Positions 1 to 64,000 of a stretch of 64,000 nt of DNA are shown piece after piece; positions within the stretch are counted from its first letter, which is position 1, and the number at the start of each line of letters is the position of its first letter. The position numbers and the translations under genes are program-made. The stretch covers positions 124,001 to 188,000 of the forward strand of contig NZ_RJUF01000173.1 in NCBI RefSeq assembly GCF_024343775.1. Reading direction: 5' to 3'. The stretch comes from Lacihabitans soyangensis (GTDB taxonomy: Bacteria; Bacteroidota; Bacteroidia; Cytophagales; Spirosomataceae). The notes beneath the pieces are model-generated. The model had not been told where the DNA came from. It was given only the letters and a program-made list of their open reading frames with translations, and made no database searches.

Positions 1-1
1 T

Positions 2-2107
2 TACCAAAACCAAGATGGTTTCTACAAAAACTCTGCTACTGGATATCAGCAGTATGATATACGTTTGAACCTAGATGCTAAGATTAACAAATATGTGGAT
101 ATCAACGTAGGCTTGTTGGGTAGAGAAGAAGCTAGAAATTATCCAACAAGAAGTGCGGGTGCAATTTTCAGAATGCAAATGAGAGGTAAGCCTCAACAAC
201 AAGCATTTTGGCCAAACGGATTGCCTGGGCCAGATATCGAAAACGGTGAGAATCCTGTAGTAATCACTACGGATCTTTCGGGATATGATAGACAAAAACA
301 AGACTATATCCAAACTAATGGATCAATTAACGTTAAAATTCCATGGATCGAAGGTCTTAAATGGACTGGAACAGCTGCAGTAGATAAGAGATTGGGAACA
401 AGAAAATTATGGCAAATTCCATGGACACTATACCAACAAGGTTCAGGTTTTGAGGCGGACGGAACAACACCAAAACTAGTTGCTAGTAAAAGAGGCCCGG
501 CTGAACCCAATTTGAATCAAAGCTATGATGATCAACTGAACATTCTTTTGGGAAGTGTATTCTCTTATGAAAAACAAATTGGTGTTCATGGCTTAACAGC
601 TTTGGCTGGTATGAACCGTGAAACCATCGATGGAAACAACTTCAGTGCATTTAGAAGGTACTTTATATCACCTGCATTAGATCAAATGTTTGCTGGTGGT
701 GATCTTGAAAGAACCAACAGTGGAGGTGGATTTGAAACAGCTCGTATCAACTATTTCGGTAGAATGGCCTACAACTACAAGGAAAAATACCTTGCTGAGT
801 TCCTTTGGAGATATGACGGTTCTGACAGATTCCCTGCCAAAAGTCGTTATGGTTTCTTCCCTGGATTTATGGCAGGCTGGGTAGTATCGGAAGAAAGTTT
901 CATGAAAAACCAAAATGTTTTCAGTTTCTTGAAATTGAGAGGATCATGGGGTCAATTGGGTAATGACCAAGTGAATTTACCTAATACCGGAAATGCCCTT
1001 ACATTTGTACCTGGTACACCAGCTACATACCAATATCTTTCTACTTATGGTTTCAGAAGCTATATCTTAGGAGATGCCGAGCAAAAAACATTGTTTGAAA
1101 CACGTCTTCCGAACGAAAACATCACTTGGGAGGTGGCATCAAATTCAAACGTAGGTTTAGAAGGCCAAATGATGAACGGAAAAGTATTCTTCGAAATGGA
1201 TTATTTCTCTAATTACCGTTCTAAAATTCTTTGGTTTAAAAATGCCTCAGTTCCTCAATCAACTGGTATCAGTTTACCTGCTCAAAATATTGGAGAGGTT
1301 TCAAACAGAGGTTTTGACTTTAACATTGGTTACAGAGGCGAAAAAGGTGATTTCAAATACAATTTCAGTGTAAACGGTGGTTATGCCAAGAACAGAATAG
1401 AATTCTGGGATGAGGCACCTGGTGCACCAGAATGGCAAAGAACGACAGGTAAGCCTATGAATACATTCCAAGCGTATTTGTACGATGGTGTATTCAAAGA
1501 TCAAGCAGATATAGATGCTAGAACTGTGGATTATTCAGCCATTGTGAAAACTTTGAGACCAGGAGATATGAAATATCAAGACTATAATGGTGATGGAAAA
1601 ATAACTCCTGACGACCAAGTAAGAACTGACAATACTACATTGCCTTTGTTCCAAGGTGGTATCAATTTGGGTGGTCAATACAAAAACTTTGATTTGACGA
1701 TCTTGATTCAAGGTGCTGCAGGTGCAAAACAATATGTATCTGCAGGTGAGATGGGTAATATTGGTAACTATTTGTTGGATATGTACGAAAACCGTTGGAC
1801 AATCGATAATCCATCAAGCGAACATCCTCGTATTGCCAACCGTTCTGACCAATACTATTCTAACGGAAATACCTATTGGTTGAGAAGCACAGATTATATC
1901 CGTTTGAAAAACTTCGAATTGGGTTATACTTTGCCTGAGGTTTTGACCAAAAAAATCGGATCAAGCATGGCCAGAGTTTACGTAAGTGGTATCAATGTAT
2001 TCACTTTAGACAAATTGAAGGTTTTTGACCCTGAGACTATTAGTACTACAGGACAGTACTATCCTCAGTCAAGAGTAATGAACATGGGCTTGAATATTAA
2101 ATTTTAA
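2..2107 (+). CDS. SusC/RagA family TonB-linked outer membrane protein (5' partial)
   Basis: The reading frame is open to the left edge of the window, so the gene begins upstream and the N-terminal signal, carboxypeptidase-like domain and plug are not visible. About 700 C-terminal residues are present, against roughly 1000 in the whole family. What is seen is a TonB-dependent receptor barrel: alternating aromatic strands, a calcium-like DYNGDGKITPDD loop near position 1578-1615, and a last strand ending in LNIKF, the usual aromatic C-terminus for outer membrane insertion. The next gene is the SusD partner, overlapping by one base (TAATG), so the two are translationally coupled. SusC proteins import oligosaccharides or peptides bound by SusD. 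The substrate cannot be read from the sequence. Confidence 0.93.
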   Translation, partial: YQNQDGFYKNSATGYQQYDIRLNLDAKINKYVDINVGLLGREEARNYPTRSAGAIFRMQMRGKPQQQAFWPNGLPGPDIENGENPVVITTDLSGYDRQKQDYIQTNGSINVKIPWIEGLKWTGTAAVDKRLGTRKLWQIPWTLYQQGSGFEADGTTPKLVASKRGPAEPNLNQSYDDQLNILLGSVFSYEKQIGVHGLTALAGMNRETIDGNNFSAFRRYFISPALDQMFAGGDLERTNSGGGFETARINYFGRMAYNYKEKYLAEFLWRYDGSDRFPAKSRYGFFPGFMAGWVVSEESFMKNQNVFSFLKLRGSWGQLGNDQVNLPNTGNALTFVPGTPATYQYLSTYGFRSYILGDAEQKTLFETRLPNENITWEVASNSNVGLEGQMMNGKVFFEMDYFSNYRSKILWFKNASVPQSTGISLPAQNIGEVSNRGFDFNIGYRGEKGDFKYNFSVNGGYAKNRIEFWDEAPGAPEWQRTTGKPMNTFQAYLYDGVFKDQADIDARTVDYSAIVKTLRPGDMKYQDYNGDGKITPDDQVRTDNTTLPLFQGGINLGGQYKNFDLTILIQGAAGAKQYVSAGEMGNIGNYLLDMYENRWTIDNPSSEHPRIANRSDQYYSNGNTYWLRSTDYIRLKNFELGYTLPEVLTKKIGSSMARVYVSGINVFTLDKLKVFDPETISTTGQYYPQSRVMNMGLNIKF

Positions 2108-3969
2108 TGAAAATGAAAATGTATAAAAAAATAATAATTTCACTCTTTACAGTTTCGTTTTTTGCCACTGGTTGCAACGATGACTTTGTAAATACAACTC
2201 CGCTCGACCAGCTTTCGCAAGAAGTGGTTTGGGGCGATGCTTCACTTGCAGAAGCTTTTGTTAGTGAGCTTTACGGTGGCCTTGGAGTAGGTGGTTTTAA
2301 TGAGCAAATGTTGGCCTCACTTACTGATGAAGCCATCTTTACCCACCCAGGTCGTAACATCACTACGCACACAGAGGGTAGAATAAACCCTGCCGATCCA
2401 GGTTGGATTAACGGAACACTATCTTGGGTTAACATGTACCAAAGAATCAGAGCCACTAACTTGGCATTGGAAAACTTGGCCGCACCAAAGTTTACAAATA
2501 CCAACAATATCGTTGATAGATTGATAGGAGAGTCGAAATTTATGAGAGCCTATTACTACCACCAGTTGTTGAGATATTATGGTGGCGTGCCGATTGTTGA
2601 CAAAGCATTTTCATTGAATGACTCAGACTTTTTGGGGGCTAGAAATACCTACGAAGAATGTGTGAATTTCATCATCAAAGATTTGGATGATGCGGCAACG
2701 AAATTGGATGGTAAGTCTTTGCAAAAAGGTAGAGCTACTAAAGCTGCAGCTTTGGCTCTTAAATCTAGGGTGTTGATTTATGCTGCAAGTGATATGGCTG
2801 ATATTCCTACTGCCAAAGCGAAATCAAAAGCATTGGCCTCTTACGCTACACCTCAATTGGTAGGTTATGTATCGGGTAGTCGTGCTGAGCGTTGGCAAAA
2901 AGCCAAAGCAGCCGCTAAAGCTGTTTTGGATCTTCCAGGCTTTGGATTCCAAACCAATCTTTCGGCACCAGTATCTGCTGAAACAGGTACTGCCAACTAT
3001 ATGAATCAGTCTCTTTCAATGAACGGTGGACAAGCTGAAATGATTTTCGGTAGATATTTTATCCCAACCAAAAACGAAGACGGCGGTAGAATTGGTTTAT
3101 TTAATGGACCAAACGGCTATAACAACTGGGCTGGTAACACACCAATTCAGGAGCTTGTAGACGACTACGAAATGATGGATGGAAGTAAATTCGACTGGTC
3201 AAAACCAGAGCATGCTTCTAATCCTTATGCCAACAGAGACCCTAGAATGAAGGCTACTATCATGTACGAAGGTTCGCCATGGAAACCACGCTCTGCATCT
3301 GCTGCACCATTGGATCCAGCAAACCAAATTCAAACAGGTGAGTATGAAGTAAATCCAGGAGGGGTTAAGAAAACTCACTTTGGATTGGATACCCGCAAAA
3401 GTAGCATAGAAGACTGGAACGGAAGTTACACTGGATACTACATGCGTAAGTTTACAAACCCAAGTCCAGCTATTGTAGACCAAAACTCTTGGCAACAAAT
3501 TCCTTGGCCATTCCTGAGATACACTGAAGCCATATTTAACTATGTGGAAGCTTGTATAGAATTGGGTGAAGAAACTGAGGCTAAGGCTTGGTTAAACAAA
3601 GTACGTTTCAGAGCGGGTATGCCAGCTATTACTGAAACCGGAACGGCACTTAGAGATCGCTATAGAAACGAGCGTAGAATAGAAATGGTATTCGAAGAGC
3701 AACGCTACCATGATGCTCGTCGTTGGATGATTCCGGCTCAAACATTGGGCCGTAAGGCAAGTATTATAAATGTAAAAGGCACACTAAAACCTGGAAAAAC
3801 GGTAGCCATTTACAAATATGATCCCGAAAACTACAATTATTCTTACACCGTAGGAAAAATTGACCCGGGTAAAGAGAACCGTAACTGGGACGATAAAATT
3901 TATTTCCTACCGATTCATCGCGATGAAATCAATAGGAACAACAAATTGATTCAAAACCCTGGTTATTAA
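2107..3969 (+). CDS. SusD/RagB family nutrient-binding outer membrane lipoprotein
   Basis: The protein has 620 residues with a lipoprotein signal ending FATGC (Cys23), followed by the acidic residues typical of surface lipoproteins in this phylum. The N-terminal SusD-like part carries the family run FMRAYYYHQLLRYYGGVPIV, and the C-terminal part has RNERRIEMVFEEQRYHDARRW, a RagB hallmark. It is the lid and binding partner of the SusC protein encoded just upstream; the start overlaps the susC stop by one base. Two further in-frame ATG codons lie within the first five codons, so the exact start is uncertain by a few residues. A strong terminator follows, closing the transcript. No glycoside hydrolase is in the same transcript. 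Confidence 0.95.
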   Translation: MKMKMYKKIIISLFTVSFFATGCNDDFVNTTPLDQLSQEVVWGDASLAEAFVSELYGGLGVGGFNEQMLASLTDEAIFTHPGRNITTHTEGRINPADPGWINGTLSWVNMYQRIRATNLALENLAAPKFTNTNNIVDRLIGESKFMRAYYYHQLLRYYGGVPIVDKAFSLNDSDFLGARNTYEECVNFIIKDLDDAATKLDGKSLQKGRATKAAALALKSRVLIYAASDMADIPTAKAKSKALASYATPQLVGYVSGSRAERWQKAKAAAKAVLDLPGFGFQTNLSAPVSAETGTANYMNQSLSMNGGQAEMIFGRYFIPTKNEDGGRIGLFNGPNGYNNWAGNTPIQELVDDYEMMDGSKFDWSKPEHASNPYANRDPRMKATIMYEGSPWKPRSASAAPLDPANQIQTGEYEVNPGGVKKTHFGLDTRKSSIEDWNGSYTGYYMRKFTNPSPAIVDQNSWQQIPWPFLRYTEAIFNYVEACIELGEETEAKAWLNKVRFRAGMPAITETGTALRDRYRNERRIEMVFEEQRYHDARRWMIPAQTLGRKASIINVKGTLKPGKTVAIYKYDPENYNYSYTVGKIDPGKENRNWDDKIYFLPIHRDEINRNNKLIQNPGY

Positions 3970-3998
3970 TTTTTATTCAATCACTTGATGGAAACGGA

Positions 3999-4030
3999 AA
4001 ACTATCCCTATTTTTGGGATAGTTTTTTTT
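3999..4030 (+). terminator. Rho-independent terminator after susC-susD
   Basis: A 10-bp stem (AAACTATCCC at 3999-4008 with GGGATAGTTT at 4016-4025) encloses a 7-base loop and runs into eight or more T residues. It lies 30 bases after the susD stop and ends the susCD transcript. Confidence 0.9.
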
Positions 4031-4247
4031 TGAAAAGAACCGTAAAACTAAATCTTGATGGAATAGCATTTAACCGGATATTAGAACTCAGACTTCGTTC
4101 AAAAAATCGTACGCAAAAGACTTTGAGGAGAAGCTTTACAACAAAGGAGACAGAGGAATTTCACAAAGTTCCACAGAGCAATTCACTAAAAAAACTACAT
4201 AATATTGATATTCAATAATTTAACCCCTTGTATTTGACCAATTAACC

Positions 4248-7200
4248 ATGACCTTAAAATTCTTAAAATATACTTCAATAGTTATCATTTGTACATTGGC
4301 CTCATGTAAAAAAGATGGTGACGACCGTTCTGAACTCGAAGGTTCTCCCCTATTTACTTTATTGAGCAATGAGCAAACTAACCTGAGTTTCCAAAACAAC
4401 TTAGAAGAAGGCCCGAATACTAACATCTTGATGTACGAGTACTTCTACAATGGAGCGGGAGTAAGTACTGCAGATTATAACAATGACGGGTTGCTGGATG
4501 TATATTTTGTATCGAACATGGGTGAGAATAAACTGTATCTCAACCGTGGAAAAATGCGTTTTGAGGATTACACCGTGGAATCAGGTGCCGGTGGAAGACC
4601 CGGACCTTGGAAAACGGGTGTTACTTCAGTCGATATTAATGCTGATGGCAAAATGGACATTTACTTGAGTTATTCAGGTAGTTTACCGGTCGAAAAACGA
4701 GTTAATCAATTGTTCATCAACAAAGGAAATGATGCCTCAGGAACGCCACTTTTTGAAGAGAAAGCGGCAGAATATGGCCTAGATCATGCTGGATACTGTA
4801 ACCAAGCCTACTTTTTTGACTATGACAAAGACGGAGATTTGGATGCTTTAATGCTCAACCACAATCCTAAAAACTTACCGCTATTGAATGAAACAGGAAC
4901 TGCGGCCATGCTGAAAATAGACAGCCCACAAATGGGCTTAAGGTTGTATAAAAACAATGGTGGCAAATTTCAAGATCAAACTCAAGCAGCCAAAATTAGT
5001 GGCTCTGAACTCAGTTATGGCCTTGGCTTAGGCATTTCAGACCTCAACAACGACGGATGGCCAGATTTTTATGTTTCTAACGACTACTCGGTACCTGATT
5101 ACCTCTACATCAACAACAAAAACGGTACTTTCACCAATCAGCTATCCACTTCCATGGGCCATACGAGCCAGTTTTCTATGGGAAATGATATTGCGGACAT
5201 CAACAACGATGGCCACAATGACATTTTCACGCTCGACATGTTGCCTGAAGACAATGCCCGTCAGAAATTGCTTTTGGCACCTGATAATTTCGCCAAATTT
5301 GAGCAAAACGTCCGTAGCGGTTTCTATTACCAATACATGCGAAACATGCTGCACCTCAACAACGGAAACGGCACTTTCTCCGAAATTGGACAATTGGCAG
5401 GTGTATCGAATACCGACTGGTCGTGGTCGGCACTTTTGGCCGATTATGACAACGACGGTTGGAAAGATCTGTTTGTGAGCAATGGCTACTTGAGAGACTA
5501 CACCAACCTCGATTTCATCAAATACATGGAAAACTACGTGGCCATGAAAGGCCGTTTGCAGCGTGAGGATGTTTTAGAAATCATCAAACAAATGCCTGCC
5601 TCCAATGTATCCAACTATATTTTCAAGAACAAGGGCGATTTGACCTTTAAAAATGAAACCAAAAACTGGGGATTAGAACGAGCATCTAACTCTAACGGCT
5701 CAGTTTATGCCGATTTTGATAACGACGGCGATTTAGATTTGCTCATCAACAACATCAACCAACCCGTATTTTTATACCAAAACGAAGCCAATAACACTGC
5801 TAACTACCTCAAAGTTAACTTAAAAGGAAGTCAGCAAAATACTTTGGGTATTGGAGCCACCGTTCAGGTTTTCGAAAAAGGAAAAGTACAACAAAGCGAA
5901 CAATATTTAAGTCGTGGCTATTTGTCTTCCGTTTCTCCAATGCTGCATTTTGGTTTGGGAAAATCCGTTGAAGTTGATTCTATCATTGTGACGTGGAACA
6001 GTGGTTTTTCTGAGAAAATAGGCAAAACCAAAGCCAACCAAACGGTGACTTTTAATGAGGAAAACGCCAAATTAAAACTCAACAGAAATGCTAAAACTCC
6101 AAGTCCAATTTTTAAAGAAGAGAGTTCAGGGATTGACTTTGTTCATCAAATAGAAAACGTTAATGACTTTGAGCGTCAATTACTTCTGCCGAGTCAACTT
6201 TCCTACTCAGGCCCATGCATGACCAAAGGCGATCTGAATGCCGATGGATTAGAAGACATTGCAATCGGGGGTGGTAAAAATCAGGCTACAGTCGTTTATT
6301 TTCAACAAAAAGGTGGGAAATTCCAGAAACAAAACATTGCAGTTTTTGAGAAAGATAAAGCATTCACCGATGCTGATATTGTGATTTTTGACGCCAATAA
6401 TGATAAGAAGAATGATATTGCGATTGTAAGCGATGGTTACCATCAATTGGCCGAAAATGATAGTTTGTTGCAAGACCGATTGTATCTCAATCAAGGAAAT
6501 AACTCTTTCACTCGTTCTGCTTTTCCGAAATTGGCGGGAAGCAAATCTTGCGTAAAAGTGAACGACATCAACAAGGATGGCTTTATGGATTTGTTTGTGG
6601 GTACGCATTTCACGCCTGGCAAATACCCGCAAAGTCCGGGGAGTTATTTGCTTATTAATAACAAAAAGGGTGGATTTACGGACCAAACCAAAGCTTACAG
6701 TCCAGAATTGGCCAATATCGGTATGGTTACAGATGCAGTCTGGGTGGATTTGAATGCTGACAAAACCAACGAACTAGTCATTGTTGGCGAGTTTGTACCG
6801 CTTACTGTACTCCAGTTAAAAGGCAAGACTTTTGAAAATACCACGGAAGATTATTTCGACCAAAAATATACTGGTTGGTGGAACAAAATAGCCATTGGAG
6901 ATTTTAACCAAGACCAAAAACCAGATATTTTAATAGGTAACATTGGCCTCAATACGCAGTTTGGAGCCACCAAAGACCAACCTGTAGAAATGTATGCCAA
7001 AGATTTCGACAAAAACGGTTCTGTTGACCCCATTTTGTGCTATTACATTCAAGGCAAAAGCTACCCTTTTGTAACCCGAGACGAATTGCTCAATCAATTG
7101 CCTTACCTCAAGCCCAACTACACCAATTATGAGAGTTTTTCGAAGGTAATTATGACCGAAATATTCAAAAATGACGAACTCAATGATGCCCAACATTTGG

Positions 7201-7562
7201 AAGCCAACCACATGGCCACTACCCTATTTTTGAGTGGAAAGGATGGCAAATACCAAATGGGCAGCCTACCGATACAAGCCCAATACTCGTCGGTAAATAG
7301 CATATCCATAATAGATTATAACCAAGACGGCCACCAAGACTTGCTACTGACTGGCAACAACAGCTATGCCAAACTCCGCCTTGGAAAATTCGATGCCAAC
7401 TACGGCACCCTACTCCAAGGCAACGGCAAAGGCGGTTTCACCTACATTCCTCAGACGCTTTCAGGCCTTAAAATTTGGGGTGATGTGTGGAGTTCTTTGG
7501 TGATTGATAACAAGGTTTTATTTGGGGTGAATGGTGGGAAGGTACTGGGGGTTGGGTGGTGA
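4248..7562 (+). CDS. VCBS/FG-GAP repeat lipoprotein with ASPIC/UnbV domain (CRTAC1-like)
   Basis: The protein has 1104 residues and a lipoprotein signal ending LASC (about Cys20). It is built from FG-GAP/VCBS beta-propeller repeats with calcium-type loops such as DYNNDGLLDVYF, DINADGKMDIY and DFDNDGDLDLL. An ASPIC/UnbV domain lies at about residues 519-600 (IGATV..., LHFGLGK..., VTWNSG). A second propeller half follows (about 640-1100). Proteins of this kind often lie next to SusCD pairs in Cytophagales and are presumed surface-exposed binding proteins; the ligand is unknown. A terminator separates it from susD, so it is probably transcribed on its own. Confidence is high for the family and low for the function. 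Confidence 0.9.
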   Translation: MTLKFLKYTSIVIICTLASCKKDGDDRSELEGSPLFTLLSNEQTNLSFQNNLEEGPNTNILMYEYFYNGAGVSTADYNNDGLLDVYFVSNMGENKLYLNRGKMRFEDYTVESGAGGRPGPWKTGVTSVDINADGKMDIYLSYSGSLPVEKRVNQLFINKGNDASGTPLFEEKAAEYGLDHAGYCNQAYFFDYDKDGDLDALMLNHNPKNLPLLNETGTAAMLKIDSPQMGLRLYKNNGGKFQDQTQAAKISGSELSYGLGLGISDLNNDGWPDFYVSNDYSVPDYLYINNKNGTFTNQLSTSMGHTSQFSMGNDIADINNDGHNDIFTLDMLPEDNARQKLLLAPDNFAKFEQNVRSGFYYQYMRNMLHLNNGNGTFSEIGQLAGVSNTDWSWSALLADYDNDGWKDLFVSNGYLRDYTNLDFIKYMENYVAMKGRLQREDVLEIIKQMPASNVSNYIFKNKGDLTFKNETKNWGLERASNSNGSVYADFDNDGDLDLLINNINQPVFLYQNEANNTANYLKVNLKGSQQNTLGIGATVQVFEKGKVQQSEQYLSRGYLSSVSPMLHFGLGKSVEVDSIIVTWNSGFSEKIGKTKANQTVTFNEENAKLKLNRNAKTPSPIFKEESSGIDFVHQIENVNDFERQLLLPSQLSYSGPCMTKGDLNADGLEDIAIGGGKNQATVVYFQQKGGKFQKQNIAVFEKDKAFTDADIVIFDANNDKKNDIAIVSDGYHQLAENDSLLQDRLYLNQGNNSFTRSAFPKLAGSKSCVKVNDINKDGFMDLFVGTHFTPGKYPQSPGSYLLINNKKGGFTDQTKAYSPELANIGMVTDAVWVDLNADKTNELVIVGEFVPLTVLQLKGKTFENTTEDYFDQKYTGWWNKIAIGDFNQDQKPDILIGNIGLNTQFGATKDQPVEMYAKDFDKNGSVDPILCYYIQGKSYPFVTRDELLNQLPYLKPNYTNYESFSKVIMTEIFKNDELNDAQHLEANHMATTLFLSGKDGKYQMGSLPIQAQYSSVNSISIIDYNQDGHQDLLLTGNNSYAKLRLGKFDANYGTLLQGNGKGGFTYIPQTLSGLKIWGDVWSSLVIDNKVLFGVNGGKVLGVGW

Positions 7563-7740
7563 GTTTTACCAACCAAAGAGTACCTCCGAGTTTTGCACGG
7601 AGTTATCACAGCGTTTTTACTAAACTCACCTAATAAAACCCTTCGCGTCTTACCGTCTTTGCGGTAATAAAATGTGACATTCTCCTAAATATGAAATCGG
7701 AATACTTTTTTTAACTAATTTCATCCAAAAATAATCACCC
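7563..7740. other. Intergenic region with two small hairpins
   Basis: Two short inverted repeats are present: CTCCG (7584-7588) with CGGAG (7598-7602), and TTACCG (7650-7655) with CGGTAA (7662-7667). Neither is followed by a good T run, so they are weak terminator candidates. No gene is visible here. Confidence 0.35.
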
Positions 7741-9420
7741 ATGAGATTAACCCTACTTGCCCTATCCTTACTTATAACCGCTATTTCCTGCCAAAAAAGC
7801 CCGAAATACGATACGATTATCAGAAATGGAATGGTGTACGATGGAAACGGAAAAGCACCTTTTAAGGCCGATATTGGTATCAAAAACGATACGATAGCGT
7901 TTATTGGGGATTTGTCGGGCGAGACAGCTAGTCTAAAAACCATTGACGCCAATGGCATGGCGGTGGCTCCGGGTTTCGTAAATATGCTCAGTTGGGCTAC
8001 CGAGAGCTTAATTCAGGATGGCCGTTCAATGAGTGACATCATGCAAGGTGTTACGCTAGAAGTCATGGGCGAGGGCGATTCTATGGGTCCTTTGACAGAT
8101 TCTATTAAAGTTTATGCCCAAAAATCTCAAGGTGATATAAAATACGACATCACTTGGAAAACCTTAGGTGGTTACCTGGATTTTCTCGAAAAACGAGGAG
8201 TTTCTACCAACGTTGCTTCATTTGTAGGTGCCTCCACCGTGAGGGCCATGGAGCTGGGCTACGCCAATCACAAACCAACCGCTGAGGAATTGGAACGAAT
8301 GAAAGAACACGTAGAAACTGCCATGAAGGAGGGTGCCATGGGCTTGGCCTCGGCATTGATTTATACGCCAGGCACTTATGCAGAAACACAAGAATTGATA
8401 GAACTCTCTAAAGTGGTGTCCCAATATGAAGGTATGTACATTTCGCATCTGAGAAGCGAGGGCAATCAGCTTGAAAAAGCTGTTGATGAACTCATTAGCA
8501 TTGCCAAAGCGGCCAATATCCATGCCGAAATTTATCACTTAAAAGCTGGCGGAAAGACCAATTGGCATAAAATAGACAAGGTAATCGCCAAAATAGACAG
8601 TGCCAGAAAAGCAGGATTAAACATCACTACCGACATGTACAACTACATAGCTGGAGCAACAGGACTCGATGCCGCCATGCCACCGTGGGTACAAGAGGGC
8701 GGTTTTGACCAATGGAGCAAGCGACTACAATCGCCCGCCACAAGGCAAAAAGTGGCCAAAGAAATGAGTACGCCCCAAGGAAATTGGGAAAATCTATGTT
8801 TGGCAGCAGGTCCTGACAAAACACTTTTGATAGGATTTAAAACCGATTCACTTCGGAAATACATCGGCAAAACACTGTCCGAAGTGGCCGCTATGAAAAA
8901 GAAAACCTGGCAAGAAACAACCATGGAATTGGTAGTTTCTGATGGTTCGAGGGTGGATGTGGTGTATTTTTTGATGAGCGAAGAGAATGTAAAAAAGCAA
9001 ATCAAGTTGGCGTACATGAGTTTTTGTTCAGATGCCGGTTCGATGGCCCCTGAAGGTGTATTTCTGAAAGCAAGCCAACACCCGAGGGCTTACGGAAACT
9101 TCGCACGTTTACTCGGAAAATATGTGCGAGACGAAAAAGTTATCAGTCTAGAAGAAGCCATCAGAAAGCTGACATCGCTCCCATGCGATAATCTCAAAAT
9201 CAGGAAGCGAGGTCGTTTGGTTGTTGGAAATTTTGCCGATATTGTAATCTTTGACCCAATGAAAATGCAAGACAAGGCCACTTTTGAGAAACCCCATCAA
9301 CTTTCAGAAGGAATGATTCATGTTTTTGTCAATGGAACTCAAGTTGTAAAAAATGGCGAACATACGAATAAGAAGCCAGGTAAATTTGTCAAAGGGCCAG
9401 GGTGGAAAGAGAAAGTTTAA
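7741..9420 (+). CDS. D-aminoacylase-like amidohydrolase lipoprotein lacking the HxH motif
   Basis: The protein has 559 residues with a lipoprotein signal (lipobox AISC, Cys17). The fold matches N-acyl-D-amino-acid deacylases: an N-terminal RNGMVYDGNG strand, GVTLEVMGEG, SHLRSEG (His236), IYHLKAGG (His266), SDAGSMAPEG (Asp431), and a C-terminal KRGRLVVGNFADIVIFDP segment. The usual HxH after PGF is replaced by PGFVNMLSWA (Leu83 and Trp85 where the histidines should be), and the bridging cysteine of GNCG is replaced in MGEGDSMG. I believe this is a recurring subfamily rather than a damaged gene, because the frame is intact and the rest is well conserved; that is recollection, not a search. It may keep one metal site or hydrolyse a different substrate. 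It follows the VCBS gene after 178 bases. Confidence 0.85.
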   Translation: MRLTLLALSLLITAISCQKSPKYDTIIRNGMVYDGNGKAPFKADIGIKNDTIAFIGDLSGETASLKTIDANGMAVAPGFVNMLSWATESLIQDGRSMSDIMQGVTLEVMGEGDSMGPLTDSIKVYAQKSQGDIKYDITWKTLGGYLDFLEKRGVSTNVASFVGASTVRAMELGYANHKPTAEELERMKEHVETAMKEGAMGLASALIYTPGTYAETQELIELSKVVSQYEGMYISHLRSEGNQLEKAVDELISIAKAANIHAEIYHLKAGGKTNWHKIDKVIAKIDSARKAGLNITTDMYNYIAGATGLDAAMPPWVQEGGFDQWSKRLQSPATRQKVAKEMSTPQGNWENLCLAAGPDKTLLIGFKTDSLRKYIGKTLSEVAAMKKKTWQETTMELVVSDGSRVDVVYFLMSEENVKKQIKLAYMSFCSDAGSMAPEGVFLKASQHPRAYGNFARLLGKYVRDEKVISLEEAIRKLTSLPCDNLKIRKRGRLVVGNFADIVIFDPMKMQDKATFEKPHQLSEGMIHVFVNGTQVVKNGEHTNKKPGKFVKGPGWKEKV

Positions 9421-9737
9421 ATATCAGTATATCTCATTAATTATCAATAACTTATAGTTATTAAATTATTCCACAAAGGTTCACAAAGGTTGCACTAAGC
9501 TATGCATGCATAATTAAAAGTTATATCGTTATTTTTGAAAGGAACTATGTGACTTTGTGCAACTTTGTGCCTTTTCTCTGTGAAACTTTGTGTAACAATT
9601 AGATAACGGAAAACACAAATAAAAAACTTCTCAACTTACATTTCAACCAAAAAACCTCATAAAACTCCTTTTAAAAAAATCAAAAATTAACACTTGAATT
9701 TTTCTTGATATTTGCCTAATAATTAAGTCAATAGGGC
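9421..9737. repeat. Intergenic inverted repeat of CACAAAG type
   Basis: This 317-base gap contains no gene. A left arm at about 9469-9503 (CCACAAAGGTTCACAAAGG, TTGCACTAAGC) is imperfectly complementary to a right arm at about 9543-9597 (CTTTGTGCAACTTTGTGCC, GTGAAACTTTGTG). A related fragment, TTTCACAAAGTTCCACAGAG, lies at 4160-4179 in front of the VCBS gene, suggesting a dispersed degenerate intergenic repeat. Confidence 0.5.
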
Positions 9738-10697
9738 ATGAAAGCAAGCGTTTACTACAAATACGGCAACTCTGAAGTCTTGGAAATCAAGGAAGTAGAA
9801 ACACCCCAACCAAAGGCCGACGAAATATTGGTAAAAGTAAAGACAAGTACAGTAAACCGCACTGATTGTGCCATGCTGAAGGCCAAACCTTACATAATGA
9901 GGCTATTTACAGGCTTTTTTGCACCACGAAATCCTATTTTAGGGACAGATTTTGCGGGAATAGTTGAAGAAGTGGGTGAGGAAATCAAAGATTTCAAAAT
10001 TGGGGATCGGGTATTTGGATTCAATGATATGGGTGTTAGTTCCCATGCTGAATATTTATGCATTTCGAAGAAAAAGGCATGGGCGAAGATACCTGAGAAT
10101 GTTGGTTTTGAAAATGCAGCTGCAAGTCTTGAGGGAGCCCATTATGCCATCAATTTCATCAATAAAATAAAAATATATCCAAATCAAAAAGTTTTGGTTT
10201 ATGGGGCATCGGGTGCTATTGGCTCTGCTATGGTGCAAATTTTGAAATCTTTGGATCTGAAAATTACGGCCGTAGGCAATTCAAAAAGCTTAGAAAAACT
10301 GCAACAAATGGGCTTAGAAAAAGTCCTGGATTATGAAAAAGAGGATTTTCGGAAAATGGACGAAAAATTTGACTTTGTCTTTGATGCTGTCGGTAAGTCA
10401 TCCTTTTATCAAACTAAACACCTACTAAAATCAGAAGGCACTTATATCTCATCTGAGTTAGGATATATGGCACAAAATATTTTCTTACCGTTGCTTACCA
10501 TTTTTTCTGGCAAAAAAGTCAAATTTCCCATTCCTTTGGACATCAATGCTTCTATTCAACTCATTTCCAAACTCATGAAAAACAATGATTTTGAGCCATT
10601 TATAGATAAAACCTATACACTGGACCAAATAAAAGAGGTCTTTGATTACGCAGATTCTGGCAAAAAAACAGGGAACTTGGTGATTTGTTTTCCTTGA
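9738..10697 (+). CDS. NAD(P)-dependent MDR-family oxidoreductase (quinone oxidoreductase type)
   Basis: The protein has 319 residues in the medium-chain dehydrogenase/reductase fold. The N-terminal GroES-like domain includes GTDFAGIVEEVGEE, and the Rossmann domain has the nucleotide-binding run VYGASGAIGSAMVQ at about residues 154-167. The cysteines of the structural zinc lobe of classical alcohol dehydrogenases are not seen, which favours the zinc-free quinone oxidoreductase or enoyl reductase branch. The gene precedes a small Fe-S protein by 36 bases on the same strand, so the two may be co-transcribed. The substrate cannot be told. A near -7 box (GATATTTGC) lies upstream at about 9708. Confidence 0.9.
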   Translation: MKASVYYKYGNSEVLEIKEVETPQPKADEILVKVKTSTVNRTDCAMLKAKPYIMRLFTGFFAPRNPILGTDFAGIVEEVGEEIKDFKIGDRVFGFNDMGVSSHAEYLCISKKKAWAKIPENVGFENAAASLEGAHYAINFINKIKIYPNQKVLVYGASGAIGSAMVQILKSLDLKITAVGNSKSLEKLQQMGLEKVLDYEKEDFRKMDEKFDFVFDAVGKSSFYQTKHLLKSEGTYISSELGYMAQNIFLPLLTIFSGKKVKFPIPLDINASIQLISKLMKNNDFEPFIDKTYTLDQIKEVFDYADSGKKTGNLVICFP

Positions 10698-10733
10698 AAT
10701 AATCCGTAAATTGCTTCAAGAAAACTCAATAGA

Positions 10734-10949
10734 ATGGATCCTAAAAATATCAAAAAAGAATATACCAACGGCGATATAACCGTGGTTTGGCAGTCGGCCA
10801 TGTGCATTCACTCTGCCATGTGTGTTAAAAACCTACCCGAAGTTTTTCAGCCTAAAATCTCCCCTTGGGTAAAAATGGACGCTGCGAGCAGTCAAGAAAT
10901 CTTGGAGGCCGTAAAAAAATGCCCCAGTGGAGCCTTGAGTATTAAATAA
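10734..10949 (+). CDS. Small Fe-S protein, divergent 4Fe-4S mono-cluster (Fer4_19/YjdI) family
   Basis: This 71-residue protein carries CIHSAMC (Cys24 to Cys30) and a C-terminal KCPSGAL (Cys63), the pattern of the divergent mono-cluster ferredoxin family that includes E. coli YjdI. Only three cysteines are present; His26 inside the first motif is a possible fourth ligand. It has no signal peptide and should be cytoplasmic. In other bacteria this domain is often found with or fused to CDGSH domains or near stress enzymes. Here it directly follows an oxidoreductase, which suggests but does not prove electron transfer between them. Confidence 0.88.
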   Translation: MDPKNIKKEYTNGDITVVWQSAMCIHSAMCVKNLPEVFQPKISPWVKMDAASSQEILEAVKKCPSGALSIK

Positions 10950-11022
10950 AACATCTTGTTTTTTTATTCGGACAAACAAACTGACTACAAGATAGTTACT
11001 ACCTACAATTAACCTTAAATAG

Positions 11023-11994
11023 ATGAAAACCAAAATTGGATTACTGGTATTGATAATCTTTACAATTGCTTGCGAAAAAGAAAACCAAGATTGCGTTAAA
11101 GCCACTTTTTATCAAGATTTGGATGGTGACGGTCTAGGAAATAAATCTGTAAGTCTCCAAGACTGTCAGCAACCGTCTGGGTATGTAAGTAATTCAAATG
11201 ATACTGACGACACTCCAAAAACCACATCCGTAAGCGAAATTCCAACCAAAGGAAATACCTCTCCAGCTTCGTACCCTGGCATGCAACTCCTTTGGGCCGA
11301 TGAGTTTGATGGAACGAGTTTGGACGAGAAAAAGTGGAATTATGAACTTGGAGATGGTTGCCCAAACTTATGTGGCTGGGGGAATAACGAACTCCAATTC
11401 TATAAAAAAGAAAATACTACTGTTAAAGAAGGTTATTTAATGATTGAAGCCAAAACCGAAACAGCGGGTTCTAAGTCATACTCTTCATCAAGACTAACCA
11501 CCCAGAATAAGTTTAATTTCAAATATGGCAGAGTCGATATTAGAGCAGCTGTACCCAATACCAAAGGCTTGTGGTCAGCACTTTGGATGCTGGGAAAAAA
11601 CTTCTCAACAGTTGGCTGGCCAAAATGTGGTGAAATAGATATCATGGAGGTAGTAGGTGGTTTCGAAACTGACAATACCGTTCTTGGAACAGTACACTGG
11701 GACAATAACAACACCCATGCCGAATATGGTGGCAAGTTGGCTGTCAACGGGTTTACCTTAAAAGAAGCCTTCCATGTGTATTCTATTGTTTGGGACGAGA
11801 AAAAAATCACATGGTATGTGGACAATGTACAATACCATGTGATAGACACTACCCCTTCGGGCCTAAGTGAGTTTCAGGAAGAATTTTTCCTAATATTCAA
11901 TGTGGCAGTGGGTGGCAACCTAGCGGGTAACCCTGATAATTTCACCAAACTTCCGCAGAAAATGATTGTAGATTATGTGCGGGTGTTTCGGTGA
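11023..11994 (+). CDS. GH16 family beta-glucanase (laminarinase-like) lipoprotein
   Basis: The protein has 323 residues with a lipoprotein signal ending TIAC (Cys17). Residues about 27-63 form a short calcium-loop segment (FYQDLDGDGLGN, then GYVSNSNDTDD) like the MopE-type metal-binding motif. The catalytic domain (about 88-323) has the GH16 signature GEIDIMEVVGG, with Glu204 as predicted nucleophile and Glu209 as acid/base. Upstream, GWGNNELQFY and GRVDIRAAVP are also typical of laminarinase-type GH16 enzymes that cut beta-1,3-glucans. The lipid anchor suggests a cell-surface or periplasmic enzyme. It may supply oligosaccharides for import, but it is not in the susCD transcript. Confidence 0.93.
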   Translation: MKTKIGLLVLIIFTIACEKENQDCVKATFYQDLDGDGLGNKSVSLQDCQQPSGYVSNSNDTDDTPKTTSVSEIPTKGNTSPASYPGMQLLWADEFDGTSLDEKKWNYELGDGCPNLCGWGNNELQFYKKENTTVKEGYLMIEAKTETAGSKSYSSSRLTTQNKFNFKYGRVDIRAAVPNTKGLWSALWMLGKNFSTVGWPKCGEIDIMEVVGGFETDNTVLGTVHWDNNNTHAEYGGKLAVNGFTLKEAFHVYSIVWDEKKITWYVDNVQYHVIDTTPSGLSEFQEEFFLIFNVAVGGNLAGNPDNFTKLPQKMIVDYVRVFR

Positions 11995-12010
11995 GAACGC
12001 TTATCTCACC
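11990..12010. terminator. Hairpin spanning the stops of two convergent genes
   Basis: A perfect 7-bp stem (GGTGAGA at 11990-11996, TCTCACC at 12004-12010) encloses both the TGA of the plus-strand GH16 gene and the TAA of the facing gene. It is symmetrical and could stop transcription from both sides, but there is no T run on either strand. Confidence 0.45.
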
Positions 12011-13653
12011 TCTTCTACCTTACTCAATCTTTTCTCCAATTGAATGATATACAAACTCATTTCTTCAATTTTCTCTAGAAGTTTTGAGGTCATTTCTGTA
12101 TTATCAACTCCATTTTGAACAACTTCTTTTGCAGAAGGAATATTTGGCAAATGTTTATTCTTATTTACGAATTCATCCAGCTCTTTTATGCTCAGAAACT
12201 TATATCCTTTTTCGAAAACCTTGTCTGACCATTGAGCTTCGTTATCGTATTTCATTTTAAAATTAGAAACCCAAAATTCACCAGATTCACCAATTCCCAT
12301 AAAATCGCGGTCGTTGATTTTCATACTTGGTGAATTGTAGGCCACTCGCATATTCACAACTCCTTTTACATCAAGCGGATACTGCGGATTATGCATGCCT
12401 ATACCTACTTTAACGGCGTTGGCACCTACTCCTCCGAGCGTTAAAGCATTCGAAACCGTTACTTGTGCCTGGTAGCCAATAGCAGTGGAATTGGTCAAAT
12501 TATTAACAACGGTAGTTGGTGCTGCATGGTTTGTCCCTGTCCAAGTACCTGATTGAGTTCCTACAAAGGTGCAATTTGAGTTAGTTGTGGAAGCTGAATG
12601 ACCATTGGCATAGCCCCCAATCGAAATTGTAGATACTCCTGTGGTATTAAATTGGCCAGCTGCATAGCCCATAGATACGTTGAAATCTCCGACATTATTT
12701 ACGCCCGTATAATTACCGATCAATACATTGTAGTTGGAATTTTTGGCTGTAGTACCAACACCATCATAACCAGAACTTACCCCAATCATGATGTTTTGAT
12801 TACCTGTGCGATTATTTGCACCTGCCGCTTGACCTAAAAAGACATTACTTGCCCCTAAAGTATTATAAACCCCTGCACTTGCCCCAGCAAAGGTATTACA
12901 ACAACTAGCCGTTGAATAGAATCCTGCATTTGACCCAAAAAAAGCATTTTCTGAACCTGCGGCGGTAGCACCCGTTGAATAGCCGGCATTAAACCCAAAA
13001 AAAGTATTTGCAACCCCAAGTGCTGTTGTGGCATTTCCCGAGCCAGTTCCTCCCATTGTATTGTTTGAATTAACAGTTCTGAAACTTGGATCACCACCAC
13101 CTGAACCAGCAACATCAGGCACCAAAATGATATCGCCATTAGCATTTACACTTAGTGCTTTGCCATTGGTGGCTGTAGTAGTAGACGCCGAGGTTAGGTT
13201 TGCCAAACGAACACCATTATTGCCAATAGTAAGAGGTGTGCCTGGTGAGGTAGTAATGGGGTTTGGTAAAGCACCTAAAGAAGGAACCAATATTAAATTT
13301 CCAGAGGCGTCTACGCTCAAGGCCTTGCTGTTTGAAGCGGAAGTTGCCGAAGATGAATTTAGATTGGCTAGCTGAACTCCATTATTGCCAATGGTTAGTG
13401 GGGTTCCAGGGGATGTAGTAATTGGGTTTGGTAAAGCACCAAGGGCAGGCACTAGAATCACATTACCGCTTGCGTCTACGCTCAATGCCTTGCTATTGCT
13501 TGCTGATGTAGCTGAAGCAGAAGTAAAATTTGCTAGCTTCACCCCATTATTGCCAATAGTTAGCGGTGTTCCTGTTGGCGTAGTTATGGAGTTTTGAGCA
13601 AATACAGTATTAGACATTAAACTAATAATCAGTATTTTAAATAAATTTTTCAT
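12001..13653 (-). CDS. Secreted fibre-like repeat protein
   Basis: The protein has 550 residues with a signal peptide ending VFAQ. The N-terminal part holds three near-identical copies of a roughly 55-residue unit (TGTPLTIGNNGVKLANF, then SNSKALSVDASGNVILVP). The middle part has short NVFLGxxAG / NTFFGxNAG repeats resembling trimeric adhesin or tail-fibre stalks. The C-terminus (about 480-550) is a helical region, KELDEFVNKNKHLPNIPSA followed by LLEKIEEMSLYIIQLEKRL, shared with the protein at 35293-36642 and common in secreted Bacteroidota fibre proteins. It is likely a surface filament or adhesin. It follows the 13681-16872 gene by 27 bases and is probably co-transcribed. Confidence 0.8.
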   Translation of the reverse strand: MKNLFKILIISLMSNTVFAQNSITTPTGTPLTIGNNGVKLANFTSASATSASNSKALSVDASGNVILVPALGALPNPITTSPGTPLTIGNNGVQLANLNSSSATSASNSKALSVDASGNLILVPSLGALPNPITTSPGTPLTIGNNGVRLANLTSASTTTATNGKALSVNANGDIILVPDVAGSGGGDPSFRTVNSNNTMGGTGSGNATTALGVANTFFGFNAGYSTGATAAGSENAFFGSNAGFYSTASCCNTFAGASAGVYNTLGASNVFLGQAAGANNRTGNQNIMIGVSSGYDGVGTTAKNSNYNVLIGNYTGVNNVGDFNVSMGYAAGQFNTTGVSTISIGGYANGHSASTTNSNCTFVGTQSGTWTGTNHAAPTTVVNNLTNSTAIGYQAQVTVSNALTLGGVGANAVKVGIGMHNPQYPLDVKGVVNMRVAYNSPSMKINDRDFMGIGESGEFWVSNFKMKYDNEAQWSDKVFEKGYKFLSIKELDEFVNKNKHLPNIPSAKEVVQNGVDNTEMTSKLLEKIEEMSLYIIQLEKRLSKVEEVR

Positions 13654-13680
13654 AGTATATTTTTTATTTGTTAATTATCG

Positions 13681-16600
13681 CTATTGATTTTTAATTTCTA
13701 AGGTTCCACCATTGAGATTAATTGTGCCTCCATTCATCTGCACGGTTTTTATATTATTGCCAGTGTTTGATATTGAAACGGTATGTGTGGAATTAATCTT
13801 GGCTATTTTTTTTGAAGTAGGAACTACTGGATTACTCGGAGTTATCCATGTGCTACCGACATTCCACAAGCCTGTGTTTATAGATTCAAAAATGGGCAAG
13901 AAACTGTTGTTGGCATTTGCACTTGCTAATGTAAAGAGACCAAAACTACTTATAGCCGCAGCCGAAACTATTTCGCCCGAAAGGTTCGTTCCTGTGGTAC
14001 CGCCATTGCCTTTGTTTATCCAAGTATCTACTTCATAAGCAACTATCCTTAGATCAGCTGGAGAATCTACAATTCCACTTCTGGCAGTTTCCCAACCGAG
14101 GGAAACCAAAACGTTGCTTGTACCCACAGCTCTAACCAAAAGCCAAGTTTCATTGGTTGAAATATGATCAATACTTATTTCTTTTTGTATTGAATTTCCT
14201 ACAGGTTGGTCAAAATAAAGTACCCTAAACTCATCGCTAACGTTAGATGGAGCCGAAATACCGATTTTGGCCAATTTACCACCTCCACCCACTGGGAAGC
14301 TAAATGCATCATCACCTCGCTTTATTACCTGGCCTACCACATAGCTAGCATCTGATGCTCCTGTATAACCGATATTATCCGGAAAAATCAGCTCTTTGGT
14401 CATAGATGCTACTATATATCCACTAGTAAAAGCAATGGTCGTACCTACCGTCAATGGACTGTTGAGAGTGAGCTTGCCTGCACCAATTTTTTCTAATTTA
14501 ATGTTTGAAATGACTATGGCTTGAGTTCCCAACTGTTCCAATATTCCGTCAGCAGCCGACATAAATTTTGCACGGTTTATGGTTATTCCTCCTGTACTAT
14601 TAAAGGTGATACCCTTACCGTACTCATTTTCTGAATTTGTGGCCACGTTGATATTTCCACCAATTTTGTGGTAGGTCACATTACCAAAATATTTATTGCC
14701 AACATTTGTACCTATGGCATCATTCATTTCATTTGAACCCGTGTTAGTAAAAATGACATCCCCTCCAATTTCATTGTTGGCAATACCTGTATTATAGCCT
14801 CCTCCGTAAGAGGCATCACTGGTTAAAAATAAATCTCCTGAAATTTTATTGTTGTAAAATTGGGCGTAACCATTGCCTCCATAATTCAGAACTGAAAGAG
14901 AATTGACCAGAAGTGTATCATTAAAGACATCAAAGGCCTGGGTATTAGAGATAGAGACGGTACCTCCAGCTGTTTGATTAACAAAACGATACAAACCAAA
15001 CTGAGACAGTGCCACATTGGCGATGGTAATGTTTACCGTACCCGCGATTGCAGTTCTGTGGTTTGTCTGACCAAGTGACGAAAGACCTGATGTTGAATTA
15101 TTAAAAGAGAAAGTCCCCGCAATGTTTGCTCCTTTTCCAAAAATAAAGCTAGAACCAGCAGCAGTTCTTGAAATACTGACATTTCCTCCATAAGTCGATC
15201 TTTCTTGATTTCCAATATTTAGAGGTCCCGATCCATTAGCGGTGTAACTTACATTTCCTCCAAAAGTATTCTGTCCGTTGGTTTCATTGGACTCAAAGAA
15301 GGCATTTGATCCATAAATGGTAAAGTTTGAATTTCCACCTATTTCGTTTCGCAAAATTCTAGTATCAAAGCCTCCAGTATAACTCGAATGGTCAGTGATT
15401 GTCAAATCTCCAGAGATTTTGTTATTACTTAAACTAGCATAATTTGCTCCTCTATAGCCAGTTAAAGAGAATGATGTAACCAATAAAGTGTCGTTTGAAA
15501 CTGAAAACCCTAGGGTATTTTGAACAGAAATACTTCCACCTGGTGTGAGGTTTACGAAACGACTAAGGCTAAAAAACGAGGTTGCGGTGTTGTTGATATT
15601 GATATTTACCGTACCACTTATTGATGTTTTGCTACCCGACTGTCCTAATGTAGCACTACCTGAGGTCGTATTGGTGTAACTGAAATTTCCAGCAATTGAC
15701 GAACCTTTTCCAAAAATCACTGTAAGTCCAGCCCCCGATCGGCTGATATTGACATTTCCGCCATAAGTGGATTTTTCTTGATTTCCGATATTTAAGGTGG
15801 CAATACCAGTGGCCGAATAGCTAACATTACCTCCAAAGGTGTTTTGAGAGTTGGTTTCGTTTGCCTCCAAAAAACTGTTCGTACCGTTAATGACAAATGT
15901 AGCGGTGCCACCTATGTCGTTACGTGAAACTTTGGTGTTATAACCACCAGTATAAGTCAAATCATCGATCAAGGTTAGATTGCCCGAAATTTTGTTATTA
16001 CTAAATACCGCATAATTAGCTCCACGGTAGCCAGTTAGTGAAAAAGAACTAACCAACAGAGTATCGCTGGATACCGTAAAACCCAGTGTATTCTGAACTG
16101 AAATCACCCCACCAGGAGTCTGATTAATGATGCGGTTGAGCGGGTAAGCCGAGGTATTTAAATTATTAACAGTAATATCTATTTTACCGCCAATGGCAGT
16201 TCTATTCGCCGAATTTCCGATTGATAGTGAACCCGAAGTAAGGTTGGTATATGAAAAATTCCCAGTGACTAATCCTCCAGCGTTAAAAATGTTTGTGTTG
16301 CCAGCCACAGTTCGGTTAAAGGTCAAATTCCCGTTGTTCTCGGATTTTAGATTTTGAGCATATTGAAAGTCCATACTACCGTTGATATTGTAAGTTGTAT
16401 GGCCAGTATAAATATTTTTGGTTCCACTTGTTCCTTCAAAAAAGGAATTGCTGTTTGATAAATCAAAGGTTATATTGTCTGTGACGGTGTTGCTATTGAA
16501 AGTGGTATTATAACCACCCGTGCCTGTATTTATTTCTAAAACTATATCGGTGCCAGCCAGCGTATTGTTAAGTATTGCCCCAGAAATATTATTGTAAACA

Positions 16601-16872
16601 CCAATATTAGTAGTAATACTTAGTTTTTTTCCATTGAAATCTATGCTACTACCAGGCACCATAGTTATTCCGTTTATCGTGACATCAGTCTGCAAAACCG
16701 GATAGTTTGATAAAGCAGCAGGGATGGTTACGTTGCTGCCCGTGGTAGGAACAACATTAGGATTCCAATTGCCAGACACGTCCCAAGAAGTACTTAGAGC
16801 ACCGGTCCAAGTTTGGGCGAAAGTGCTTAATTGAATAGTGAAAAGTAATAGACAGTAAATGTATTTCTTCAT
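13681..16872 (-). CDS. Large secreted beta-repeat protein with conserved C-terminal module
   Basis: The protein has 1063 residues with a signal peptide ending STFAQ. Residues about 20-85 are a G8-like or autotransporter-like segment (GNWNPNVVPTTGSNVTIP). The core has three imperfect copies of a roughly 190-residue unit marked by PGGSISVQNTLGFSV, NDTLLVTSFSLTGYRGANY and NNKISGDL. The last roughly 65 residues (GLWNVGSTWITPSNPVVPTS to NLNGGTLEIKNQ) are shared with the next two upstream proteins. The fold is probably a long beta-solenoid. The function is unknown; surface display is inferred from the signal peptide and repeats. A candidate operator and -7 box lie upstream at 16910-16988, so it probably has its own promoter despite following the ELWxxDGT gene. 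Confidence 0.85.
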   Translation of the reverse strand: MKKYIYCLLLFTIQLSTFAQTWTGALSTSWDVSGNWNPNVVPTTGSNVTIPAALSNYPVLQTDVTINGITMVPGSSIDFNGKKLSITTNIGVYNNISGAILNNTLAGTDIVLEINTGTGGYNTTFNSNTVTDNITFDLSNSNSFFEGTSGTKNIYTGHTTYNINGSMDFQYAQNLKSENNGNLTFNRTVAGNTNIFNAGGLVTGNFSYTNLTSGSLSIGNSANRTAIGGKIDITVNNLNTSAYPLNRIINQTPGGVISVQNTLGFTVSSDTLLVSSFSLTGYRGANYAVFSNNKISGNLTLIDDLTYTGGYNTKVSRNDIGGTATFVINGTNSFLEANETNSQNTFGGNVSYSATGIATLNIGNQEKSTYGGNVNISRSGAGLTVIFGKGSSIAGNFSYTNTTSGSATLGQSGSKTSISGTVNININNTATSFFSLSRFVNLTPGGSISVQNTLGFSVSNDTLLVTSFSLTGYRGANYASLSNNKISGDLTITDHSSYTGGFDTRILRNEIGGNSNFTIYGSNAFFESNETNGQNTFGGNVSYTANGSGPLNIGNQERSTYGGNVSISRTAAGSSFIFGKGANIAGTFSFNNSTSGLSSLGQTNHRTAIAGTVNITIANVALSQFGLYRFVNQTAGGTVSISNTQAFDVFNDTLLVNSLSVLNYGGNGYAQFYNNKISGDLFLTSDASYGGGYNTGIANNEIGGDVIFTNTGSNEMNDAIGTNVGNKYFGNVTYHKIGGNINVATNSENEYGKGITFNSTGGITINRAKFMSAADGILEQLGTQAIVISNIKLEKIGAGKLTLNSPLTVGTTIAFTSGYIVASMTKELIFPDNIGYTGASDASYVVGQVIKRGDDAFSFPVGGGGKLAKIGISAPSNVSDEFRVLYFDQPVGNSIQKEISIDHISTNETWLLVRAVGTSNVLVSLGWETARSGIVDSPADLRIVAYEVDTWINKGNGGTTGTNLSGEIVSAAAISSFGLFTLASANANNSFLPIFESINTGLWNVGSTWITPSNPVVPTSKKIAKINSTHTVSISNTGNNIKTVQMNGGTINLNGGTLEIKNQ

Positions 16873-16909
16873 TTCATGGGTTGCTATTTTCTTGTATAAA
16901 TATCTGACG

Positions 16910-16917
16910 TAAAATTA
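16910..16917 (-). promoter_or_regulatory. Candidate -7 box for the 13681-16872 gene
   Basis: On the minus strand this reads TAATTTTA, one mismatch from the Bacteroidota -7 consensus TAnnTTTG. It lies 38 bases upstream of the start codon. The nearest edge of the candidate operator is 34 bases further upstream, the same distance as at the LytTR gene promoter. Confidence 0.4.
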
Positions 16918-16950
16918 TTTACTTGTAATTTCTACGGCAATGGAAAAATC

Positions 16951-16988
16951 CCTGTAAATTTCCCTAATCCACTACAGGTTTACCTGTA
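16951..16988. promoter_or_regulatory. Candidate operator: palindrome plus outlying half-site (copy A)
   Basis: The palindrome ACAGGTTTACCTGT (16975 to 16987, within CTACAGG...CCTGTATTTT) is preceded by a third half-site CCCTGTA at about 16950-16956. The same arrangement occurs at 23108-23146 in front of the solitary LytTR gene, with spacing differing by one base. It sits directly after the stop of the ELWxxDGT gene and 79 bases before the start at 16872. It is a candidate binding site for the LytTR protein encoded at 22720-23049. Confidence 0.55.
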
Positions 16989-16991
16989 TTT

Positions 16992-19793
16992 TCATTGATT
17001 CTTAATTTCTAAAGTGCCACCATTTAGATCAATAACGCCACCATTCATTTGGATGCTTTTTACTTCATTGCTCGTGTTGGATATAGTTACAGTATGACTT
17101 GCGTTTATTTTAGTGGTTTTGGTTGCTGTTGGCAAGAGTGTATTAGAAGGCGAAATCCAAGTGCTGCCGACATTCCAGTTTCCAGTGGTGATGGATTCTA
17201 AGATATTCGTATTTGGGTCAAAACGCCATAACTCGTAGCCATTTGAAGCAGAAAAAGCAATGAAATAGATGTAATTATTGAATGAAGTGATGGACAGAGG
17301 ATGCGAACTCCCAACACCTACATTAATATCATGAAGCATGGCTGTGCCAGTAGCTGTGCCATCGCTTACCCAAAGTTCTGTTCCATGTGTGCCATCATCG
17401 GCAGTGAAGTAGAGTTTACCATTGATATTCGTAAAGTTTTGGGGCATCGAACTACCATAAAGATTTATGTTTTTTACTAAAACCGTTCCAGCAATTGTAC
17501 CATCACTTTTCCAAAGTTCATAACCATTTACTCCATCGTTGAAGGTAAAAAAGAGCGTATTATTTACGTTTATTAAACCCAAATAATAAGTTACGTTTAT
17601 TTTCGTATCTAAGGCTTTTATGAGCGTGGTATTAGCAGCCGTTCCATCGGTTTTCCAAAGTCCATAATTTGTGCCGTCATTAGCAAGAAAATAAAGATTG
17701 TTGTTCAAGGCTACCAAATTTTGCGGGCTTGCATTGGCTGTGCCTACATTGATGTCTTTCACCATTGAAGTGCCTGCTGATGTACCGTCCGATTTCCAAA
17801 GTTCAATACCATTAGTAGCTGAAAAAGTTTTTTGGGCAAAAAAAATGAGGTTATTGGCAACAGCTAACTCAGGACTAATGCCTGAGGAAGAAGATGGAGT
17901 AGAAATTGATGTAACTGGTACCGTGCCAGCAACAGTTCCGTCAGTTCTGATAAGATTACCCGTTTGATTTTTGAAATACAGTGTAGAATTGTATACAATA
18001 TAATCTGCTGGTGTGTAGTTTATTAGCTTAAAAGTACCTGCCGATGTACCGTCGGTTCGCCATACCTCGTTTGATGCTGAGACACTTGTAGCTCTAAAAT
18101 AAAGTAAACCATTGAAAGTATAAAAGGTTGAGGGAGATGAACTACTTAGATTAGGAAAAATATCCATAAACCTATTCGTTCCAGCCGCTGTTCCATCTGT
18201 TTGCCACAATTCATAACCACTTGTCGCATCATTTGCACTGAAATATAGTTTATTGTTTAAACTTCCAAATTCTGTTCTGTTAAAGATAGCATCAATAGCT
18301 ACATTACTAACTTTTTGCGTATTTACGTTAGTTCCATCTGTTTTCCACAAGGCTGTCGAATTACTATCATCAATCGGAATTACAACGAGATTTGTGCTGT
18401 CGAGTTGAGCTATATTCGGAATAATATAACTGTAATTAAACGAACTCGGAACATTAGGTGCAAGTGCTTTCAGCAAAGTTGTATTTGTCAAAGTACCATC
18501 GGACCTCCAGAGGTGCATACCCGTCGTGCCGTCATTGGCAAAGAACAATACGTTCCCATTGGCTACGCCTAACAGATATTGGGTGTAAAGATTAAATGAA
18601 GACGTAGTTCCCGTATAAATATCTTTAACAAGATAAGTACCCATCGCAGTGCCATCAGTTCGCCATAATTCTACACCATTAGTAGCTGTAAGAGCTGTAA
18701 AATAAAAAACAGAATTGGCTGGTGGAATAACAAAACCATCAAGATTTGGAAAACTACTTACAGAACCGCTATTAATATCTTTCACCAAAACTGTTCCTGT
18801 AGTAGTGCCATCGCTTTTCCACAGTTCTGAGCCTGTTGTACCATCATCAGCTGCAAAATAGAGTGTATTATTCACATTTTTAAGTGTTGATACACTTCCA
18901 CCTGTGTTTTTTACTAAGGCCGGGGCGGTACTTCCATCTGTTTTATAGAGTTCCGCACCAAGGCAATAATACAATATGCCATTGCTCGTCTCAATATCGT
19001 CAATATTGGCACTGGCCGTAGCCAATAGGCTTGTACCAGCTACTGAACCGTTGCTTTTCCATAATTGACTTCCGATGTTAAAGAATAAATTTCCGTTGAA
19101 ATTTGTAGGATTAGTAAAAACATTACTATAACTGGCAGTTATACTGGCCAATGAAATTGTTCCGACCGAAGTTCCATCGCTTTTCCAGAGAATAAAAGGC
19201 TGATTAGCCACAGTTCTATCAATTGTGGTAAAATACAGCGTATTGTTTATTTCAATGAAGTTATAAACACTACTCACTCCAAAGGTTTTGATGACTGATG
19301 TACCCGCCACCGTGCCATCTGATTTCAGTACCCGACTTTGCCCGTTTACAAAATCAGCATAGTAAAGGTTATTTGAGCCAACAGTGCCTTCAATCGCAAA
19401 ACGATTTATATCTGTATGCAACTCAACTGTGCCAGCCGTTGTACCATCAGAGACAAACAAATGCCAATTTATCTTGAAAAATACTTTTGTAGCAGTAGCT
19501 CCCAAAAATTGAATAGTTCTATCTTGAATATTCGGAAAACTCTTTATTTCCTGTGTACCTGCTGCAGTACCATCTGATTTGTATAGAGAATAATAGCAAG
19601 TTGAGCAGTTTTTAGCAAAAAAATACACAAATCCTCCTATGGTAGCAGTGCCTTGTGCGTAATTACTACCACCAAATTCAATGCTATTGGGCGGAGTGGT
19701 AGCAGAGGTGGTTCTGAACTTTTTGACCAAATCAGGAACTTGGGCATTAACCAAGTGGCTCAAAATAATTATTACGTACATTATCTTTTTCAT
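16992..19793 (-). CDS. ELWxxDGT-repeat secreted protein with conserved C-terminal module
   Basis: The protein has 933 residues with a signal peptide ending LVNAQ. From about residue 60 to 860 it is a run of ELWKSDGT / ELWRTDGT repeats with the follow-on GTxLVKDI, the ELWxxDGT repeat family, which probably folds as beta-propellers. The last roughly 65 residues (ITTGNWNVGSTWISPSNT to DLNGGTLEIKNQ) repeat the C-terminal module of its two neighbours. The start codon overlaps the stop of the SBBP gene by four bases (ATGA), so translation is coupled. It is likely secreted or surface-attached; the ligand or partner is unknown. No standard type IX secretion C-terminal domain is seen. Confidence 0.9.
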   Translation of the reverse strand: MKKIMYVIIILSHLVNAQVPDLVKKFRTTSATTPPNSIEFGGSNYAQGTATIGGFVYFFAKNCSTCYYSLYKSDGTAAGTQEIKSFPNIQDRTIQFLGATATKVFFKINWHLFVSDGTTAGTVELHTDINRFAIEGTVGSNNLYYADFVNGQSRVLKSDGTVAGTSVIKTFGVSSVYNFIEINNTLYFTTIDRTVANQPFILWKSDGTSVGTISLASITASYSNVFTNPTNFNGNLFFNIGSQLWKSNGSVAGTSLLATASANIDDIETSNGILYYCLGAELYKTDGSTAPALVKNTGGSVSTLKNVNNTLYFAADDGTTGSELWKSDGTTTGTVLVKDINSGSVSSFPNLDGFVIPPANSVFYFTALTATNGVELWRTDGTAMGTYLVKDIYTGTTSSFNLYTQYLLGVANGNVLFFANDGTTGMHLWRSDGTLTNTTLLKALAPNVPSSFNYSYIIPNIAQLDSTNLVVIPIDDSNSTALWKTDGTNVNTQKVSNVAIDAIFNRTEFGSLNNKLYFSANDATSGYELWQTDGTAAGTNRFMDIFPNLSSSSPSTFYTFNGLLYFRATSVSASNEVWRTDGTSAGTFKLINYTPADYIVYNSTLYFKNQTGNLIRTDGTVAGTVPVTSISTPSSSSGISPELAVANNLIFFAQKTFSATNGIELWKSDGTSAGTSMVKDINVGTANASPQNLVALNNNLYFLANDGTNYGLWKTDGTAANTTLIKALDTKINVTYYLGLINVNNTLFFTFNDGVNGYELWKSDGTIAGTVLVKNINLYGSSMPQNFTNINGKLYFTADDGTHGTELWVSDGTATGTAMLHDINVGVGSSHPLSITSFNNYIYFIAFSASNGYELWRFDPNTNILESITTGNWNVGSTWISPSNTLLPTATKTTKINASHTVTISNTSNEVKSIQMNGGVIDLNGGTLEIKNQ

Positions 19794-22717
19794 TGATTCT
19801 TAATTTCTAAAGTGCCACCATTTAGATTAATGACGCCACCATTCATTTGGATGGTTTTTACTTCATTGCCAGTGTTAGGTATGCTTACTGTATGGACGTT
19901 TACTTTGGCCGTTTTAGTTGCAGTTGGTATGGTGTTGGAGTTCCAAGTGCCAGTAGCATTCCAATTACCAGAAGTTATGGTTTCGATAAGATTATTATTT
20001 TGACTGAGACTCAAAATAAAAACATCACTTGAACCTATGGATGTATAATTATTACCCAAGAAATTGGTGTTTTTTTCAAAAGAACCTGTAGTATAAATAT
20101 TTGCCGAAGCATCGGTTGAAATGCCATAAGAGTAGGTATTATTTCCAACTCCTCCAATTTGTTTTACTGAAGAAAACATGCCCGCATTGTCGTATTTGGC
20201 AATATAAACATCATTCAAACCTACGAGGTTGATGAGCGTGCCATCGAAATTGGTCGTGCCTAAAAACTCACCTGTAATGTATACGTTGCCTGTGGCATCA
20301 ATGGTATTGCTACGCCCACTGGTAAATTTCCCTGCCGAACCTGCCTGTTTTACCCACTGAGTGTTTCCCAAGTCGTCAAATTTGGCTATAAACATATCAG
20401 CAGTACCTATGGAGGATAAAGTTGTACCTCCAAAGTTGACCGTTCCGCCGAAATCTCCTGAAACATAACTATTGCCAGAACCATCAATGCAAATATCTGA
20501 ACCCACAACCTCTTGGGCTGCTACGCCTACTTGTTTTACCCATACCAAAGTGCCTGAAGTATTGTACTTTGCCACAAATAAATCAATTGTTCCCAAGGCG
20601 GTTAAAATTGTTCCACTGAAATTTGTAGCTCCTTTAAATCCACCTGTGACATAAGCATTTCCCGAAGCATCTACTGCTACACTACTGCCAAAATCTATCT
20701 TTGTTGGACTTCCTGCTTGCCTTACCCATTGAAGTGTTCCTGCCGAATTATATTTTGCTAAATACATATCAACCGTGCCTATAGAAGTGAGATTTGTTCC
20801 TCCAAAATTTACAGTTCCATTAAATGTACCTGTCAGAAATATATTACCCGAACCATCCACATTTAATCCTAAACCTCCAGCATAAGGGCTTGAGGTTGCT
20901 GGACTTATTTGTTTTGCCCATTGCAAAACTCCTGTATTATCAAACTTGACAAGAAAAACTTCAAGGGCTGTTGTAACAGCAGTTAATGTTGTTCCGCCAA
21001 AACTTAATGTGCCTGCATAAACACCTGTTATATAAGCATTTCCGGCAGCATCAGTTGAAATATCATATACATAATGATAAGAACCACCAGTAGTTTGAAT
21101 TGCCCATTGCAGATTTCCTGTAACATTGTACTTGGCAACAAAAATATCATCATTGCCAGTACTTGATGGCGAGAGAGTTATTCCGCCAAAATCTGTAATT
21201 CCTGCAAATTCACCTGTTACGAGGGTATTTCCTGCCGCATCTGCTACAATGGATTTACCCCTAGCATTTTTAAAATTGGCACCACCCCAATGCTTTACAT
21301 ATTGTAATACGTCAGCAGCATTATATTTTGTTAAATAGGCATCTTGGTTGCCAAAAGCAGTTTTGCTAGTACCACTAAAATTGACTGTTGTTTGAAAAGC
21401 ACCAGTTATATAAGTATTTCCCGAACCATCAATGGCTATACCATTGGCTTGGTTGGATTTTGCTGTCGAGCCGAATTGTTTTGCGGAAACAGTATTTCCT
21501 AAATTGTCGTATTTGGCAATAAAACTATCTTTTATGCCGATAGAAGTAAGTGCTATTCCACCAAAACTTGTTGTGCCTTGGAAAGTGCCTATGGCAAATA
21601 CATTATTGCCCGCGGCATCTATTTCAATGGCGTTACCTCTGCATTCATTACTACCCGTGGCAGTCATTTGTTTTGCCCATATAAACAAACCAGAGCCATC
21701 ATACTTTGCTAAAAAGCCATCAAAATCACTATTACAGGTGAGAATTGTTCCACTAAAACTGGTGGTTCCTCTAAAAAAACCTATGGCATAGATATTATCC
21801 AAAACATCTACTTTTATGTCAGTTCCTACTACATCAGTAGCATAAGGTGCACCATTTACATGGCTGACCTCACGTTCCCAGATAAATGTACCACCATTAC
21901 TATATTTGGCAATAAAAAACTTACCATCACTGTTGTTATATTCTCCAATATCAATTCCACCAATTACCAGTTCTACGACACCCGTTAATAAGCCAGTAAT
22001 AATTACATTGCCAGAATTATCTAATGTAATTGCATTACCCCGAATAGCATAAATAGACGAAGAATTACTGACAGAATGGGCGTGCCGCACCCAAGATAAA
22101 TTTCCTGTGCTGCTGTATTTAGCAACAAAAAAATCAAAGGAAAAAACGCAAGGCAACGTTGTACCGCCAAAATCAGTATTCCCGACAAAACTACCTGTTA
22201 TGTAAACATTGCCTGTGGCATCTGCTACTATACCATGTACAAAATTATTATGATAAACTCCTGAATTTGAGGCATCATTAGAGATAGATTTTACCCACTG
22301 CACCACGCCTGCTGAATTGTACTTGGCAAGATAAACTGCAGTGGTTAGATTGGTAGCCGTAACACTTACTCCACTAAAATTGGCTGTACCTGTGTAGGAT
22401 CCTGTAATGTTTATTGCACCGGTACCGTCAACATCAAAATCGTCTATGTAGGCAGGTACAGTTACAACAAGAGCCACCGTTCCGTTGGTGTCAAACTTAA
22501 AAATATAAAACCCAGAGGAATAACTAATGCCTTGTACGACTGTTGATTGCCCAAATTGCAATGCCACAAAGGTATTTCCTGCGGCGTCTACTTTGGTTCG
22601 TAGTCCTGTGTTATCATAGGCTCCATTGGTATAACCTCCAACCTGTTTTAGCCATTGGAGGTCTTGAGCAAATAGTGTTTTTGAAAGTAATATTAAAAAG
22701 CAAACTACCTTCTTCAT
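19790..22717 (-). CDS. SBBP-repeat beta-propeller secreted protein with conserved C-terminal module
   Basis: The protein has 975 residues with a signal peptide ending LFAQ. From about residue 20 to 890 it carries some fifteen or more SBBP-type repeats of the form GNxYITGxFxGTxxFGG, followed by DxFIAKYDxxGxxxWxKQ. The final roughly 62 residues (ITSGNWNATGTWNSNTIPT to NLNGGTLEIKNQ) are the C-terminal module shared with the two downstream proteins. The gene begins two bases after the stop of the solitary LytTR gene and overlaps the next gene by four bases, forming a tight operon: LytTR regulator, SBBP protein, ELWxxDGT protein. A surface or extracellular location is inferred. Confidence 0.9.
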   Translation of the reverse strand: MKKVVCFLILLSKTLFAQDLQWLKQVGGYTNGAYDNTGLRTKVDAAGNTFVALQFGQSTVVQGISYSSGFYIFKFDTNGTVALVVTVPAYIDDFDVDGTGAINITGSYTGTANFSGVSVTATNLTTAVYLAKYNSAGVVQWVKSISNDASNSGVYHNNFVHGIVADATGNVYITGSFVGNTDFGGTTLPCVFSFDFFVAKYSSTGNLSWVRHAHSVSNSSSIYAIRGNAITLDNSGNVIITGLLTGVVELVIGGIDIGEYNNSDGKFFIAKYSNGGTFIWEREVSHVNGAPYATDVVGTDIKVDVLDNIYAIGFFRGTTSFSGTILTCNSDFDGFLAKYDGSGLFIWAKQMTATGSNECRGNAIEIDAAGNNVFAIGTFQGTTSFGGIALTSIGIKDSFIAKYDNLGNTVSAKQFGSTAKSNQANGIAIDGSGNTYITGAFQTTVNFSGTSKTAFGNQDAYLTKYNAADVLQYVKHWGGANFKNARGKSIVADAAGNTLVTGEFAGITDFGGITLSPSSTGNDDIFVAKYNVTGNLQWAIQTTGGSYHYVYDISTDAAGNAYITGVYAGTLSFGGTTLTAVTTALEVFLVKFDNTGVLQWAKQISPATSSPYAGGLGLNVDGSGNIFLTGTFNGTVNFGGTNLTSIGTVDMYLAKYNSAGTLQWVRQAGSPTKIDFGSSVAVDASGNAYVTGGFKGATNFSGTILTALGTIDLFVAKYNTSGTLVWVKQVGVAAQEVVGSDICIDGSGNSYVSGDFGGTVNFGGTTLSSIGTADMFIAKFDDLGNTQWVKQAGSAGKFTSGRSNTIDATGNVYITGEFLGTTNFDGTLINLVGLNDVYIAKYDNAGMFSSVKQIGGVGNNTYSYGISTDASANIYTTGSFEKNTNFLGNNYTSIGSSDVFILSLSQNNNLIETITSGNWNATGTWNSNTIPTATKTAKVNVHTVSIPNTGNEVKTIQMNGGVINLNGGTLEIKNQ

Positions 22718-22719
22718 CT

Positions 22720-23049
22720 TTATACCTTATAATTCATTTCACCCATATTTTTCAACAACAGCTCTCTTCGCCTTCTTGAAACCAAGACTTTTCTATTGTT
22801 CTTAAGTGTAACCTCATTGCTTTCCAAGCTTTGCACAAAATTTAGGTTTACCATAAAGCCCTTGTGCGTTCTATAGATAAATCGGAATGGCGAGAAGCTT
22901 TTCTCCAGTTTTTTTAGAGTGGTGGCCACCATAACATACTGACCGTTACTCAAATGCAACCTGGTGTAGTTAATTTCGGCTTCAAACAAAATGACATCGC
23001 TCGGCACCACTTTCTTTCTTCCTCCTATGGGTATTTCTGGTATTCTCAT
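22720..23049 (-). CDS. Solitary LytTR-domain DNA-binding regulator
   Basis: The protein has 109 residues from the ATG at 23049; a TTG at 23097 would add 16 residues, but the ATG gives the better fit to the candidate -7 box at 23067-23074. It is essentially one LytTR domain: VILFEAEINYTRLHL, TLKKLEKSF, FIYRTHKGFMVNLNFV and KVLVSRRRRELL. There is no receiver domain, so its activity must be set by amount, by a partner or by an unseen signal. It leads the operon of large secreted proteins and is divergent from the histidine kinase at 23212. A palindrome in its own promoter recurs before the 13681-16872 gene, suggesting it controls both transcripts. Confidence 0.9.
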   Translation of the reverse strand: MRIPEIPIGGRKKVVPSDVILFEAEINYTRLHLSNGQYVMVATTLKKLEKSFSPFRFIYRTHKGFMVNLNFVQSLESNEVTLKNNRKVLVSRRRRELLLKNMGEMNYKV

Positions 23050-23066
23050 GGGAACTATAATTTTTA

Positions 23067-23074
23067 CAAATTTC
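23067..23074 (-). promoter_or_regulatory. Candidate -7 box for the solitary LytTR operon
   Basis: The minus strand reads GAAATTTG here, one mismatch from TAnnTTTG, 17 bases before the ATG at 23049. The operator edge at 23108 lies 34 bases upstream, the same spacing as at the second copy near 16.9 kb. Confidence 0.4.
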
Positions 23075-23107
23075 AAATTCTCCAATCTTCGAAACAATCG
23101 GGACTTC

Positions 23108-23146
23108 CCTGTATTTTTTTGTACTCGCTCTACAGGTAAACCTGTA
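23108..23146. promoter_or_regulatory. Candidate operator: palindrome plus outlying half-site (copy B)
   Basis: CCTGTA (23108-23113) is followed 16-17 bases later by the palindrome TACAGGTAAACCTGTA (23131-23146). The layout repeats that at 16951-16988. The site sits between the divergent LytTR gene and histidine kinase gene and could act on both. Confidence 0.55.
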
Positions 23147-23211
23147 TTTTATCCAAAAACTTTGCATTCGAATTGTTTTTGGCTTATTTCAAATGATTTT
23201 TAAAAAAAATA

Positions 23212-25182
23212 ATGCGGAAACTGCTTTTTGTTCTGTTTGTATTAATATCGTCAGCGGCCTTCGCTGCCCGACCTGTGATGGATAGCTTGGCCAATCAGGT
23301 GAAAATATGGACAAAAAGACCTGCATCCATTCACCGAGATACGATGTTGGTCACTGCCTGGTCGAAATACACCTACTATTCGATTTACTTCCACGAAAAA
23401 AACACCCCACAAAGACTTGATTCTTTAGAAAGTCTCACAAAAAAAATAAAGTGGAAGGTTGGAGAAGGGTTGCTTTTAATCAACAAATCGTTTCATGCCT
23501 CTTATTTTCAAAACGATTTTTCAAGAGGCTTGGAACTAGGTCTAAAAGCAAAAGATATTTTGGACAAAACCAAAAACTACGAAGCTATAGCCACAGTAAA
23601 AGTGAGAATAGCCTCCATAATGTTATGGAATATCCAAAATATTGCGATAAGTAAAAATGAGTTTTTGAACCGAGGAATGAAAATTTCGGAAGAAATATAT
23701 GCCCTTGGCCAAAATATAAATAATCATGAAATAAAATGTTTAGGGCTCATTTATCGAGCCAATTTTTTGAATACATCTGGAAAATACAACCTTGCTCTGA
23801 ATGATCTAAAAAAAGCTGAACAGATCATACAAGAAAACCGTGTTGAATATCTCACAAAAAATCTTGTTTTCGGCATGTTATCAACTACTTACAATGTATT
23901 GCTGGACAGAAAAAATGCTAACCATTACTCAGAAATAACACTTAACTTAGCTGAAAAACAGCAAGACTATTACAGTTTATTATCGATTTACAGGTTTAAA
24001 GCTGAGCATGAAGCTCTCAGACTAAACTTTACCAAGAGCCAGGAATATCTCGAAAAATCCTATGAATACTCCAAAAAATTTGGGGTCACCAAGTTCATTT
24101 CAATGGCAGAAGGCCTATTATATGGTTTTTATAAATTCAAAAATAATAAAGAGAAAGCACTAGAGTTTTTAGAAAAATATAAAGCACATGAGGATTCACT
24201 TGCTATCGAGAAAACCCAAAAAATATATGCTGATTATGATCTGGCTACGAAACAATCTCGAATCCACCAATTAGAAAATCAAAGATTAATAGATGAGAAG
24301 CAATCGCAAGAAAGAGAAATATCCTATCTGAAAATATTTAAGGCAAAAGAAGATTCTATTTTTGCTCAAAAAAATGAAAAGATTCAGTCTGATTACAACT
24401 TAGCCATCAAAGAGTCTAAAATAAAAGCACTTGAAAATGAGAACCTCATGACACAAGCCAATAAAAATCAGCTCATTCGGAACATTCTCATTTTAAGTTT
24501 AGCCGCCGGACTGGGATTTGCTCTTTATTTTTTCAGGAACAACAAAAAACTTCGAGCCAAAAACCGTGAAATAAAGGCTGCACTTTTAGAAGGACAAACC
24601 CTTGAACGAAAGCGTGTTGCACAAGAACTACACGATAACCTCTCAGCAAAAATTTCGGGAATACGTTGGAGATTGGAATCCATCCAACCAAGTTTTGAAA
24701 CCGAAAAACAAGGCCAAATTTACAACTCAACCATAAATGCACTGGCAGAGGTTTATACAGATGTAAGGCTCATTTCCCATAACTTATTGCCAGAGGAGCT
24801 CGAAACCAAAGGGCTAAAAACGGCCATAGAAAAGTTGGTAGATGAGTTAAACTCACTCGGAAAAACGCACTTTATATATAATGCATCAGAAACTTTGGGC
24901 CGATTTGAAAGTAAAATAGAATACGAAATCTTCAGTATTCTGCTCGAGGTTTCAAATAATATCCTCAAACATTCTCAAGCCACTGAGGCTCTGGTTTCTC
25001 TCGAAAAGATTCATAATAATTTGGTTGTAAAAATCACTGATAATGGAGTTGGATTACCCGAAAACTCCGAGAAAAAAGGTATGGGTATGCCTAATTTGAG
25101 ATCCAGAGTGGCGTCTTTAAAGGGGAAAATCGAATTCATTAACAAGGCAGGTCTCAGTGTTGAAATGGCAATACCAGTTTAA
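23212..25182 (+). CDS. TPR-containing sensor histidine kinase (HisKA_3 type)
   Basis: The protein has 656 residues with a signal peptide (FAARP). The periplasmic part (about 30-400) is alpha-helical and TPR-like, with a coiled stretch at about 330-410. One membrane segment lies at about 421-440 (LILSLAAGLGFALYFF). The cytoplasmic HisKA_3 dimer domain has VAQELHDNLSAKISGIRW, with His474 as the predicted phosphorylation site. The ATPase domain has NNILKHSQA, ITDNGVGLP and GMGMPNLRSRV. It faces the NarL-type regulator at 25190-25837 with a 7-base gap, the obvious partner. It is divergent from the solitary LytTR operon and shares its upstream region. Confidence 0.93.
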   Translation: MRKLLFVLFVLISSAAFAARPVMDSLANQVKIWTKRPASIHRDTMLVTAWSKYTYYSIYFHEKNTPQRLDSLESLTKKIKWKVGEGLLLINKSFHASYFQNDFSRGLELGLKAKDILDKTKNYEAIATVKVRIASIMLWNIQNIAISKNEFLNRGMKISEEIYALGQNINNHEIKCLGLIYRANFLNTSGKYNLALNDLKKAEQIIQENRVEYLTKNLVFGMLSTTYNVLLDRKNANHYSEITLNLAEKQQDYYSLLSIYRFKAEHEALRLNFTKSQEYLEKSYEYSKKFGVTKFISMAEGLLYGFYKFKNNKEKALEFLEKYKAHEDSLAIEKTQKIYADYDLATKQSRIHQLENQRLIDEKQSQEREISYLKIFKAKEDSIFAQKNEKIQSDYNLAIKESKIKALENENLMTQANKNQLIRNILILSLAAGLGFALYFFRNNKKLRAKNREIKAALLEGQTLERKRVAQELHDNLSAKISGIRWRLESIQPSFETEKQGQIYNSTINALAEVYTDVRLISHNLLPEELETKGLKTAIEKLVDELNSLGKTHFIYNASETLGRFESKIEYEIFSILLEVSNNILKHSQATEALVSLEKIHNNLVVKITDNGVGLPENSEKKGMGMPNLRSRVASLKGKIEFINKAGLSVEMAIPV

Positions 25183-25189
25183 GTCTACT

Positions 25190-25837
25190 TTAAATCAACC
25201 CATTTTTTATTGCGAATTTTACCAATCCCACCACATTTTTGATTCCCAATTTCTTCAAGATATTGTGTCGGTGAGTTTCTACGGTTGCAGGACTTAAAAA
25301 CAACTTTTCTGCTATGACATTGGTGGAATGTTCCTCCGCTATAAGTTTGATAATCTCTATTTCTCTTCCCGATAGATTAGCGAGGTCATCCTTTATAGTA
25401 TTACCCACCAGGTCAGACATTTTCTTATCCCGATTCAACAATTCAAATACCACTGATTCGCTATAATATTTCTGTCCTGAGGCAATAACTTTTAAGGCTT
25501 TTTCAAACTCTTCTTTACCTGCCTTTTTCATTACATATCCCGCTACACCTGCTTGAAAAGCCTCCTGAATAGTTTGAAAATCCTCTGAAACCGTTAACAA
25601 CAAAACTTTAACTTGAGGATATTTCTGACGAATTTGATAGGTAAGTTCAATGCCATTCATTTCAGGCATATTGTAGTCAGTCATCACAAGGTCAATTTCA
25701 GTATATAACTCCAAGGACCTCAACAAGTCTTTGGCGTTATTGTGCGTGGCAACTACCTCAAAATCAGGAATTGTGGACAATAATATCTCAATACTTTCTA
25801 GAATAAATTGATGGTCGTCGGCTATCAGAATTCTCAT
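25190..25837 (-). CDS. NarL/FixJ-type response regulator
   Basis: The protein has 215 residues. The receiver domain (1-120) has acidic residues ADD at 6-8, the phospho-acceptor Asp54 in VMTDYNMPEMNG, and Lys in VMKKAGKEEF. The C-terminal LuxR-type helix-turn-helix (about 150-213) has LSGREIEIIKLIAEEHSTN, then LFLSPATVETHRHNILKKLG. It converges on the histidine kinase gene 23212-25182, whose HisKA_3 type normally pairs with NarL-type regulators. Its targets are not known; the adjacent secreted-protein genes are the natural candidates. Confidence 0.95.
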   Translation of the reverse strand: MRILIADDHQFILESIEILLSTIPDFEVVATHNNAKDLLRSLELYTEIDLVMTDYNMPEMNGIELTYQIRQKYPQVKVLLLTVSEDFQTIQEAFQAGVAGYVMKKAGKEEFEKALKVIASGQKYYSESVVFELLNRDKKMSDLVGNTIKDDLANLSGREIEIIKLIAEEHSTNVIAEKLFLSPATVETHRHNILKKLGIKNVVGLVKFAIKNGLI

Positions 25838-25913
25838 AATGGGACTATAAATTCACCGCAATATAGTAAATTTATTTTAGCCTAAACTAAAACCACACTC
25901 CTTGGGCCAGCCA

Positions 25914-27026
25914 TCACTTTATCTTCAAGAACTTGATATTCAAGTTTTTCTCTATTACTCTAATAATTTTTAATTCCTCAGAACTCACAAATGCGATAGA
26001 AATACCTCTTTTTCCTGCCCTTGCAGTACGGCCACTTCGGTGGGTGTAGTACTCTATTTGGTCAGGTAACTGATAATGAACCACATAACTCAGTCCTTCA
26101 ATATCAATACCTCTGGCCGAAATATCCGTAGCCACTAATACTTGTATTTTTTTGTTCTTAAAGGCTCTCATTACCTTGTCACGGTCTCTTTGTTCCAAAT
26201 CTCCGTGAATGGCATCCGCCAAAACATTTTTTGCCTTCAGTCGTTTGGCCACCATTTGAGCATCGTCCCTTGTTCTACAAAAAACTATTCCTCTAGCGGC
26301 ACCTTGCGATTCCAGAAACCTCAAAACAAAGTCAAACTTTTCCTTGGCTTCACAAATAAAAAACTGATGCTCAATTTTACTGTTTACTACCTCCAAACGA
26401 CTCACCGTCACTTTATGCACATCAGGTGCCATATATTTCTCGGTGAGCTTTTTTAGTGAATCAGGAATAGTGGCCGTGAAAAGCCACTTAATATTTTCGG
26501 GATGAATTTGCCCAATTATATTGTCAATGGCCTCTTTAAAGCCCATACTGAGCATTTCGTCTGCCTCGTCCAAAACTATGGTTTTCACTTTGCTGATATC
26601 CAAGGCCTTACGTTCCAATAAATCCATTAATCTACCCGGTGTAGCAACCACCACTTGTGTCGGACGCTGCAATCTAGCTATCTGAATATCAATCTTTTCA
26701 CCACCATAAACTGCCTCCGCAAATACCTTTTCGGAGTATTTGGTCATCTTAAAGATTTGCTTTGCTATTTGCTGACAAAGTTCACGAGTGGGAGACAAAA
26801 CCAATACTTGTATTTCTTTAATTTTAGGATTGAGTCTCTGCAAAAGCGGAATACCAAACGCCACGGTTTTACCTGTACCCGTCTGAGCTTGCCCGATAAA
26901 GTCAGTATTGTTTTTTAATAAATAGGGAATTACAAGTTGCTGTATTTCAGAAGGTTTTATGATTTTGTTTTCTTCTAAGGCTTTTACAAGATTTTCGTTT
27001 ACACCTAGTTGATTGAAGTTTTCCAA
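25914..27026 (-). CDS. DEAD-box ATP-dependent RNA helicase
   Basis: The protein has 370 residues with all core motifs: the Q motif region (IKPSEIQQLVIPYLL), motif I AQTGTGKT, PTRELCQQ, TPGRLMDL, DEAD in VLDEADEMLSMGF, FTATIP in place of SAT, and motif VI HRSGRTARAG. It stops soon after the second RecA-like domain, so it lacks the basic C-terminal tail of many bacterial relatives. The only fitting start is a TTG at 27026. On the minus strand a TACCTTTG box at 27052-27059 matches TAnnTTTG exactly and is a candidate promoter element. It probably remodels RNA or ribosome intermediates. Confidence 0.93.
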   Translation of the reverse strand: MENFNQLGVNENLVKALEENKIIKPSEIQQLVIPYLLKNNTDFIGQAQTGTGKTVAFGIPLLQRLNPKIKEIQVLVLSPTRELCQQIAKQIFKMTKYSEKVFAEAVYGGEKIDIQIARLQRPTQVVVATPGRLMDLLERKALDISKVKTIVLDEADEMLSMGFKEAIDNIIGQIHPENIKWLFTATIPDSLKKLTEKYMAPDVHKVTVSRLEVVNSKIEHQFFICEAKEKFDFVLRFLESQGAARGIVFCRTRDDAQMVAKRLKAKNVLADAIHGDLEQRDRDKVMRAFKNKKIQVLVATDISARGIDIEGLSYVVHYQLPDQIEYYTHRSGRTARAGKRGISIAFVSSEELKIIRVIEKNLNIKFLKIK

Positions 27027-27051
27027 TGCTAATTTCTTTTAAATTGAAATA

Positions 27052-27059
27052 CAAAGGTA
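27052..27059 (-). promoter_or_regulatory. Candidate -7 box for the DEAD-box helicase
   Basis: The minus strand reads TACCTTTG, an exact match to the Bacteroidota -7 consensus TAnnTTTG, 26 bases before the TTG start. A well-spaced -33 TTTG was not found. Confidence 0.45.
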
Positions 27060-27278
27060 GTTAATTATTCACAAAGCTCTTTTTTAAGCGAATATTAGAG
27101 ATTTTACTCAATATAAACTTACAAAAAGAGCAGGCCTTTTTTCAATGAACAGAAGTCCAGGTTGTTCCGATTGAGCAACAGTACTTCATTCATCAAATTC
27201 TAGATTTGGAGTCGCCCAAAATTTTCGACTTTTGAAATTCGTCAAATTCATATACATTTACTTTTCCAAAATGATAAA

Positions 27279-30200
27279 ATGCTCAAGTCTGCTGCTCTTT
27301 TCATTTTACTCATCCTCAACCACTTGTCTTATGGGCAAGCTCCATTTCGCTTATCTTTCAATCATCTAACCCGCGAAAATGGACTTTCGAATAACAACAT
27401 TTTCTATTTCCACACCGACTCTCGAGGTTTTACATGGATGGGTAGTCTCAATGGGCTCAACAGATTTGATGGTATAAATGTTAAAGTTTATAAACCTTAT
27501 AACTCCAACATAGTAGGAATAAAAATAAACAACATTGTAGAAGATAAATCTGGTGGACTTTGGATTGGTAGTGAAAAAGGATTGAATTTCTACGACAGAG
27601 CAAAAGATGGCTTCGTAACGCACCTTTCACCCGATAAAAAGTCATTCTATGCCTACCCCATCAGGTTTGACCATCATGGTTTACTTTGGTTGACTGTAAA
27701 CGGTACGCCAAAAGATGGACTCTACACCTACAATACAAAAACCAAACAGTATTCCTTCATCACGGATGACATTTTTGACCATATATCCAAAAATCATTTA
27801 GCCAACTACACACCAGTAAATACCTTATATACCAGCACAAAGGAAGGTTTTGGAATAAAAAAACTTAGCTTTGAAAACAACAAACTTCTAAAAACCCAAA
27901 CATACTTTGATGGAAAAAATGGCCTTGCCAAACTCCAAAATCTTGCCGATTTTGTTTTTGTAGAAAGCGATTCAATCATCTGGATAACAGGCAATAATAA
28001 CGGACTTACCAAGCTAAATACCAACACTTTAAAATTACAAAACTTCACCAAATTTGAGGAAAAACCAATCACAACAGTGCTTTCGCAAATGAGTCAGTAC
28101 AAAAACTTTCTCTTTGTGGGTTCCAACGATGGTTTGTATATTTTTGACCGAAAACTTATGAGATTTGTTCAGCACTTGAAACACTCAAAGCTGAATTCTA
28201 ATGGTTTACAGCACGGCTGGAACGAAGTACCCTACATTGACTCGAATGGCAATCTGTTTCTTTCGCAATTGGGCGTTGGCGTGGATTTTACAAATATTCA
28301 TAGAAATGTAGCCTCTTCATGGCTTACTCCAGAAGAAATAGCACCGCTGGGTTACACCGATAATCACGTTTCACGAATAGTTAAAAATCAAGATTTTGTA
28401 ATCGCTAAATTACAAAATGGCGGCTCTATCCAACTTGACAAAAACGGCAAGGTATTGAAAGATTTGGGTAAAAGAACACCGCTTTTTACAGATTCCGAGA
28501 ACCAAACCTGGCTGACCAATGGTCTGAACTTTGTCAGATACAATCCAACCAAAAATTCTAATAAAATAGTCACAGTCGATGCTTTAGCCGGGAATATGGG
28601 ATGGAATCCGCTCGGAATCGAAACAGAACCTGGAGAATATCTACTTGCAGGGCAAACTGGATTGTTTAGATATTTAGACAAAAATAAAAATTATACCCAA
28701 ATCGATGATCTTAAAGATAAAAATATTAACATTTTCAATTTCCTCTTCTACGACAAGGCCACAAAGCAAGTTTTTATAAGTTCCAATTGGTGGTCAAGGA
28801 TTTTTGTTTTGGAAAAAATTGGCGAGAATTGGAGATTAAAGAAAGAACTCCTTCTCGGCAAAGATATTTATTCATTTATGCCTTCAGTCCAAAAAAACAA
28901 AATCTGGTTGGGTTCCAACAAAGGCCTATTACTATTTAATACGCAAAACTTTAGCTATCAAACCTATGACGAAAAAATGGGCCTACCCGACAACAACGTC
29001 ACCGATATCATTGAAGAACCGAATGGTAATTATTGGCTAGTAACCAACAAAGGCATTTCCTATTTTTCAAAAAGTAAGAATGAATTTAGAAGTTTCACTT
29101 CAAAAGATGGAGCTTATTCACATGAGTACGATTGGGGATGTGCCTTTAAGTTATCAAATGGCAAAGTGATTTTCGGTGGAACAAATGGCATAACCGCCAT
29201 CGAAGAAACCAGATCGAAAAGCAATTATTTACCGCCGAAAGTTGAGATAACCCAGCTCATTATCAACGAAAAACAAGTAAGGCTAGGCTCTTATTCAGAA
29301 GCAAACCAAACCATAGAATTAAAACCGTCTGAAAATACATTTTCGCTTGACCTAGTTGGAATAGACTACGGTTTCCCCGAGAAGGTACAGCTCCATTATC
29401 AACTCCAAGGATATGATAAACAGTGGATTATGGGCAAGAATCCAACTTCTGCTCGATATGTAAATGTAAATGAAGGACACTATACTTTTATGGTAAAGGC
29501 CATCAGCGAAGACGGCAAAACGAGTTCAAAAACAAAACGAATCGGCATTATAGTCCATGCTCCTTATTACCGAACCGTTTGGTTTAGAACCTTGCTTATA
29601 CTCGCATTGGGAGGCCTGGCGTATTTTCTATCAAGGCTGAGAATTATGCAAATAAGGGAAGAAACCAAGAAAAAAGAGGAAATCCGACGAATAAAAGTGG
29701 AGGCTGAAATCAACGCTCTTCGAAGCCAGATGAACCCTCATTTTATTTTCAACTGCCTTAATACCATAGATTCGTATATTTTGTTAAACAAAACTGACGA
29801 AGCAAGCGAGTTTTTGAATAAATTCTCAAAACTAATCAGGATGATCTTAGAGAATTCTCGAGAAGAATTCATTCCACTCGGCCAAGACCTCAAGGCTCTA
29901 GAACTTTATATTAAACTAGAACAAGAACGAAGCAATCCGAGGTTCGAATACAAAATAAGCGTCGCTGAAAGTCTACTGAAAGAGGAATACTACTTGCCAT
30001 CTATGCTGATTCAGCCTTTTGTAGAAAATGCCATTTTACACGGTCTTCGGCATAAAAAAGACGGAAAACCCATGCTCATTCTTGATTTTGAATGTTCTCA
30101 AAAACAGTTATTCATACAAATAGCTGATAATGGTATTGGCCGAGAACAATCCCAAAAACTTAATGAGCAGAATACGCTAAAACGTCATTCTCTGGGAATG

Positions 30201-30350
30201 AAAGTGACCCAAGAACGGATAGAGAAATTAAATGAAATATATGCTCAAAAAATAATACTGCAAATCGAAGATAATTTTGAAAAATCAAAAACAGGTACAA
30301 GCATAAGCATAAGTTTACCATTACTCACTCATTCTGACCTGATCTTATGA
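27279..30350 (+). CDS. Two-component regulator propeller sensor histidine kinase (LytS-like)
   Basis: The protein has 1023 residues with a signal peptide (HLSYGQ). The periplasmic region (about 25-660) carries Reg_prop propeller repeats (TRENGLSNNNIFYFHTDSRG, GGLWIGSEKGLN, KIWLGSNKGLLLFN). It is followed by a Y_Y_Y domain (about 690-760) and one membrane helix at about 768-788. The cytoplasmic His_kinase domain has RSQMNPHFIFNCLNTIDSY, with His821 as predicted phospho-site, then the ATPase motifs FVENAILHGL and IADNGIGR. This is the LytS/YpdA kinase class, which signals to LytTR regulators; the partner is encoded next with a four-base overlap. Similar propeller sensors often detect oligosaccharides or other extracellular ligands. 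Confidence 0.94.
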   Translation: MLKSAALFILLILNHLSYGQAPFRLSFNHLTRENGLSNNNIFYFHTDSRGFTWMGSLNGLNRFDGINVKVYKPYNSNIVGIKINNIVEDKSGGLWIGSEKGLNFYDRAKDGFVTHLSPDKKSFYAYPIRFDHHGLLWLTVNGTPKDGLYTYNTKTKQYSFITDDIFDHISKNHLANYTPVNTLYTSTKEGFGIKKLSFENNKLLKTQTYFDGKNGLAKLQNLADFVFVESDSIIWITGNNNGLTKLNTNTLKLQNFTKFEEKPITTVLSQMSQYKNFLFVGSNDGLYIFDRKLMRFVQHLKHSKLNSNGLQHGWNEVPYIDSNGNLFLSQLGVGVDFTNIHRNVASSWLTPEEIAPLGYTDNHVSRIVKNQDFVIAKLQNGGSIQLDKNGKVLKDLGKRTPLFTDSENQTWLTNGLNFVRYNPTKNSNKIVTVDALAGNMGWNPLGIETEPGEYLLAGQTGLFRYLDKNKNYTQIDDLKDKNINIFNFLFYDKATKQVFISSNWWSRIFVLEKIGENWRLKKELLLGKDIYSFMPSVQKNKIWLGSNKGLLLFNTQNFSYQTYDEKMGLPDNNVTDIIEEPNGNYWLVTNKGISYFSKSKNEFRSFTSKDGAYSHEYDWGCAFKLSNGKVIFGGTNGITAIEETRSKSNYLPPKVEITQLIINEKQVRLGSYSEANQTIELKPSENTFSLDLVGIDYGFPEKVQLHYQLQGYDKQWIMGKNPTSARYVNVNEGHYTFMVKAISEDGKTSSKTKRIGIIVHAPYYRTVWFRTLLILALGGLAYFLSRLRIMQIREETKKKEEIRRIKVEAEINALRSQMNPHFIFNCLNTIDSYILLNKTDEASEFLNKFSKLIRMILENSREEFIPLGQDLKALELYIKLEQERSNPRFEYKISVAESLLKEEYYLPSMLIQPFVENAILHGLRHKKDGKPMLILDFECSQKQLFIQIADNGIGREQSQKLNEQNTLKRHSLGMKVTQERIEKLNEIYAQKIILQIEDNFEKSKTGTSISISLPLLTHSDLIL

Positions 30351-31078
30351 TAAACACTATAATAATCGACGATGAACTTGCGAGTGCGGAGGCATTAAAG
30401 CTAAAAATTCAAAAGGCCAGTGACGAAATTAATGTCATCGGAGTTTTTCACTCAGCCAAGGCAATAATATCTCAAATGGAGGAATTGGCACCTGAGTTGA
30501 TATTCTTAGATGTGGAAATGCCAGAAATGGACGGCTTTAGCTTTTTGGATAATTTTTCGAAAAGAGATTTTGAAGTCATTATCACCACAGCCCATGATCA
30601 ATATGCCATCCAGGCAGTCAGGCAAAGTGCTGTAGATTTCTTATTGAAACCAATAAGTATTAGCGAACTCAAGAAGGCCATAGACCGAGCAAAACAAAAA
30701 ATAAATGCTAAAAACAAGGCAGAAAAACCATCCATAAGTAAACTGAACGCACAGTTTGACAAAATCCCAGTCCCTTCAATGCGAGGTTTACAGTTTGTTC
30801 CCATCAAAGAAATTCTATACCTAAGTTCAGAGGGAAATTACACCAATATTTACCTAGAAAACAAACAAAAAATAGTTTCGTCCAGAAATCTGGGTGACTA
30901 CGAAAACCTATTGGAAAGTGTCCATTTCTACAGAATTCACCACTCTACCATCATCAACTTGAGCAAAATACATGAATATCTGAAAGGCGAAGGCGGTAGC
31001 GTAATTTTGACCGATGGAACTGAACTCGATGTATCTAAACGCCGCAAAAAAGAATTCATGGAGATTATTGGTTTTTAG
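30347..31078 (+). CDS. LytTR-family response regulator
   Basis: The protein has 243 residues. The receiver domain (1-120) contains IIIDDE (Asp8, Asp9), the phospho-acceptor Asp55 in LIFLDVEMPEMDG, and the conserved Lys in FLLKPI. The LytTR domain (about 145-243) has ILYLSSEGNYTNIYL, NLGDYENLL, FYRIHHSTIINLSKI and LDVSKRRKKEF. The ATGA overlap with the kinase gene shows they are a pair. Six bases after its stop lies a pair of 9-bp direct repeats with 21-bp periodicity, the classical form of a LytTR binding site, placed before the genes from 31174 onwards. Confidence 0.95.
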   Translation: MINTIIIDDELASAEALKLKIQKASDEINVIGVFHSAKAIISQMEELAPELIFLDVEMPEMDGFSFLDNFSKRDFEVIITTAHDQYAIQAVRQSAVDFLLKPISISELKKAIDRAKQKINAKNKAEKPSISKLNAQFDKIPVPSMRGLQFVPIKEILYLSSEGNYTNIYLENKQKIVSSRNLGDYENLLESVHFYRIHHSTIINLSKIHEYLKGEGGSVILTDGTELDVSKRRKKEFMEIIGF

Positions 31079-31083
31079 ATTCT

Positions 31084-31113
31084 CCCACTTATTTGGTCAT
31101 CCTGCCCACTTAT
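31084..31113 (+). promoter_or_regulatory. Candidate LytTR binding site (two 9-bp direct repeats, 12-bp spacer)
   Basis: CCCACTTAT occurs at 31084-31092 and again, without mismatch, at 31105-31113. The 21-bp period (two helical turns) is the known geometry of LytTR sites such as those of AgrA. It sits between the LytTR response regulator gene and the following secreted-protein genes. A weak -7-like GAATTTTA lies at 31146-31153, 33 bases downstream. Confidence 0.6.
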
Positions 31114-31173
31114 ACATTCTGCAACAAACCGAAACATTTCTGAGCGAATTTTAAGCATCAAAACAGCTTAAAA

Positions 31174-31272
31174 ATGAAACCCTATTCTCCAGAAAACATT
31201 AGACAAAGACTTTTGAAATACTTTGTATTCCTTCTGATGTTGGTCATCAGTTTAGGCTTAATCTTTCTATAA
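31174..31272 (+). CDS. Small single-pass membrane protein (32 residues)
   Basis: A short frame from ATG 31174 to TAA 31272 encodes 32 residues: a polar, basic N-terminus (MKPYSPENIRQRLLKYF) and then one hydrophobic helix (VFLLMLVISLGLIFL). The composition is that of a genuine small membrane protein with its N-terminus probably in the cytoplasm. A perfect 8-bp inverted repeat (TTTTAAGC 31149-31156, GCTTAAAA 31166-31173) ends right at the start codon. The gene lies just downstream of the candidate LytTR site and 27 bases before the beta-helix protein gene. No function can be given. Confidence 0.45.
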   Translation: MKPYSPENIRQRLLKYFVFLLMLVISLGLIFL

Positions 31273-31299
31273 AAAACTTATAAATAAACTTTTAATACC

Positions 31300-32394
31300 A
31301 TGAAAAAAATCACGTTCCTCTTACTCCTAATTTCTTTAGAGGCTGTCTCTCAAAACATCTTTCGTTGTAATAACGACCCCAGTGTACCTGTTTCTGCCAC
31401 TCTAAAACGAACTTTACAGGAGGCACATGACATTGCCTCTGACGGCGACATTATTTATGTAGAGCCTTCATTTGGAGGTACTACTTACGGCAGCCTAAAC
31501 ATGACCAAAACACTTACGATCATTGGTAATGGCTACGATCACAGCATAAATCCGGGCTCCTCACAAAACTGGGATACCCGAGCCTCCGTGGTTGGGGCAG
31601 TCAACATCAACGGTACGACAGGTGGAGGTAGCGTTTTCATGGGATTGACTTTTAACGGAGCCACCATAAGCGTAAAAGTGCCCAATGTAACCATAAGACG
31701 TTGTAAGAGTTTCAATATTTATTTTTACCGAGAGGCAGGAAAAAATGCAAGCGGGGCAAATGTATTAGAAAATCACATTGCCAACGTATATGCTTATGGT
31801 TATTCAGACTATGCATTAAACTGCTATACTGCTTATCCGATAGAAAATATCACCATCAAAAACAATATTAATCTCTGGTTTACATCAAACACTTTGTCGT
31901 CAGGATGTTCAAGTTCAATTCTTACTATTCCTTCTTGCTCGAATATTGTCATTTCCAATAATGTGTACTACGTTGGTGCCAACATCAACTATTGCATGAA
32001 CTGCACCATCACCAATAACATTTTCAGAACTGTTCCTGTGGCGGGCATAATCGGAGTTTTGGGGACGGGTTCGGTCATAGGCAACAACGTGTGCGGAACC
32101 AACCCATGTGTTCAAGGAAGCAATAATGTCAATTCGGCAATCGATAATCAAATTTTTGTCGCATCAAATCCTTTTAGCAACGACAAAGATTTTGCCCTAA
32201 AAGCAGCCTCTCCTGCCATTGGAGCAGGCATTGGAGGTGTAGATGCTGGTGTATTTAGTACCAGCACACCTTATGTTTTATCCGGCTTGGCTCCTATTCC
32301 TCAGATCACTTCCTACAGTTTCAACAGCTCAGCTGGGGTTTACACCACGAGTACGCCGATGACCATCACTCTTAGCATCAAAGGAAACAACTGA
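31300..32394 (+). CDS. Secreted right-handed beta-helix protein
   Basis: The protein has 364 residues with a signal peptide (LEAVSQ). Residues about 30-300 look like a parallel beta-helix: IASDGDIIYVEPSFGG, then repeated short strands with Asn or Ser ladders (NITIKNNINLWF, NIVISNNVYYVG, NCTITNNIF, GSVIGNNV). Such folds often bind or cleave polysaccharides, but no lyase catalytic set was recognised. The C-terminal tail (about 310-364) ends without a known sorting signal. It begins a plus-strand run of secreted proteins with only 5 bases to the next gene, so they are very likely one operon. Confidence 0.85.
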   Translation: MKKITFLLLLISLEAVSQNIFRCNNDPSVPVSATLKRTLQEAHDIASDGDIIYVEPSFGGTTYGSLNMTKTLTIIGNGYDHSINPGSSQNWDTRASVVGAVNINGTTGGGSVFMGLTFNGATISVKVPNVTIRRCKSFNIYFYREAGKNASGANVLENHIANVYAYGYSDYALNCYTAYPIENITIKNNINLWFTSNTLSSGCSSSILTIPSCSNIVISNNVYYVGANINYCMNCTITNNIFRTVPVAGIIGVLGTGSVIGNNVCGTNPCVQGSNNVNSAIDNQIFVASNPFSNDKDFALKAASPAIGAGIGGVDAGVFSTSTPYVLSGLAPIPQITSYSFNSSAGVYTTSTPMTITLSIKGNN

Positions 32395-32399
32395 ACCAA

Positions 32400-33683
32400 A
32401 TGAAAACCTCAAAAATTCTCCTTTGGGTAAGTATTCTAACCCATGGAATTGGGCTTTATGCTCAAGACATTACGAATTTGGAATACTACATTGATAACGA
32501 CCCAGGTTACGGATTAGGCACCGAAGTGGTGGTCTCTGCTGCAAATACGATTAGTAATTTGCAAGTAAATGTCAGCCTCAGCAATTCTTTGGTCGACGGA
32601 TTCCATAGATTTCACATTAGGGCCAAAGACGAAAACAATAGATGGAGCTTGGTGGCCCATCACCCTTTTTTAAAGATAACTCTTGATAACCCGCCTAATC
32701 CTATCCCGAACATACAAAGGCTAGAATACTACATTGATAACGATCCTGGGTATGGATTAGCTACGGAAATCCCAATTTCCGCCGGCTCACCTATCAATGG
32801 TATAAGTCTTAATGTCAACATCGAAAATTCTCTTGGTGATGGTTTTCATCGTATACATGTAAGGGCAAAAGACATTAATGGCCGATGGAGTGTGGTAGCC
32901 CATCACCCTTTTATGAAAATGACCATAAACAATCCACCAAATCCGATACCTGCAGTGGTAAAAGCAGAATACTACATTGATAATGATCCAGGTTATGGTT
33001 TGGCTCTTAATATTCCACTTACCCCAGGAACTTCGGTTTCTAATCTTTCAGCGATGGTCGATTTAAGTGGCTTATCCTTAGGAACGCACCATATATGTAT
33101 TCGTTCTCAAGACTCAAACGGAAAATGGAGTGTAGTTGGCATCAAAAGTGTTAACGTTGAAAGCAATGCCATTCTAGTTTTGAACACACCAGTTAGTTTC
33201 TGTAAAAACGTAGCATTTATTGTTAGTTTTGGTGCTTACGGCACTTTCAACTCTGGAAATATTTTCACAGCTCAGCTTATGAGCGGAAATACGGTAGTTG
33301 CGACACTTGGAAGCCTCATGAGTATGACTTCTGGTACAATTTCGGCCATCATCCCCAATTCTGTACCCCTAGGAAACTACGAAATCAGAGTAATATCTGC
33401 CAATCCAACTCCTTCTAATTTTCCAAGAGTACCCATTCAGGTGGTTAATATATGTCCATCCCCTTGTCCCTCCAATTTGGTTTTGACAAGCACTTCGGAC
33501 GACTTTTCCTCGGGAAATACCACCAAACAAGCAAATGCCACAAACGGCATGATTACCGCTACCAATAAGATTACTGGGAGTGCCAATGTAAGCTACCAAG
33601 CCAAAAGCACGCTTCTTAATCCCGGCTTTTTGGCAAATTCGGGAGTAGTATTTAGAGTGGAAGTTGGAGGTTGTACTCAATAA
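32400..33683 (+). CDS. Secreted repeat protein with Cys-ending C-terminal stack domain
   Basis: The protein has 427 residues with a signal peptide (GLYAQ). Three copies of a roughly 80-residue unit follow, each opening EYYIDNDPGYGLxxE and closing on GRWSVVAHHPFMKM or a variant. Residues about 255-350 resemble an Ig-like domain. The C-terminus (about 355-427) starts CPSNLVLTSTSDDF and ends FRVEVGGCTQ. It matches the C-terminal form of the protein at 36651-38471 (CTTNLSVTATQ to NEGCAGSQ) and resembles what is called a 3-coathanger stack with a GC-ending sorting signal. Surface attachment is therefore inferred. It lies in the 31300-38471 operon. Confidence 0.85.
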   Translation: MKTSKILLWVSILTHGIGLYAQDITNLEYYIDNDPGYGLGTEVVVSAANTISNLQVNVSLSNSLVDGFHRFHIRAKDENNRWSLVAHHPFLKITLDNPPNPIPNIQRLEYYIDNDPGYGLATEIPISAGSPINGISLNVNIENSLGDGFHRIHVRAKDINGRWSVVAHHPFMKMTINNPPNPIPAVVKAEYYIDNDPGYGLALNIPLTPGTSVSNLSAMVDLSGLSLGTHHICIRSQDSNGKWSVVGIKSVNVESNAILVLNTPVSFCKNVAFIVSFGAYGTFNSGNIFTAQLMSGNTVVATLGSLMSMTSGTISAIIPNSVPLGNYEIRVISANPTPSNFPRVPIQVVNICPSPCPSNLVLTSTSDDFSSGNTTKQANATNGMITATNKITGSANVSYQAKSTLLNPGFLANSGVVFRVEVGGCTQ

Positions 33684-33737
33684 ATAAACTATCCTAAATT
33701 TAAAAATAGAAAAAACTCAATTAAAACCTCCAATAGT

Positions 33738-34949
33738 ATGAAAAACTTAAACATAATTTGGTTCTTTTCCTTGATTTCTATGATGTGCCTTGGCCAACAA
33801 AGAGCAGAAATAAGCCCAAACGGAATGGTATTCCCGCAGTTTAGCAATGCAAACCTACCAATTGATTTACCAGAAAATCCAATTGCCGTGGGTACAATGA
33901 TTTTCAACCTTAGCCTCGGCAGACATCAATTCTGGAATGGCACAAATTGGGTGGATTTGATACCAAGTTCTACTCAAAAATCTACATTTTATGTTGAAGG
34001 TCGTCAATTGAAAGATCCTTGTGGAAATACGGTAATTCTGAAAGGAGTAAATAAAATGAATGTATGGACCGATCAAGACGGTCTCTCCATTCCAGAAATT
34101 GCCCAAACGGGTGCAAACTGCCTGAGAATTGTATGGACAACTACCTTCAATGGCTCCCCTACCAATGATGTAAAACTTGACAGCTTGATTTCTAAATGCA
34201 TTCAAGCGAAGATGATTCCGATGGTGGAAATCCATGACGCAACCTGCAACTTGGGTGCTTTACAAGTGGCTCTCAACTACTGGAAACGGCCTCAAATTTT
34301 GGCCATAATAGAAAAATACAAGCATGCACTTTTACTAAACATAGCCAACGAACCTGGTGACTGGCAAGCCACCGCTCAACAGTTTGAGGTAGCCTATTTA
34401 GATGCCATTACCCAACTCCGTAGTGCTGGAATAACCGTTCCGCTTGTAATTGATGGTGTAGACTGTGGAAAAAACCTTGAGTTTATCGTGCAAAAAGCTC
34501 CCACTTTGATTAATCATGATCCACTCCATAACCTATTATTTTCTGTCCATACGTATTGGCCAAAGAACAATGGAGCTACACCAGCATTTATAACCGCACA
34601 GTTTGAAGCTGCCACCGCTGCCAATATACCTTTTATTGTTGGCGAACTTTCAAAATATGGAGCATGGGCAGGCAATGGTGTGAGTGTCTGCACCGCACCT
34701 GGTGAGGTAAATTACCAATGGATTGCCACAGAATGCCAGCGTTTGGGAATAGGTTGGTTGGCTTGGGAATGGGGTCCGGGAAACGCAGGCGGAGGAGATC
34801 CACTCTGCACCGCCATGGACATGACCACCAATAATACTTTTGCTTCACTCACAGGTTGGGGACTTGAATTGGCCAATAATGCCACCTACGGACTTATAAC
34901 AAGCCAGAAAACTTCTTACATACAAAACAAATTTACAAAATGTAATTAA
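33738..34949 (+). CDS. GH5-like secreted glycoside hydrolase
   Basis: The protein has 403 residues with a signal peptide (MMCLGQ). Residues about 22-75 are an N-terminal module (NGMVFPQFSNA, GTMIFNLSLGRHQFWNGTNW) that recurs in the proteins at 35293 and 47546. The catalytic TIM barrel (about 84-403) fits family GH5 cellulases or mannanases: DPCGNTVILKGVN, GANCLRIVW, Glu205 as acid/base in NIANEPGDW, and Glu303 as nucleophile in IVGELSKYG. It hydrolyses beta-glycans, probably outside the cell; the exact substrate cannot be read. It stands three bases before the second solitary LytTR gene within the secreted-protein operon. Confidence 0.88.
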   Translation: MKNLNIIWFFSLISMMCLGQQRAEISPNGMVFPQFSNANLPIDLPENPIAVGTMIFNLSLGRHQFWNGTNWVDLIPSSTQKSTFYVEGRQLKDPCGNTVILKGVNKMNVWTDQDGLSIPEIAQTGANCLRIVWTTTFNGSPTNDVKLDSLISKCIQAKMIPMVEIHDATCNLGALQVALNYWKRPQILAIIEKYKHALLLNIANEPGDWQATAQQFEVAYLDAITQLRSAGITVPLVIDGVDCGKNLEFIVQKAPTLINHDPLHNLLFSVHTYWPKNNGATPAFITAQFEAATAANIPFIVGELSKYGAWAGNGVSVCTAPGEVNYQWIATECQRLGIGWLAWEWGPGNAGGGDPLCTAMDMTTNNTFASLTGWGLELANNATYGLITSQKTSYIQNKFTKCN

Positions 34950-34952
34950 GCC

Positions 34953-35279
34953 ATGAAAAACGAAGAATTATTGCACGTGGGTAGCCGAAAAAGTTTCGAT
35001 ACCCAAGAAATTGTCATGCTCGAAGCACAGGAAAATTATACCAAAATTCACTTGGTATCAGGAAAAATCTTCATGAGTTCGACTACACTCGGAAAGATTG
35101 AGTTGAGGCTGAAAGGCAATCCCTACTTTTTTAGAACACATCGGACCTTTTTAGTCAATCTCAACTATGTGACAGCTTACAAAGAAAAGTCCATAGAAGT
35201 TGAGAACAATCGAAATGTCACGCTTTCTAGAAGACGAAAAGAACGCTTTCAATCAATTTTCAAATCTTTAAACTCTTAA
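34953..35279 (+). CDS. Second solitary LytTR-domain regulator
   Basis: The protein has 108 residues and consists of one LytTR domain: EIVMLEAQENYTKIHL, TTLGKIELRL, FFRTHRTFLVNLNYV and NVTLSRRRKERF. It lacks a receiver domain. It is clearly related to the regulator at 22720-23049, sharing NYTxxHL, RTHxxFxVNLNxV, NNRxVxxSRRR and the overall length. It is embedded between a glycosidase gene and a fibre-protein gene with gaps of 3 and 13 bases, so it is made together with the proteins it may control. No copy of the 23.1 kb palindrome was seen near it. Confidence 0.9.
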   Translation: MKNEELLHVGSRKSFDTQEIVMLEAQENYTKIHLVSGKIFMSSTTLGKIELRLKGNPYFFRTHRTFLVNLNYVTAYKEKSIEVENNRNVTLSRRRKERFQSIFKSLNS

Positions 35280-35292
35280 ATCAACTAAAATC

Positions 35293-36642
35293 ATGAAAAA
35301 ACTAATTTTATTTTTTGCCATCGTTTTAAATGGCAAAGTATGCTTTGCACAAAGTAGCGTAATCAATCCAAATCAGGGAATCTCAGTCCCACAATTTACT
35401 ACTGCGTTTATTGACGGTATGACCAACCAACCCAAAGGAACTGTAGTTTTTGATTCCGACTTAAATGTCATGAAATACTATAATGGTACCAGCTGGCAAA
35501 CCATGAGTGCTGGAGGGGTAGGCTATGAATGGACAACTAACGGAATAGATATTCTGAATACCAATGCGGGTAATGTCGGTGTCGGAACAGGTACCCCAAA
35601 AGTAAAATTCGATGTTGTGAGTCCAAACATTACCAATGCGATATTTGGATCATCAAGTACAGGAATTTCCCTCCAACAAAACTGGCCAACGATTGGGTTT
35701 AATCAGTATAGGGATGAAACAAACGTACAACGATATATAGGATCGGGCTATGCCGCTGGCAATACAGTTGACCCCACAACAGGAACCATGCACTGGACCT
35801 CTATACCAAATGGAGATGCCGGAAATCCAACACCATTGGAAACAACAGTTATGTCTTTATCCGCCTTGGGGCGACTATCCATCAACGGACTTACTGCTCC
35901 CGCTAACGGTATAATAGTCGACGGCTCTACAAATATCTCGCCCATAGTGTCCAATAGTGCATCAGATGGGGCATTACGCATTTACTCGCCCATGACCGGA
36001 CAATCTTTTTCGGGAAGCCAATTTATGGATATTGATAAAGATGCTATACAGTCAAGAAAAGTTGGTGTCTTTCCAAATTTCACAAAAACGGAGCAAAATC
36101 TTAGGCTTAACCCTTATGGGGGGAATGTTGGTGTTGGTACAGCCGATAACACAATATCAGCAACCTTGTTAGTACATAAAAGCCCCAGCAGTAGCTTCGG
36201 TACAGCAGTTTTCAAAGGAACGACACATTACTCTCATTTCCATTTTGGCACAAACGAGGACACCTACATTAGGGGTGGAAAAAATGGTTCTAATGTCGTT
36301 CTTAGTGATGTAGAAGGCACAGGAAAAGTCGAAATCGGAGTTTATCCATCACTTTACAAATTGGAAGTCAATGGCACTGCCAGAGCTAAAGAAGTAATTG
36401 TGGAGACAGGCTGGGCAGATTATGTTTTTGATAAAGATTACCAGCTTAAATCTATAGATGACTTGGAAGCATTTGTAAAACAAAACAAACATTTACCAAA
36501 TATCCCGAAAGCGTCTGAAATAGAATCCAATGGCTTAAAAGTGGGCGAAACCAACAAAGCCATGATGGAAAAAATAGAGGAACTGGCCCTATATATTATT
36601 CAGTTGAAAAAAGAAATTGATGTTTTGAAAGCCAAAAACTAA
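35293..36642 (+). CDS. Secreted fibre-like protein with conserved N- and C-terminal modules
   Basis: The protein has 449 residues with a signal peptide (KVCFAQ). The N-terminal module (NQGISVPQFTTAF, GTVVFDSDLNVMKYYNGTSW) is shared with the GH5 protein and the 47546 protein. The middle (about 90-370) is beta-rich with TNAGNVGVGT and GGNVGVGTAD segments, as in tail-fibre-like secreted proteins. The C-terminus (KSIDDLEAFVKQNKHLPNIP, then KIEELALYIIQLKKEI) matches the C-terminus of the 12001-13653 protein. A surface fibre or adhesin role is inferred. It is co-transcribed with its neighbours. Confidence 0.82.
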   Translation: MKKLILFFAIVLNGKVCFAQSSVINPNQGISVPQFTTAFIDGMTNQPKGTVVFDSDLNVMKYYNGTSWQTMSAGGVGYEWTTNGIDILNTNAGNVGVGTGTPKVKFDVVSPNITNAIFGSSSTGISLQQNWPTIGFNQYRDETNVQRYIGSGYAAGNTVDPTTGTMHWTSIPNGDAGNPTPLETTVMSLSALGRLSINGLTAPANGIIVDGSTNISPIVSNSASDGALRIYSPMTGQSFSGSQFMDIDKDAIQSRKVGVFPNFTKTEQNLRLNPYGGNVGVGTADNTISATLLVHKSPSSSFGTAVFKGTTHYSHFHFGTNEDTYIRGGKNGSNVVLSDVEGTGKVEIGVYPSLYKLEVNGTARAKEVIVETGWADYVFDKDYQLKSIDDLEAFVKQNKHLPNIPKASEIESNGLKVGETNKAMMEKIEELALYIIQLKKEIDVLKAKN

Positions 36643-36650
36643 TCTTGAAC

Positions 36651-38471
36651 ATGAAAAATTTAACCATATTGTTTGTTTTGATTTGCATGAGCCAATCATT
36701 TGCTCAAAATGTCGGTAAATCAGAAACGGGTGTGTCTCCAGTGGTCGGCACTGTAACATTGAGAAATCTCCCAAGTACGGATTCAGTAAAAGAAAAAGAA
36801 TTCATAAAGCCCCCTAGGGTGAGGGTTTCAACGGATGTCAATAAATCAAATATCCCATTTAACAAACCCAGAAAGATTGTTGCCGAGCAAAATTACTTTC
36901 AACCAAACGTTGTCAAACCATTAAGTCAGACCAGTAATGGAAAAATATCTCAGTTTGAGGCACCTTGCCTAACCTATCAGGGTCTGAATGCCTTTATAAA
37001 CTCTGGAGGAGGATTTACCTTACCGCCAGATGTTGGCAGTGCGGTGGGGCATGATCATATTTTTGAAGTATTAAATGACCGAATGAGAATTCAAGACAAA
37101 GAAGGAAATATACTCTTTGAACAACTTCAGGAAGAAACACCAGCTAATGGAGGTTTTTGGTCCAGTATAGATAATACCGATTTGTTTGACCCAAAAATCA
37201 TTTACGATCCCTATAGAAATCGCTGGATTTATGTTATACTTACCGATGCTCAAACCGCAAATTCGGCCATCCTCATCGCTATTTCGCAAACACCTGACCC
37301 AACAGGTGGCTGGTGGTTTTGGAGAATAGATGGCGATGCAGACAATAATCAGTGGTTTGACTATCCAAGTATCGGGTTCAATAACAAATGGCTGACAATT
37401 ACAGGCAACATGTTTAGTGTACCCAATGCAGGTGGCAGCAACGAATCAAGGGTCTTTATCTTCGACCTTAACCAACTTTATAGTGGTTCCACCATAAGTT
37501 ATACTTCTTACAATGTAAGCGGATACTCTACTATTTGTCCAGCATTGACTTACGACCCCAATATGAACGATCATTGGCTGGTAACCAACGACGATGTCAA
37601 TGACAATGATTTACGTTTTTTTAAAATTTCGGGAAACACCGCTTCCCCAATTTTGACAGAAGAAAGTTGGGTGAGTATAGGTACAGCTTGGGGAAGGTCA
37701 GGGGGCAATTTGGCACCACAATTGGGCAGTTCTAATCGTATAAACTGTGGCGATCATGATGTACTATCAGTAATTTGGCGAAATGGAAGGCTATATTCAG
37801 CCCAAACAGTTTTTTTACCAGATGGTGCAAGTCCGAGCACTGCTACTGTCCAAATAGTTTCATCAAACCCATATAACGCCACCGCATATGAGGCAATAAG
37901 AGTCAGTTCTGATGCCAATACTATGTATGCCTTTCCTTGTTTGGCCGTAAATAATGCTGGAGATTTAATTATTAGCACATCCAAATTCACCACGAGCACA
38001 TACCCTTCTGCTTGTGTTTGGGTAAGAAGATCTGGAGACCCCACACTTTATGAAACCGTCTATAAATCAGGAGAAGATTGGTATCAAGCATTAGACTCCT
38101 CTAATCCGATGAGAAATCGATGGGGCGATTATACCTCGGCAATGGTGGACCCTTCCGACGACAATACAGTTTGGGTAACTTCTGAATACTCTCGGCCTCG
38201 GGCATCAGATGGGAGCAGTAGATGGGCCACTTGGTGGGGTAAAATATGTAATGGAAATTGCACCACAAACCTAAGCGTTACGGCTACTCAAACAAATGGT
38301 ACATATCGTAAATACGAGGCCTCACACACTGTGTTTACATCAAGTACAATACAATCTGGGGCAAATATAAAATATGACGGAGGTAATAGAGTAATCCTTC
38401 AGCCAGGTTTCAGGGCAAATCAGGGCTCAAAAGTTCGTGTTTTCAATGAAGGTTGTGCAGGTTCGCAGTAG
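36651..38471 (+). CDS. Secreted propeller-like protein with Cys-ending C-terminal stack domain
   Basis: The protein has 606 residues from the ATG at 36651 (a TTG six bases earlier is less likely). The signal peptide ends QSFAQ. Residues about 100-530 look like a propeller of sialidase-like type (DPYRNRWIYVILTD, WFDYPSIGFNNKWLTITG, TYDPNMNDHWLVTN, MRNRWGDYTSAMVDPSDDNT). No catalytic set was recognised. The last roughly 70 residues (CTTNLSVTATQ to RVFNEGCAGSQ) are the same kind of C-terminal stack ending in GC as in the 32400 protein. It is the last gene of the operon; a long hairpin follows at 38494-38525. Confidence 0.82.
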   Translation: MKNLTILFVLICMSQSFAQNVGKSETGVSPVVGTVTLRNLPSTDSVKEKEFIKPPRVRVSTDVNKSNIPFNKPRKIVAEQNYFQPNVVKPLSQTSNGKISQFEAPCLTYQGLNAFINSGGGFTLPPDVGSAVGHDHIFEVLNDRMRIQDKEGNILFEQLQEETPANGGFWSSIDNTDLFDPKIIYDPYRNRWIYVILTDAQTANSAILIAISQTPDPTGGWWFWRIDGDADNNQWFDYPSIGFNNKWLTITGNMFSVPNAGGSNESRVFIFDLNQLYSGSTISYTSYNVSGYSTICPALTYDPNMNDHWLVTNDDVNDNDLRFFKISGNTASPILTEESWVSIGTAWGRSGGNLAPQLGSSNRINCGDHDVLSVIWRNGRLYSAQTVFLPDGASPSTATVQIVSSNPYNATAYEAIRVSSDANTMYAFPCLAVNNAGDLIISTSKFTTSTYPSACVWVRRSGDPTLYETVYKSGEDWYQALDSSNPMRNRWGDYTSAMVDPSDDNTVWVTSEYSRPRASDGSSRWATWWGKICNGNCTTNLSVTATQTNGTYRKYEASHTVFTSSTIQSGANIKYDGGNRVILQPGFRANQGSKVRVFNEGCAGSQ

Positions 38472-38493
38472 AATTAAAATTTGCAAAAACTTT

Positions 38494-38525
38494 GGGCGAT
38501 CGATAGCAAAAACTATTGGTTGCCC
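38494..38525 (+). terminator. Long wobble-paired hairpin at the end of the secreted-protein operon
   Basis: GGGCGATCGATAG (38494-38506) pairs with CTATTGGTTGCCC (38513-38525) over 13 positions if G-U pairs are counted, with a 6-base loop. It lies 22 bases after the stop of the last operon gene. There is no T run, so it may be a processing or stability element rather than a classical terminator. The rest of the 38472-38803 gap has no gene. Confidence 0.45.
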
Positions 38526-38755
38526 ATTTACATAAAGGTTTGCTACAATATTACTCAATGTCCCTAATTTTATAATTAGCAACTCAAGCATTTATTTTAA
38601 AAAGTTTCCTTTAAAATATTAATAATGAGGTTCTAAATGCAAAACATTACATGGTTTGAACAAACAAAATAGAAAAGAATTTTATGGCTCTGATAAAAGC
38701 TAAAGGACCTAGCTAGCATGATATATTCCTGATTTTCACGATAACTTTAAAAACT

Positions 38756-38782
38756 AAAAAAGAGCCTTTCGGCTCTTTTTCA
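38756..38782 (-). terminator. Rho-independent terminator of the sugar-catabolism operon
   Basis: A-rich AAAAAGAGCC and GGCTCTTTTT form a 10-bp stem with the 4-base loop TTTC. It lies about 24 bases beyond the stop of the isomerase gene at 38804, and reads as stem plus T run on the minus strand. The symmetry also allows it to work from the plus side. Confidence 0.88.
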
Positions 38783-38803
38783 ATATTAAATCTTACCTGA
38801 GAA

Positions 38804-39856
38804 TTATATTCCTAAAACCTTTCTGTTCACAGCTTCGTCAGCTCCAGTGGCCGCGAAATCATCAAATGCACGGGTGGCTACTTCAATGATGTGACTCTCG
38901 ATAAATGGAGCCCCTTCAGCAGCACCTTGCTCAGATGATTTTATGCAACATTCCCATTCTAGAACCGCCCAACCGTCGTAATCGTATTGAGAAAGTTTTG
39001 AGAAAATGGTTCCGAAGTCTACCTGACCATCGCCTAATGAACGGAAACGTCCTGCTCTATCTGCCCAACCAGAATAACCCGAGTAAACGCCTTGACGACC
39101 AGTGGCATTGAATTCAGCATCTTTCACATGGAATGCCTTGATGCGGTCGTGGTATAAATCAATAAACTGAACATAATCAAGACATTGCAACACAAAATGA
39201 CTCGGGTCGTAATTGATATTAGCCCTTTTGTGTCCGCCCAGATAATCCACAAACATTTCGAAAGTAGAACCATCGAAAAGGTCCTCACCCGGGTGAAGTT
39301 CATAACAATAATCTACTCCGTTTTCGTCATAAATATCCAAAATCGGCTTCCATCTGTTAGCCAATTCTTTAAAAGTAGTTTCAATCAATCCAGAAGGTCT
39401 TTGTGGCCAAGGGTACAAAAATGGCCAAGCCAAAGCTCCAGAGAATCCAACGTGTGATTTTAAACCTAAATTTTTTGAGGCCACAGCAGCATATTTCAAT
39501 TGTTGCTCAGCCCAAGCTCTACGAGCTGGCTCATTGCCATGTACTTCTGCGGGTGCAAACGCATCATACATGGTGTTGTAAGCAGGATGAGAAGCTATCA
39601 ACTGACCTTGCAAATGTGTTGATAATTCGGTTATTTCCAAACCTTTATCAGCCAATTTGCCTTTCAACTCATCACAATACGTTTGCGATTCAGCCGCTTT
39701 TTTCAAATCTATCACTCTTGGATCCCAAGTTGGCAATTGTATGCCTTTATACTCTAAATCCGCCATATAATCCGCAATAGTATCAAGTGAATTAAATGGT
39801 GCTTCATCACCCATAAACTGAGCGAGAAATATACCAGGTCCTTTTATTGTTTTCAT
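38804..39856 (-). CDS. Sugar phosphate isomerase/epimerase (xylose isomerase-like TIM barrel)
   Basis: The protein has 350 residues in the AP-endonuclease-2/xylose isomerase-like barrel fold. Likely metal ligands are the Glu of YCYELHPGED, the Asp of NYDPSHFVLQ, the His of AFHVKDAEF and the Glu of AVLEWE. There is no signal peptide, so it is cytoplasmic. It is the last gene of a minus-strand group with two Gfo/Idh/MocA oxidoreductases, a combination typical of inositol, keto-sugar or aldonate pathways. A terminator follows. The substrate is unknown. Confidence 0.92.
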   Translation of the reverse strand: MKTIKGPGIFLAQFMGDEAPFNSLDTIADYMADLEYKGIQLPTWDPRVIDLKKAAESQTYCDELKGKLADKGLEITELSTHLQGQLIASHPAYNTMYDAFAPAEVHGNEPARRAWAEQQLKYAAVASKNLGLKSHVGFSGALAWPFLYPWPQRPSGLIETTFKELANRWKPILDIYDENGVDYCYELHPGEDLFDGSTFEMFVDYLGGHKRANINYDPSHFVLQCLDYVQFIDLYHDRIKAFHVKDAEFNATGRQGVYSGYSGWADRAGRFRSLGDGQVDFGTIFSKLSQYDYDGWAVLEWECCIKSSEQGAAEGAPFIESHIIEVATRAFDDFAATGADEAVNRKVLGI

Positions 39857-39865
39857 TATTTTTTT

Positions 39866-39949
39866 AGCTTTTGGCTTATAGCTGATAGCTTTTAGCCTAT
39901 TGTCAAAATTTCAAAAATCGTAAATCAAAAATCGAATCAATCGTAAATT
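39866..39949. repeat. Intergenic low-complexity repeats
   Basis: The 92-base gap between the isomerase and the oxidoreductase gene holds AGCTTTTGGCTTATAGCTG followed by ATAGCTTTTAGCC (39866-39898), then a run of AATCGTAAAT / AAAAATCG units (39911-39947). Such tracts are common between genes in this phylum. No gene or terminator is visible. Confidence 0.45.
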
Positions 39950-41094
39950 TAAACCGTAACCCACTGATCGCTTCTGCTACTTTCCAATATTCTTTCGCAT
40001 ATCAAAAGCTCTCTGTATCCATCAGCAAAGGTCGGGAATTTTGGACTTTCGGGTTGTTTTCCTTCGGCCACGGCTAGGTAAACTTCTTTAAACAGTTGTT
40101 TAGAAGTATCACCAAAACCTTCATTATGTCCACCAGGATAGGTAATCAACGAACGAACTTCCTCATGAACCAATGACGGATCTCTCATCAAAACAGAGTT
40201 AGCTCCATCTCTAGCACCAATCCATACTTCGTTTGGAGCTTCTGAGTTCCAAGCCAAGGTTTTTATAGAACCAGAAATCTCTACTTTCAATTGGTTTTTA
40301 CGTCCGGCCGAAACTTGTGAAACCGTGATTGAACCTCTGTTGCCATTGTCAAAACGTAAAAGCACATTGGCATGGTCTTCTGTATTGATAGGCACATCGG
40401 CATAATCTTCTGCTTGAAGCATTTTGCCAGAATAGGTCTCGATTGGTTTTAAAGGCTTCTTACGGTTTTTGTGAACAGTATTAAAATCAGCCATAACTTG
40501 AACGGTTTTCAGGCCTGTTACATATTCAATCAAATCCAATAGGTGCGAACCAATGTCTGCAATGGCCCTTGAATCTCCGGATTTGTCTGGCTCAAGTCTC
40601 CAGTTATAGTCAGTGGCGTAGAACAACCAATCTTGTAAGTATGAGCCAATAACAGAGTAAATTTCACCCAATTCACCTTTTTCTTTCATCATTTTCATCT
40701 GACGAACCAAAGGATAATATCTTAAGTTAAAGTGAACGGCATTTACTAAGCCCGATTTTGCTGCCAACTCTACCAATTCAGCAGCTTCTTCCAAGTTTGT
40801 AGCCAAAGGTTTCTCACAAACACAGTGTTTACCTGCCAAAAGCACAGCCTTCGACTGAGAATAGTGGAGGAAGTTTGGTGTACAGATATGTACGCACTGG
40901 ATATCTTCCATGGCCAACAATTGGTCGAAAGTACACGGTCTTTCAATGCCCAATTGAGCTGCTTTTGCTGTAGCCAATTCTATATTTACCTCGCAAAGTG
41001 CCACCACTTCGATGTTTGGCAAACGACGCAAGGCTTCGATGTGAGCTGGCCCAATAAAACCTGTACCTACAACCCCAACTTTGATTTTACTCAT
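39949..41094 (-). CDS. Gfo/Idh/MocA family oxidoreductase
   Basis: The protein has 381 residues from the ATG at 41094; an upstream in-frame TTG at 41121 would only add nine non-conserved residues. The Rossmann motif VGVVGTGFIGPAH is at the N-terminus, followed by the CEKPLATNLEEA motif that carries the catalytic lysine. GDSRAIADIGSHLLDL gives the Asp and His of the active site. It oxidises a sugar or inositol derivative with NAD(P). Its neighbours are another family member and an isomerase, suggesting successive steps of one pathway. Confidence 0.94.
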   Translation of the reverse strand: MSKIKVGVVGTGFIGPAHIEALRRLPNIEVVALCEVNIELATAKAAQLGIERPCTFDQLLAMEDIQCVHICTPNFLHYSQSKAVLLAGKHCVCEKPLATNLEEAAELVELAAKSGLVNAVHFNLRYYPLVRQMKMMKEKGELGEIYSVIGSYLQDWLFYATDYNWRLEPDKSGDSRAIADIGSHLLDLIEYVTGLKTVQVMADFNTVHKNRKKPLKPIETYSGKMLQAEDYADVPINTEDHANVLLRFDNGNRGSITVSQVSAGRKNQLKVEISGSIKTLAWNSEAPNEVWIGARDGANSVLMRDPSLVHEEVRSLITYPGGHNEGFGDTSKQLFKEVYLAVAEGKQPESPKFPTFADGYRELLICERILESSRSDQWVTV

Positions 41095-41124
41095 TTCTAA
41101 TTTATATTTTTTTGTCAACAATTA

Positions 41125-42333
41125 CTATATTTCAAATTTCGTCCATTTGTTTTCAGTTGCGTTAGACTTCACAACGGTATTTATAAATGCCATTCCACGT
41201 AAACCGTCATCTATACCCGGAAAATCGTGAATTTCTGGAATGTAAGCATCGGCATTATCTTGCGTTCCACCCAAATTCCCCACCGCCACTGCACGGTTTT
41301 CTGTTCCCCATCTGGCCCTAAGAGCAAATGCGAAATTTCTGTAAATATTGGCAAAAGTTTCTACATAACCTTCAGGGTGACCTGCGGGCTGACGTGTATG
41401 TGCCTGAGCGTGTTTCGAAAGATTTCCAACCCCAGTTCTGATGATTCTGGAACCGTTTTCTTGGTTGGTCAATTCCAAAGTATTAGGCTCCATTTGTCTC
41501 CATTTAAGGCCACCAAACTCACCATAAACCCTGATATTTAAATCGTTTTCTTCACCATTACAAATTTGGCTATTATGCAAAATTCCCTTAGCACCATTGT
41601 CAAAACGTAACAAAATATTGGCGTCATCGTCTAATTGACGACCTTCCACAAAAATCGTTAGATCTGCACAAAGCTCGGTAATTTTCAAACCTGTGATATA
41701 TTCCGCAAGGTTTTCGGCATGTGTACCAATATCACCTACTCCGCCCGCGGCTCCACAACGAGCTGGGTCTGTTCTCCAAGCCGCTTGTTTCTGGCCTGTT
41801 GCCTCAACCAGTTGAGATAACCAACCTTGCGGATATTCTACAATTACTTTCCTTACTTTACCGATAGCTCCTGACTTCACAATGGCTCTCGCCTCTTTTA
41901 CCATCGGATAACCGGTATAGTTGTGTGTAAGAGCAAAAAGCAATCCCGAATTTTCAACAATCGGCTTCAAAGCTTTTGCCTCTTCCATATTGAGAGTCAG
42001 GGGTTTATCCATCACCACATGAAAACCGTTTTCGATAGCAAATTTCGCAGCCTCAAAATGAACGTGATTCGGCGTAACGATAGACACGAAATCCATCCTC
42101 TCACCTTCTGGAAGGTTTTTCTCAGTCAATATCATTTCTTGGAAGGAACCATAAACCCTACTTGGATCGAGGTAAAGTGCTTCTCCTGTAGCTTTTGATT
42201 TTTCGGGGTTAGAACTAAACGCCCCACATACTAACTCTATTTCTCCATCTAATGCAGCCCCTCTTCTGTGAACCGCTCCTATGAATGCCTCAAGGCTGCC
42301 GCCTATCATACCCATTCTTATCTTCCTTGCCAT
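41125..42333 (-). CDS. Gfo/Idh/MocA family oxidoreductase
   Basis: The protein has 402 residues. The N-terminus MGMIGGSLEAFIGAVHR is a variant dinucleotide-binding loop, with GGS where GxG is usual. MDKPLTLNMEEA carries the catalytic Lys, and GGVGDIGTHAENL the Asp and His. It is the first gene of the minus-strand sugar group, about 30 bases before the second oxidoreductase. It is divergent from the MFS permease at 42699, so import and catabolism are probably controlled together from the shared 365-base region. Confidence 0.94.
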   Translation of the reverse strand: MARKIRMGMIGGSLEAFIGAVHRRGAALDGEIELVCGAFSSNPEKSKATGEALYLDPSRVYGSFQEMILTEKNLPEGERMDFVSIVTPNHVHFEAAKFAIENGFHVVMDKPLTLNMEEAKALKPIVENSGLLFALTHNYTGYPMVKEARAIVKSGAIGKVRKVIVEYPQGWLSQLVEATGQKQAAWRTDPARCGAAGGVGDIGTHAENLAEYITGLKITELCADLTIFVEGRQLDDDANILLRFDNGAKGILHNSQICNGEENDLNIRVYGEFGGLKWRQMEPNTLELTNQENGSRIIRTGVGNLSKHAQAHTRQPAGHPEGYVETFANIYRNFAFALRARWGTENRAVAVGNLGGTQDNADAYIPEIHDFPGIDDGLRGMAFINTVVKSNATENKWTKFEI

Positions 42334-42698
42334 TGCTTTTTTTTAGGTTGAAATTGCAATTTTAGGAAAAATAAAGCATTGGTAAAAGTATTAATTGATA
42401 AAATTCGTCTGGAAGTACCTTCAAAAAAACTCACCAGACTGTTTTAACCGCAATTATGAAAATCTCAAATTTTGAAACTTCCTATAGCAGGCACCAAATC
42501 AATAGTTTAAGGTCAAAAAGCCACCTAATACTTGGTAAAATAAAAACTATTCTTAGTATAGTGATATGAAATCTAAAATGATCCGCTAAAAAATTATTGG
42601 AAGTGTTTTTAATACAATTATTAATTTTTCCTTTACAGAAAAATAAAAAAAATGTAGATTTACGAAATTTAAAAATTTAACCCTTAAATATTAAAGAT
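42334..42698. promoter_or_regulatory. Divergent promoter region of the sugar module
   Basis: This A/T-rich 365-base gap separates the oxidoreductase operon from the MFS gene. On the minus strand TAAAATTGC, near 42350-42360, approximates a -7 box. On the plus strand TAGATTTAC at about 42655 approximates one for the permease. No exact TAnnTTTG match, clear operator or gene was seen. Confidence 0.35.
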
Positions 42699-43910
42699 AT
42701 GGTAAACGACAAGAGACTTTTTCTTGGTAGTTGTTTTGCTCTTATTACAACTGCATTTTCATTTAGTATCCGAGCAGGTATTCTTCCACAATTAGGTACA
42801 GAATTCAATCTTACCGCAGAACAACTTGGTTTTATAAATTCAATGTGGTTTGTTGGTTTTCCGGTTGCGATGATCATCGGTGGATTGGTTTATCATACGG
42901 TTGGACCAAAGAAAATCATGCTTATTGCTTTTGCTTGCCATGCGGCTGGTATTTTGTTGACAATTTATCCTCAAACTTTAGGTGGTTATACAGGTCTGTT
43001 AGTTTCGACATTCTTAATTGGTATCGGTAATGGATGTACAGAAGCAGCTTGTAACCCGATGATAGCAGATACTTATCAAGGTGCAAAAATGAGTAAAATG
43101 CTGAACCGTTTCCACATGTGGTTTCCAGGTGGAATTGTTATCGGTAGTTTAGTGTCTAAATTCATGACCGATGCTAATTTGGGCTGGCAAGCACAAATAT
43201 GGGTAATATTAATTCCTACTGTTATATATGCATATTTATTCTGGGGACAAGAGTTCCCTAAGCCAAAAGTAGAGGGTGTTACTTCTATTGGTGAAAACAT
43301 TAAAGCGATGTTCACTCCGCTATTCTTATTTATGTTTGCTTGTATGGCCATAACAGCCATCACAGAGTTTGGACCACAACAATGGACAGGTTTAATTATG
43401 AGCAAAAGTGGTGCAAGCCCGATGTTGATATTAGCTTTAGTAACCGGTCTCATGGCAGTTATTAGATTCTTTGCGGGCCCAATCGTCGAAAAATTCGATC
43501 AAACAGGCGTATTGTTAGGTTCTGCAGTATTTGCCGCCATCGGTATTTACCTTTTCAGCACCCAAACAGGTAGCATGGCATACGTTGCTGCGGTTTTCTT
43601 CGCTCTTGGGGTGGCTTTGTTTTGGCCAAACATGGTAGGTTTTATTGCCGAGAAAGTGCCATTGAGTGGAGCCTTGGGTATGTCAGTAATTGGTGGTATC
43701 GGAATGTTCTCAACAGCTATATTCCAGCCTATCATTGGAAAATGGATTGATTCTAACAACGCCACAAAAGCGGCAGAAGGTTTAACTGGTGATGCTCTTG
43801 AACTTGCAGCCGGTCAGGCTACCTTAGGAACAATGGTAACTTTCCCAGTCATATTGATTGTGGCTTTCGTTATTTTGTTCTTCTGGCAGAAAAAATCAAA
43901 TGCTGCATAA
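42699..43910 (+). CDS. MFS transporter, sugar permease-like
   Basis: The protein has 403 residues and about 12 hydrophobic segments (for example FLGSCFALITTAFSFSIRAG, FVGFPVAMIIGGLVYHTVG with a GPKK loop, and a final VTFPVILIVAFVILFFW). The two halves meet at a central loop near KPKVEGVTSIGENIKAM (about 185-205). It belongs to the major facilitator superfamily and sits in the inner membrane. The divergent oxidoreductase and isomerase genes suggest that it imports the sugar or polyol they process. A strong terminator follows directly. Confidence 0.92.
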   Translation: MVNDKRLFLGSCFALITTAFSFSIRAGILPQLGTEFNLTAEQLGFINSMWFVGFPVAMIIGGLVYHTVGPKKIMLIAFACHAAGILLTIYPQTLGGYTGLLVSTFLIGIGNGCTEAACNPMIADTYQGAKMSKMLNRFHMWFPGGIVIGSLVSKFMTDANLGWQAQIWVILIPTVIYAYLFWGQEFPKPKVEGVTSIGENIKAMFTPLFLFMFACMAITAITEFGPQQWTGLIMSKSGASPMLILALVTGLMAVIRFFAGPIVEKFDQTGVLLGSAVFAAIGIYLFSTQTGSMAYVAAVFFALGVALFWPNMVGFIAEKVPLSGALGMSVIGGIGMFSTAIFQPIIGKWIDSNNATKAAEGLTGDALELAAGQATLGTMVTFPVILIVAFVILFFWQKKSNAA

Positions 43911-43933
43911 TTTAGTATTTTAACTATATTTGT

Positions 43934-43969
43934 AAGGCCGTTCTAAGAAACAGAACGGCTTTATTTTTT
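43934..43969 (+). terminator. Rho-independent terminator after the MFS gene
   Basis: GCCGTTCT (43937-43944) pairs with AGAACGGC (43952-43959), with flanking pairs, a 7-base loop and a TTATTTTTT tail. The T tail ends exactly at the ATG of coaX (43970). Confidence 0.9.
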
Positions 43970-44692
43970 ATGACAAACGCCAGTATAGACTTCGGCAATA
44001 CAAGAATAAAAATTGGTTTATTCAACAATGATAGCCTCTTGGAGATTTTCAGGGTGGCCACACTCTCCGAAACTGCCGAACTTCTGAAGGCCAACTCGGT
44101 TCAGAATGCCATTGTATCCTCCGTAACCCTCTCAAATTCAGAAATTTCAGAAAATCTAAACTTTCTTAAATCTCTTATTTTCCTAGATTACAATACCCCC
44201 TTACCAATAAAAAATAATTACGCCACACCAAAAACGCTGGGTTATGACAGAATAGCGGCGGCAGTTGGAGCAAACCTTCGATATCCTAGTCAAAACTGCC
44301 TAATTATCGACATCGGCACGGCCATCAAATACGATTTAGTTTCTGACCAAAATGCGTTCGAAGGAGGTATAATTTCGCCCGGAAGAAGGATGAGATTTAA
44401 TGCTTTACACACTTTTACCAAAAAACTGCCGTTATTAGATAACTTTGAGATACCCGAATTGGTTGGTCATTCTACCGAATCCTGCATGAGTAGTGGAGTG
44501 ATGAACGGAATAGCCGCTGAAATCAACGGAATCATTGATGAATATTTAAAAAAACTTAATTTAAGGGTTTTAATTTGTGGTGGCGATGCTCCTTACTTTG
44601 AAACTAAGATAAAATACCCGACCTTTGCAGCTCCAAATTTGGTCTTAGAAGGCCTAAACAGAATTTTACAATATAATGTTACTGAAATTTAG
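43970..44692 (+). CDS. coaX: Type III pantothenate kinase
   Basis: The protein has 240 residues, the usual length for CoaX. The family motifs are present: SIDFGNTRIKIG (phosphate loop), GYDRIAAAVGA, IDIGTAIKYDLV, GGIISPGRRMR and the C-terminal ICGGDAPYF. The enzyme phosphorylates pantothenate in the first step of coenzyme A synthesis and is cytoplasmic. The start codon directly follows the terminator T run of the MFS gene, so either its message begins within that terminator or some transcripts read through. It overlaps the next gene by 17 bases, which implies coupling. Confidence 0.95.
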   Translation: MTNASIDFGNTRIKIGLFNNDSLLEIFRVATLSETAELLKANSVQNAIVSSVTLSNSEISENLNFLKSLIFLDYNTPLPIKNNYATPKTLGYDRIAAAVGANLRYPSQNCLIIDIGTAIKYDLVSDQNAFEGGIISPGRRMRFNALHTFTKKLPLLDNFEIPELVGHSTESCMSSGVMNGIAAEINGIIDEYLKKLNLRVLICGGDAPYFETKIKYPTFAAPNLVLEGLNRILQYNVTEI

Positions 44693-45965
44693 ATACTTAC
44701 TTCTCCTTACATTCATAAGTTTTACACAATTTGCATGGTCGCAAGGCCAAGGAAACAGTCCTTACAATACCATCGGAATCGGAGAAATCACTGAAGAATC
44801 TGTGGCAGCTCAGGACATGATGGGTGGTACGGGAGTTTCATTTTCGAACAGCTTCTATATCAACCACATCAACCCTGCTATGTTGGTAAAAAACCGTACA
44901 ATAGGTTTGAACAAATATGTGGCATTCAACATTGGCCTCAAGGGAGCTTACAAGGTATTGAACCAAGGCAACAAGGTGCAGGACGATTTCGGCATGAATA
45001 TGAGCAATCTTACCATGGTGTTTCCTGTTAAACCAAAATGGGCCATGGGCATCAGTATGAGACCGTTCTCTATGGCAGACAATATCTCTAAAGTAAAGAA
45101 GGATTTTGTGGGTTCAAACGAAACAAACGAAGTAGAATACAGAAATGCTGGAGGTATTTCGAGAGTAGCATTTACAAACTCATTTTTGCTTTACAAAGGG
45201 CTTTATTGGGGAATCGAAGGTCAGTATAATTTTGGAAATATTCAAAGAGATACTACTTCTACTATTTCGGGTTCGTCGGAATACTTCAGAAACTCTGGCC
45301 GTTATAGTTTAAAAGGTGCTTCAGCCAAAACAGGTTTAACGTACCAGTTGAAACTAAACAAAAAATGGAACTTGAACATAGGCGGTGTCTATCAGATAGG
45401 AACAGCATTGAAAGGCGAGGCACTGAAAGTGTTTAGCGTTTTGGGTGAGGCAGGCAATGGCCCTGTTTATATCCAAAGTCCTGATACCTTGTCATTGACC
45501 AATATTACCAGCCAAATACCAAGCAAATATAAAATAGGCGTGAGCCTTGAAAGCAACTACCACTGGGTTTTTGCGGCAGAATATGGCTACACAAAATGGT
45601 CGGGCAACAAGCAATTTGACCCAACTGCCAACAAAATATTGGTGGATGCCAAAGAACTCAATTTCGGTATGGAATGGCTGCCAAATGCTTCATCGAGTAA
45701 GTATTTCAACCAAGTATTTTACCGATTGGGCTATAAATACATAGATACACCTTACATGATCAACAACACCAAAATCAAAGACCAAAGCTTTAGCCTGGGA
45801 CTTTCGGTGCCCATGGGTTTTGGAAATCCGAGTTACATCGACATCGCTTTGTCACTGGGTAGAAGAGGTGTAAATACCAATAGCCTGATACAAGAAAACT
45901 ACACCAAAGTATCTGTTAACTTCTCATTACTAAGCAGCTGGTTCAACAAACCTCGTATAGACTAA
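44676..45965 (+). CDS. Outer membrane protein (OmpP1/FadL-like), hypothetical
   Basis: The protein has 429 residues with a signal peptide (FAWSQG). The body is beta-strand rich with alternating aromatic residues and short turns (SPYNTIGIGEITEESVAAQD, YINHINPAML, LSLGRRGVNTNSLIQENYTK). It ends LLSSWFNKPRID. It resembles the outer membrane barrels that lie between coaX and lptC in many Bacteroidota, and has some likeness to the OmpP1/FadL transporters. The start overlaps coaX by 17 bases, and lptC follows after two bases, so it is in one operon with an LPS-export component. Confidence 0.8.
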   Translation: MLLKFRYLLLLTFISFTQFAWSQGQGNSPYNTIGIGEITEESVAAQDMMGGTGVSFSNSFYINHINPAMLVKNRTIGLNKYVAFNIGLKGAYKVLNQGNKVQDDFGMNMSNLTMVFPVKPKWAMGISMRPFSMADNISKVKKDFVGSNETNEVEYRNAGGISRVAFTNSFLLYKGLYWGIEGQYNFGNIQRDTTSTISGSSEYFRNSGRYSLKGASAKTGLTYQLKLNKKWNLNIGGVYQIGTALKGEALKVFSVLGEAGNGPVYIQSPDTLSLTNITSQIPSKYKIGVSLESNYHWVFAAEYGYTKWSGNKQFDPTANKILVDAKELNFGMEWLPNASSSKYFNQVFYRLGYKYIDTPYMINNTKIKDQSFSLGLSVPMGFGNPSYIDIALSLGRRGVNTNSLIQENYTKVSVNFSLLSSWFNKPRID

Positions 45966-45967
45966 TC

Positions 45968-46537
45968 ATGAAAAGGCTTTACTTTTTGTGTTTCATCGCC
46001 TTCATTGGCTCTCCCCTTTTGTGGAGTTGTGAGGAGGAAAAGTCCAAAAAGGAATTCATAGAATACATGGGACCGATTCTGAACATAGATAACCTGTCTA
46101 TCAGCCACAGCGATTCTGGCAGAGTTAAAGTGAAAATTTCCACTGCCAAGCAGCTCAAATTTCAAAACCAAGACGAAGTATATCCAAAAGCCGTATACGT
46201 TAACTTCCTCGACAAAAACGGCGTTGAATACTCTATGCTCAGAGGCGATTCGGGACGATATTCGAAAGAAAAAAACCTGTACATTATACAAGGTAACGTG
46301 TTCTTTAACAACCGTTTGCTTCAACAAAGCCTCTCCACGGAAGAGTTATTTTGGAGCCCAGTAAACAAGAAAATCTACACCGACAAGAAGGTAACCATAA
46401 AAACTCCAAGGGAATCCATAACTGCCTCAGGCGGCATGGATGCCACCGAAGATTTCTCCAAATACTCCCTCCGCCGCCCCAAAGGCACCTTTATGGTGGA
46501 TTCGCTCAGGACTATTGTGGATACTACTGGGAATTAA
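45968..46537 (+). CDS. lptC: LPS export periplasmic protein LptC
   Basis: The protein has 189 residues with a lipoprotein-type signal (LLWSC, Cys21) instead of the single membrane anchor of the E. coli protein, as is usual in this phylum. The LptC-like beta-jellyroll is seen in GRVKVKISTAKQL, YPKAVYVNFLDKNG, LRGDSGRYSKEKNLYIIQGN and SPVNKKIYTDKKV. It ends ASGGMDATEDFSKYSLRRPK, then GTFMVDSLRT. LptC carries LPS from the inner-membrane transporter towards the outer membrane. A decayed second copy of its 3' end lies about 0.7 kb downstream (47262-47387). A small hairpin with a short T run follows at 46605-46622. Confidence 0.92.
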   Translation: MKRLYFLCFIAFIGSPLLWSCEEEKSKKEFIEYMGPILNIDNLSISHSDSGRVKVKISTAKQLKFQNQDEVYPKAVYVNFLDKNGVEYSMLRGDSGRYSKEKNLYIIQGNVFFNNRLLQQSLSTEELFWSPVNKKIYTDKKVTIKTPRESITASGGMDATEDFSKYSLRRPKGTFMVDSLRTIVDTTGN

Positions 46538-46604
46538 GGGAAACATTTATTAGGATTTAAAAACAATTAGAAGCGTTTTTTGCGAATAATCTCAACCCAA
46601 TATC

Positions 46605-46622
46605 GGCCTACCAAGGCCTTTT
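46605..46622 (+). terminator. Small GC-rich hairpin after lptC
   Basis: GGCCT and AGGCC enclose the loop ACCA and are followed by TTTT, 68 bases after the lptC stop. It is a plausible but short terminator for the coaX-lptC operon. The rest of 46538-46802 is A/T-rich without a gene. Confidence 0.5.
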
Positions 46623-46802
46623 GATTCTGTTTACCTTCGTATAACTTCAGAAAATCTAAATTTTAGAAAGTTTTAATCAATTTAAAATATAATTACGGGA
46701 GTTTCTTCTTCAAAAAAGAATATTTCTATGCATTCTAAATAAGTTTTCCTATTTTGGATTCAGAATCAATTAAATATAGAAATCAAAAATTAGTAAAAGA
46801 AG

Positions 46803-47249
46803 ATGAAAAAAATACAGCTAGTACTCCCTCTGATTTTTATAGTTTTATTGTTAGCAAATCATAAAGCTTCTGCACAGACTACAGCAGCAATAAATCAAAT
46901 CGAAAATTCTATAAAAGCCGATGGGAAATATGCCATTTTAGCTGGCAATTATAAGCATTTCGAAGGGTCAGTTAGAACCGGTCTCCGAATGCGAAAAGGT
47001 AGTCCTAATCTTCAGTTTCAAATTGTATTGATAGGCACAGTAGTAAAGGAAATTACAACCGATAAACAATTACTGGCCTTGGTAGAAGATTGTAAAACTG
47101 CTGGTATCCAAATAGTAATTTGTCAGAATGCCATGAAAGCCTTGAACGTCACCAAATCTGACCTTCATCCGTATATCGAAACCACCTCAAGCGGTTTTGT
47201 TTACATGTTTGGTTTACAAGAGAATGGCTATAAGGTTATTAGCTTATAG
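46803..47249 (+). CDS. DsrE/DsrF-like family protein, exported
   Basis: The protein has 148 residues with a signal peptide (KASAQ). The mature part matches the DsrE-like fold: FQIVLIGTVVKEITTDKQ, a short helix, then AGIQIVICQNAMKALNVTKSDLHP with one cysteine (about Cys103), and GFVYMFGLQENGYKVISL at the end. Members act in sulfur relay or as small periplasmic sulfur carriers, but the single Cys is the only functional hint. The gene stands alone between lptC and a degenerate copy of the lptC 3' end, so it may have arrived with the rearrangement that made that copy. Confidence 0.8.
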   Translation: MKKIQLVLPLIFIVLLLANHKASAQTTAAINQIENSIKADGKYAILAGNYKHFEGSVRTGLRMRKGSPNLQFQIVLIGTVVKEITTDKQLLALVEDCKTAGIQIVICQNAMKALNVTKSDLHPYIETTSSGFVYMFGLQENGYKVISL

Positions 47250-47261
47250 AAATACCGGAAT

Positions 47262-47387
47262 GAGGAGCGATAACCGCTTCGGGTGGCTTGGAATATAGAG
47301 AAGACTTCTCCAAAACCTCTATAAGTGGCCCGAAGGCACTTTTATGTTGGAATCGCTCGAAACTATTGTGTATTCTAAGAGTCATAA
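47262..47387 (+). pseudogene. Decayed duplicate of the lptC 3' end
   Basis: The DNA from about 47268 aligns with the last roughly 115 bases of lptC (46420-46537). In frame one it reads ITASGGLEYREDFSKTSIS, against ITASGGMDATEDFSKYSLR in LptC. After a one-base deletion near 47328 it continues PEGTFMLESLETIV, against PKGTFMVDSLRTIV. Several third-position changes show that the copy is old. There is no start codon and no recognisable 5' part. The remaining 47388-47545 holds an inverted repeat (ATTACTAT 47479-47486, ATAGTAAT 47509-47516) and no gene. Confidence 0.75.
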
Positions 47388-47545
47388 TGGAGTAGAAATA
47401 TTAAAATGAATTTAAGTGATTACTAACACGTTACCAAGTTAAAATCAATTCTACTGAACTACCCTAAGCAATTAAAATATTACTATTGCAGTATAGTATA
47501 TAGTTGTTATAGTAATAGTAACTATGACATAGCTGGAAACTGCCG

Positions 47546-49063
47546 TTATTTTTCTACTAATAGAGATATAAAATTTGATAAGTAATTAGATGAAAATAAA
47601 TATTTTGACCCGAAATATGCGTTTTGGTCAAACATTCCTATTGTTATTAATTCTGATTTTTTGTTTATAATTCCCGAGATTGGGTGGACTTCCGAACCAT
47701 TAGTTCCCCCAAAACTTATTAACCATTTTGAATTACCATCAACGGCTATTTTAGCAATAAATCCATCTATATCACCCTTAGCAGTCAAAAGGTTATTTTG
47801 AATCGAAAAATACTTTGAAAAAGTTCCTATCAAGTAAACTTCCCCATCCCTGTTTATAATTAAATCACTAGGTTGATTATCATAAATTGTTGTTGGATAC
47901 AAATACGTCCAACAAATATTATTGGAATTATTATATTTCGTCAAAAAAATACCCTGGGAAGTTTTTCCCGTTATTATGTAATCGTTATAATGAGTTTTAA
48001 TTGCGGTGGCCTCAGTTGCAGAATACAGAGGATAAACAAAAGATTGATACCATGTCTGATTAGAAGTATTAAACTTTGCGATAAATATACTGCTAGTTCG
48101 GCCAGATGAGTAATTGCTTGAACCAAATTGAATATCGCCCGAAAAACTGCCAACTATGCATAGTCTTTGATCAGCGTTTAAATCCACATCTGTCAGTTTA
48201 ACCCCGTAATTACTCGAAATAAAATTAATCCAAGTCAAATCTCCTTGAAGATTTATTTTGGATATAAATATTTTTGTTGAATAATCATCTGGATTAGTGG
48301 TAATAGAACCGAAATTTACCTGTCCTGAAAATTCACCAAATAAATAGACATTATCATTGGCATCAACTATTATTTTCTTCCCCTTATCATCCCATTCTCC
48401 ACCAATAGATTTGGCAAAAATAGAATTCCCCAAACTATCATACTTACAATAATATACATCTTGTCTTCCATTAGACTGAACTGAATTAGTCCCAAAACTA
48501 GCATTCTCACCAAACTCACCTGTAACATATATAAATCCTTTTGAATCAATTTTAATAGAATAGCTAAAATCCCAGGATGTACCTCCACCCTGCCGAATCC
48601 ACTTAAAAATACCATTCTTATCTAGTTTCAGGAGAAATACATCTTGATATCCCAAAGGGTTAAGAGTCTCATTACCAATTGAAAAGGAACTAGAAAATTC
48701 TCCAAAAATATAAATATTTTCATTTTTATCAATTTCAATTTTATAAGGACGCAAGTTAAGGTCAGTATTGATAAGTTTTTTAGCTGTAATCTCTGGCAAG
48801 TTTGAATAATTCGTAAAATTTAGACAATCCCATTTTACACCATTATAAAATCTAACACAGTTAAAAGTGGTGTCAATTACCAAATCACCTAGAGTATTCA
48901 TTTCCAAAGCATTAATCTGGGAATAGCTCATTTTTGATAACCCTTGAGATGGATTAATACCATTGGGTGTAATTGTAATGTTTTGCGAGAACCCCAAATT
49001 ACAAACACATAAGAATATTAATAATAAAAGCATTGTAGATTTGGACAGCAGAAAATTTTGCAT
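47546..49063 (-). CDS. SBBP-like secreted protein with N-terminal NG-W module
   Basis: The protein has 505 residues with a signal peptide (LGFSQ). Residues about 25-85 are the N-terminal module seen at 33738 and 35293 (ITPNGINPSQGLSKM, GDLVIDTTFNCVRFYNGVKW). The remainder (about 100-505) has SBBP-like repeats (IYIFGEFSSSFSIGNETLN, DVFLLKLDKNGIFKWIRQGG, YVTGEFGENASFGTNS), related to the large protein at 19790. It lacks the NGGTLEIKNQ C-terminal module and ends FISLLVEK. Surface or extracellular location is inferred. It stands alone with about 570 bases of intergenic sequence upstream. Confidence 0.82.
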   Translation of the reverse strand: MQNFLLSKSTMLLLLIFLCVCNLGFSQNITITPNGINPSQGLSKMSYSQINALEMNTLGDLVIDTTFNCVRFYNGVKWDCLNFTNYSNLPEITAKKLINTDLNLRPYKIEIDKNENIYIFGEFSSSFSIGNETLNPLGYQDVFLLKLDKNGIFKWIRQGGGTSWDFSYSIKIDSKGFIYVTGEFGENASFGTNSVQSNGRQDVYYCKYDSLGNSIFAKSIGGEWDDKGKKIIVDANDNVYLFGEFSGQVNFGSITTNPDDYSTKIFISKINLQGDLTWINFISSNYGVKLTDVDLNADQRLCIVGSFSGDIQFGSSNYSSGRTSSIFIAKFNTSNQTWYQSFVYPLYSATEATAIKTHYNDYIITGKTSQGIFLTKYNNSNNICWTYLYPTTIYDNQPSDLIINRDGEVYLIGTFSKYFSIQNNLLTAKGDIDGFIAKIAVDGNSKWLISFGGTNGSEVHPISGIINKKSELITIGMFDQNAYFGSKYLFSSNYLSNFISLLVEK

Positions 49064-49632
49064 TACAGAGAGTTAAGTACGTTATTAAAACTAATTTAGC
49101 AATGTAAAATTAACCTCCTATTCCCAAAATCTAAAGTTTTTGGTTAATTTTTCAGTTAACAATGTTATTTGAGTTTTTTTACCACCAGGAATTTGATCTC
49201 TGCTTTATTAATTCTCAAAAAAAATATTATATACGTGCCTAGTACCCAAAAACATGTAAAATCCACTCTTTAAAATCAAGATCTTGTGTTAATTTTAAAC
49301 TAAGGTATGGTGTAAAAAAAATTATTATGACATTATTAAAATCACTAACACACCAGCAACCACATCAACTATGCTATTATTTACCTTCAGATTAAGAAGT
49401 AGTGTAAAACAGTCTACCAACATAAAAAATCACTCACAACCTTGCTCTGCTTAGTCTTCAGATTAAGCAGTATTGTAAAACAGTCTTCAGTCAGATATTA
49501 AGAGTAAGAGGGCAATCCAATACGTGATTGAATTAAGCATCAGAAAATATTAAAATTATTGAGTGAAAAGAATTTAATCAACGAGATTAAGAAGTATCGT
49601 TGAGAATCTTTTTTATTCTTTCTTAATTATAC
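49064..49632. repeat. Intergenic region with several copies of a CTTCAG-ATTAAG repeat
   Basis: Partial copies occur at 49374-49415 (ACCTTCAGATTAAGAAGTAG, then TGTAAAACAGTCT) and 49445-49499 (CTCTGCTTAGTCTTCAGATT, then AAGCAGTATTGTAAAACAGTC). A shorter one sits inside a perfect 7-bp hairpin at 49578-49603 (TCAACGA, GATTAAGAAGTA, TCGTTGA). Related, longer copies lie at 50227-50340 and 51026-51138. No gene is visible in this stretch. Confidence 0.6.
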
Positions 49633-49682
49633 TTGCATTTTTCAAAATTTGTACATAAATTCGTACAAATATTAGTACAAAA
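49628..49682 (+). promoter_or_regulatory. Promoter and operator of the yefM-yoeB pair
   Basis: TATACTTG (49628-49635) is one mismatch from the -7 consensus. Directly after it come TTTGTACA (49648-49655), CGTACAAAT (49662-49670) and AGTACAAAA (49674-49682), forming an inverted repeat and a third half-site with a GTAC core. The E. coli YefM-YoeB operator is built around TGTACA palindromes, so autoregulation by the YefM-YoeB complex is likely. Confidence 0.6.
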
Positions 49683-49683
49683 A

Positions 49684-49938
49684 ATGATAACAACAAATAT
49701 CTCCGACTTTAGAAAAGATATTAAGACATATCTGGACAAAGTAGTTCAGAATTTTGAAACACTAATCATCAACCGAGGTAAAGACGAAGGTATTGTGGTG
49801 ATGTCTTTAGATGAATATAATTCGTTGATGGCTACCAATCACGAATTATCTTCTCGAAAAAATGAAAGTCGATTGGATTCTGCCATAGAGAAATTCAGAA
49901 AGGGCCAATCATTTTCAAAAGATTTGGTGGAAGTATGA
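49684..49938 (+). CDS. yefM: Antitoxin of the Phd/YefM family
   Basis: The protein has 84 residues from the ATG at 49684; a TTG at 49633 would place the start inside the operator and is rejected. The N-terminal fold matches YefM (MITTNISDFRKDIKTYLDKV, then INRGKDEGIVVMSLDEYNSL). The C-terminal tail (SRLDSAIEKFRKGQSFSKDL) is the flexible part that wraps the toxin. It binds and neutralises the YoeB toxin and represses the operon through the GTAC repeats upstream. It overlaps the toxin gene by four bases (ATGA). Confidence 0.93.
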   Translation: MITTNISDFRKDIKTYLDKVVQNFETLIINRGKDEGIVVMSLDEYNSLMATNHELSSRKNESRLDSAIEKFRKGQSFSKDLVEV

Positions 49939-50192
49939 AATATGTTTTTGTGGATGAATCTTGGGAAGATTATGTCTATTGGCAAAATATAGATAAAAAG
50001 AAAGTCAAAAGAATCAATGAACTCCTGAAAGATATTGCAAGAAATCCGTTTGATGGAATCGGAAAACCAGAGCCATTAAAACACAAATATGCTGGATTTT
50101 GGTCTCGTAGAATTGATGAAGAACATCGATTAATTTACAAATATGAAGAGGGTGAAATTCATATATTAAAATGTAGATTTCATTATGATTGA
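49935..50192 (+). CDS. yoeB: Toxin of the Txe/YoeB family (ribosome-dependent mRNA endonuclease)
   Basis: The protein has 85 residues, almost the length of E. coli YoeB (84). The catalytic residues fall at the canonical numbers: Glu46 in GKPEPLK, Arg65 in EHRLIY, and His83-Tyr84 in the C-terminal CRFHY. The segment YAGFWSRRIDEEHRLIY is the family hallmark. It cleaves mRNA in the ribosomal A site when freed from YefM. All active residues are intact, so the toxin should be functional. The pair is bordered by intergenic repeats on both sides. Confidence 0.96.
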   Translation: MKYVFVDESWEDYVYWQNIDKKKVKRINELLKDIARNPFDGIGKPEPLKHKYAGFWSRRIDEEHRLIYKYEEGEIHILKCRFHYD

Positions 50193-50226
50193 TAATATTC
50201 GATTAAATCATAATCTTCTAAATATT

Positions 50227-50340
50227 CGCTCTGCTTAGTCTTCAGACTAAGCTGTAGCGTCAATCGGTCTTTGGACCGAAACAAATCAATTTTAAAGGAA
50301 AATTTCGACAAGACTCTGAGCAAAATTCGAATAATCGCTA
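50227..50340. repeat. Hairpin-forming intergenic repeat, copy D
   Basis: CTGCTTAGTCTTCAGACTAA then GC forms a perfect hairpin (GCTTAGTC with GACTAAGC). It is followed by TGTAGCGTCAATCGGTCTT then TGGACCGAA (second hairpin, TCGGTC with GACCGA), and an A/T-rich tail ending CAAAATTCGAATAAT. The whole roughly 115-bp unit aligns with 51026-51138 in the same orientation. The two copies flank the DUF6934-like gene pair. Confidence 0.7.
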
Positions 50341-50381
50341 TACGAATTATTTATATACTGGTCGCTAGAAGGGCTGAGCAA

Positions 50382-50528
50382 TTATACTTGAAAAGGTTTT
50401 TTTAAACTATTTAAAAGTTCAGTTGCTTTTTCAATCTTTTTTTGAATAAATGGGTCGTTCGGGTTACTTTTTAGTTTTGGATTAACAGTAACTTTAGGAG
50501 TTAATATTTCCAATGATTTTGCTTTCAT
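50382..50528 (-). CDS. Small protein (48 residues) coupled to the DUF6934-like gene
   Basis: A frame from ATG 50528 to TAA 50382 encodes 48 residues: MKAKSLEILTPKVTVNPKLK, SNPNDPFIQKKIEKATELLN, SLKKPFQV. It is lysine-rich, with a disordered N-terminal part and a short helix (QKKIEKATELLNSL). Its start overlaps the stop of the preceding gene by four bases (ATGA), strong evidence for translational coupling. It has no signal peptide. The size and coupling resemble a toxin-antitoxin or other two-protein module, but no known family was recognised. Confidence 0.6.
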   Translation of the reverse strand: MKAKSLEILTPKVTVNPKLKSNPNDPFIQKKIEKATELLNSLKKPFQV

Positions 50529-50971
50529 AATAATTTCAAATTTATTAAAAAACCTTCATAATTCATTCCTTTAACAAACTCTTCAATCTCCCCGTTCCTT
50601 ATTCCTCTTATTTGTAAAGTACCATTCATTTCATCAATATTCTTTGCAATAACAATTTGGTACAATCTTGTTCGGCTTGTCGTACTTCCCAAAATCAAAA
50701 TAATATCTTTTGAGTTCAATTCGAAAAACTTGAAAATTGTCTGAATCACCGTTGCTAAAACCTTTTCCATATCTTCGTTATCGATAACGATTAAATCATC
50801 AATAGTTCCATCTGCTTTCAAATCCCCAAATCCAAGATTATAAATAGTTGGATTTTGAGGCAATGGAGTAAATTCAACAACTTTGCGGATTTGTTTTTTA
50901 GAACTTGTACTCTCAAATTCAAAACGAAGCCCATCTGTTGAACTTTCAAAATTATAACAAGACACATTCAT
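50525..50971 (-). CDS. DUF6934-like protein, possible partner of the 48-residue protein
   Basis: The protein has 148 residues from the ATG at 50971; an in-frame TTG at 51025 would run into the flanking repeat and is rejected. It is soluble and mixed alpha/beta: CYNFESSTDGLRFEFESTSS, IRKVVEFTPLP, YNLGFGDLKADGTIDDLIVI, DMEKVLATVIQTIFKFFEL, ILGSTTSRTRLYQIVIAKN. It resembles a Bacteroidota domain of unknown function (DUF6934, from memory). Just upstream, TATTTTTG (50975-50982 on the minus strand) matches the -7 consensus, which would give an almost leaderless message. Repeat copies flank the pair on both sides. Confidence 0.65.
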   Translation of the reverse strand: MNVSCYNFESSTDGLRFEFESTSSKKQIRKVVEFTPLPQNPTIYNLGFGDLKADGTIDDLIVIDNEDMEKVLATVIQTIFKFFELNSKDIILILGSTTSRTRLYQIVIAKNIDEMNGTLQIRGIRNGEIEEFVKGMNYEGFLINLKLL

Positions 50972-51025
50972 AGAACAAAAATACACAAACTTGTCAAATT
51001 TTCGAAAAAATGGTCTAATCCCCAA

Positions 51026-51138
51026 CTCTACTTAATTTTCAGACGAAGGTTGTAGCGTCAATCGGTCTTCAGAGCGAAATAAAACTATTTATAGGCGAAA
51101 TTTTGACAATACACTTTGCAAAATTTGAGTAATTACAT
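51026..51138. repeat. Hairpin-forming intergenic repeat, copy E
   Basis: This unit (TCTACTTAATTTTCAGACGA, GGTTGTAGCGTCAATCGGTC, TTCAGAGCGAAATAAAAC) is a direct repeat of 50227-50340. GTAGCGTCAATCGGTCTT is identical in both copies. The tail, GCGAAATTTTGACAATACAC then TTTGCAAAATTTGAGTAAT, also matches. It lies between the DUF6934-like gene and the cytochrome c gene. Confidence 0.7.
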
Positions 51139-51150
51139 TTCCAAATATTT

Positions 51151-51603
51151 TCACTCACACCCCACCCCAGCAACATCTCCAACCTCTACAATCTTCTTAG
51201 AACTCCCCCACTTATCATTCAGAAAAGTAATCAATTGGGCAATGTCGAGGTCATAGAGGCCTTTGGCGGCGGGCATTTTTTGGTTGTAGGTTTTGCCAGC
51301 AACGTTTATGGGGCCTTCGAGTCCATTTTTGATGATGCAGACCAGCTTGTTTTTGTCTTGTAGGTAAGTTGAACCTTTGATGGGTGGGTATAAGTTTCGT
51401 AGGCCTGAGCCGTCTAGGCCGTGGCAATTGGAGCAGTTTTTCTTGTATATTTCTGCTCCTGAAATTACGTATTGTTCATATTTTACCTTCTCTTCGCTGG
51501 CACAAGCGGTGGCAAAAAGGCAAAGCAGAACTAAACTATTTTTGAAGCAAAAGCTCAATATCTTTGATGAGTCTATTGACCTCTTTTTCTTTGGTACCAT
51601 CAT
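51151..51603 (-). CDS. Cytochrome c family lipoprotein
   Basis: From the ATG at 51603 the protein has 150 residues; another ATG follows at 51600 and a TTG at 51558 is also possible. The lipobox is FATAC, followed by SEEKV. The haem c motif CSNCH (KKNCSNCHGLDGSG) and a downstream PAAKGLYDLDIAQLITFLND match class I cytochromes; the axial Met is probably the one in QKMPAAKG. The start lies inside the 3' end of the SCO gene, so translation is coupled. It carries electrons in the periplasm. The pairing with SCO suggests a link to terminal oxidase assembly or copper handling. Confidence 0.85.
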   Translation of the reverse strand: MMVPKKKRSIDSSKILSFCFKNSLVLLCLFATACASEEKVKYEQYVISGAEIYKKNCSNCHGLDGSGLRNLYPPIKGSTYLQDKNKLVCIIKNGLEGPINVAGKTYNQKMPAAKGLYDLDIAQLITFLNDKWGSSKKIVEVGDVAGVGCE

Positions 51604-52159
51604 AAACTCCTCTAATATTTCTGTTTTTATCGACCAATACAAACGCCCCGCTGTGTACAAATCCGCCCTCGTCCACGGCCTCTTTGTCTTCCATGGCCGA
51701 TACCATGTACGATTTCTGAGCTATTTCGTAGATTTTCTCCTGCTCGCCTGTTACAAACTGCCATTGATTGGTGTTTACGCCTAGTTTCTCTTTGTAGGCT
51801 TTCAATACCACCACCGAATCATGACGAGGATCAATGGTGTGAGACAGGATACCCAATTCAGGATTGTCCTTGAATTTCTCGTAGATTCTGAGCATTTGGG
51901 TTTTCATAACCGGACAAATGGTCGGGCATGACGTAAAAAAGAAGTCCGCAATATATATTTTGCCTTTAAAAGCCTCTTGGGTGAGCGTATCACCGTCTTG
52001 ATTCACAAATTTAAAATCAGGAATGGTGTGAAAAACCGAGTCACCTTTTTCGTTGACATCGTGTTGACCAATGTAGGGCAATTTACGGTTGGAGTCTCGG
52101 CAACTCCAGATGGCTAATGACCAGAAAATAAGTAATCCAAATATTGAAAATCTTTTCAT
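51536..52159 (-). CDS. SCO1/SenC family copper chaperone
   Basis: The protein has 207 residues with a lipoprotein signal (AIWSC, Cys20). The thioredoxin-like fold has the copper motif CPTIC (Cys78 and Cys82) in FFFTSCPTICPVM, and the third ligand, His, in FVHSGAFVLVDKN. SHTIDPRHDS is the family's conserved loop. It delivers copper to the CuA site of cytochrome oxidase, or reduces its cysteines. The 3' end overlaps the cytochrome c gene. A perfect 8-bp hairpin lies upstream between it and the lipoprotein gene. Confidence 0.94.
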   Translation of the reverse strand: MKRFSIFGLLIFWSLAIWSCRDSNRKLPYIGQHDVNEKGDSVFHTIPDFKFVNQDGDTLTQEAFKGKIYIADFFFTSCPTICPVMKTQMLRIYEKFKDNPELGILSHTIDPRHDSVVVLKAYKEKLGVNTNQWQFVTGEQEKIYEIAQKSYMVSAMEDKEAVDEGGFVHSGAFVLVDKNRNIRGVYDGTKEKEVNRLIKDIELLLQK

Positions 52160-52184
52160 TTTGCATGTGTAACCTCACCCCTTA

Positions 52185-52203
52185 CCCTCTCCATCGGAGA
52201 GGG
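52185..52203. repeat. CCCTCTCC-atc-GGAGAGGG hairpin (REP-like)
   Basis: A perfect 8-bp stem with a 3-base loop lies in the 65-base gap between the helical lipoprotein gene and the SCO gene, preceded by CCTCACCCCTTA. Elements of this form occur between genes in many bacteria. There is no T run, so it may modulate message stability or partially stop transcription. Confidence 0.7.
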
Positions 52204-52224
52204 ATGCGGATTATAAATAAAATC

Positions 52225-52635
52225 TTATTTGTGTTCCTCCGTGAACTTTTTGGCCGCCGCTATCGCCGTTTCGGTGTCTGTTGTAAGCTTCTTAACTTCA
52301 ACTTCTAGCTCGGTGTAAAGTTTAAGTTTTTCGTTCTTATCTTTCACTTCGTTCATGGCCACGCCAAAGTTTTTCATCCATTCGTACATATCATCTTCGG
52401 CTTTTTGCAAATCTGTTGAAAGTTTAAGTGCCACAGCTTTGTCTGCTTCAGATGCTTTTTCAGCAGCGGCCATCAAATCCTTTTTGATGTCAGCAATGGC
52501 CATGGTTTTGGGCATCACTTCATCGTGGCCTTTCATCAAAACCGTATTTAGTTTTTCTATTTCACCATCTATTTTGTTGCCACAGGCCATTGTAAAGCCG
52601 ATCAAAAGAGCAAAAATCAAATTTGAGAATTTCAT
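52225..52635 (-). CDS. Small helical lipoprotein of unknown function
   Basis: The protein has 136 residues with a lipoprotein signal (FTMAC, Cys18). The mature part is almost entirely charged alpha-helix (GEIEKLNTVLMKGHDEVMPK, DKAVALKLSTDLQKAEDDMY, LEVEVKKLTTDTETAIAAAK), probably a helical bundle or coiled coil. Similar short lipoproteins accompany SCO and cytochrome genes in Bacteroidota, but no function was recognised. It is seven bases downstream of recN and could share its transcript. Confidence 0.75.
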   Translation of the reverse strand: MKFSNLIFALLIGFTMACGNKIDGEIEKLNTVLMKGHDEVMPKTMAIADIKKDLMAAAEKASEADKAVALKLSTDLQKAEDDMYEWMKNFGVAMNEVKDKNEKLKLYTELEVEVKKLTTDTETAIAAAKKFTEEHK

Positions 52636-52642
52636 ATTGTTT

Positions 52643-54301
52643 TTAGTTATTGTTTTCTAACATTTCTATGGCACTTCTGATGGCACTTTCAGAAGGATTC
52701 TGACCGCCAATCATTTTGGCCACTTCTATAATTCGCTCATCGGCCTCGAGTTTTCGCATCAAACTCACCGTTTTGGTGTCAGAATTGTCTTTGTACACAT
52801 AAAAGTGCGTTTGCCCTTTTCCTGCAATTTGGTGCAAGTGCGTAATGGCAATCACTTGAAGTTTCGATGACATTTCGGTGAGCATTTTACCCACTTTAAT
52901 GGCCACTTCGCCTGATATACCCGTATCTATTTCATCAAAAATGATAGTTGGCAGTGATTTTTTCTCCGCCAAAACATATTTCAGACTCAACATCACCCTC
53001 GAAAACTCTCCTCCTGAGGCCACATCTTTAAGCGGTTTTGGAGTTGAGCCTTTGTTGGCCGAGAATTCAAAAATCAAATCATCAATACCATCCGATGCAA
53101 AGGCCTTTTCTTTTGTACCAATCAGCAATCTCGCATCAGGCATTCCGAGCTCGGCCAATAGCCCTTGGATTTTATCCACCAATGGCTGAATCACTTTCTT
53201 TCTACTTTCTGAAAGGGCCGTGGCATGTTTTTGTGTTTCGGCAAATAGCTTTTCTTTGTTTTTTTGTAAAACCTCCAGTTCTTCTCCAAGATTGACAACT
53301 TTACTCACCTTTTGTTGCAAATCCTCTCTGATTTCGATGAGTTCAGTGATACTTTTCACCGCATGTTTTTGTTGCAAACGAAAAATGGCGTTGAGTCTAT
53401 CTCGCAAAAAAACGACTTTTTCATCGTCGGTTTCAACCTTGGAATCCTCTGATTCTATTTCGTTGGAAATGTCTTGGAGCTCAATCAAACTGCTATTTAT
53501 ACGCTCTTTTAATGCCGCATATTTCTCGGAAATTCCGCTGATACTACCCAAGGCAACATTGGCGTCTTTCAGTAAACCAAGCACCGAAAGGTCCGCATTA
53601 TTAAGATATTCATAAGCAAAACCGAGTTTTCGTTTTACCTCCTCTGCGTTTTCCAAAATCATCAATTCTTCCTCCAATTCAGCTTGCTCCTCTCCTACCA
53701 ATTTGGCAACGATTAATTCGTCCAAAAGAAATTTGTTATAATCAAATTCCTTTTTGAGGCTGTCAGCATCGCTTTGTAATACTGCTAAAGCCTTTTCGGC
53801 AGACTTGAATGCTTTGTAAGACACCAGATACTTTTCCGAAAGAGCTTGATTTCCAGCAAAAGCATCTACCAAGGCCAGTTGATAGGCATTGGTATTGAGC
53901 AAAAGGGTATCGTGCTGCGAGTGAATATCCATCAGATAAACACCCAAAGTCTTCAGAACATCCAAGGTAACTGGCGTGTCGTTGACAAAAGCTCGCGACT
54001 TGCCATTGGGAGAAATTTCACGGCGGATAAGGCACGAGGGCTCGTAATCTAGTTCCAAGTCCTCAAAAAAAGCTTGCAGGTCAAGTTTTGAGATATCAAA
54101 ATTACCTTCTACAACACATTTCTCGTTTTCGTCAAACAATGCTTTGGTGTCGGCTCTGTTTCCCATAAGTAGACCCATGGCTCCCAACATGATGGACTTA
54201 CCAGCACCGGTTTCTCCAGTAATGATATTCAGGCCAGCTTCAGGTTGAATTTCCAGATGCTTGATGAGGGCGTAGTTCTTTATGAGAAGACTTGTAAGCA
54301 T
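52643..54301 (-). CDS. recN: DNA repair protein RecN
   Basis: The protein has 552 residues, the normal RecN length. The N-terminal ATPase half has the Walker A motif GETGAGKS and RREISPNGKSRAFVND. A long coiled coil (about 160-380) separates it from the C-terminal half with the ABC signature ASGGEFSRVMLSLKYVL, Walker B TIIFDEIDTGISGEVA and ITHLHQIAG. This SMC-like cytoplasmic protein acts at double-strand breaks. Its small lipoprotein neighbour follows closely. Confidence 0.97.
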   Translation of the reverse strand: MLTSLLIKNYALIKHLEIQPEAGLNIITGETGAGKSIMLGAMGLLMGNRADTKALFDENEKCVVEGNFDISKLDLQAFFEDLELDYEPSCLIRREISPNGKSRAFVNDTPVTLDVLKTLGVYLMDIHSQHDTLLLNTNAYQLALVDAFAGNQALSEKYLVSYKAFKSAEKALAVLQSDADSLKKEFDYNKFLLDELIVAKLVGEEQAELEEELMILENAEEVKRKLGFAYEYLNNADLSVLGLLKDANVALGSISGISEKYAALKERINSSLIELQDISNEIESEDSKVETDDEKVVFLRDRLNAIFRLQQKHAVKSITELIEIREDLQQKVSKVVNLGEELEVLQKNKEKLFAETQKHATALSESRKKVIQPLVDKIQGLLAELGMPDARLLIGTKEKAFASDGIDDLIFEFSANKGSTPKPLKDVASGGEFSRVMLSLKYVLAEKKSLPTIIFDEIDTGISGEVAIKVGKMLTEMSSKLQVIAITHLHQIAGKGQTHFYVYKDNSDTKTVSLMRKLEADERIIEVAKMIGGQNPSESAIRSAIEMLENNN

Positions 54302-54721
54302 TTAAAAGAAATGATTTCAGCAAAATTAAAGATAGATTCGGTAGGAAGCAAAAAGCATTCGATAAAGAAGTGAAATGAGTTATAAACAAGCTCTAAAAAA
54401 AAGGTTTAGAAAATAAATAAACCTTAAACTTTATAGCAACATAACCGAGCTTGCTATACTGCAATAAATACTAATGTTCCTAATAATTTCTGTGCAGTCC
54501 GTTGAAAAAAATCGGGTACACTAATCTCAACTAAAACTCAAATGCAAAACCGTTTTTTTCAGAGGATCATTTCGGACCGCCGATGCGGCACAGAAAGTGT
54601 TTTTTTTGACGGTTGGCCGCTGCCATTCTTTTTTTTCAAACGGTGCGACGAATCGCAAAAAGAATGCCCGCCTGGCACGGCACACAAAGTATCATAGACG
54701 CACTTAATCGAAAAATCCAAC
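54302..54721. other. Intergenic stretch without a recognised gene
   Basis: The 420 bases upstream of recN contain no convincing gene. A G+C-richer island at about 54570-54690 (TTCGGACCGCCGATGCGGCA, then GGTTGGCCGCTGCC and CGCCTGGCACGGCACAC) differs from its A/T-rich surroundings and has several T runs. It could be a remnant or an RNA, but nothing specific was identified. Confidence 0.3.
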
Positions 54722-54889
54722 AAAAAAAGCATCGTTCAATGTGACGATGCTTTTTGCAATAAACCTTAACCTTAAACTATGAAAAAAAACTACCTCTCGG
54801 TATATCTTTATTTGAGTGCCGTGTTTCGAGTTTTGAGACCACGGATTCAAAAATATAATCTTTTCTGAATTTCATTTTTTAAAGTTTGG
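54722..54889 (+). repeat. Tandem intergenic repeat, unit 1
   Basis: The unit opens with a terminator-like hairpin (AGCATCGT, loop TCAATGTG, ACGATGCT, then TTTT) and continues with GCAATAAACCTTAACCTTAA ACTATG. It then carries a segment holding a second hairpin (CCGTG with CACGG). A 29-codon frame runs from ATG 54779 to TGA 54868 (MKKNYLSVYLYLSAVFRV then LRPRIQKYNLF). The unit recurs 168 bases later. Confidence 0.75.
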
Positions 54890-55051
54890 AAAAAAAGCAT
54901 CGCCCAAATCGTCGATGCTTTTCTGTAATAAACCTTAACCTTAAACTATGAAAAAAAACTACCTCTCGGTATATCTTTATTTGAGTGCCGTGTTTCGAGT
55001 ACACGGATTCAAAAATTTAATCTTTTCCGAATTTCATGTTCTAGAGTTTGG
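54890..55051 (+). repeat. Tandem intergenic repeat, unit 2
   Basis: The same order is seen as in unit 1: hairpin AAAAGCATCG / CGATGCTTTT with a changed loop, then AATAAACCTTAACCTTAAAC and an ATG at 54948. About 70 bases from there are identical to unit 1. The CCGTGT / ACACGG hairpin is shorter here because the loop has lost about six bases. The encoded frame shares its first 18 residues with unit 1 and then diverges. Confidence 0.75.
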
Positions 55052-55133
55052 AAAAAAAGCATCACTCAATTCGGCAATGCTTTTTGCAATAAACCTTAAC
55101 CCTAAACTATGAAAAAAAATATCTTTGTCTTTC
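55052..55133 (+). repeat. Tandem intergenic repeat, unit 3 (truncated)
   Basis: A third hairpin (GCAT...ATGC, T run) and TTGCAATAAACCTTAACCC lead to an ATG at 55109, after which the sequence leaves the repeat and runs into the 3' end of the facing OmpA-family gene. On the minus strand the A/T-flanked hairpin may end that gene's transcript. Confidence 0.65.
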
Positions 55134-57461
55134 TTATTTTCTGGCACCTAAATATTCTTTAACAGCCAAAATCTTAAACTCTGTTCGGCGGTTTTGCTGA
55201 TGTTCGCTTTCTGAGCATTTCGCTGAATCATCACATTCGTTCACCAACTCACTCTCACCATATCCTTGTGCAGTTAACCTGCTTGGACTTATATCTTTTT
55301 TGATCAAATAATCTACCACCGATTTGGCTCTTGCCGCTGATAATCTGAGGTTATAGTCTTCACTAGCTCTGCTATCCGTATGCGACCTAATTTCTATCTG
55401 AATGTCTGGATATTTCTTCAAAATCGGAATCACTTTGTTGTCAAGTTCCTTTTTTGCATCGGCTCTAATCTCCGATTTATCCAAGTCGTAATAGATATTA
55501 TCTAATCTAAATATATCACCTTCACCAATCATGCCAAAGTTTTGTTCTACCGAAATATTTTTCTTAGAATTTTTAATTTTTCCAATACTTTCGGTATTCT
55601 TGGCATAATTATCCTTCACTGCAGTCACACTGTATTTGCCGTCACGGTCTGGTTGAAAGGCATATCTTCCATCAACTCCAGTGATTACAGTCTCTAAACT
55701 TCCATCACGCTCGTTTTCAAGCGTTACTGTGGCCCCAGCTATTGGTCTTTGGTCCACTTCTGATACTATTCTACCACGCACCATAGGACGCCTCGAGGGT
55801 TCAAGATAAAGCTTAAGTTGTTGTCTTTTTGAATGTGACGTAGACATCGTACCATAAGTAATTGTACCCACCTCATATCCATCTTTGAATGCCCAAAACT
55901 CAAAATCGGATCCACTTTCCAAACATAAAGAAGCTTGTCCTTGTGAGTTGGTAATGTAACGTTTCTTGTTTACGCCATTTTTTACCAACCTGAGCTCTGT
56001 ATCGGCTAAGGGTTGATTGGTATGTTCGTCCATCACAATAATATTCAGAGAGTTACAACCTTTTGTAAACGAATAAATATTATCATCGGAATATCCTTTT
56101 CTTCGGTTTGAGCTGAAGTAGCCCTGACTTCTTTCAGAATCAGTTATCAAACCAAAATCGTCTTTGGTAGAGTTTATCGGAGCCCCAAGATTTTCTACTT
56201 CTCCAAAAGGCAGACCATTTCTGAATTCCACATAAAACATATCTAAACCTCCCAAACCAGCATGGCCATCAGAGGCGAAATAGAAATTGCCAGCCTCGTC
56301 TACAAACGGAAACATTTCGCTTCCCTCGGTATTTACTTCTCTACCAAGGTTCACTGGAGAACCCCAGCTGCCGTCGCGGTAATCTACCACATAGATATCG
56401 GTACCACCAAAACCACCGGGCATGTCTGAAACGAAATACATTTTACGGTTGTCTGGCGATAGAGCTGGGTGTCCCGTGGAATACTCGTCAGAGTTAAAAG
56501 GCAATTCTTTTATATCCGTCCATTTGTTACCCTTTTTGGTGGCTGTATAAAGCTTCAGCATGTTTATTCCTTTATCGCTTTTGCGTGCCTTGCCTTTGTT
56601 GTAATTGTTTCTGGTAAAAACTATTTTCTTATAATCCTTAAAAAAAGTAACCGGCCCTTCGTGATATTTTGAATTAATCGATTTACTAAATTCGTCAATT
56701 TCTGGCTCTTCAATATCCTCAAAATTGTCATTGCCTTGCACTTTATTTGGCTTGATGGATTTTCCGCTTGAACCCAAACTTGCTTGAGCTGCTTCAACAC
56801 TTTGGCGTATTTCTTTACGAAGCGACATGGTATCGGAAAAAAGAAATAGATCTAAAAAAGGGGTTTCGTTTTGATTAAAAACTCTTTTAATACCAGAACC
56901 CTCGTTTCTGGCTGACACAAACACCAGACCGTTCTCATAATACATTGGGCTAAAGTCTGAGTATTTGGAGTTGAGTGGGTAAACGAAATCAACATTATAA
57001 AGTGCGGAATCTTTGTAGAAAGTAGAGTTATCCATGTAAGCCACAGTAAATTTACGGCCTCTCAGGTCCTCCTTTTGTTGTTCACCGTAACGGCTGTACA
57101 TTTTTTGAGACTCGCGATACTTGCCGTTATTGGCCAATGCTTGAGCATAAAACAAAAACTGTTCGCTGTCCAAGCCCTCTTCGTGGTCTTTGAACAAATC
57201 CTTGTAAACCCGCTCAGCATTTTTGGTGTCCTGTAGTTTTCTGTAACAAAAAGCCAATTTTATCAATGCTTCCTTTTGTTGGTCTTTTTTGTTATCGCCA
57301 CTGCGGAGAAAAGCCTCGTAATTACGTACAGCTTGAGGGTACGACATCCTATCAAATTCGGCGTTGGCGGCTTTAAGCTTGGCAGATTGGGCCTTTATCC
57401 CAAAACCTATTAAGCTAAAGAATATCACAAAGGTGACTTTTGTTTTTAAATTGGACAGCAT
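55134..57461 (-). CDS. OmpA-family protein with TPR, propeller and regulatory-like domains (PorE-like)
   Basis: The protein has 775 residues with a signal peptide (GFGIKAQ). The domain order is: TPR-like helices (about 25-140); a PD40-type propeller (about 165-460: GHPALSPDNRKMYFVSDMPG, FYFASDGHAGLGGLDMFYV); carboxypeptidase-regulatory-like domains (about 470-640: GRIVSEVDQRPIAGATVTLE); and a C-terminal OmpA domain (about 660-775: IYYDLDKSEIRADAKKELDN, IRSHTDSRASEDYNLRLSAA) that binds peptidoglycan. This is the architecture of PorE of the type IX secretion system, but many Bacteroidota have several such paralogues and there is no lipobox here. A role in anchoring envelope machinery is inferred. 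Confidence 0.88.
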   Translation of the reverse strand: MLSNLKTKVTFVIFFSLIGFGIKAQSAKLKAANAEFDRMSYPQAVRNYEAFLRSGDNKKDQQKEALIKLAFCYRKLQDTKNAERVYKDLFKDHEEGLDSEQFLFYAQALANNGKYRESQKMYSRYGEQQKEDLRGRKFTVAYMDNSTFYKDSALYNVDFVYPLNSKYSDFSPMYYENGLVFVSARNEGSGIKRVFNQNETPFLDLFLFSDTMSLRKEIRQSVEAAQASLGSSGKSIKPNKVQGNDNFEDIEEPEIDEFSKSINSKYHEGPVTFFKDYKKIVFTRNNYNKGKARKSDKGINMLKLYTATKKGNKWTDIKELPFNSDEYSTGHPALSPDNRKMYFVSDMPGGFGGTDIYVVDYRDGSWGSPVNLGREVNTEGSEMFPFVDEAGNFYFASDGHAGLGGLDMFYVEFRNGLPFGEVENLGAPINSTKDDFGLITDSERSQGYFSSNRRKGYSDDNIYSFTKGCNSLNIIVMDEHTNQPLADTELRLVKNGVNKKRYITNSQGQASLCLESGSDFEFWAFKDGYEVGTITYGTMSTSHSKRQQLKLYLEPSRRPMVRGRIVSEVDQRPIAGATVTLENERDGSLETVITGVDGRYAFQPDRDGKYSVTAVKDNYAKNTESIGKIKNSKKNISVEQNFGMIGEGDIFRLDNIYYDLDKSEIRADAKKELDNKVIPILKKYPDIQIEIRSHTDSRASEDYNLRLSAARAKSVVDYLIKKDISPSRLTAQGYGESELVNECDDSAKCSESEHQQNRRTEFKILAVKEYLGARK

Positions 57462-57579
57462 CGGATTAAGCGTTTAATTTACTAGGAAATGCCTAAACAT
57501 TTACAAAGCAATGTCAAATGCCGTGCCAAAAGACACTTTCTCTTTGAAAACAAACTATAATAAATTGATTTAAAGACAC

Positions 57580-58896
57580 TTAAATATCCAAAAAACTTAC
57601 CTTGAGCATGTTTTTAGTGGCGGAAGTGAGTTTGTAACGGTCATCTGTACGAAGGCCTACAAGCCAGAGAAGCTGGTTTTTATCTGTCAAAACAAGTTGA
57701 TTTTTTTTCTGTGGAGCATCTATTTTGGCATCAATCAAGAAGTCAGAAACCAGTTTTTTACCCTCCATCCCGAAGGGCTGAAATTTATCTCCATGCTGCC
57801 AAACACGCAAGGTGAGCGGCCATTGTATTAGGTCAAAATCGAAAAAAGCTTGTTCGATTTTTCGAATATCCATAATACTTGGAAAGTCTTTCGTTTCTTT
57901 AATCTGAATTTTTCTGCTGCCTATTTCATAAACACCGGGAGATTGAAATTCAAATATTTCGGAGGCGTCCTCCACGTTTTTTTCCAAAAACCACTCTCCA
58001 CGACCGACGGTAATTGTATGGCTTGCAGAGGTGATTTTTTTACCTGTCAAAGCAATCTTTACCAAATCCTCAACGTCCTGAAAATTAAACCCATAAGGCT
58101 TCAAAAACTCCTCCAAAACCAATGAGAATCCAGCACTGTTTTTCCATTTTTCTGATGGAATTTTGATAACCTCACCAAAGTCAATGGTCTGCTCAAAGGC
58201 TTGTAGTTTTTCTTCGAAAATTTCATTCAAAGCCGTAAAACGCTGAAAATTATTCTGGGCTGTATTTTCCATTCCTGGATTTATTTCTTTCAAAACCGGG
58301 ATGACTTGGTGCCTGATTTTATTACGTTGATAGTCATTGGTTTGATTAGAGGCATCCTCCCGCCAAGTCAGATTTTGGTCTGCCAAATATTTCATAATCT
58401 TGCTTACGCCCGCAAACAAAAGTGGCCTAATCACGCCGTCTTTTTTGAGCGGAATAGATTTTAAGCCTTTCGGGCCTGTGCCTTTGGTAATATTGAGGTA
58501 AAGCGTCTCTATTTTATCGTCGAGATTGTGTGCTGTAGCCAAAAAATCGAATTTATTTTCCGCCATAATCTCCTTAAACCAGGTGTATCTTAGCTCACGA
58601 GCGGCCATTTGGGTAGAAACACCCCAATCTTTGGTGACTTGTTTGGTGTCGGTTTTTGTAGAAAAAAAAGGGATGTTCTTTTCTTCGCAAAACCGTCGAA
58701 CAAATTCTTCATCACCATCAGAAGCTTGTCCACGCAGCCCGAAATTATAATGTGCCGCCGAAATGTTAAACTTGGCTTCCCAGAAAAGTTGTAGTAGTGC
58801 CATGGAGTCTTTGCCTCCGCTCACCGCTACCAGGATTTTGTCGGTGGTGGCACAAAGCTGATTTTTGTTAATAAACTCTAAAAACTCCTCTAGCAT
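57580..58896 (-). CDS. tilS: tRNA(Ile)-lysidine synthetase
   Basis: The protein has 438 residues. The N-terminal PP-loop domain has VAVSGGKDSMALL (ATP binding), AHYNFGLRG and TAHNLDDKIETLYLNI. The C-terminal domains include FQPFGMEGKKLVSDFLIDAK, characteristic of the long TilS form. The enzyme converts C34 of tRNA-Ile(CAU) to lysidine so that AUA is read correctly; it is essential in nearly all bacteria. It is divergent from the OstA-like gene with only 46 bases between the starts. Confidence 0.96.
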   Translation of the reverse strand: MLEEFLEFINKNQLCATTDKILVAVSGGKDSMALLQLFWEAKFNISAAHYNFGLRGQASDGDEEFVRRFCEEKNIPFFSTKTDTKQVTKDWGVSTQMAARELRYTWFKEIMAENKFDFLATAHNLDDKIETLYLNITKGTGPKGLKSIPLKKDGVIRPLLFAGVSKIMKYLADQNLTWREDASNQTNDYQRNKIRHQVIPVLKEINPGMENTAQNNFQRFTALNEIFEEKLQAFEQTIDFGEVIKIPSEKWKNSAGFSLVLEEFLKPYGFNFQDVEDLVKIALTGKKITSASHTITVGRGEWFLEKNVEDASEIFEFQSPGVYEIGSRKIQIKETKDFPSIMDIRKIEQAFFDFDLIQWPLTLRVWQHGDKFQPFGMEGKKLVSDFLIDAKIDAPQKKNQLVLTDKNQLLWLVGLRTDDRYKLTSATKNMLKVSFLDI

Positions 58897-58942
58897 CCAA
58901 TATTGCGAATAATCATTAACAAAAATACGTTAATTTTGCTGT

Positions 58943-60736
58943 ATGAATCACAAAACCTCGTATTCTTTGAGAGAAAAAGCATCATTTTTCACCATTTTGG
59001 GTTTACTTATTTTGGCAAATTCGGCACAGATTTTTGCACAAAAGCCTTTGAACCCCATCAAAGATAATGGCCCCAAAAGCATGATAGAACTCGTAAGAGC
59101 CGATAGTTTGGTTGGAGAAAATAGCCTTTCTCGTACGCAAACTTTCCTCGGAAATGTGATTTTTATTCACCGAGGCGTAAAACTGGGTTGTCAGAAAGCC
59201 ATTCATAATCAATCCTCCAATTTCATTGAGGCTTACGGCAAAATTGTGATTAATCAAGGCGATACCTTGACCATTGTGGGAGATACCCTCCTTTACGACG
59301 GTAATCTGCGATTTGCCAAAGTTTACGGCAAACAAGTGATTCTTCGAGACAAAAAAGTAACGCTCCGAACCACTAAAATGCACTACGATCTCAACCGTGA
59401 TCAAGCCTATTATCCCGTTCCTGGAGTTCTGAACCAAGATTCCAGCCGATTGAGCTCAAAAGAAGGCTATTACAACACGAAAACCAAGTATTTTAGATAC
59501 ATTGGAGATGTCGAAATCCTAAATCCCAACTACACCCTTTGCACGGACTCGCTCGACTACGACACTTATACCAAACAAGCTATTTTTAAGACCTTTACGA
59601 CCATAAAAAGCAAAAATGGCGACTTGTCAGCATACAAAGGTAGGTATAATATCAAAACTAAAGTTTCGGCGTTTCAGGGTAGAGCCAAAGTAACCAATGC
59701 TGATTACAGTTTGGAAGGCGATACTTTGCAGTTTGACAACACCAAAGGCTCAGGAAATGCAGACGGGAACGTGGTTTTTGTGTCATTCAAAGACAGTTTG
59801 GTGGTAGTTGGAGAAAAAGGGCTGCGGTTTGGAGAAACTGGGCTTACCAAAATCATAGGCAATACCATAAGTCAGCGTGTGTCTCAAAAAGACACCTTGC
59901 TTATAGCTTCAGATACTTTGTGGGTATTTGAAAAACCAAAAAATAAACCTTCCGACACTTTAAGTCTCGCAAAAAAGGTAATAACCAAAGACTCTTCTGG
60001 AACGGTTGAAGTGAAGAACCCGATATTGGAAAAGAAAAAAGCCAAACTGGTGCCTTTAGAAAATACTGAAATAAAGGCAGTTACACCAACTGACACCACT
60101 AGTAAAAATACCACCCCAACCAGCAAGGACATAGAAAAAATCATTGCGGACGGCAAGGTGGAAGTTTACAGAACTGATTTTCAAAGCCTTAGCGATTCTT
60201 TGGTTTACAATCTCAAAGACTCGCTCATTCACTTTTACACAAAACCCATCATCTGGAACCAAGAAAACCAGCTGGAAGCCGATACGATTGTAATCACCCT
60301 GAAAAACAATAGACTCAAATTAATGCAGCTAGTACAGAATAGCTTTGTGGTCGAGGTTGATACCATCCGAAATTTCAACCAAATAAAAGGACGAAAAATC
60401 GATGCTATTTTTGACGAAAAATCGGTTCTTCAAACCATAAAAGTAGAGGGCAATGGCGAATCGAAGTATTTTGCCTTGGACGAAAAAAACCGAATAATTG
60501 GCTTAAATACAGTTCAATGCTCGAGTATGCAGTTTTACTTTAAGGATAAAAAAATAAAAAGTATAGTTTTCAGAGGTAATCCAGAGTCTACACTGATTCC
60601 ACCAAAAGAAATTATCACCGCTGACATGAAACTGGATCGATTCGAATGGAAAGCAAATAAAAAACCCACCAAAGAATCTATTTTTGCCAAAAAATTCGGA
60701 AACCTTATCAGAAATACCAAAATGATGGTCATGTGA
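58943..60736 (+). CDS. OstA/LptA-like LPS transport protein
   Basis: The protein has 597 residues with an N-terminal signal or anchor (ILGLLILANSAQIFAQ). The first half is an OstA/LptA-like beta-jellyroll with repeated strands (FLGNVIFIHRGVKLGCQKAI, YGKIVINQGDTLTIVGDTLL, FKTFTTIKSKNGDLSAYKGR). A Thr/Lys-rich linker (about 350-400) is followed by a second set of strands (IADGKVEVYRTDFQSLSDSL). Such proteins form or extend the periplasmic bridge that carries LPS. Functional connection with lptC elsewhere in this window is likely, although the genes are not adjacent. Confidence 0.88.
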   Translation: MNHKTSYSLREKASFFTILGLLILANSAQIFAQKPLNPIKDNGPKSMIELVRADSLVGENSLSRTQTFLGNVIFIHRGVKLGCQKAIHNQSSNFIEAYGKIVINQGDTLTIVGDTLLYDGNLRFAKVYGKQVILRDKKVTLRTTKMHYDLNRDQAYYPVPGVLNQDSSRLSSKEGYYNTKTKYFRYIGDVEILNPNYTLCTDSLDYDTYTKQAIFKTFTTIKSKNGDLSAYKGRYNIKTKVSAFQGRAKVTNADYSLEGDTLQFDNTKGSGNADGNVVFVSFKDSLVVVGEKGLRFGETGLTKIIGNTISQRVSQKDTLLIASDTLWVFEKPKNKPSDTLSLAKKVITKDSSGTVEVKNPILEKKKAKLVPLENTEIKAVTPTDTTSKNTTPTSKDIEKIIADGKVEVYRTDFQSLSDSLVYNLKDSLIHFYTKPIIWNQENQLEADTIVITLKNNRLKLMQLVQNSFVVEVDTIRNFNQIKGRKIDAIFDEKSVLQTIKVEGNGESKYFALDEKNRIIGLNTVQCSSMQFYFKDKKIKSIVFRGNPESTLIPPKEIITADMKLDRFEWKANKKPTKESIFAKKFGNLIRNTKMMVM

Positions 60737-60836
60737 GTTGGTACTAGCAACTTACTTTCTAAGTCTAAAGAAAAAATACTAAACTAACGGAAGCCCAAGG
60801 GAATTTCTAATCTGTTACATTAATATTCAAAACCTT

Positions 60837-61481
60837 TCAAGGGCTTAATCTTTCTATTTTCCAATTATCGCCTTCTTGCGTAAACAATATCCTATCATGT
60901 AACCTGTTGGGTCTACCTTGCCAGAATTCTATACGCTCTACTTTTAGAACATATCCTCCCCAATGTGGCGGACGAGGGATGACCTCCAAATTTTCAAATT
61001 CCTTTTGGTAAAAAGCTAATTTTTCATCCAAGATGTCTCTTCCCGAAATCACCTCACTTTGGCTGCTTACCCAAGCACCTATCTGGCTTTCACGAGGCCT
61101 TGACCAATAATATTCATCAGAATCCTGCTCCGAAACTTTCTCCATAAAGCCTTCAATTCTCACCTGACGCTCAAGTTTATCCCAAAAGAAAGTTAAGCAA
61201 GCAGCATTGTTGACTGCCAATTCCTGTCCCTTATGACTTTTATAATTGGTATAAAAAACAAAACCATTTTCGTCGAAGCCCTTAAGCAGAACCACTCTTG
61301 CCGATGGTCTTCCGTCTTTGATGGTAGACAAAACCATAGCATTGGCTTCAACCAACTTGGCCTCCAGAGCATCTTTAAACCATTCGGCAAACTGAATATA
61401 TGGATTTTTAGAAACAATATTTTCAGATAATTCGTTAAGTGTGTAGTTATTTCGAAGATTGGCGACAGTAGTTTTGTCCAT
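60837..61481 (-). CDS. pdxH: Pyridoxamine 5'-phosphate oxidase
   Basis: The protein has 214 residues, the standard length. Family motifs include NAMVLSTIKDGRPSARVVLL, FVFYTNYKSHKGQELAVN, LERQVRIEGFMEKVSEQDSD, YYWSRPRESQIGAWVSSQS and the C-terminal VERIEFWQGRPNRLHDRILF with conserved His and Arg. It uses FMN to oxidise pyridoxine or pyridoxamine phosphate to pyridoxal phosphate in the cytoplasm. It is divergent from the DUF349 gene with 77 bases between the starts. Confidence 0.97.
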   Translation of the reverse strand: MDKTTVANLRNNYTLNELSENIVSKNPYIQFAEWFKDALEAKLVEANAMVLSTIKDGRPSARVVLLKGFDENGFVFYTNYKSHKGQELAVNNAACLTFFWDKLERQVRIEGFMEKVSEQDSDEYYWSRPRESQIGAWVSSQSEVISGRDILDEKLAFYQKEFENLEVIPRPPHWGGYVLKVERIEFWQGRPNRLHDRILFTQEGDNWKIERLSP

Positions 61482-61520
61482 GATTTATTAACCTTTTTTA
61501 TGTTTGTTACGTATATTTAT

Positions 61521-61529
61521 TAAATTTGC
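61521..61529 (+). promoter_or_regulatory. -7 box of the DUF349 gene
   Basis: TAAATTTGC matches the Bacteroidota -7 consensus TAnnTTTGC exactly, 30 bases before the ATG at 61559. A TTTG at 61503-61506 is closer than the usual 19-20 bases, so the -33 element is uncertain. Confidence 0.55.
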
Positions 61530-61558
61530 GACCTGAATAAGATTACCAACGAATTTTG

Positions 61559-63715
61559 ATGATTGAACCAAGTATCGAACCGACCAACAACATTGATGAC
61601 ATCAATGCCGAAAATTTAGTTTCGGAAAGCACTGAATTAAATTCAGGCGAAACCACTGTAGAAACAACCTCAGCTATTGAAACAACAGAAACTCCCCAAA
61701 GTTCTGAAATAATAGCAGAAGAAAAAATGATTGACATCACAAACCCTCAAGCTTCCGTAGAAAGTACTACTGTCGAGCATATTGTGAATACTACAGAAGA
61801 GGATAGCAAGGATGAAAACGGTAACGAAAACAATTTACCAGAAGAATCAGCGGTAGTAAGCTCCGATGAACTGGCCAAAGAGATTCAGACAGAAAGTACA
61901 GATATTGAAGAAATTGAAGAATTAGAAGAGCCATCTTCTATGCCAAGTTTCGACAATGACTTTACCAACTACACCAAGAAAGACTACGTGGACTTAGCAG
62001 ACAAAATGCTCGTGGCCATGAACTCTAGAGGTCTTGTTGCATCTGATGTCAAAAACATCGATAACGTACTTAAGGTAATCAGAGGAGTGTTCGACGAACT
62101 CACGCAAAAAGAAAAAGCTGAAGCTCGCAAGTCATACAAGGAGCAGAACGGTACTGACGAAGGTTTTGAATTCAAAAATGATAATTATGCCATTCGTTTT
62201 GAGGGTATTTTGGTTCAAATTCGTGAGAAAAGACAGGCCTTTTACCAAAAGTTAGAAAGAGAAAGAGAAGACTATTTCGAGGTGAAAACTAGATTACTTC
62301 AAAGCCTAAGAGAAATAGTAGATATAGAAGAAAAAGGTGAGTCGAAAAACAATTGGGAGGCATTTAAAAAACTTCAAACTGAGTGGAAAAATGCTGGAAA
62401 CATCAATTCAGTGCATAATGGCACGCTTTGGTCGGCCTACAACGCTTTAGTGGACAGATACTTTGACATCAGAAGTATTCAAAATGAGCTTAAAGACCTC
62501 GACAGAAAGAAAAATGTAATTAACAAAGAAGGCGTGGTAATCAAAATTGAGGCGATAGCCGATTCTTTGAAGGAAAGCCCGCTCACCAACATTATATTGA
62601 AGAAAGCCAACGAACTTTTACTAGAATACAAACAAATAGGGCCTGGACCAAGAGAAGAACAAGATGCTCTTTGGGCTAGATTAAAGGCTGCATTTGATGT
62701 TATATACGAGAAAAAACGTGAACTAGCCAAAGAAAACAGTGCCTTGAATGAGGACATTTTCAATGCTAAAAATCAACTGTTTCTTAACTTAAAGCCCTAC
62801 CTGGAATTCCAGAGTGACAGCATAAACGAATGGAATGCCAAGTCTAAGGAAGTAATGGAAATCCAAGACCAGTGGAATGCCATCAAAGGTGCTATGCCAC
62901 GTGACAAAGGCAAAGAAATCAGTAAAGAGTTCTGGCATGCATTGAAACAGTTTTTCAAAAACAAGAGCGATTTCTTTGCTAAATTGGAAGCCAAACGTGA
63001 GGCCAACTACAAGGCCAAAGAAGAATTATGCATTGCTGCTGACGAAATATTGGCTACTGGTGACCACTCAGCACCTAACACCAACAAAATCATCGACTTA
63101 CAGAAAAAATGGAAGACGATTGGCCACGTACCTGAGAAATATAAAGATACCTTATATAACAGGTTCAAAGCCACTTGTGACCAATATTTTGATCTGAAAC
63201 GTACAGAAACCAAGTCACAAGACGCAGAATTCGAGGCGAATCTTGTCAAGAAAGTGGCTATTTGTGAAGAAATCGAGAAACTGGCAGAAGCTGGTACTTC
63301 GGACTTGGCTAAGTTGAGCGACTATAAAAAAGAATTTGCTGCCATTGGATTTGTACCTCGTAAAGACATGCAAAATATTCAGGCAAGATTTATAAAAGCC
63401 ATCAACAATTTTGTCAAGACATCTTCAGGTCTCGATAAAACCGAGAAAGACAAACTGATGCTACAAAACGAGGCTGAGGTGGTGTTGAAAACAGGTGGCA
63501 GCAGCAAGAACCTTGATAAGCAAGAAAGTGAGATTAGACGTAAAATGAAGACCTTGGAAGAGGAAATTACCCTTACTAGGAACAACATAGAATTCTTTGG
63601 CCACTCTAAAAATGCCGAAAAACTCAAGGCTGAATACATGCAGAAGGTTTTGAAAGCCGAAAAAGAGTTGAAAGATTTGCAAGATAAAATCAAACTTATC
63701 AACGCAGCCAACTAA
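61559..63715 (+). CDS. DUF349 domain-containing protein
   Basis: The protein has 718 residues from the ATG at 61559 (a TTG one codon earlier is less likely). The first roughly 130 residues are acidic and probably disordered (Glu/Thr/Ser-rich). The rest consists of repeated DUF349 helical units, each with a W-K or W-N core (WEAFKKLQTEWKNAGNINSV, IQDQWNAIKGAMPRDKGKEI, LQKKWKTIGHVPEKYKDTLY, YKKEFAAIGFVPRKDMQNIQ). A C-terminal coiled coil follows (RKMKTLEEEITLTRNNIEFF). It has no signal peptide. The family is common in Bacteroidota and its function is not known. A strong terminator follows. Confidence 0.92.
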   Translation: MIEPSIEPTNNIDDINAENLVSESTELNSGETTVETTSAIETTETPQSSEIIAEEKMIDITNPQASVESTTVEHIVNTTEEDSKDENGNENNLPEESAVVSSDELAKEIQTESTDIEEIEELEEPSSMPSFDNDFTNYTKKDYVDLADKMLVAMNSRGLVASDVKNIDNVLKVIRGVFDELTQKEKAEARKSYKEQNGTDEGFEFKNDNYAIRFEGILVQIREKRQAFYQKLEREREDYFEVKTRLLQSLREIVDIEEKGESKNNWEAFKKLQTEWKNAGNINSVHNGTLWSAYNALVDRYFDIRSIQNELKDLDRKKNVINKEGVVIKIEAIADSLKESPLTNIILKKANELLLEYKQIGPGPREEQDALWARLKAAFDVIYEKKRELAKENSALNEDIFNAKNQLFLNLKPYLEFQSDSINEWNAKSKEVMEIQDQWNAIKGAMPRDKGKEISKEFWHALKQFFKNKSDFFAKLEAKREANYKAKEELCIAADEILATGDHSAPNTNKIIDLQKKWKTIGHVPEKYKDTLYNRFKATCDQYFDLKRTETKSQDAEFEANLVKKVAICEEIEKLAEAGTSDLAKLSDYKKEFAAIGFVPRKDMQNIQARFIKAINNFVKTSSGLDKTEKDKLMLQNEAEVVLKTGGSSKNLDKQESEIRRKMKTLEEEITLTRNNIEFFGHSKNAEKLKAEYMQKVLKAEKELKDLQDKIKLINAAN

Positions 63716-63723
63716 TTTTAGAA

Positions 63724-63781
63724 AGCCTAATTGTTTGACCAAAAATAAAAGTTTTGATAATCAAACGATTAGGTTTTTTTT
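63724..63781 (+). terminator. Rho-independent terminator after the DUF349 gene
   Basis: CCTAATTGTTTGA (63726-63738) pairs with TCAAACGATTAGG (63761-63773) over 13 positions with one G-U pair, followed by eight or more T residues. The loop is 22 bases. Confidence 0.85.
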
Positions 63782-63801
63782 CAAAAAAAAGATAAAAAAT
63801 A

Positions 63802-63834
63802 TTTGCGTAGTGTGTTTTTTGGATATAGTTTTGC
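63802..63834 (+). promoter_or_regulatory. Promoter of tRNA-Thr
   Basis: TTTG at 63802-63805 and TAGTTTTGC at 63826-63834 match the Bacteroidota -33 and -7 elements (TTTG, about 20 bases, TAnnTTTG). The -7 box lies 55 bases before the tRNA, allowing a short 5' leader. Confidence 0.75.
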
Positions 63835-63888
63835 ACCACAATTAAGGAACAGCATTCAACACGAAAGCAAAACTTAATTAAAATAGAC

Positions 63889-63961
63889 GCCTCTTTAGCT
63901 CAGCTGGTAGAGCAACTGATTTGTAATCAGTAGGTCATTGGTTCGATCCCGATAAGAGGCT
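63889..63961 (+). tRNA. tRNA-Thr (anticodon UGU)
   Basis: The 73-base gene folds as a standard cloverleaf: acceptor stem GCCTCTT/AAGAGGC, D stem GCTC/GAGC, anticodon stem ACTGA/TCAGT with loop TTTGTAA (anticodon TGT at 63922-63924), and T arm with TTCGATC. The discriminator base is T, as is usual for tRNA-Thr. CCA is not encoded (the DNA reads TCAAA), so it must be added after transcription. Confidence 0.97.
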
Positions 63962-63962
63962 C

Positions 63963-63994
63963 AAAGCCGATTCAGAAATGAGTCGGCTTTTTTA
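63963..63994 (+). terminator. Rho-independent terminator after tRNA-Thr
   Basis: AAAGCCGA (63963-63970) pairs with TCGGCTTT (63983-63990) around an inner part that can also pair, followed by more T residues. It begins two bases after the tRNA and shows that the tRNA is transcribed alone. Confidence 0.88.
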
Positions 63995-64000
63995 TTGAAT

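Follow-up and report, generated by a model that had tools for sequence, protein, structure and literature searches.

The window analysed here, a stretch of 64,000 nucleotides from Lacihabitans soyangensis, contains two copies of a three-part DNA element, each upstream of an operon for giant secreted proteins. From sequence comparisons we consider it very probable that this element is a tandem operator of the NarL/VraR-type response regulator encoded at 25190-25837, which has the histidine kinase encoded at 23212-25182 as its partner and activates both surface operons through the element, and that the solitary LytTR gene at 22720-23049 is one of the targets. What the sequences show directly is the DNA pattern itself, how many copies of it there are, how well it is conserved, that it goes with the kinase and the regulator, and that it persists where LytTR is missing. 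What had been a vague shared motif thereby becomes a regulon open to testing, for which a probable regulator and sensor, an operator, a promoter layout and targets can be named.

The paired element, its promoters and the surface proteins

Both operons lie on the minus strand. The first begins with the LytTR gene (109 aa, no receiver domain), followed by the genes of an SBBP beta-propeller-repeat protein with a signal-peptide-like N terminus (975 aa, 19790-22717) and of an ELWxxDGT repeat protein (933 aa, 16992-19793). The second encodes the repeat protein REP (1063 aa, 13681-16872) and the fibre-like protein FIB (550 aa, 12001-13653). Upstream of each, the candidate operator site 1 is a perfect inverted repeat, TACAGGTnnACCTGTA, in which two heptamers flank a 2-bp centre (a 7-2-7 layout, TACAGGT-nn-ACCTGTA). 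Copy 1 (TACAGGTTTACCTGTA, 23131-23146, minus strand) is conserved in eight genomes and is common to the LytTR operon on the minus strand and the divergent kinase gene on the plus strand, and copy 2 (TACAGGTAAACCTGTA, 16973-16988, minus strand) follows the ELWxxDGT gene, with 3 bp between the stop codon and the palindrome. The outlying CCCTGTA (TACAGGG on the other strand) is found at 16950-16956 and 23107-23113. With it begins a second 16-bp site, degenerate but in the same 7-2-7 frame, which abuts the TTG at -33. In copy 1 the starts of this candidate site 2 (TACAGGGAAGTCCCGA, 23098-23113, minus strand) and of site 1 are 33 bp apart, and in copy 2 (TACAGGGATTTTTCCA, 16941-16956, minus strand) the distance is 32 bp. 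The preliminary description had placed the three parts at 16951-16988 and 23108-23146, exactly 34 bases from a -7 box. The element is indeed present at both places and its distance to the box is identical, but the starts had been set one base too high and CCCTGTA is 32 bases from the box. Neither the second site nor the sharing of the palindrome with the kinase gene had been noticed.

A search of the whole genome (5,649,495 bases) returned the exact palindrome only at these two places, 6.16 kb apart, while its reversed control did not occur at all. No copy with one mismatch was present in the whole genome, and the 16 copies with two mismatches were not more frequent than those of the reversed control. 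As further members of the regulon these 16 sites were rejected, being mostly intragenic and having a promoter behind none of them. Random scatter of the palindrome, which had been named beforehand as an outcome that would speak against a regulon, was not seen; both copies precede surface-protein operons.

The promoter of the LytTR-SBBP-ELWxxDGT operon (23067-23097, minus strand) consists of TTG at 23095-23097, 20 bp and GAAATTTG at 23067-23074, and that of the REP-FIB operon (16910-16940, minus strand) of TTG at 16938-16940, 20 bp and TAATTTTA at 16910-16917. These two were compared with the surface promoters of G008, G111, G050, G131, G114 and G108. On the surface strand, all eight promoters begin with site 1, from which 6-7 or 16-17 bp separate the 16-bp frame of site 2; TTG, exactly 20 bases and a -7 box follow, these last three taking the form TTG-N20-nAAnTTTG ([GC]AAnTTTG or TAATTTTA). 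In each of them this combination stands at a fixed distance from site 1, with a chance probability of 0.003-0.022 each. Site 2 is weak, as its frame matches site 1 at 8-11 of 14 positions, against a random mean of 3.7. The two spacer classes are one helical turn apart, with site starts separated by 22-23 or 32-33 bp, which corresponds to two or three turns of the helix. The promoter consensus of Bacteroidota is TTTG (-33) and TANNTTTG (-7), with transcription starting 4 nt past the -7 box (PMC6847099). The eight surface promoters match this sigma-ABfr type, only in part because the first T of their -7 box is mostly G or C. If their transcription also starts 4 nt past the box, the site centres would be at about -43.5 and -76.5, and site 1 of the short class at about -65.5.

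On the opposite strand, a -7-like box of the kinase gene (AAACTTTG, 23157-23164, plus strand) ends 18 bp past the palindrome of copy 1, and the same spacing is found in G008, G111, G131, G114 and G108. Judged by this spacing, and provided that the box functions as presumed, the palindrome would cover the -33 region of the kinase promoter. Two natural splits of the arrangement exist. Copy 2 of the window has neither the kinase nor the kinase-side box and retains site 2 and the surface promoter, and G115 has no surface operon, site 2 or surface promoter and retains the palindrome and the kinase-side box. These splits show that both directions from the palindrome matter.

The SBBP, ELWxxDGT and REP proteins end in one domain of 66-70 residues that closes with LNGGTLEIKNQ (residues 910-975, 864-933 and 994-1063; window positions 19793-19990, 16995-17204 and 13684-13893) and has the pattern ..GNWN..STW..TATKTAKIN..HTV.I.N.GN.VKTIQMNGG.INLNGGTLEIKNQ. 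In the whole genome only these three proteins carry it, apart from one marginal match (E = 0.009). In relatives the domain likewise forms the end of proteins encoded downstream of the orthologous operators, two in G008 (522 and 1593 aa), one of 1265 aa in G111 and one of 912 aa in G131. Pfam and NCBIfam held no match of note for the domain, and its predicted structure, with a mean pLDDT of 45.7, is uninformative. A match to MHC_I in REP lay below the cut-off and was taken as spurious, and a literature search on ELWxxDGT found no paper. Since the domain is clearly present in no protein of the genome other than the three giants that follow the two operators, the regulon is probably real. FIB does not have the domain; its orthologues occur in palindrome-controlled operons of Emticicia aquatilis and G131. 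The second operator copy of the window goes with a FIB operon that is set apart from the rest. Taken together, the shared domain and the FIB orthologues in operator operons support, in outline, a joint control of giant secreted proteins by one shared operator and two transcripts. To this extent the earlier proposal of four jointly controlled surface proteins holds, but not with the LytTR protein as their regulator. An undescribed C-terminal domain shared by operator-linked giants also makes a function in surface anchoring or sorting directly testable.

Conservation of the palindrome with the kinase and the regulator

The kinase gene (23212-25182, plus strand) encodes a sensor protein of 656 aa with HisKA_3 and HATPase_c domains (PF07730, 2.8e-07; PF02518, 2.7e-07). 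The adjoining gene (25190-25837, minus strand) encodes a NarL/FixJ-type regulator of 215 aa with receiver and GerE domains (PF00072, 2.1e-25; PF00196, 2.6e-16), which aligns over its full length with VraR and NarL and has the recognition helix SPATVETHRHNILKKLG. The pairing of the two genes is conserved across relatives. We searched 222 genomes of the family, among which G000 is the genome of the window and Lacihabitans sp. LS3-19 (G008) its nearest relative. The exact palindrome is present in 7 of the 222 genomes. Besides the window genome, it is found in the same gene neighbourhood in G008 and E. aquatilis (G111); the exact palindromes of G056, G176, G179 and G200 have unrelated surroundings, at a number close to the chance expectation in 222 genomes, and were set aside.

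Orthologues of the kinase (E<1e-70) occur in nine of the 222 genomes, eight of which have TACAGGnnnnCCTGTA ahead of the kinase start; the palindrome there deviates by one mismatch at most. It is in exactly these eight genomes that the regulator reaches an identity of at least 64% with that of the window. The ninth, G121, has no palindrome and no regulator gene in the 20 kb covered, and its best regulator homologues elsewhere reach 46-48%. In the MAG G131 the best regulator is on a different contig from the kinase. A single V-to-I change, in G131, is the only departure from this recognition helix among the eight genomes. The palindrome is identical in the two Lacihabitans genomes, between which protein identity falls from 84% for the regulator to 70% for the kinase and 45% for LytTR.

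The palindrome upstream of the kinase is kept in four genera despite changed neighbours. In G111, for instance, it lies between the kinase orthologue and a divergent operon encoding the 1265-aa protein and a FIB orthologue (phmmer 5.9e-232). In G111, G108 and G114 the divergent genes open with one for a surface protein, and in G131 with one for a protein of 399 aa, which ELWxxDGT and FIB follow; G115 has no divergent surface gene at its kinase palindrome.

The regulator is our preferred reader of the element because of this co-occurrence, the graded conservation of regulator, kinase and LytTR, and the 7-2-7 form of the site. As kinase and regulator are neighbours in most of the genomes, co-occurrence alone would also fit a different regulator that accompanies the kinase. 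We propose that the kinase would phosphorylate the regulator, whose dimers would bind site 1 and then, cooperatively, site 2, where the dimer would contact RNA polymerase. This would switch on both the LytTR-SBBP-ELWxxDGT and the REP-FIB transcripts, the sign of regulation being the most plausible one. Since at copy 1 the palindrome overlies the -33 region of the kinase's divergent promoter, the kinase gene is probably under the control of its own regulator too, which would most simply repress it. LytTR would then be a target, and possibly a second-tier relay, instead of the protein that reads the site.

The LytTR gene, paralogous modules and other readings

The 109-aa protein belongs to the LytTR family (PF04397, 1.5e-16), and the preliminary description had taken it for the binder of the element. 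The window genome encodes 49 LytTR domains, more than half of them in solitary receiver-less proteins of about 95-155 aa. A relay function of LytTR is plausible because LytTR genes cluster near NarL-type regulators and adjoin kinases in other modules. This leads to a layered control, in which the operator is read by the NarL-type regulator, and LytTR has further genes as its targets or feeds forward on the same surface genes through another site. We regard such a control as possible, if rather less likely than its absence, and it is compatible with our preferred explanation and not exclusive of it. In its favour, 9 of 28 solitary LytTR genes lie at most 4 kb from a listed NarL-type regulator, where 0.56 would be expected, and LytTR is the divergent gene beside the kinase in several other modules (L144, L145, L146, L157 and L192). 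Against it, no other conserved DNA element came to light that goes with LytTR, and LytTR is evolutionarily dispensable, as the modules of Emticicia and G131 lack it.

Direct binding of the element by the receiver-less LytTR protein, which would activate its own operon and the REP-FIB transcript, appears very unlikely. LytTR is the first gene behind copy 1, as it is in G008 and G050, solitary LytTR regulators are known to autoactivate (PMC6193735), and LytTR sites can be direct or inverse repeats (PMC4847170). Yet only these three of the eight site-bearing genomes have LytTR behind the palindrome. No LytTR gene is found there in the other five (G111, G131, G108, G114 and G115), which comprise E. 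aquatilis, E. agri, Emticicia sp. C21, BO119 and the Cytophagales MAG, and the palindrome tracks the kinase and the NarL-type regulator instead. LytTR sites consist of repeats of 9-11 nt with spacers of 11-13 nt (PMC4847170; PMC6193735). When scanned for 9-nt direct repeats with at most two mismatches and such a spacer, neither promoter of the window contained any, and the centre of the palindrome measures 2 bp. Moreover, LytTR proteins that are as similar to the one of the window (47%) as is the syntenic one of G008 (45%) are encoded in G008:C22 and G004 without the palindrome, and the 45% conservation of LytTR stands against a palindrome that is identical. None of the approximately 27 other solitary LytTR genes of the window genome has the palindrome; considered as carriers across genome and genus, such genes yielded none beyond the syntenic loci. 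A solitary LytTR gene adjoining a motif is therefore poor evidence of LytTR binding there. Another solitary LytTR gene (108 aa) is directly followed by a FIB paralogue (449 aa, 8.8e-20) at 34953-36642 of the window; this locus adjoins secreted-looking proteins at 31300-34949, a similar neighbourhood without the palindrome.

As an RNA element, a terminator or an inserted repeat, the palindrome is hardly credible. Copy 2, which begins only 3 bp after a stop codon, could fold into a 7-bp hairpin, but the gene strand has no T-run behind it. Copy 1 is flanked by divergent genes, the genome has two copies only, the helical spacing to the promoter is fixed in eight promoters, and the kinase-side palindrome outlasts its neighbours in four genera.

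Similar arrangements are found at paralogous kinase/regulator pairs. A 7-2-7 palindrome occurs in 21 of 54 kinase upstream regions, compared to 5.1 expected from shuffles. Where the helix differs, the pair has a palindrome or footprint of its own in the corresponding position, of the types TACCGG, TACTGT, TCACGG, TCACTG and TCCCC. The group with the helix APKTVETHRHN has the footprint CTAAGTgAAAACCcTTAG upstream of the kinase (L157:16241, L192:10824, L196:11225 and L197:10521), and the divergent genes begin with LytTR in two of the genomes, whereas the remaining two have an SBBP gene there. In a third module (L139, L145, L146 and L082) the kinase is divergent from LytTR and AAATACTGT...GTATTT is kept upstream; in the genome of the window, LytTR is followed there by two genes and then by a 730-aa SBBP protein. 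In Emticicia, three further places with TACAGGnnnnCCTGTA lie upstream of a second kinase/regulator pair (L210:6518, L211:9065 and L212:7353), which combines the same core with another helix, SVGTVENHRHN, and has an ELWxxDGT protein as divergent neighbour in L210. This shared core could lead to cross-talk between the two pairs. Most other TACAGGnnnnCCTGTA places in Emticicia are in or beside unrelated genes, look like chance or coding conservation, and were discarded.

Lys192 of NarL contacts DNA. When its equivalent was taken from the alignment of the regulators with NarL, the palindromes of pairs with Lys at this position began with TC (5/5), and those of close relatives with His or Arg began with TA or TG. 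This is suggestive only of a recognition rule in which this residue would set the start of the palindrome, because the examples that correlate helix and operator are few and related. With confidence a little short of even, we propose that Spirosomataceae carry paralogous, insulated NarL-type modules and that in every module a separate palindromic operator lies between the kinase gene and a divergent operon for giant secreted proteins. The operator would change with the helix, LytTR would have been inserted repeatedly as a second-tier relay, and the giants of a module would be marked by a private C-terminal domain. Such paralogous pairs with differing helices and operators are natural material on how GerE-domain regulators keep their sites apart, and NarL-type regulators and their sites are little mapped in the phylum Bacteroidota.

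Comparison with known systems

The LytTR systems HdrRM and BrsRM (PMC6193735) likewise have a solitary receiver-less LytTR protein encoded by the first gene of an operon. In Lacihabitans, however, the next gene encodes the 975-aa SBBP protein and not an adjoining membrane inhibitor, direct repeats spaced by 11-13 bp are missing, and the operator persists without LytTR. Among solved structures, the best match to the regulator is to VraR (7ve6/4gvp, 6.9e-26, full length), which points to the VraR/LiaR-type envelope-stress regulators. This similarity is at the level of the family only, and the kinase of 656 aa with its long N-terminal part is not of the short LiaS/VraS type.

The consensus of the E. 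coli NarL heptamer is TACYYMT. TACAGGT differs from it at the Y positions, so the element is not an E. coli NarL site as such and agrees with one in layout alone. The sigma factor and the promoter consensus also differ, and in Lacihabitans the site lies beside the gene of its own kinase, has surface-protein targets and occurs in a variant with 22-bp spacing. Nevertheless, the likeness to NarX-NarL at the E. coli ogt promoter is close. Both have a HisKA_3 kinase, a receiver-GerE regulator and inverted heptamers with a 2-bp centre and TAC...GTA outer ends. At ogt, the NarL 7-2-7 sites are at -44.5, abutting the -35 element, and at -77.5, 33 bp apart, and a placement at -67.5 also activates (PMC7419079). 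The long version in Lacihabitans, with one site abutting the -33 element and the second 33 bp upstream, agrees with this to about 1 bp, and the 33-bp tandem layout of ogt thus recurs here with a different sigma factor.
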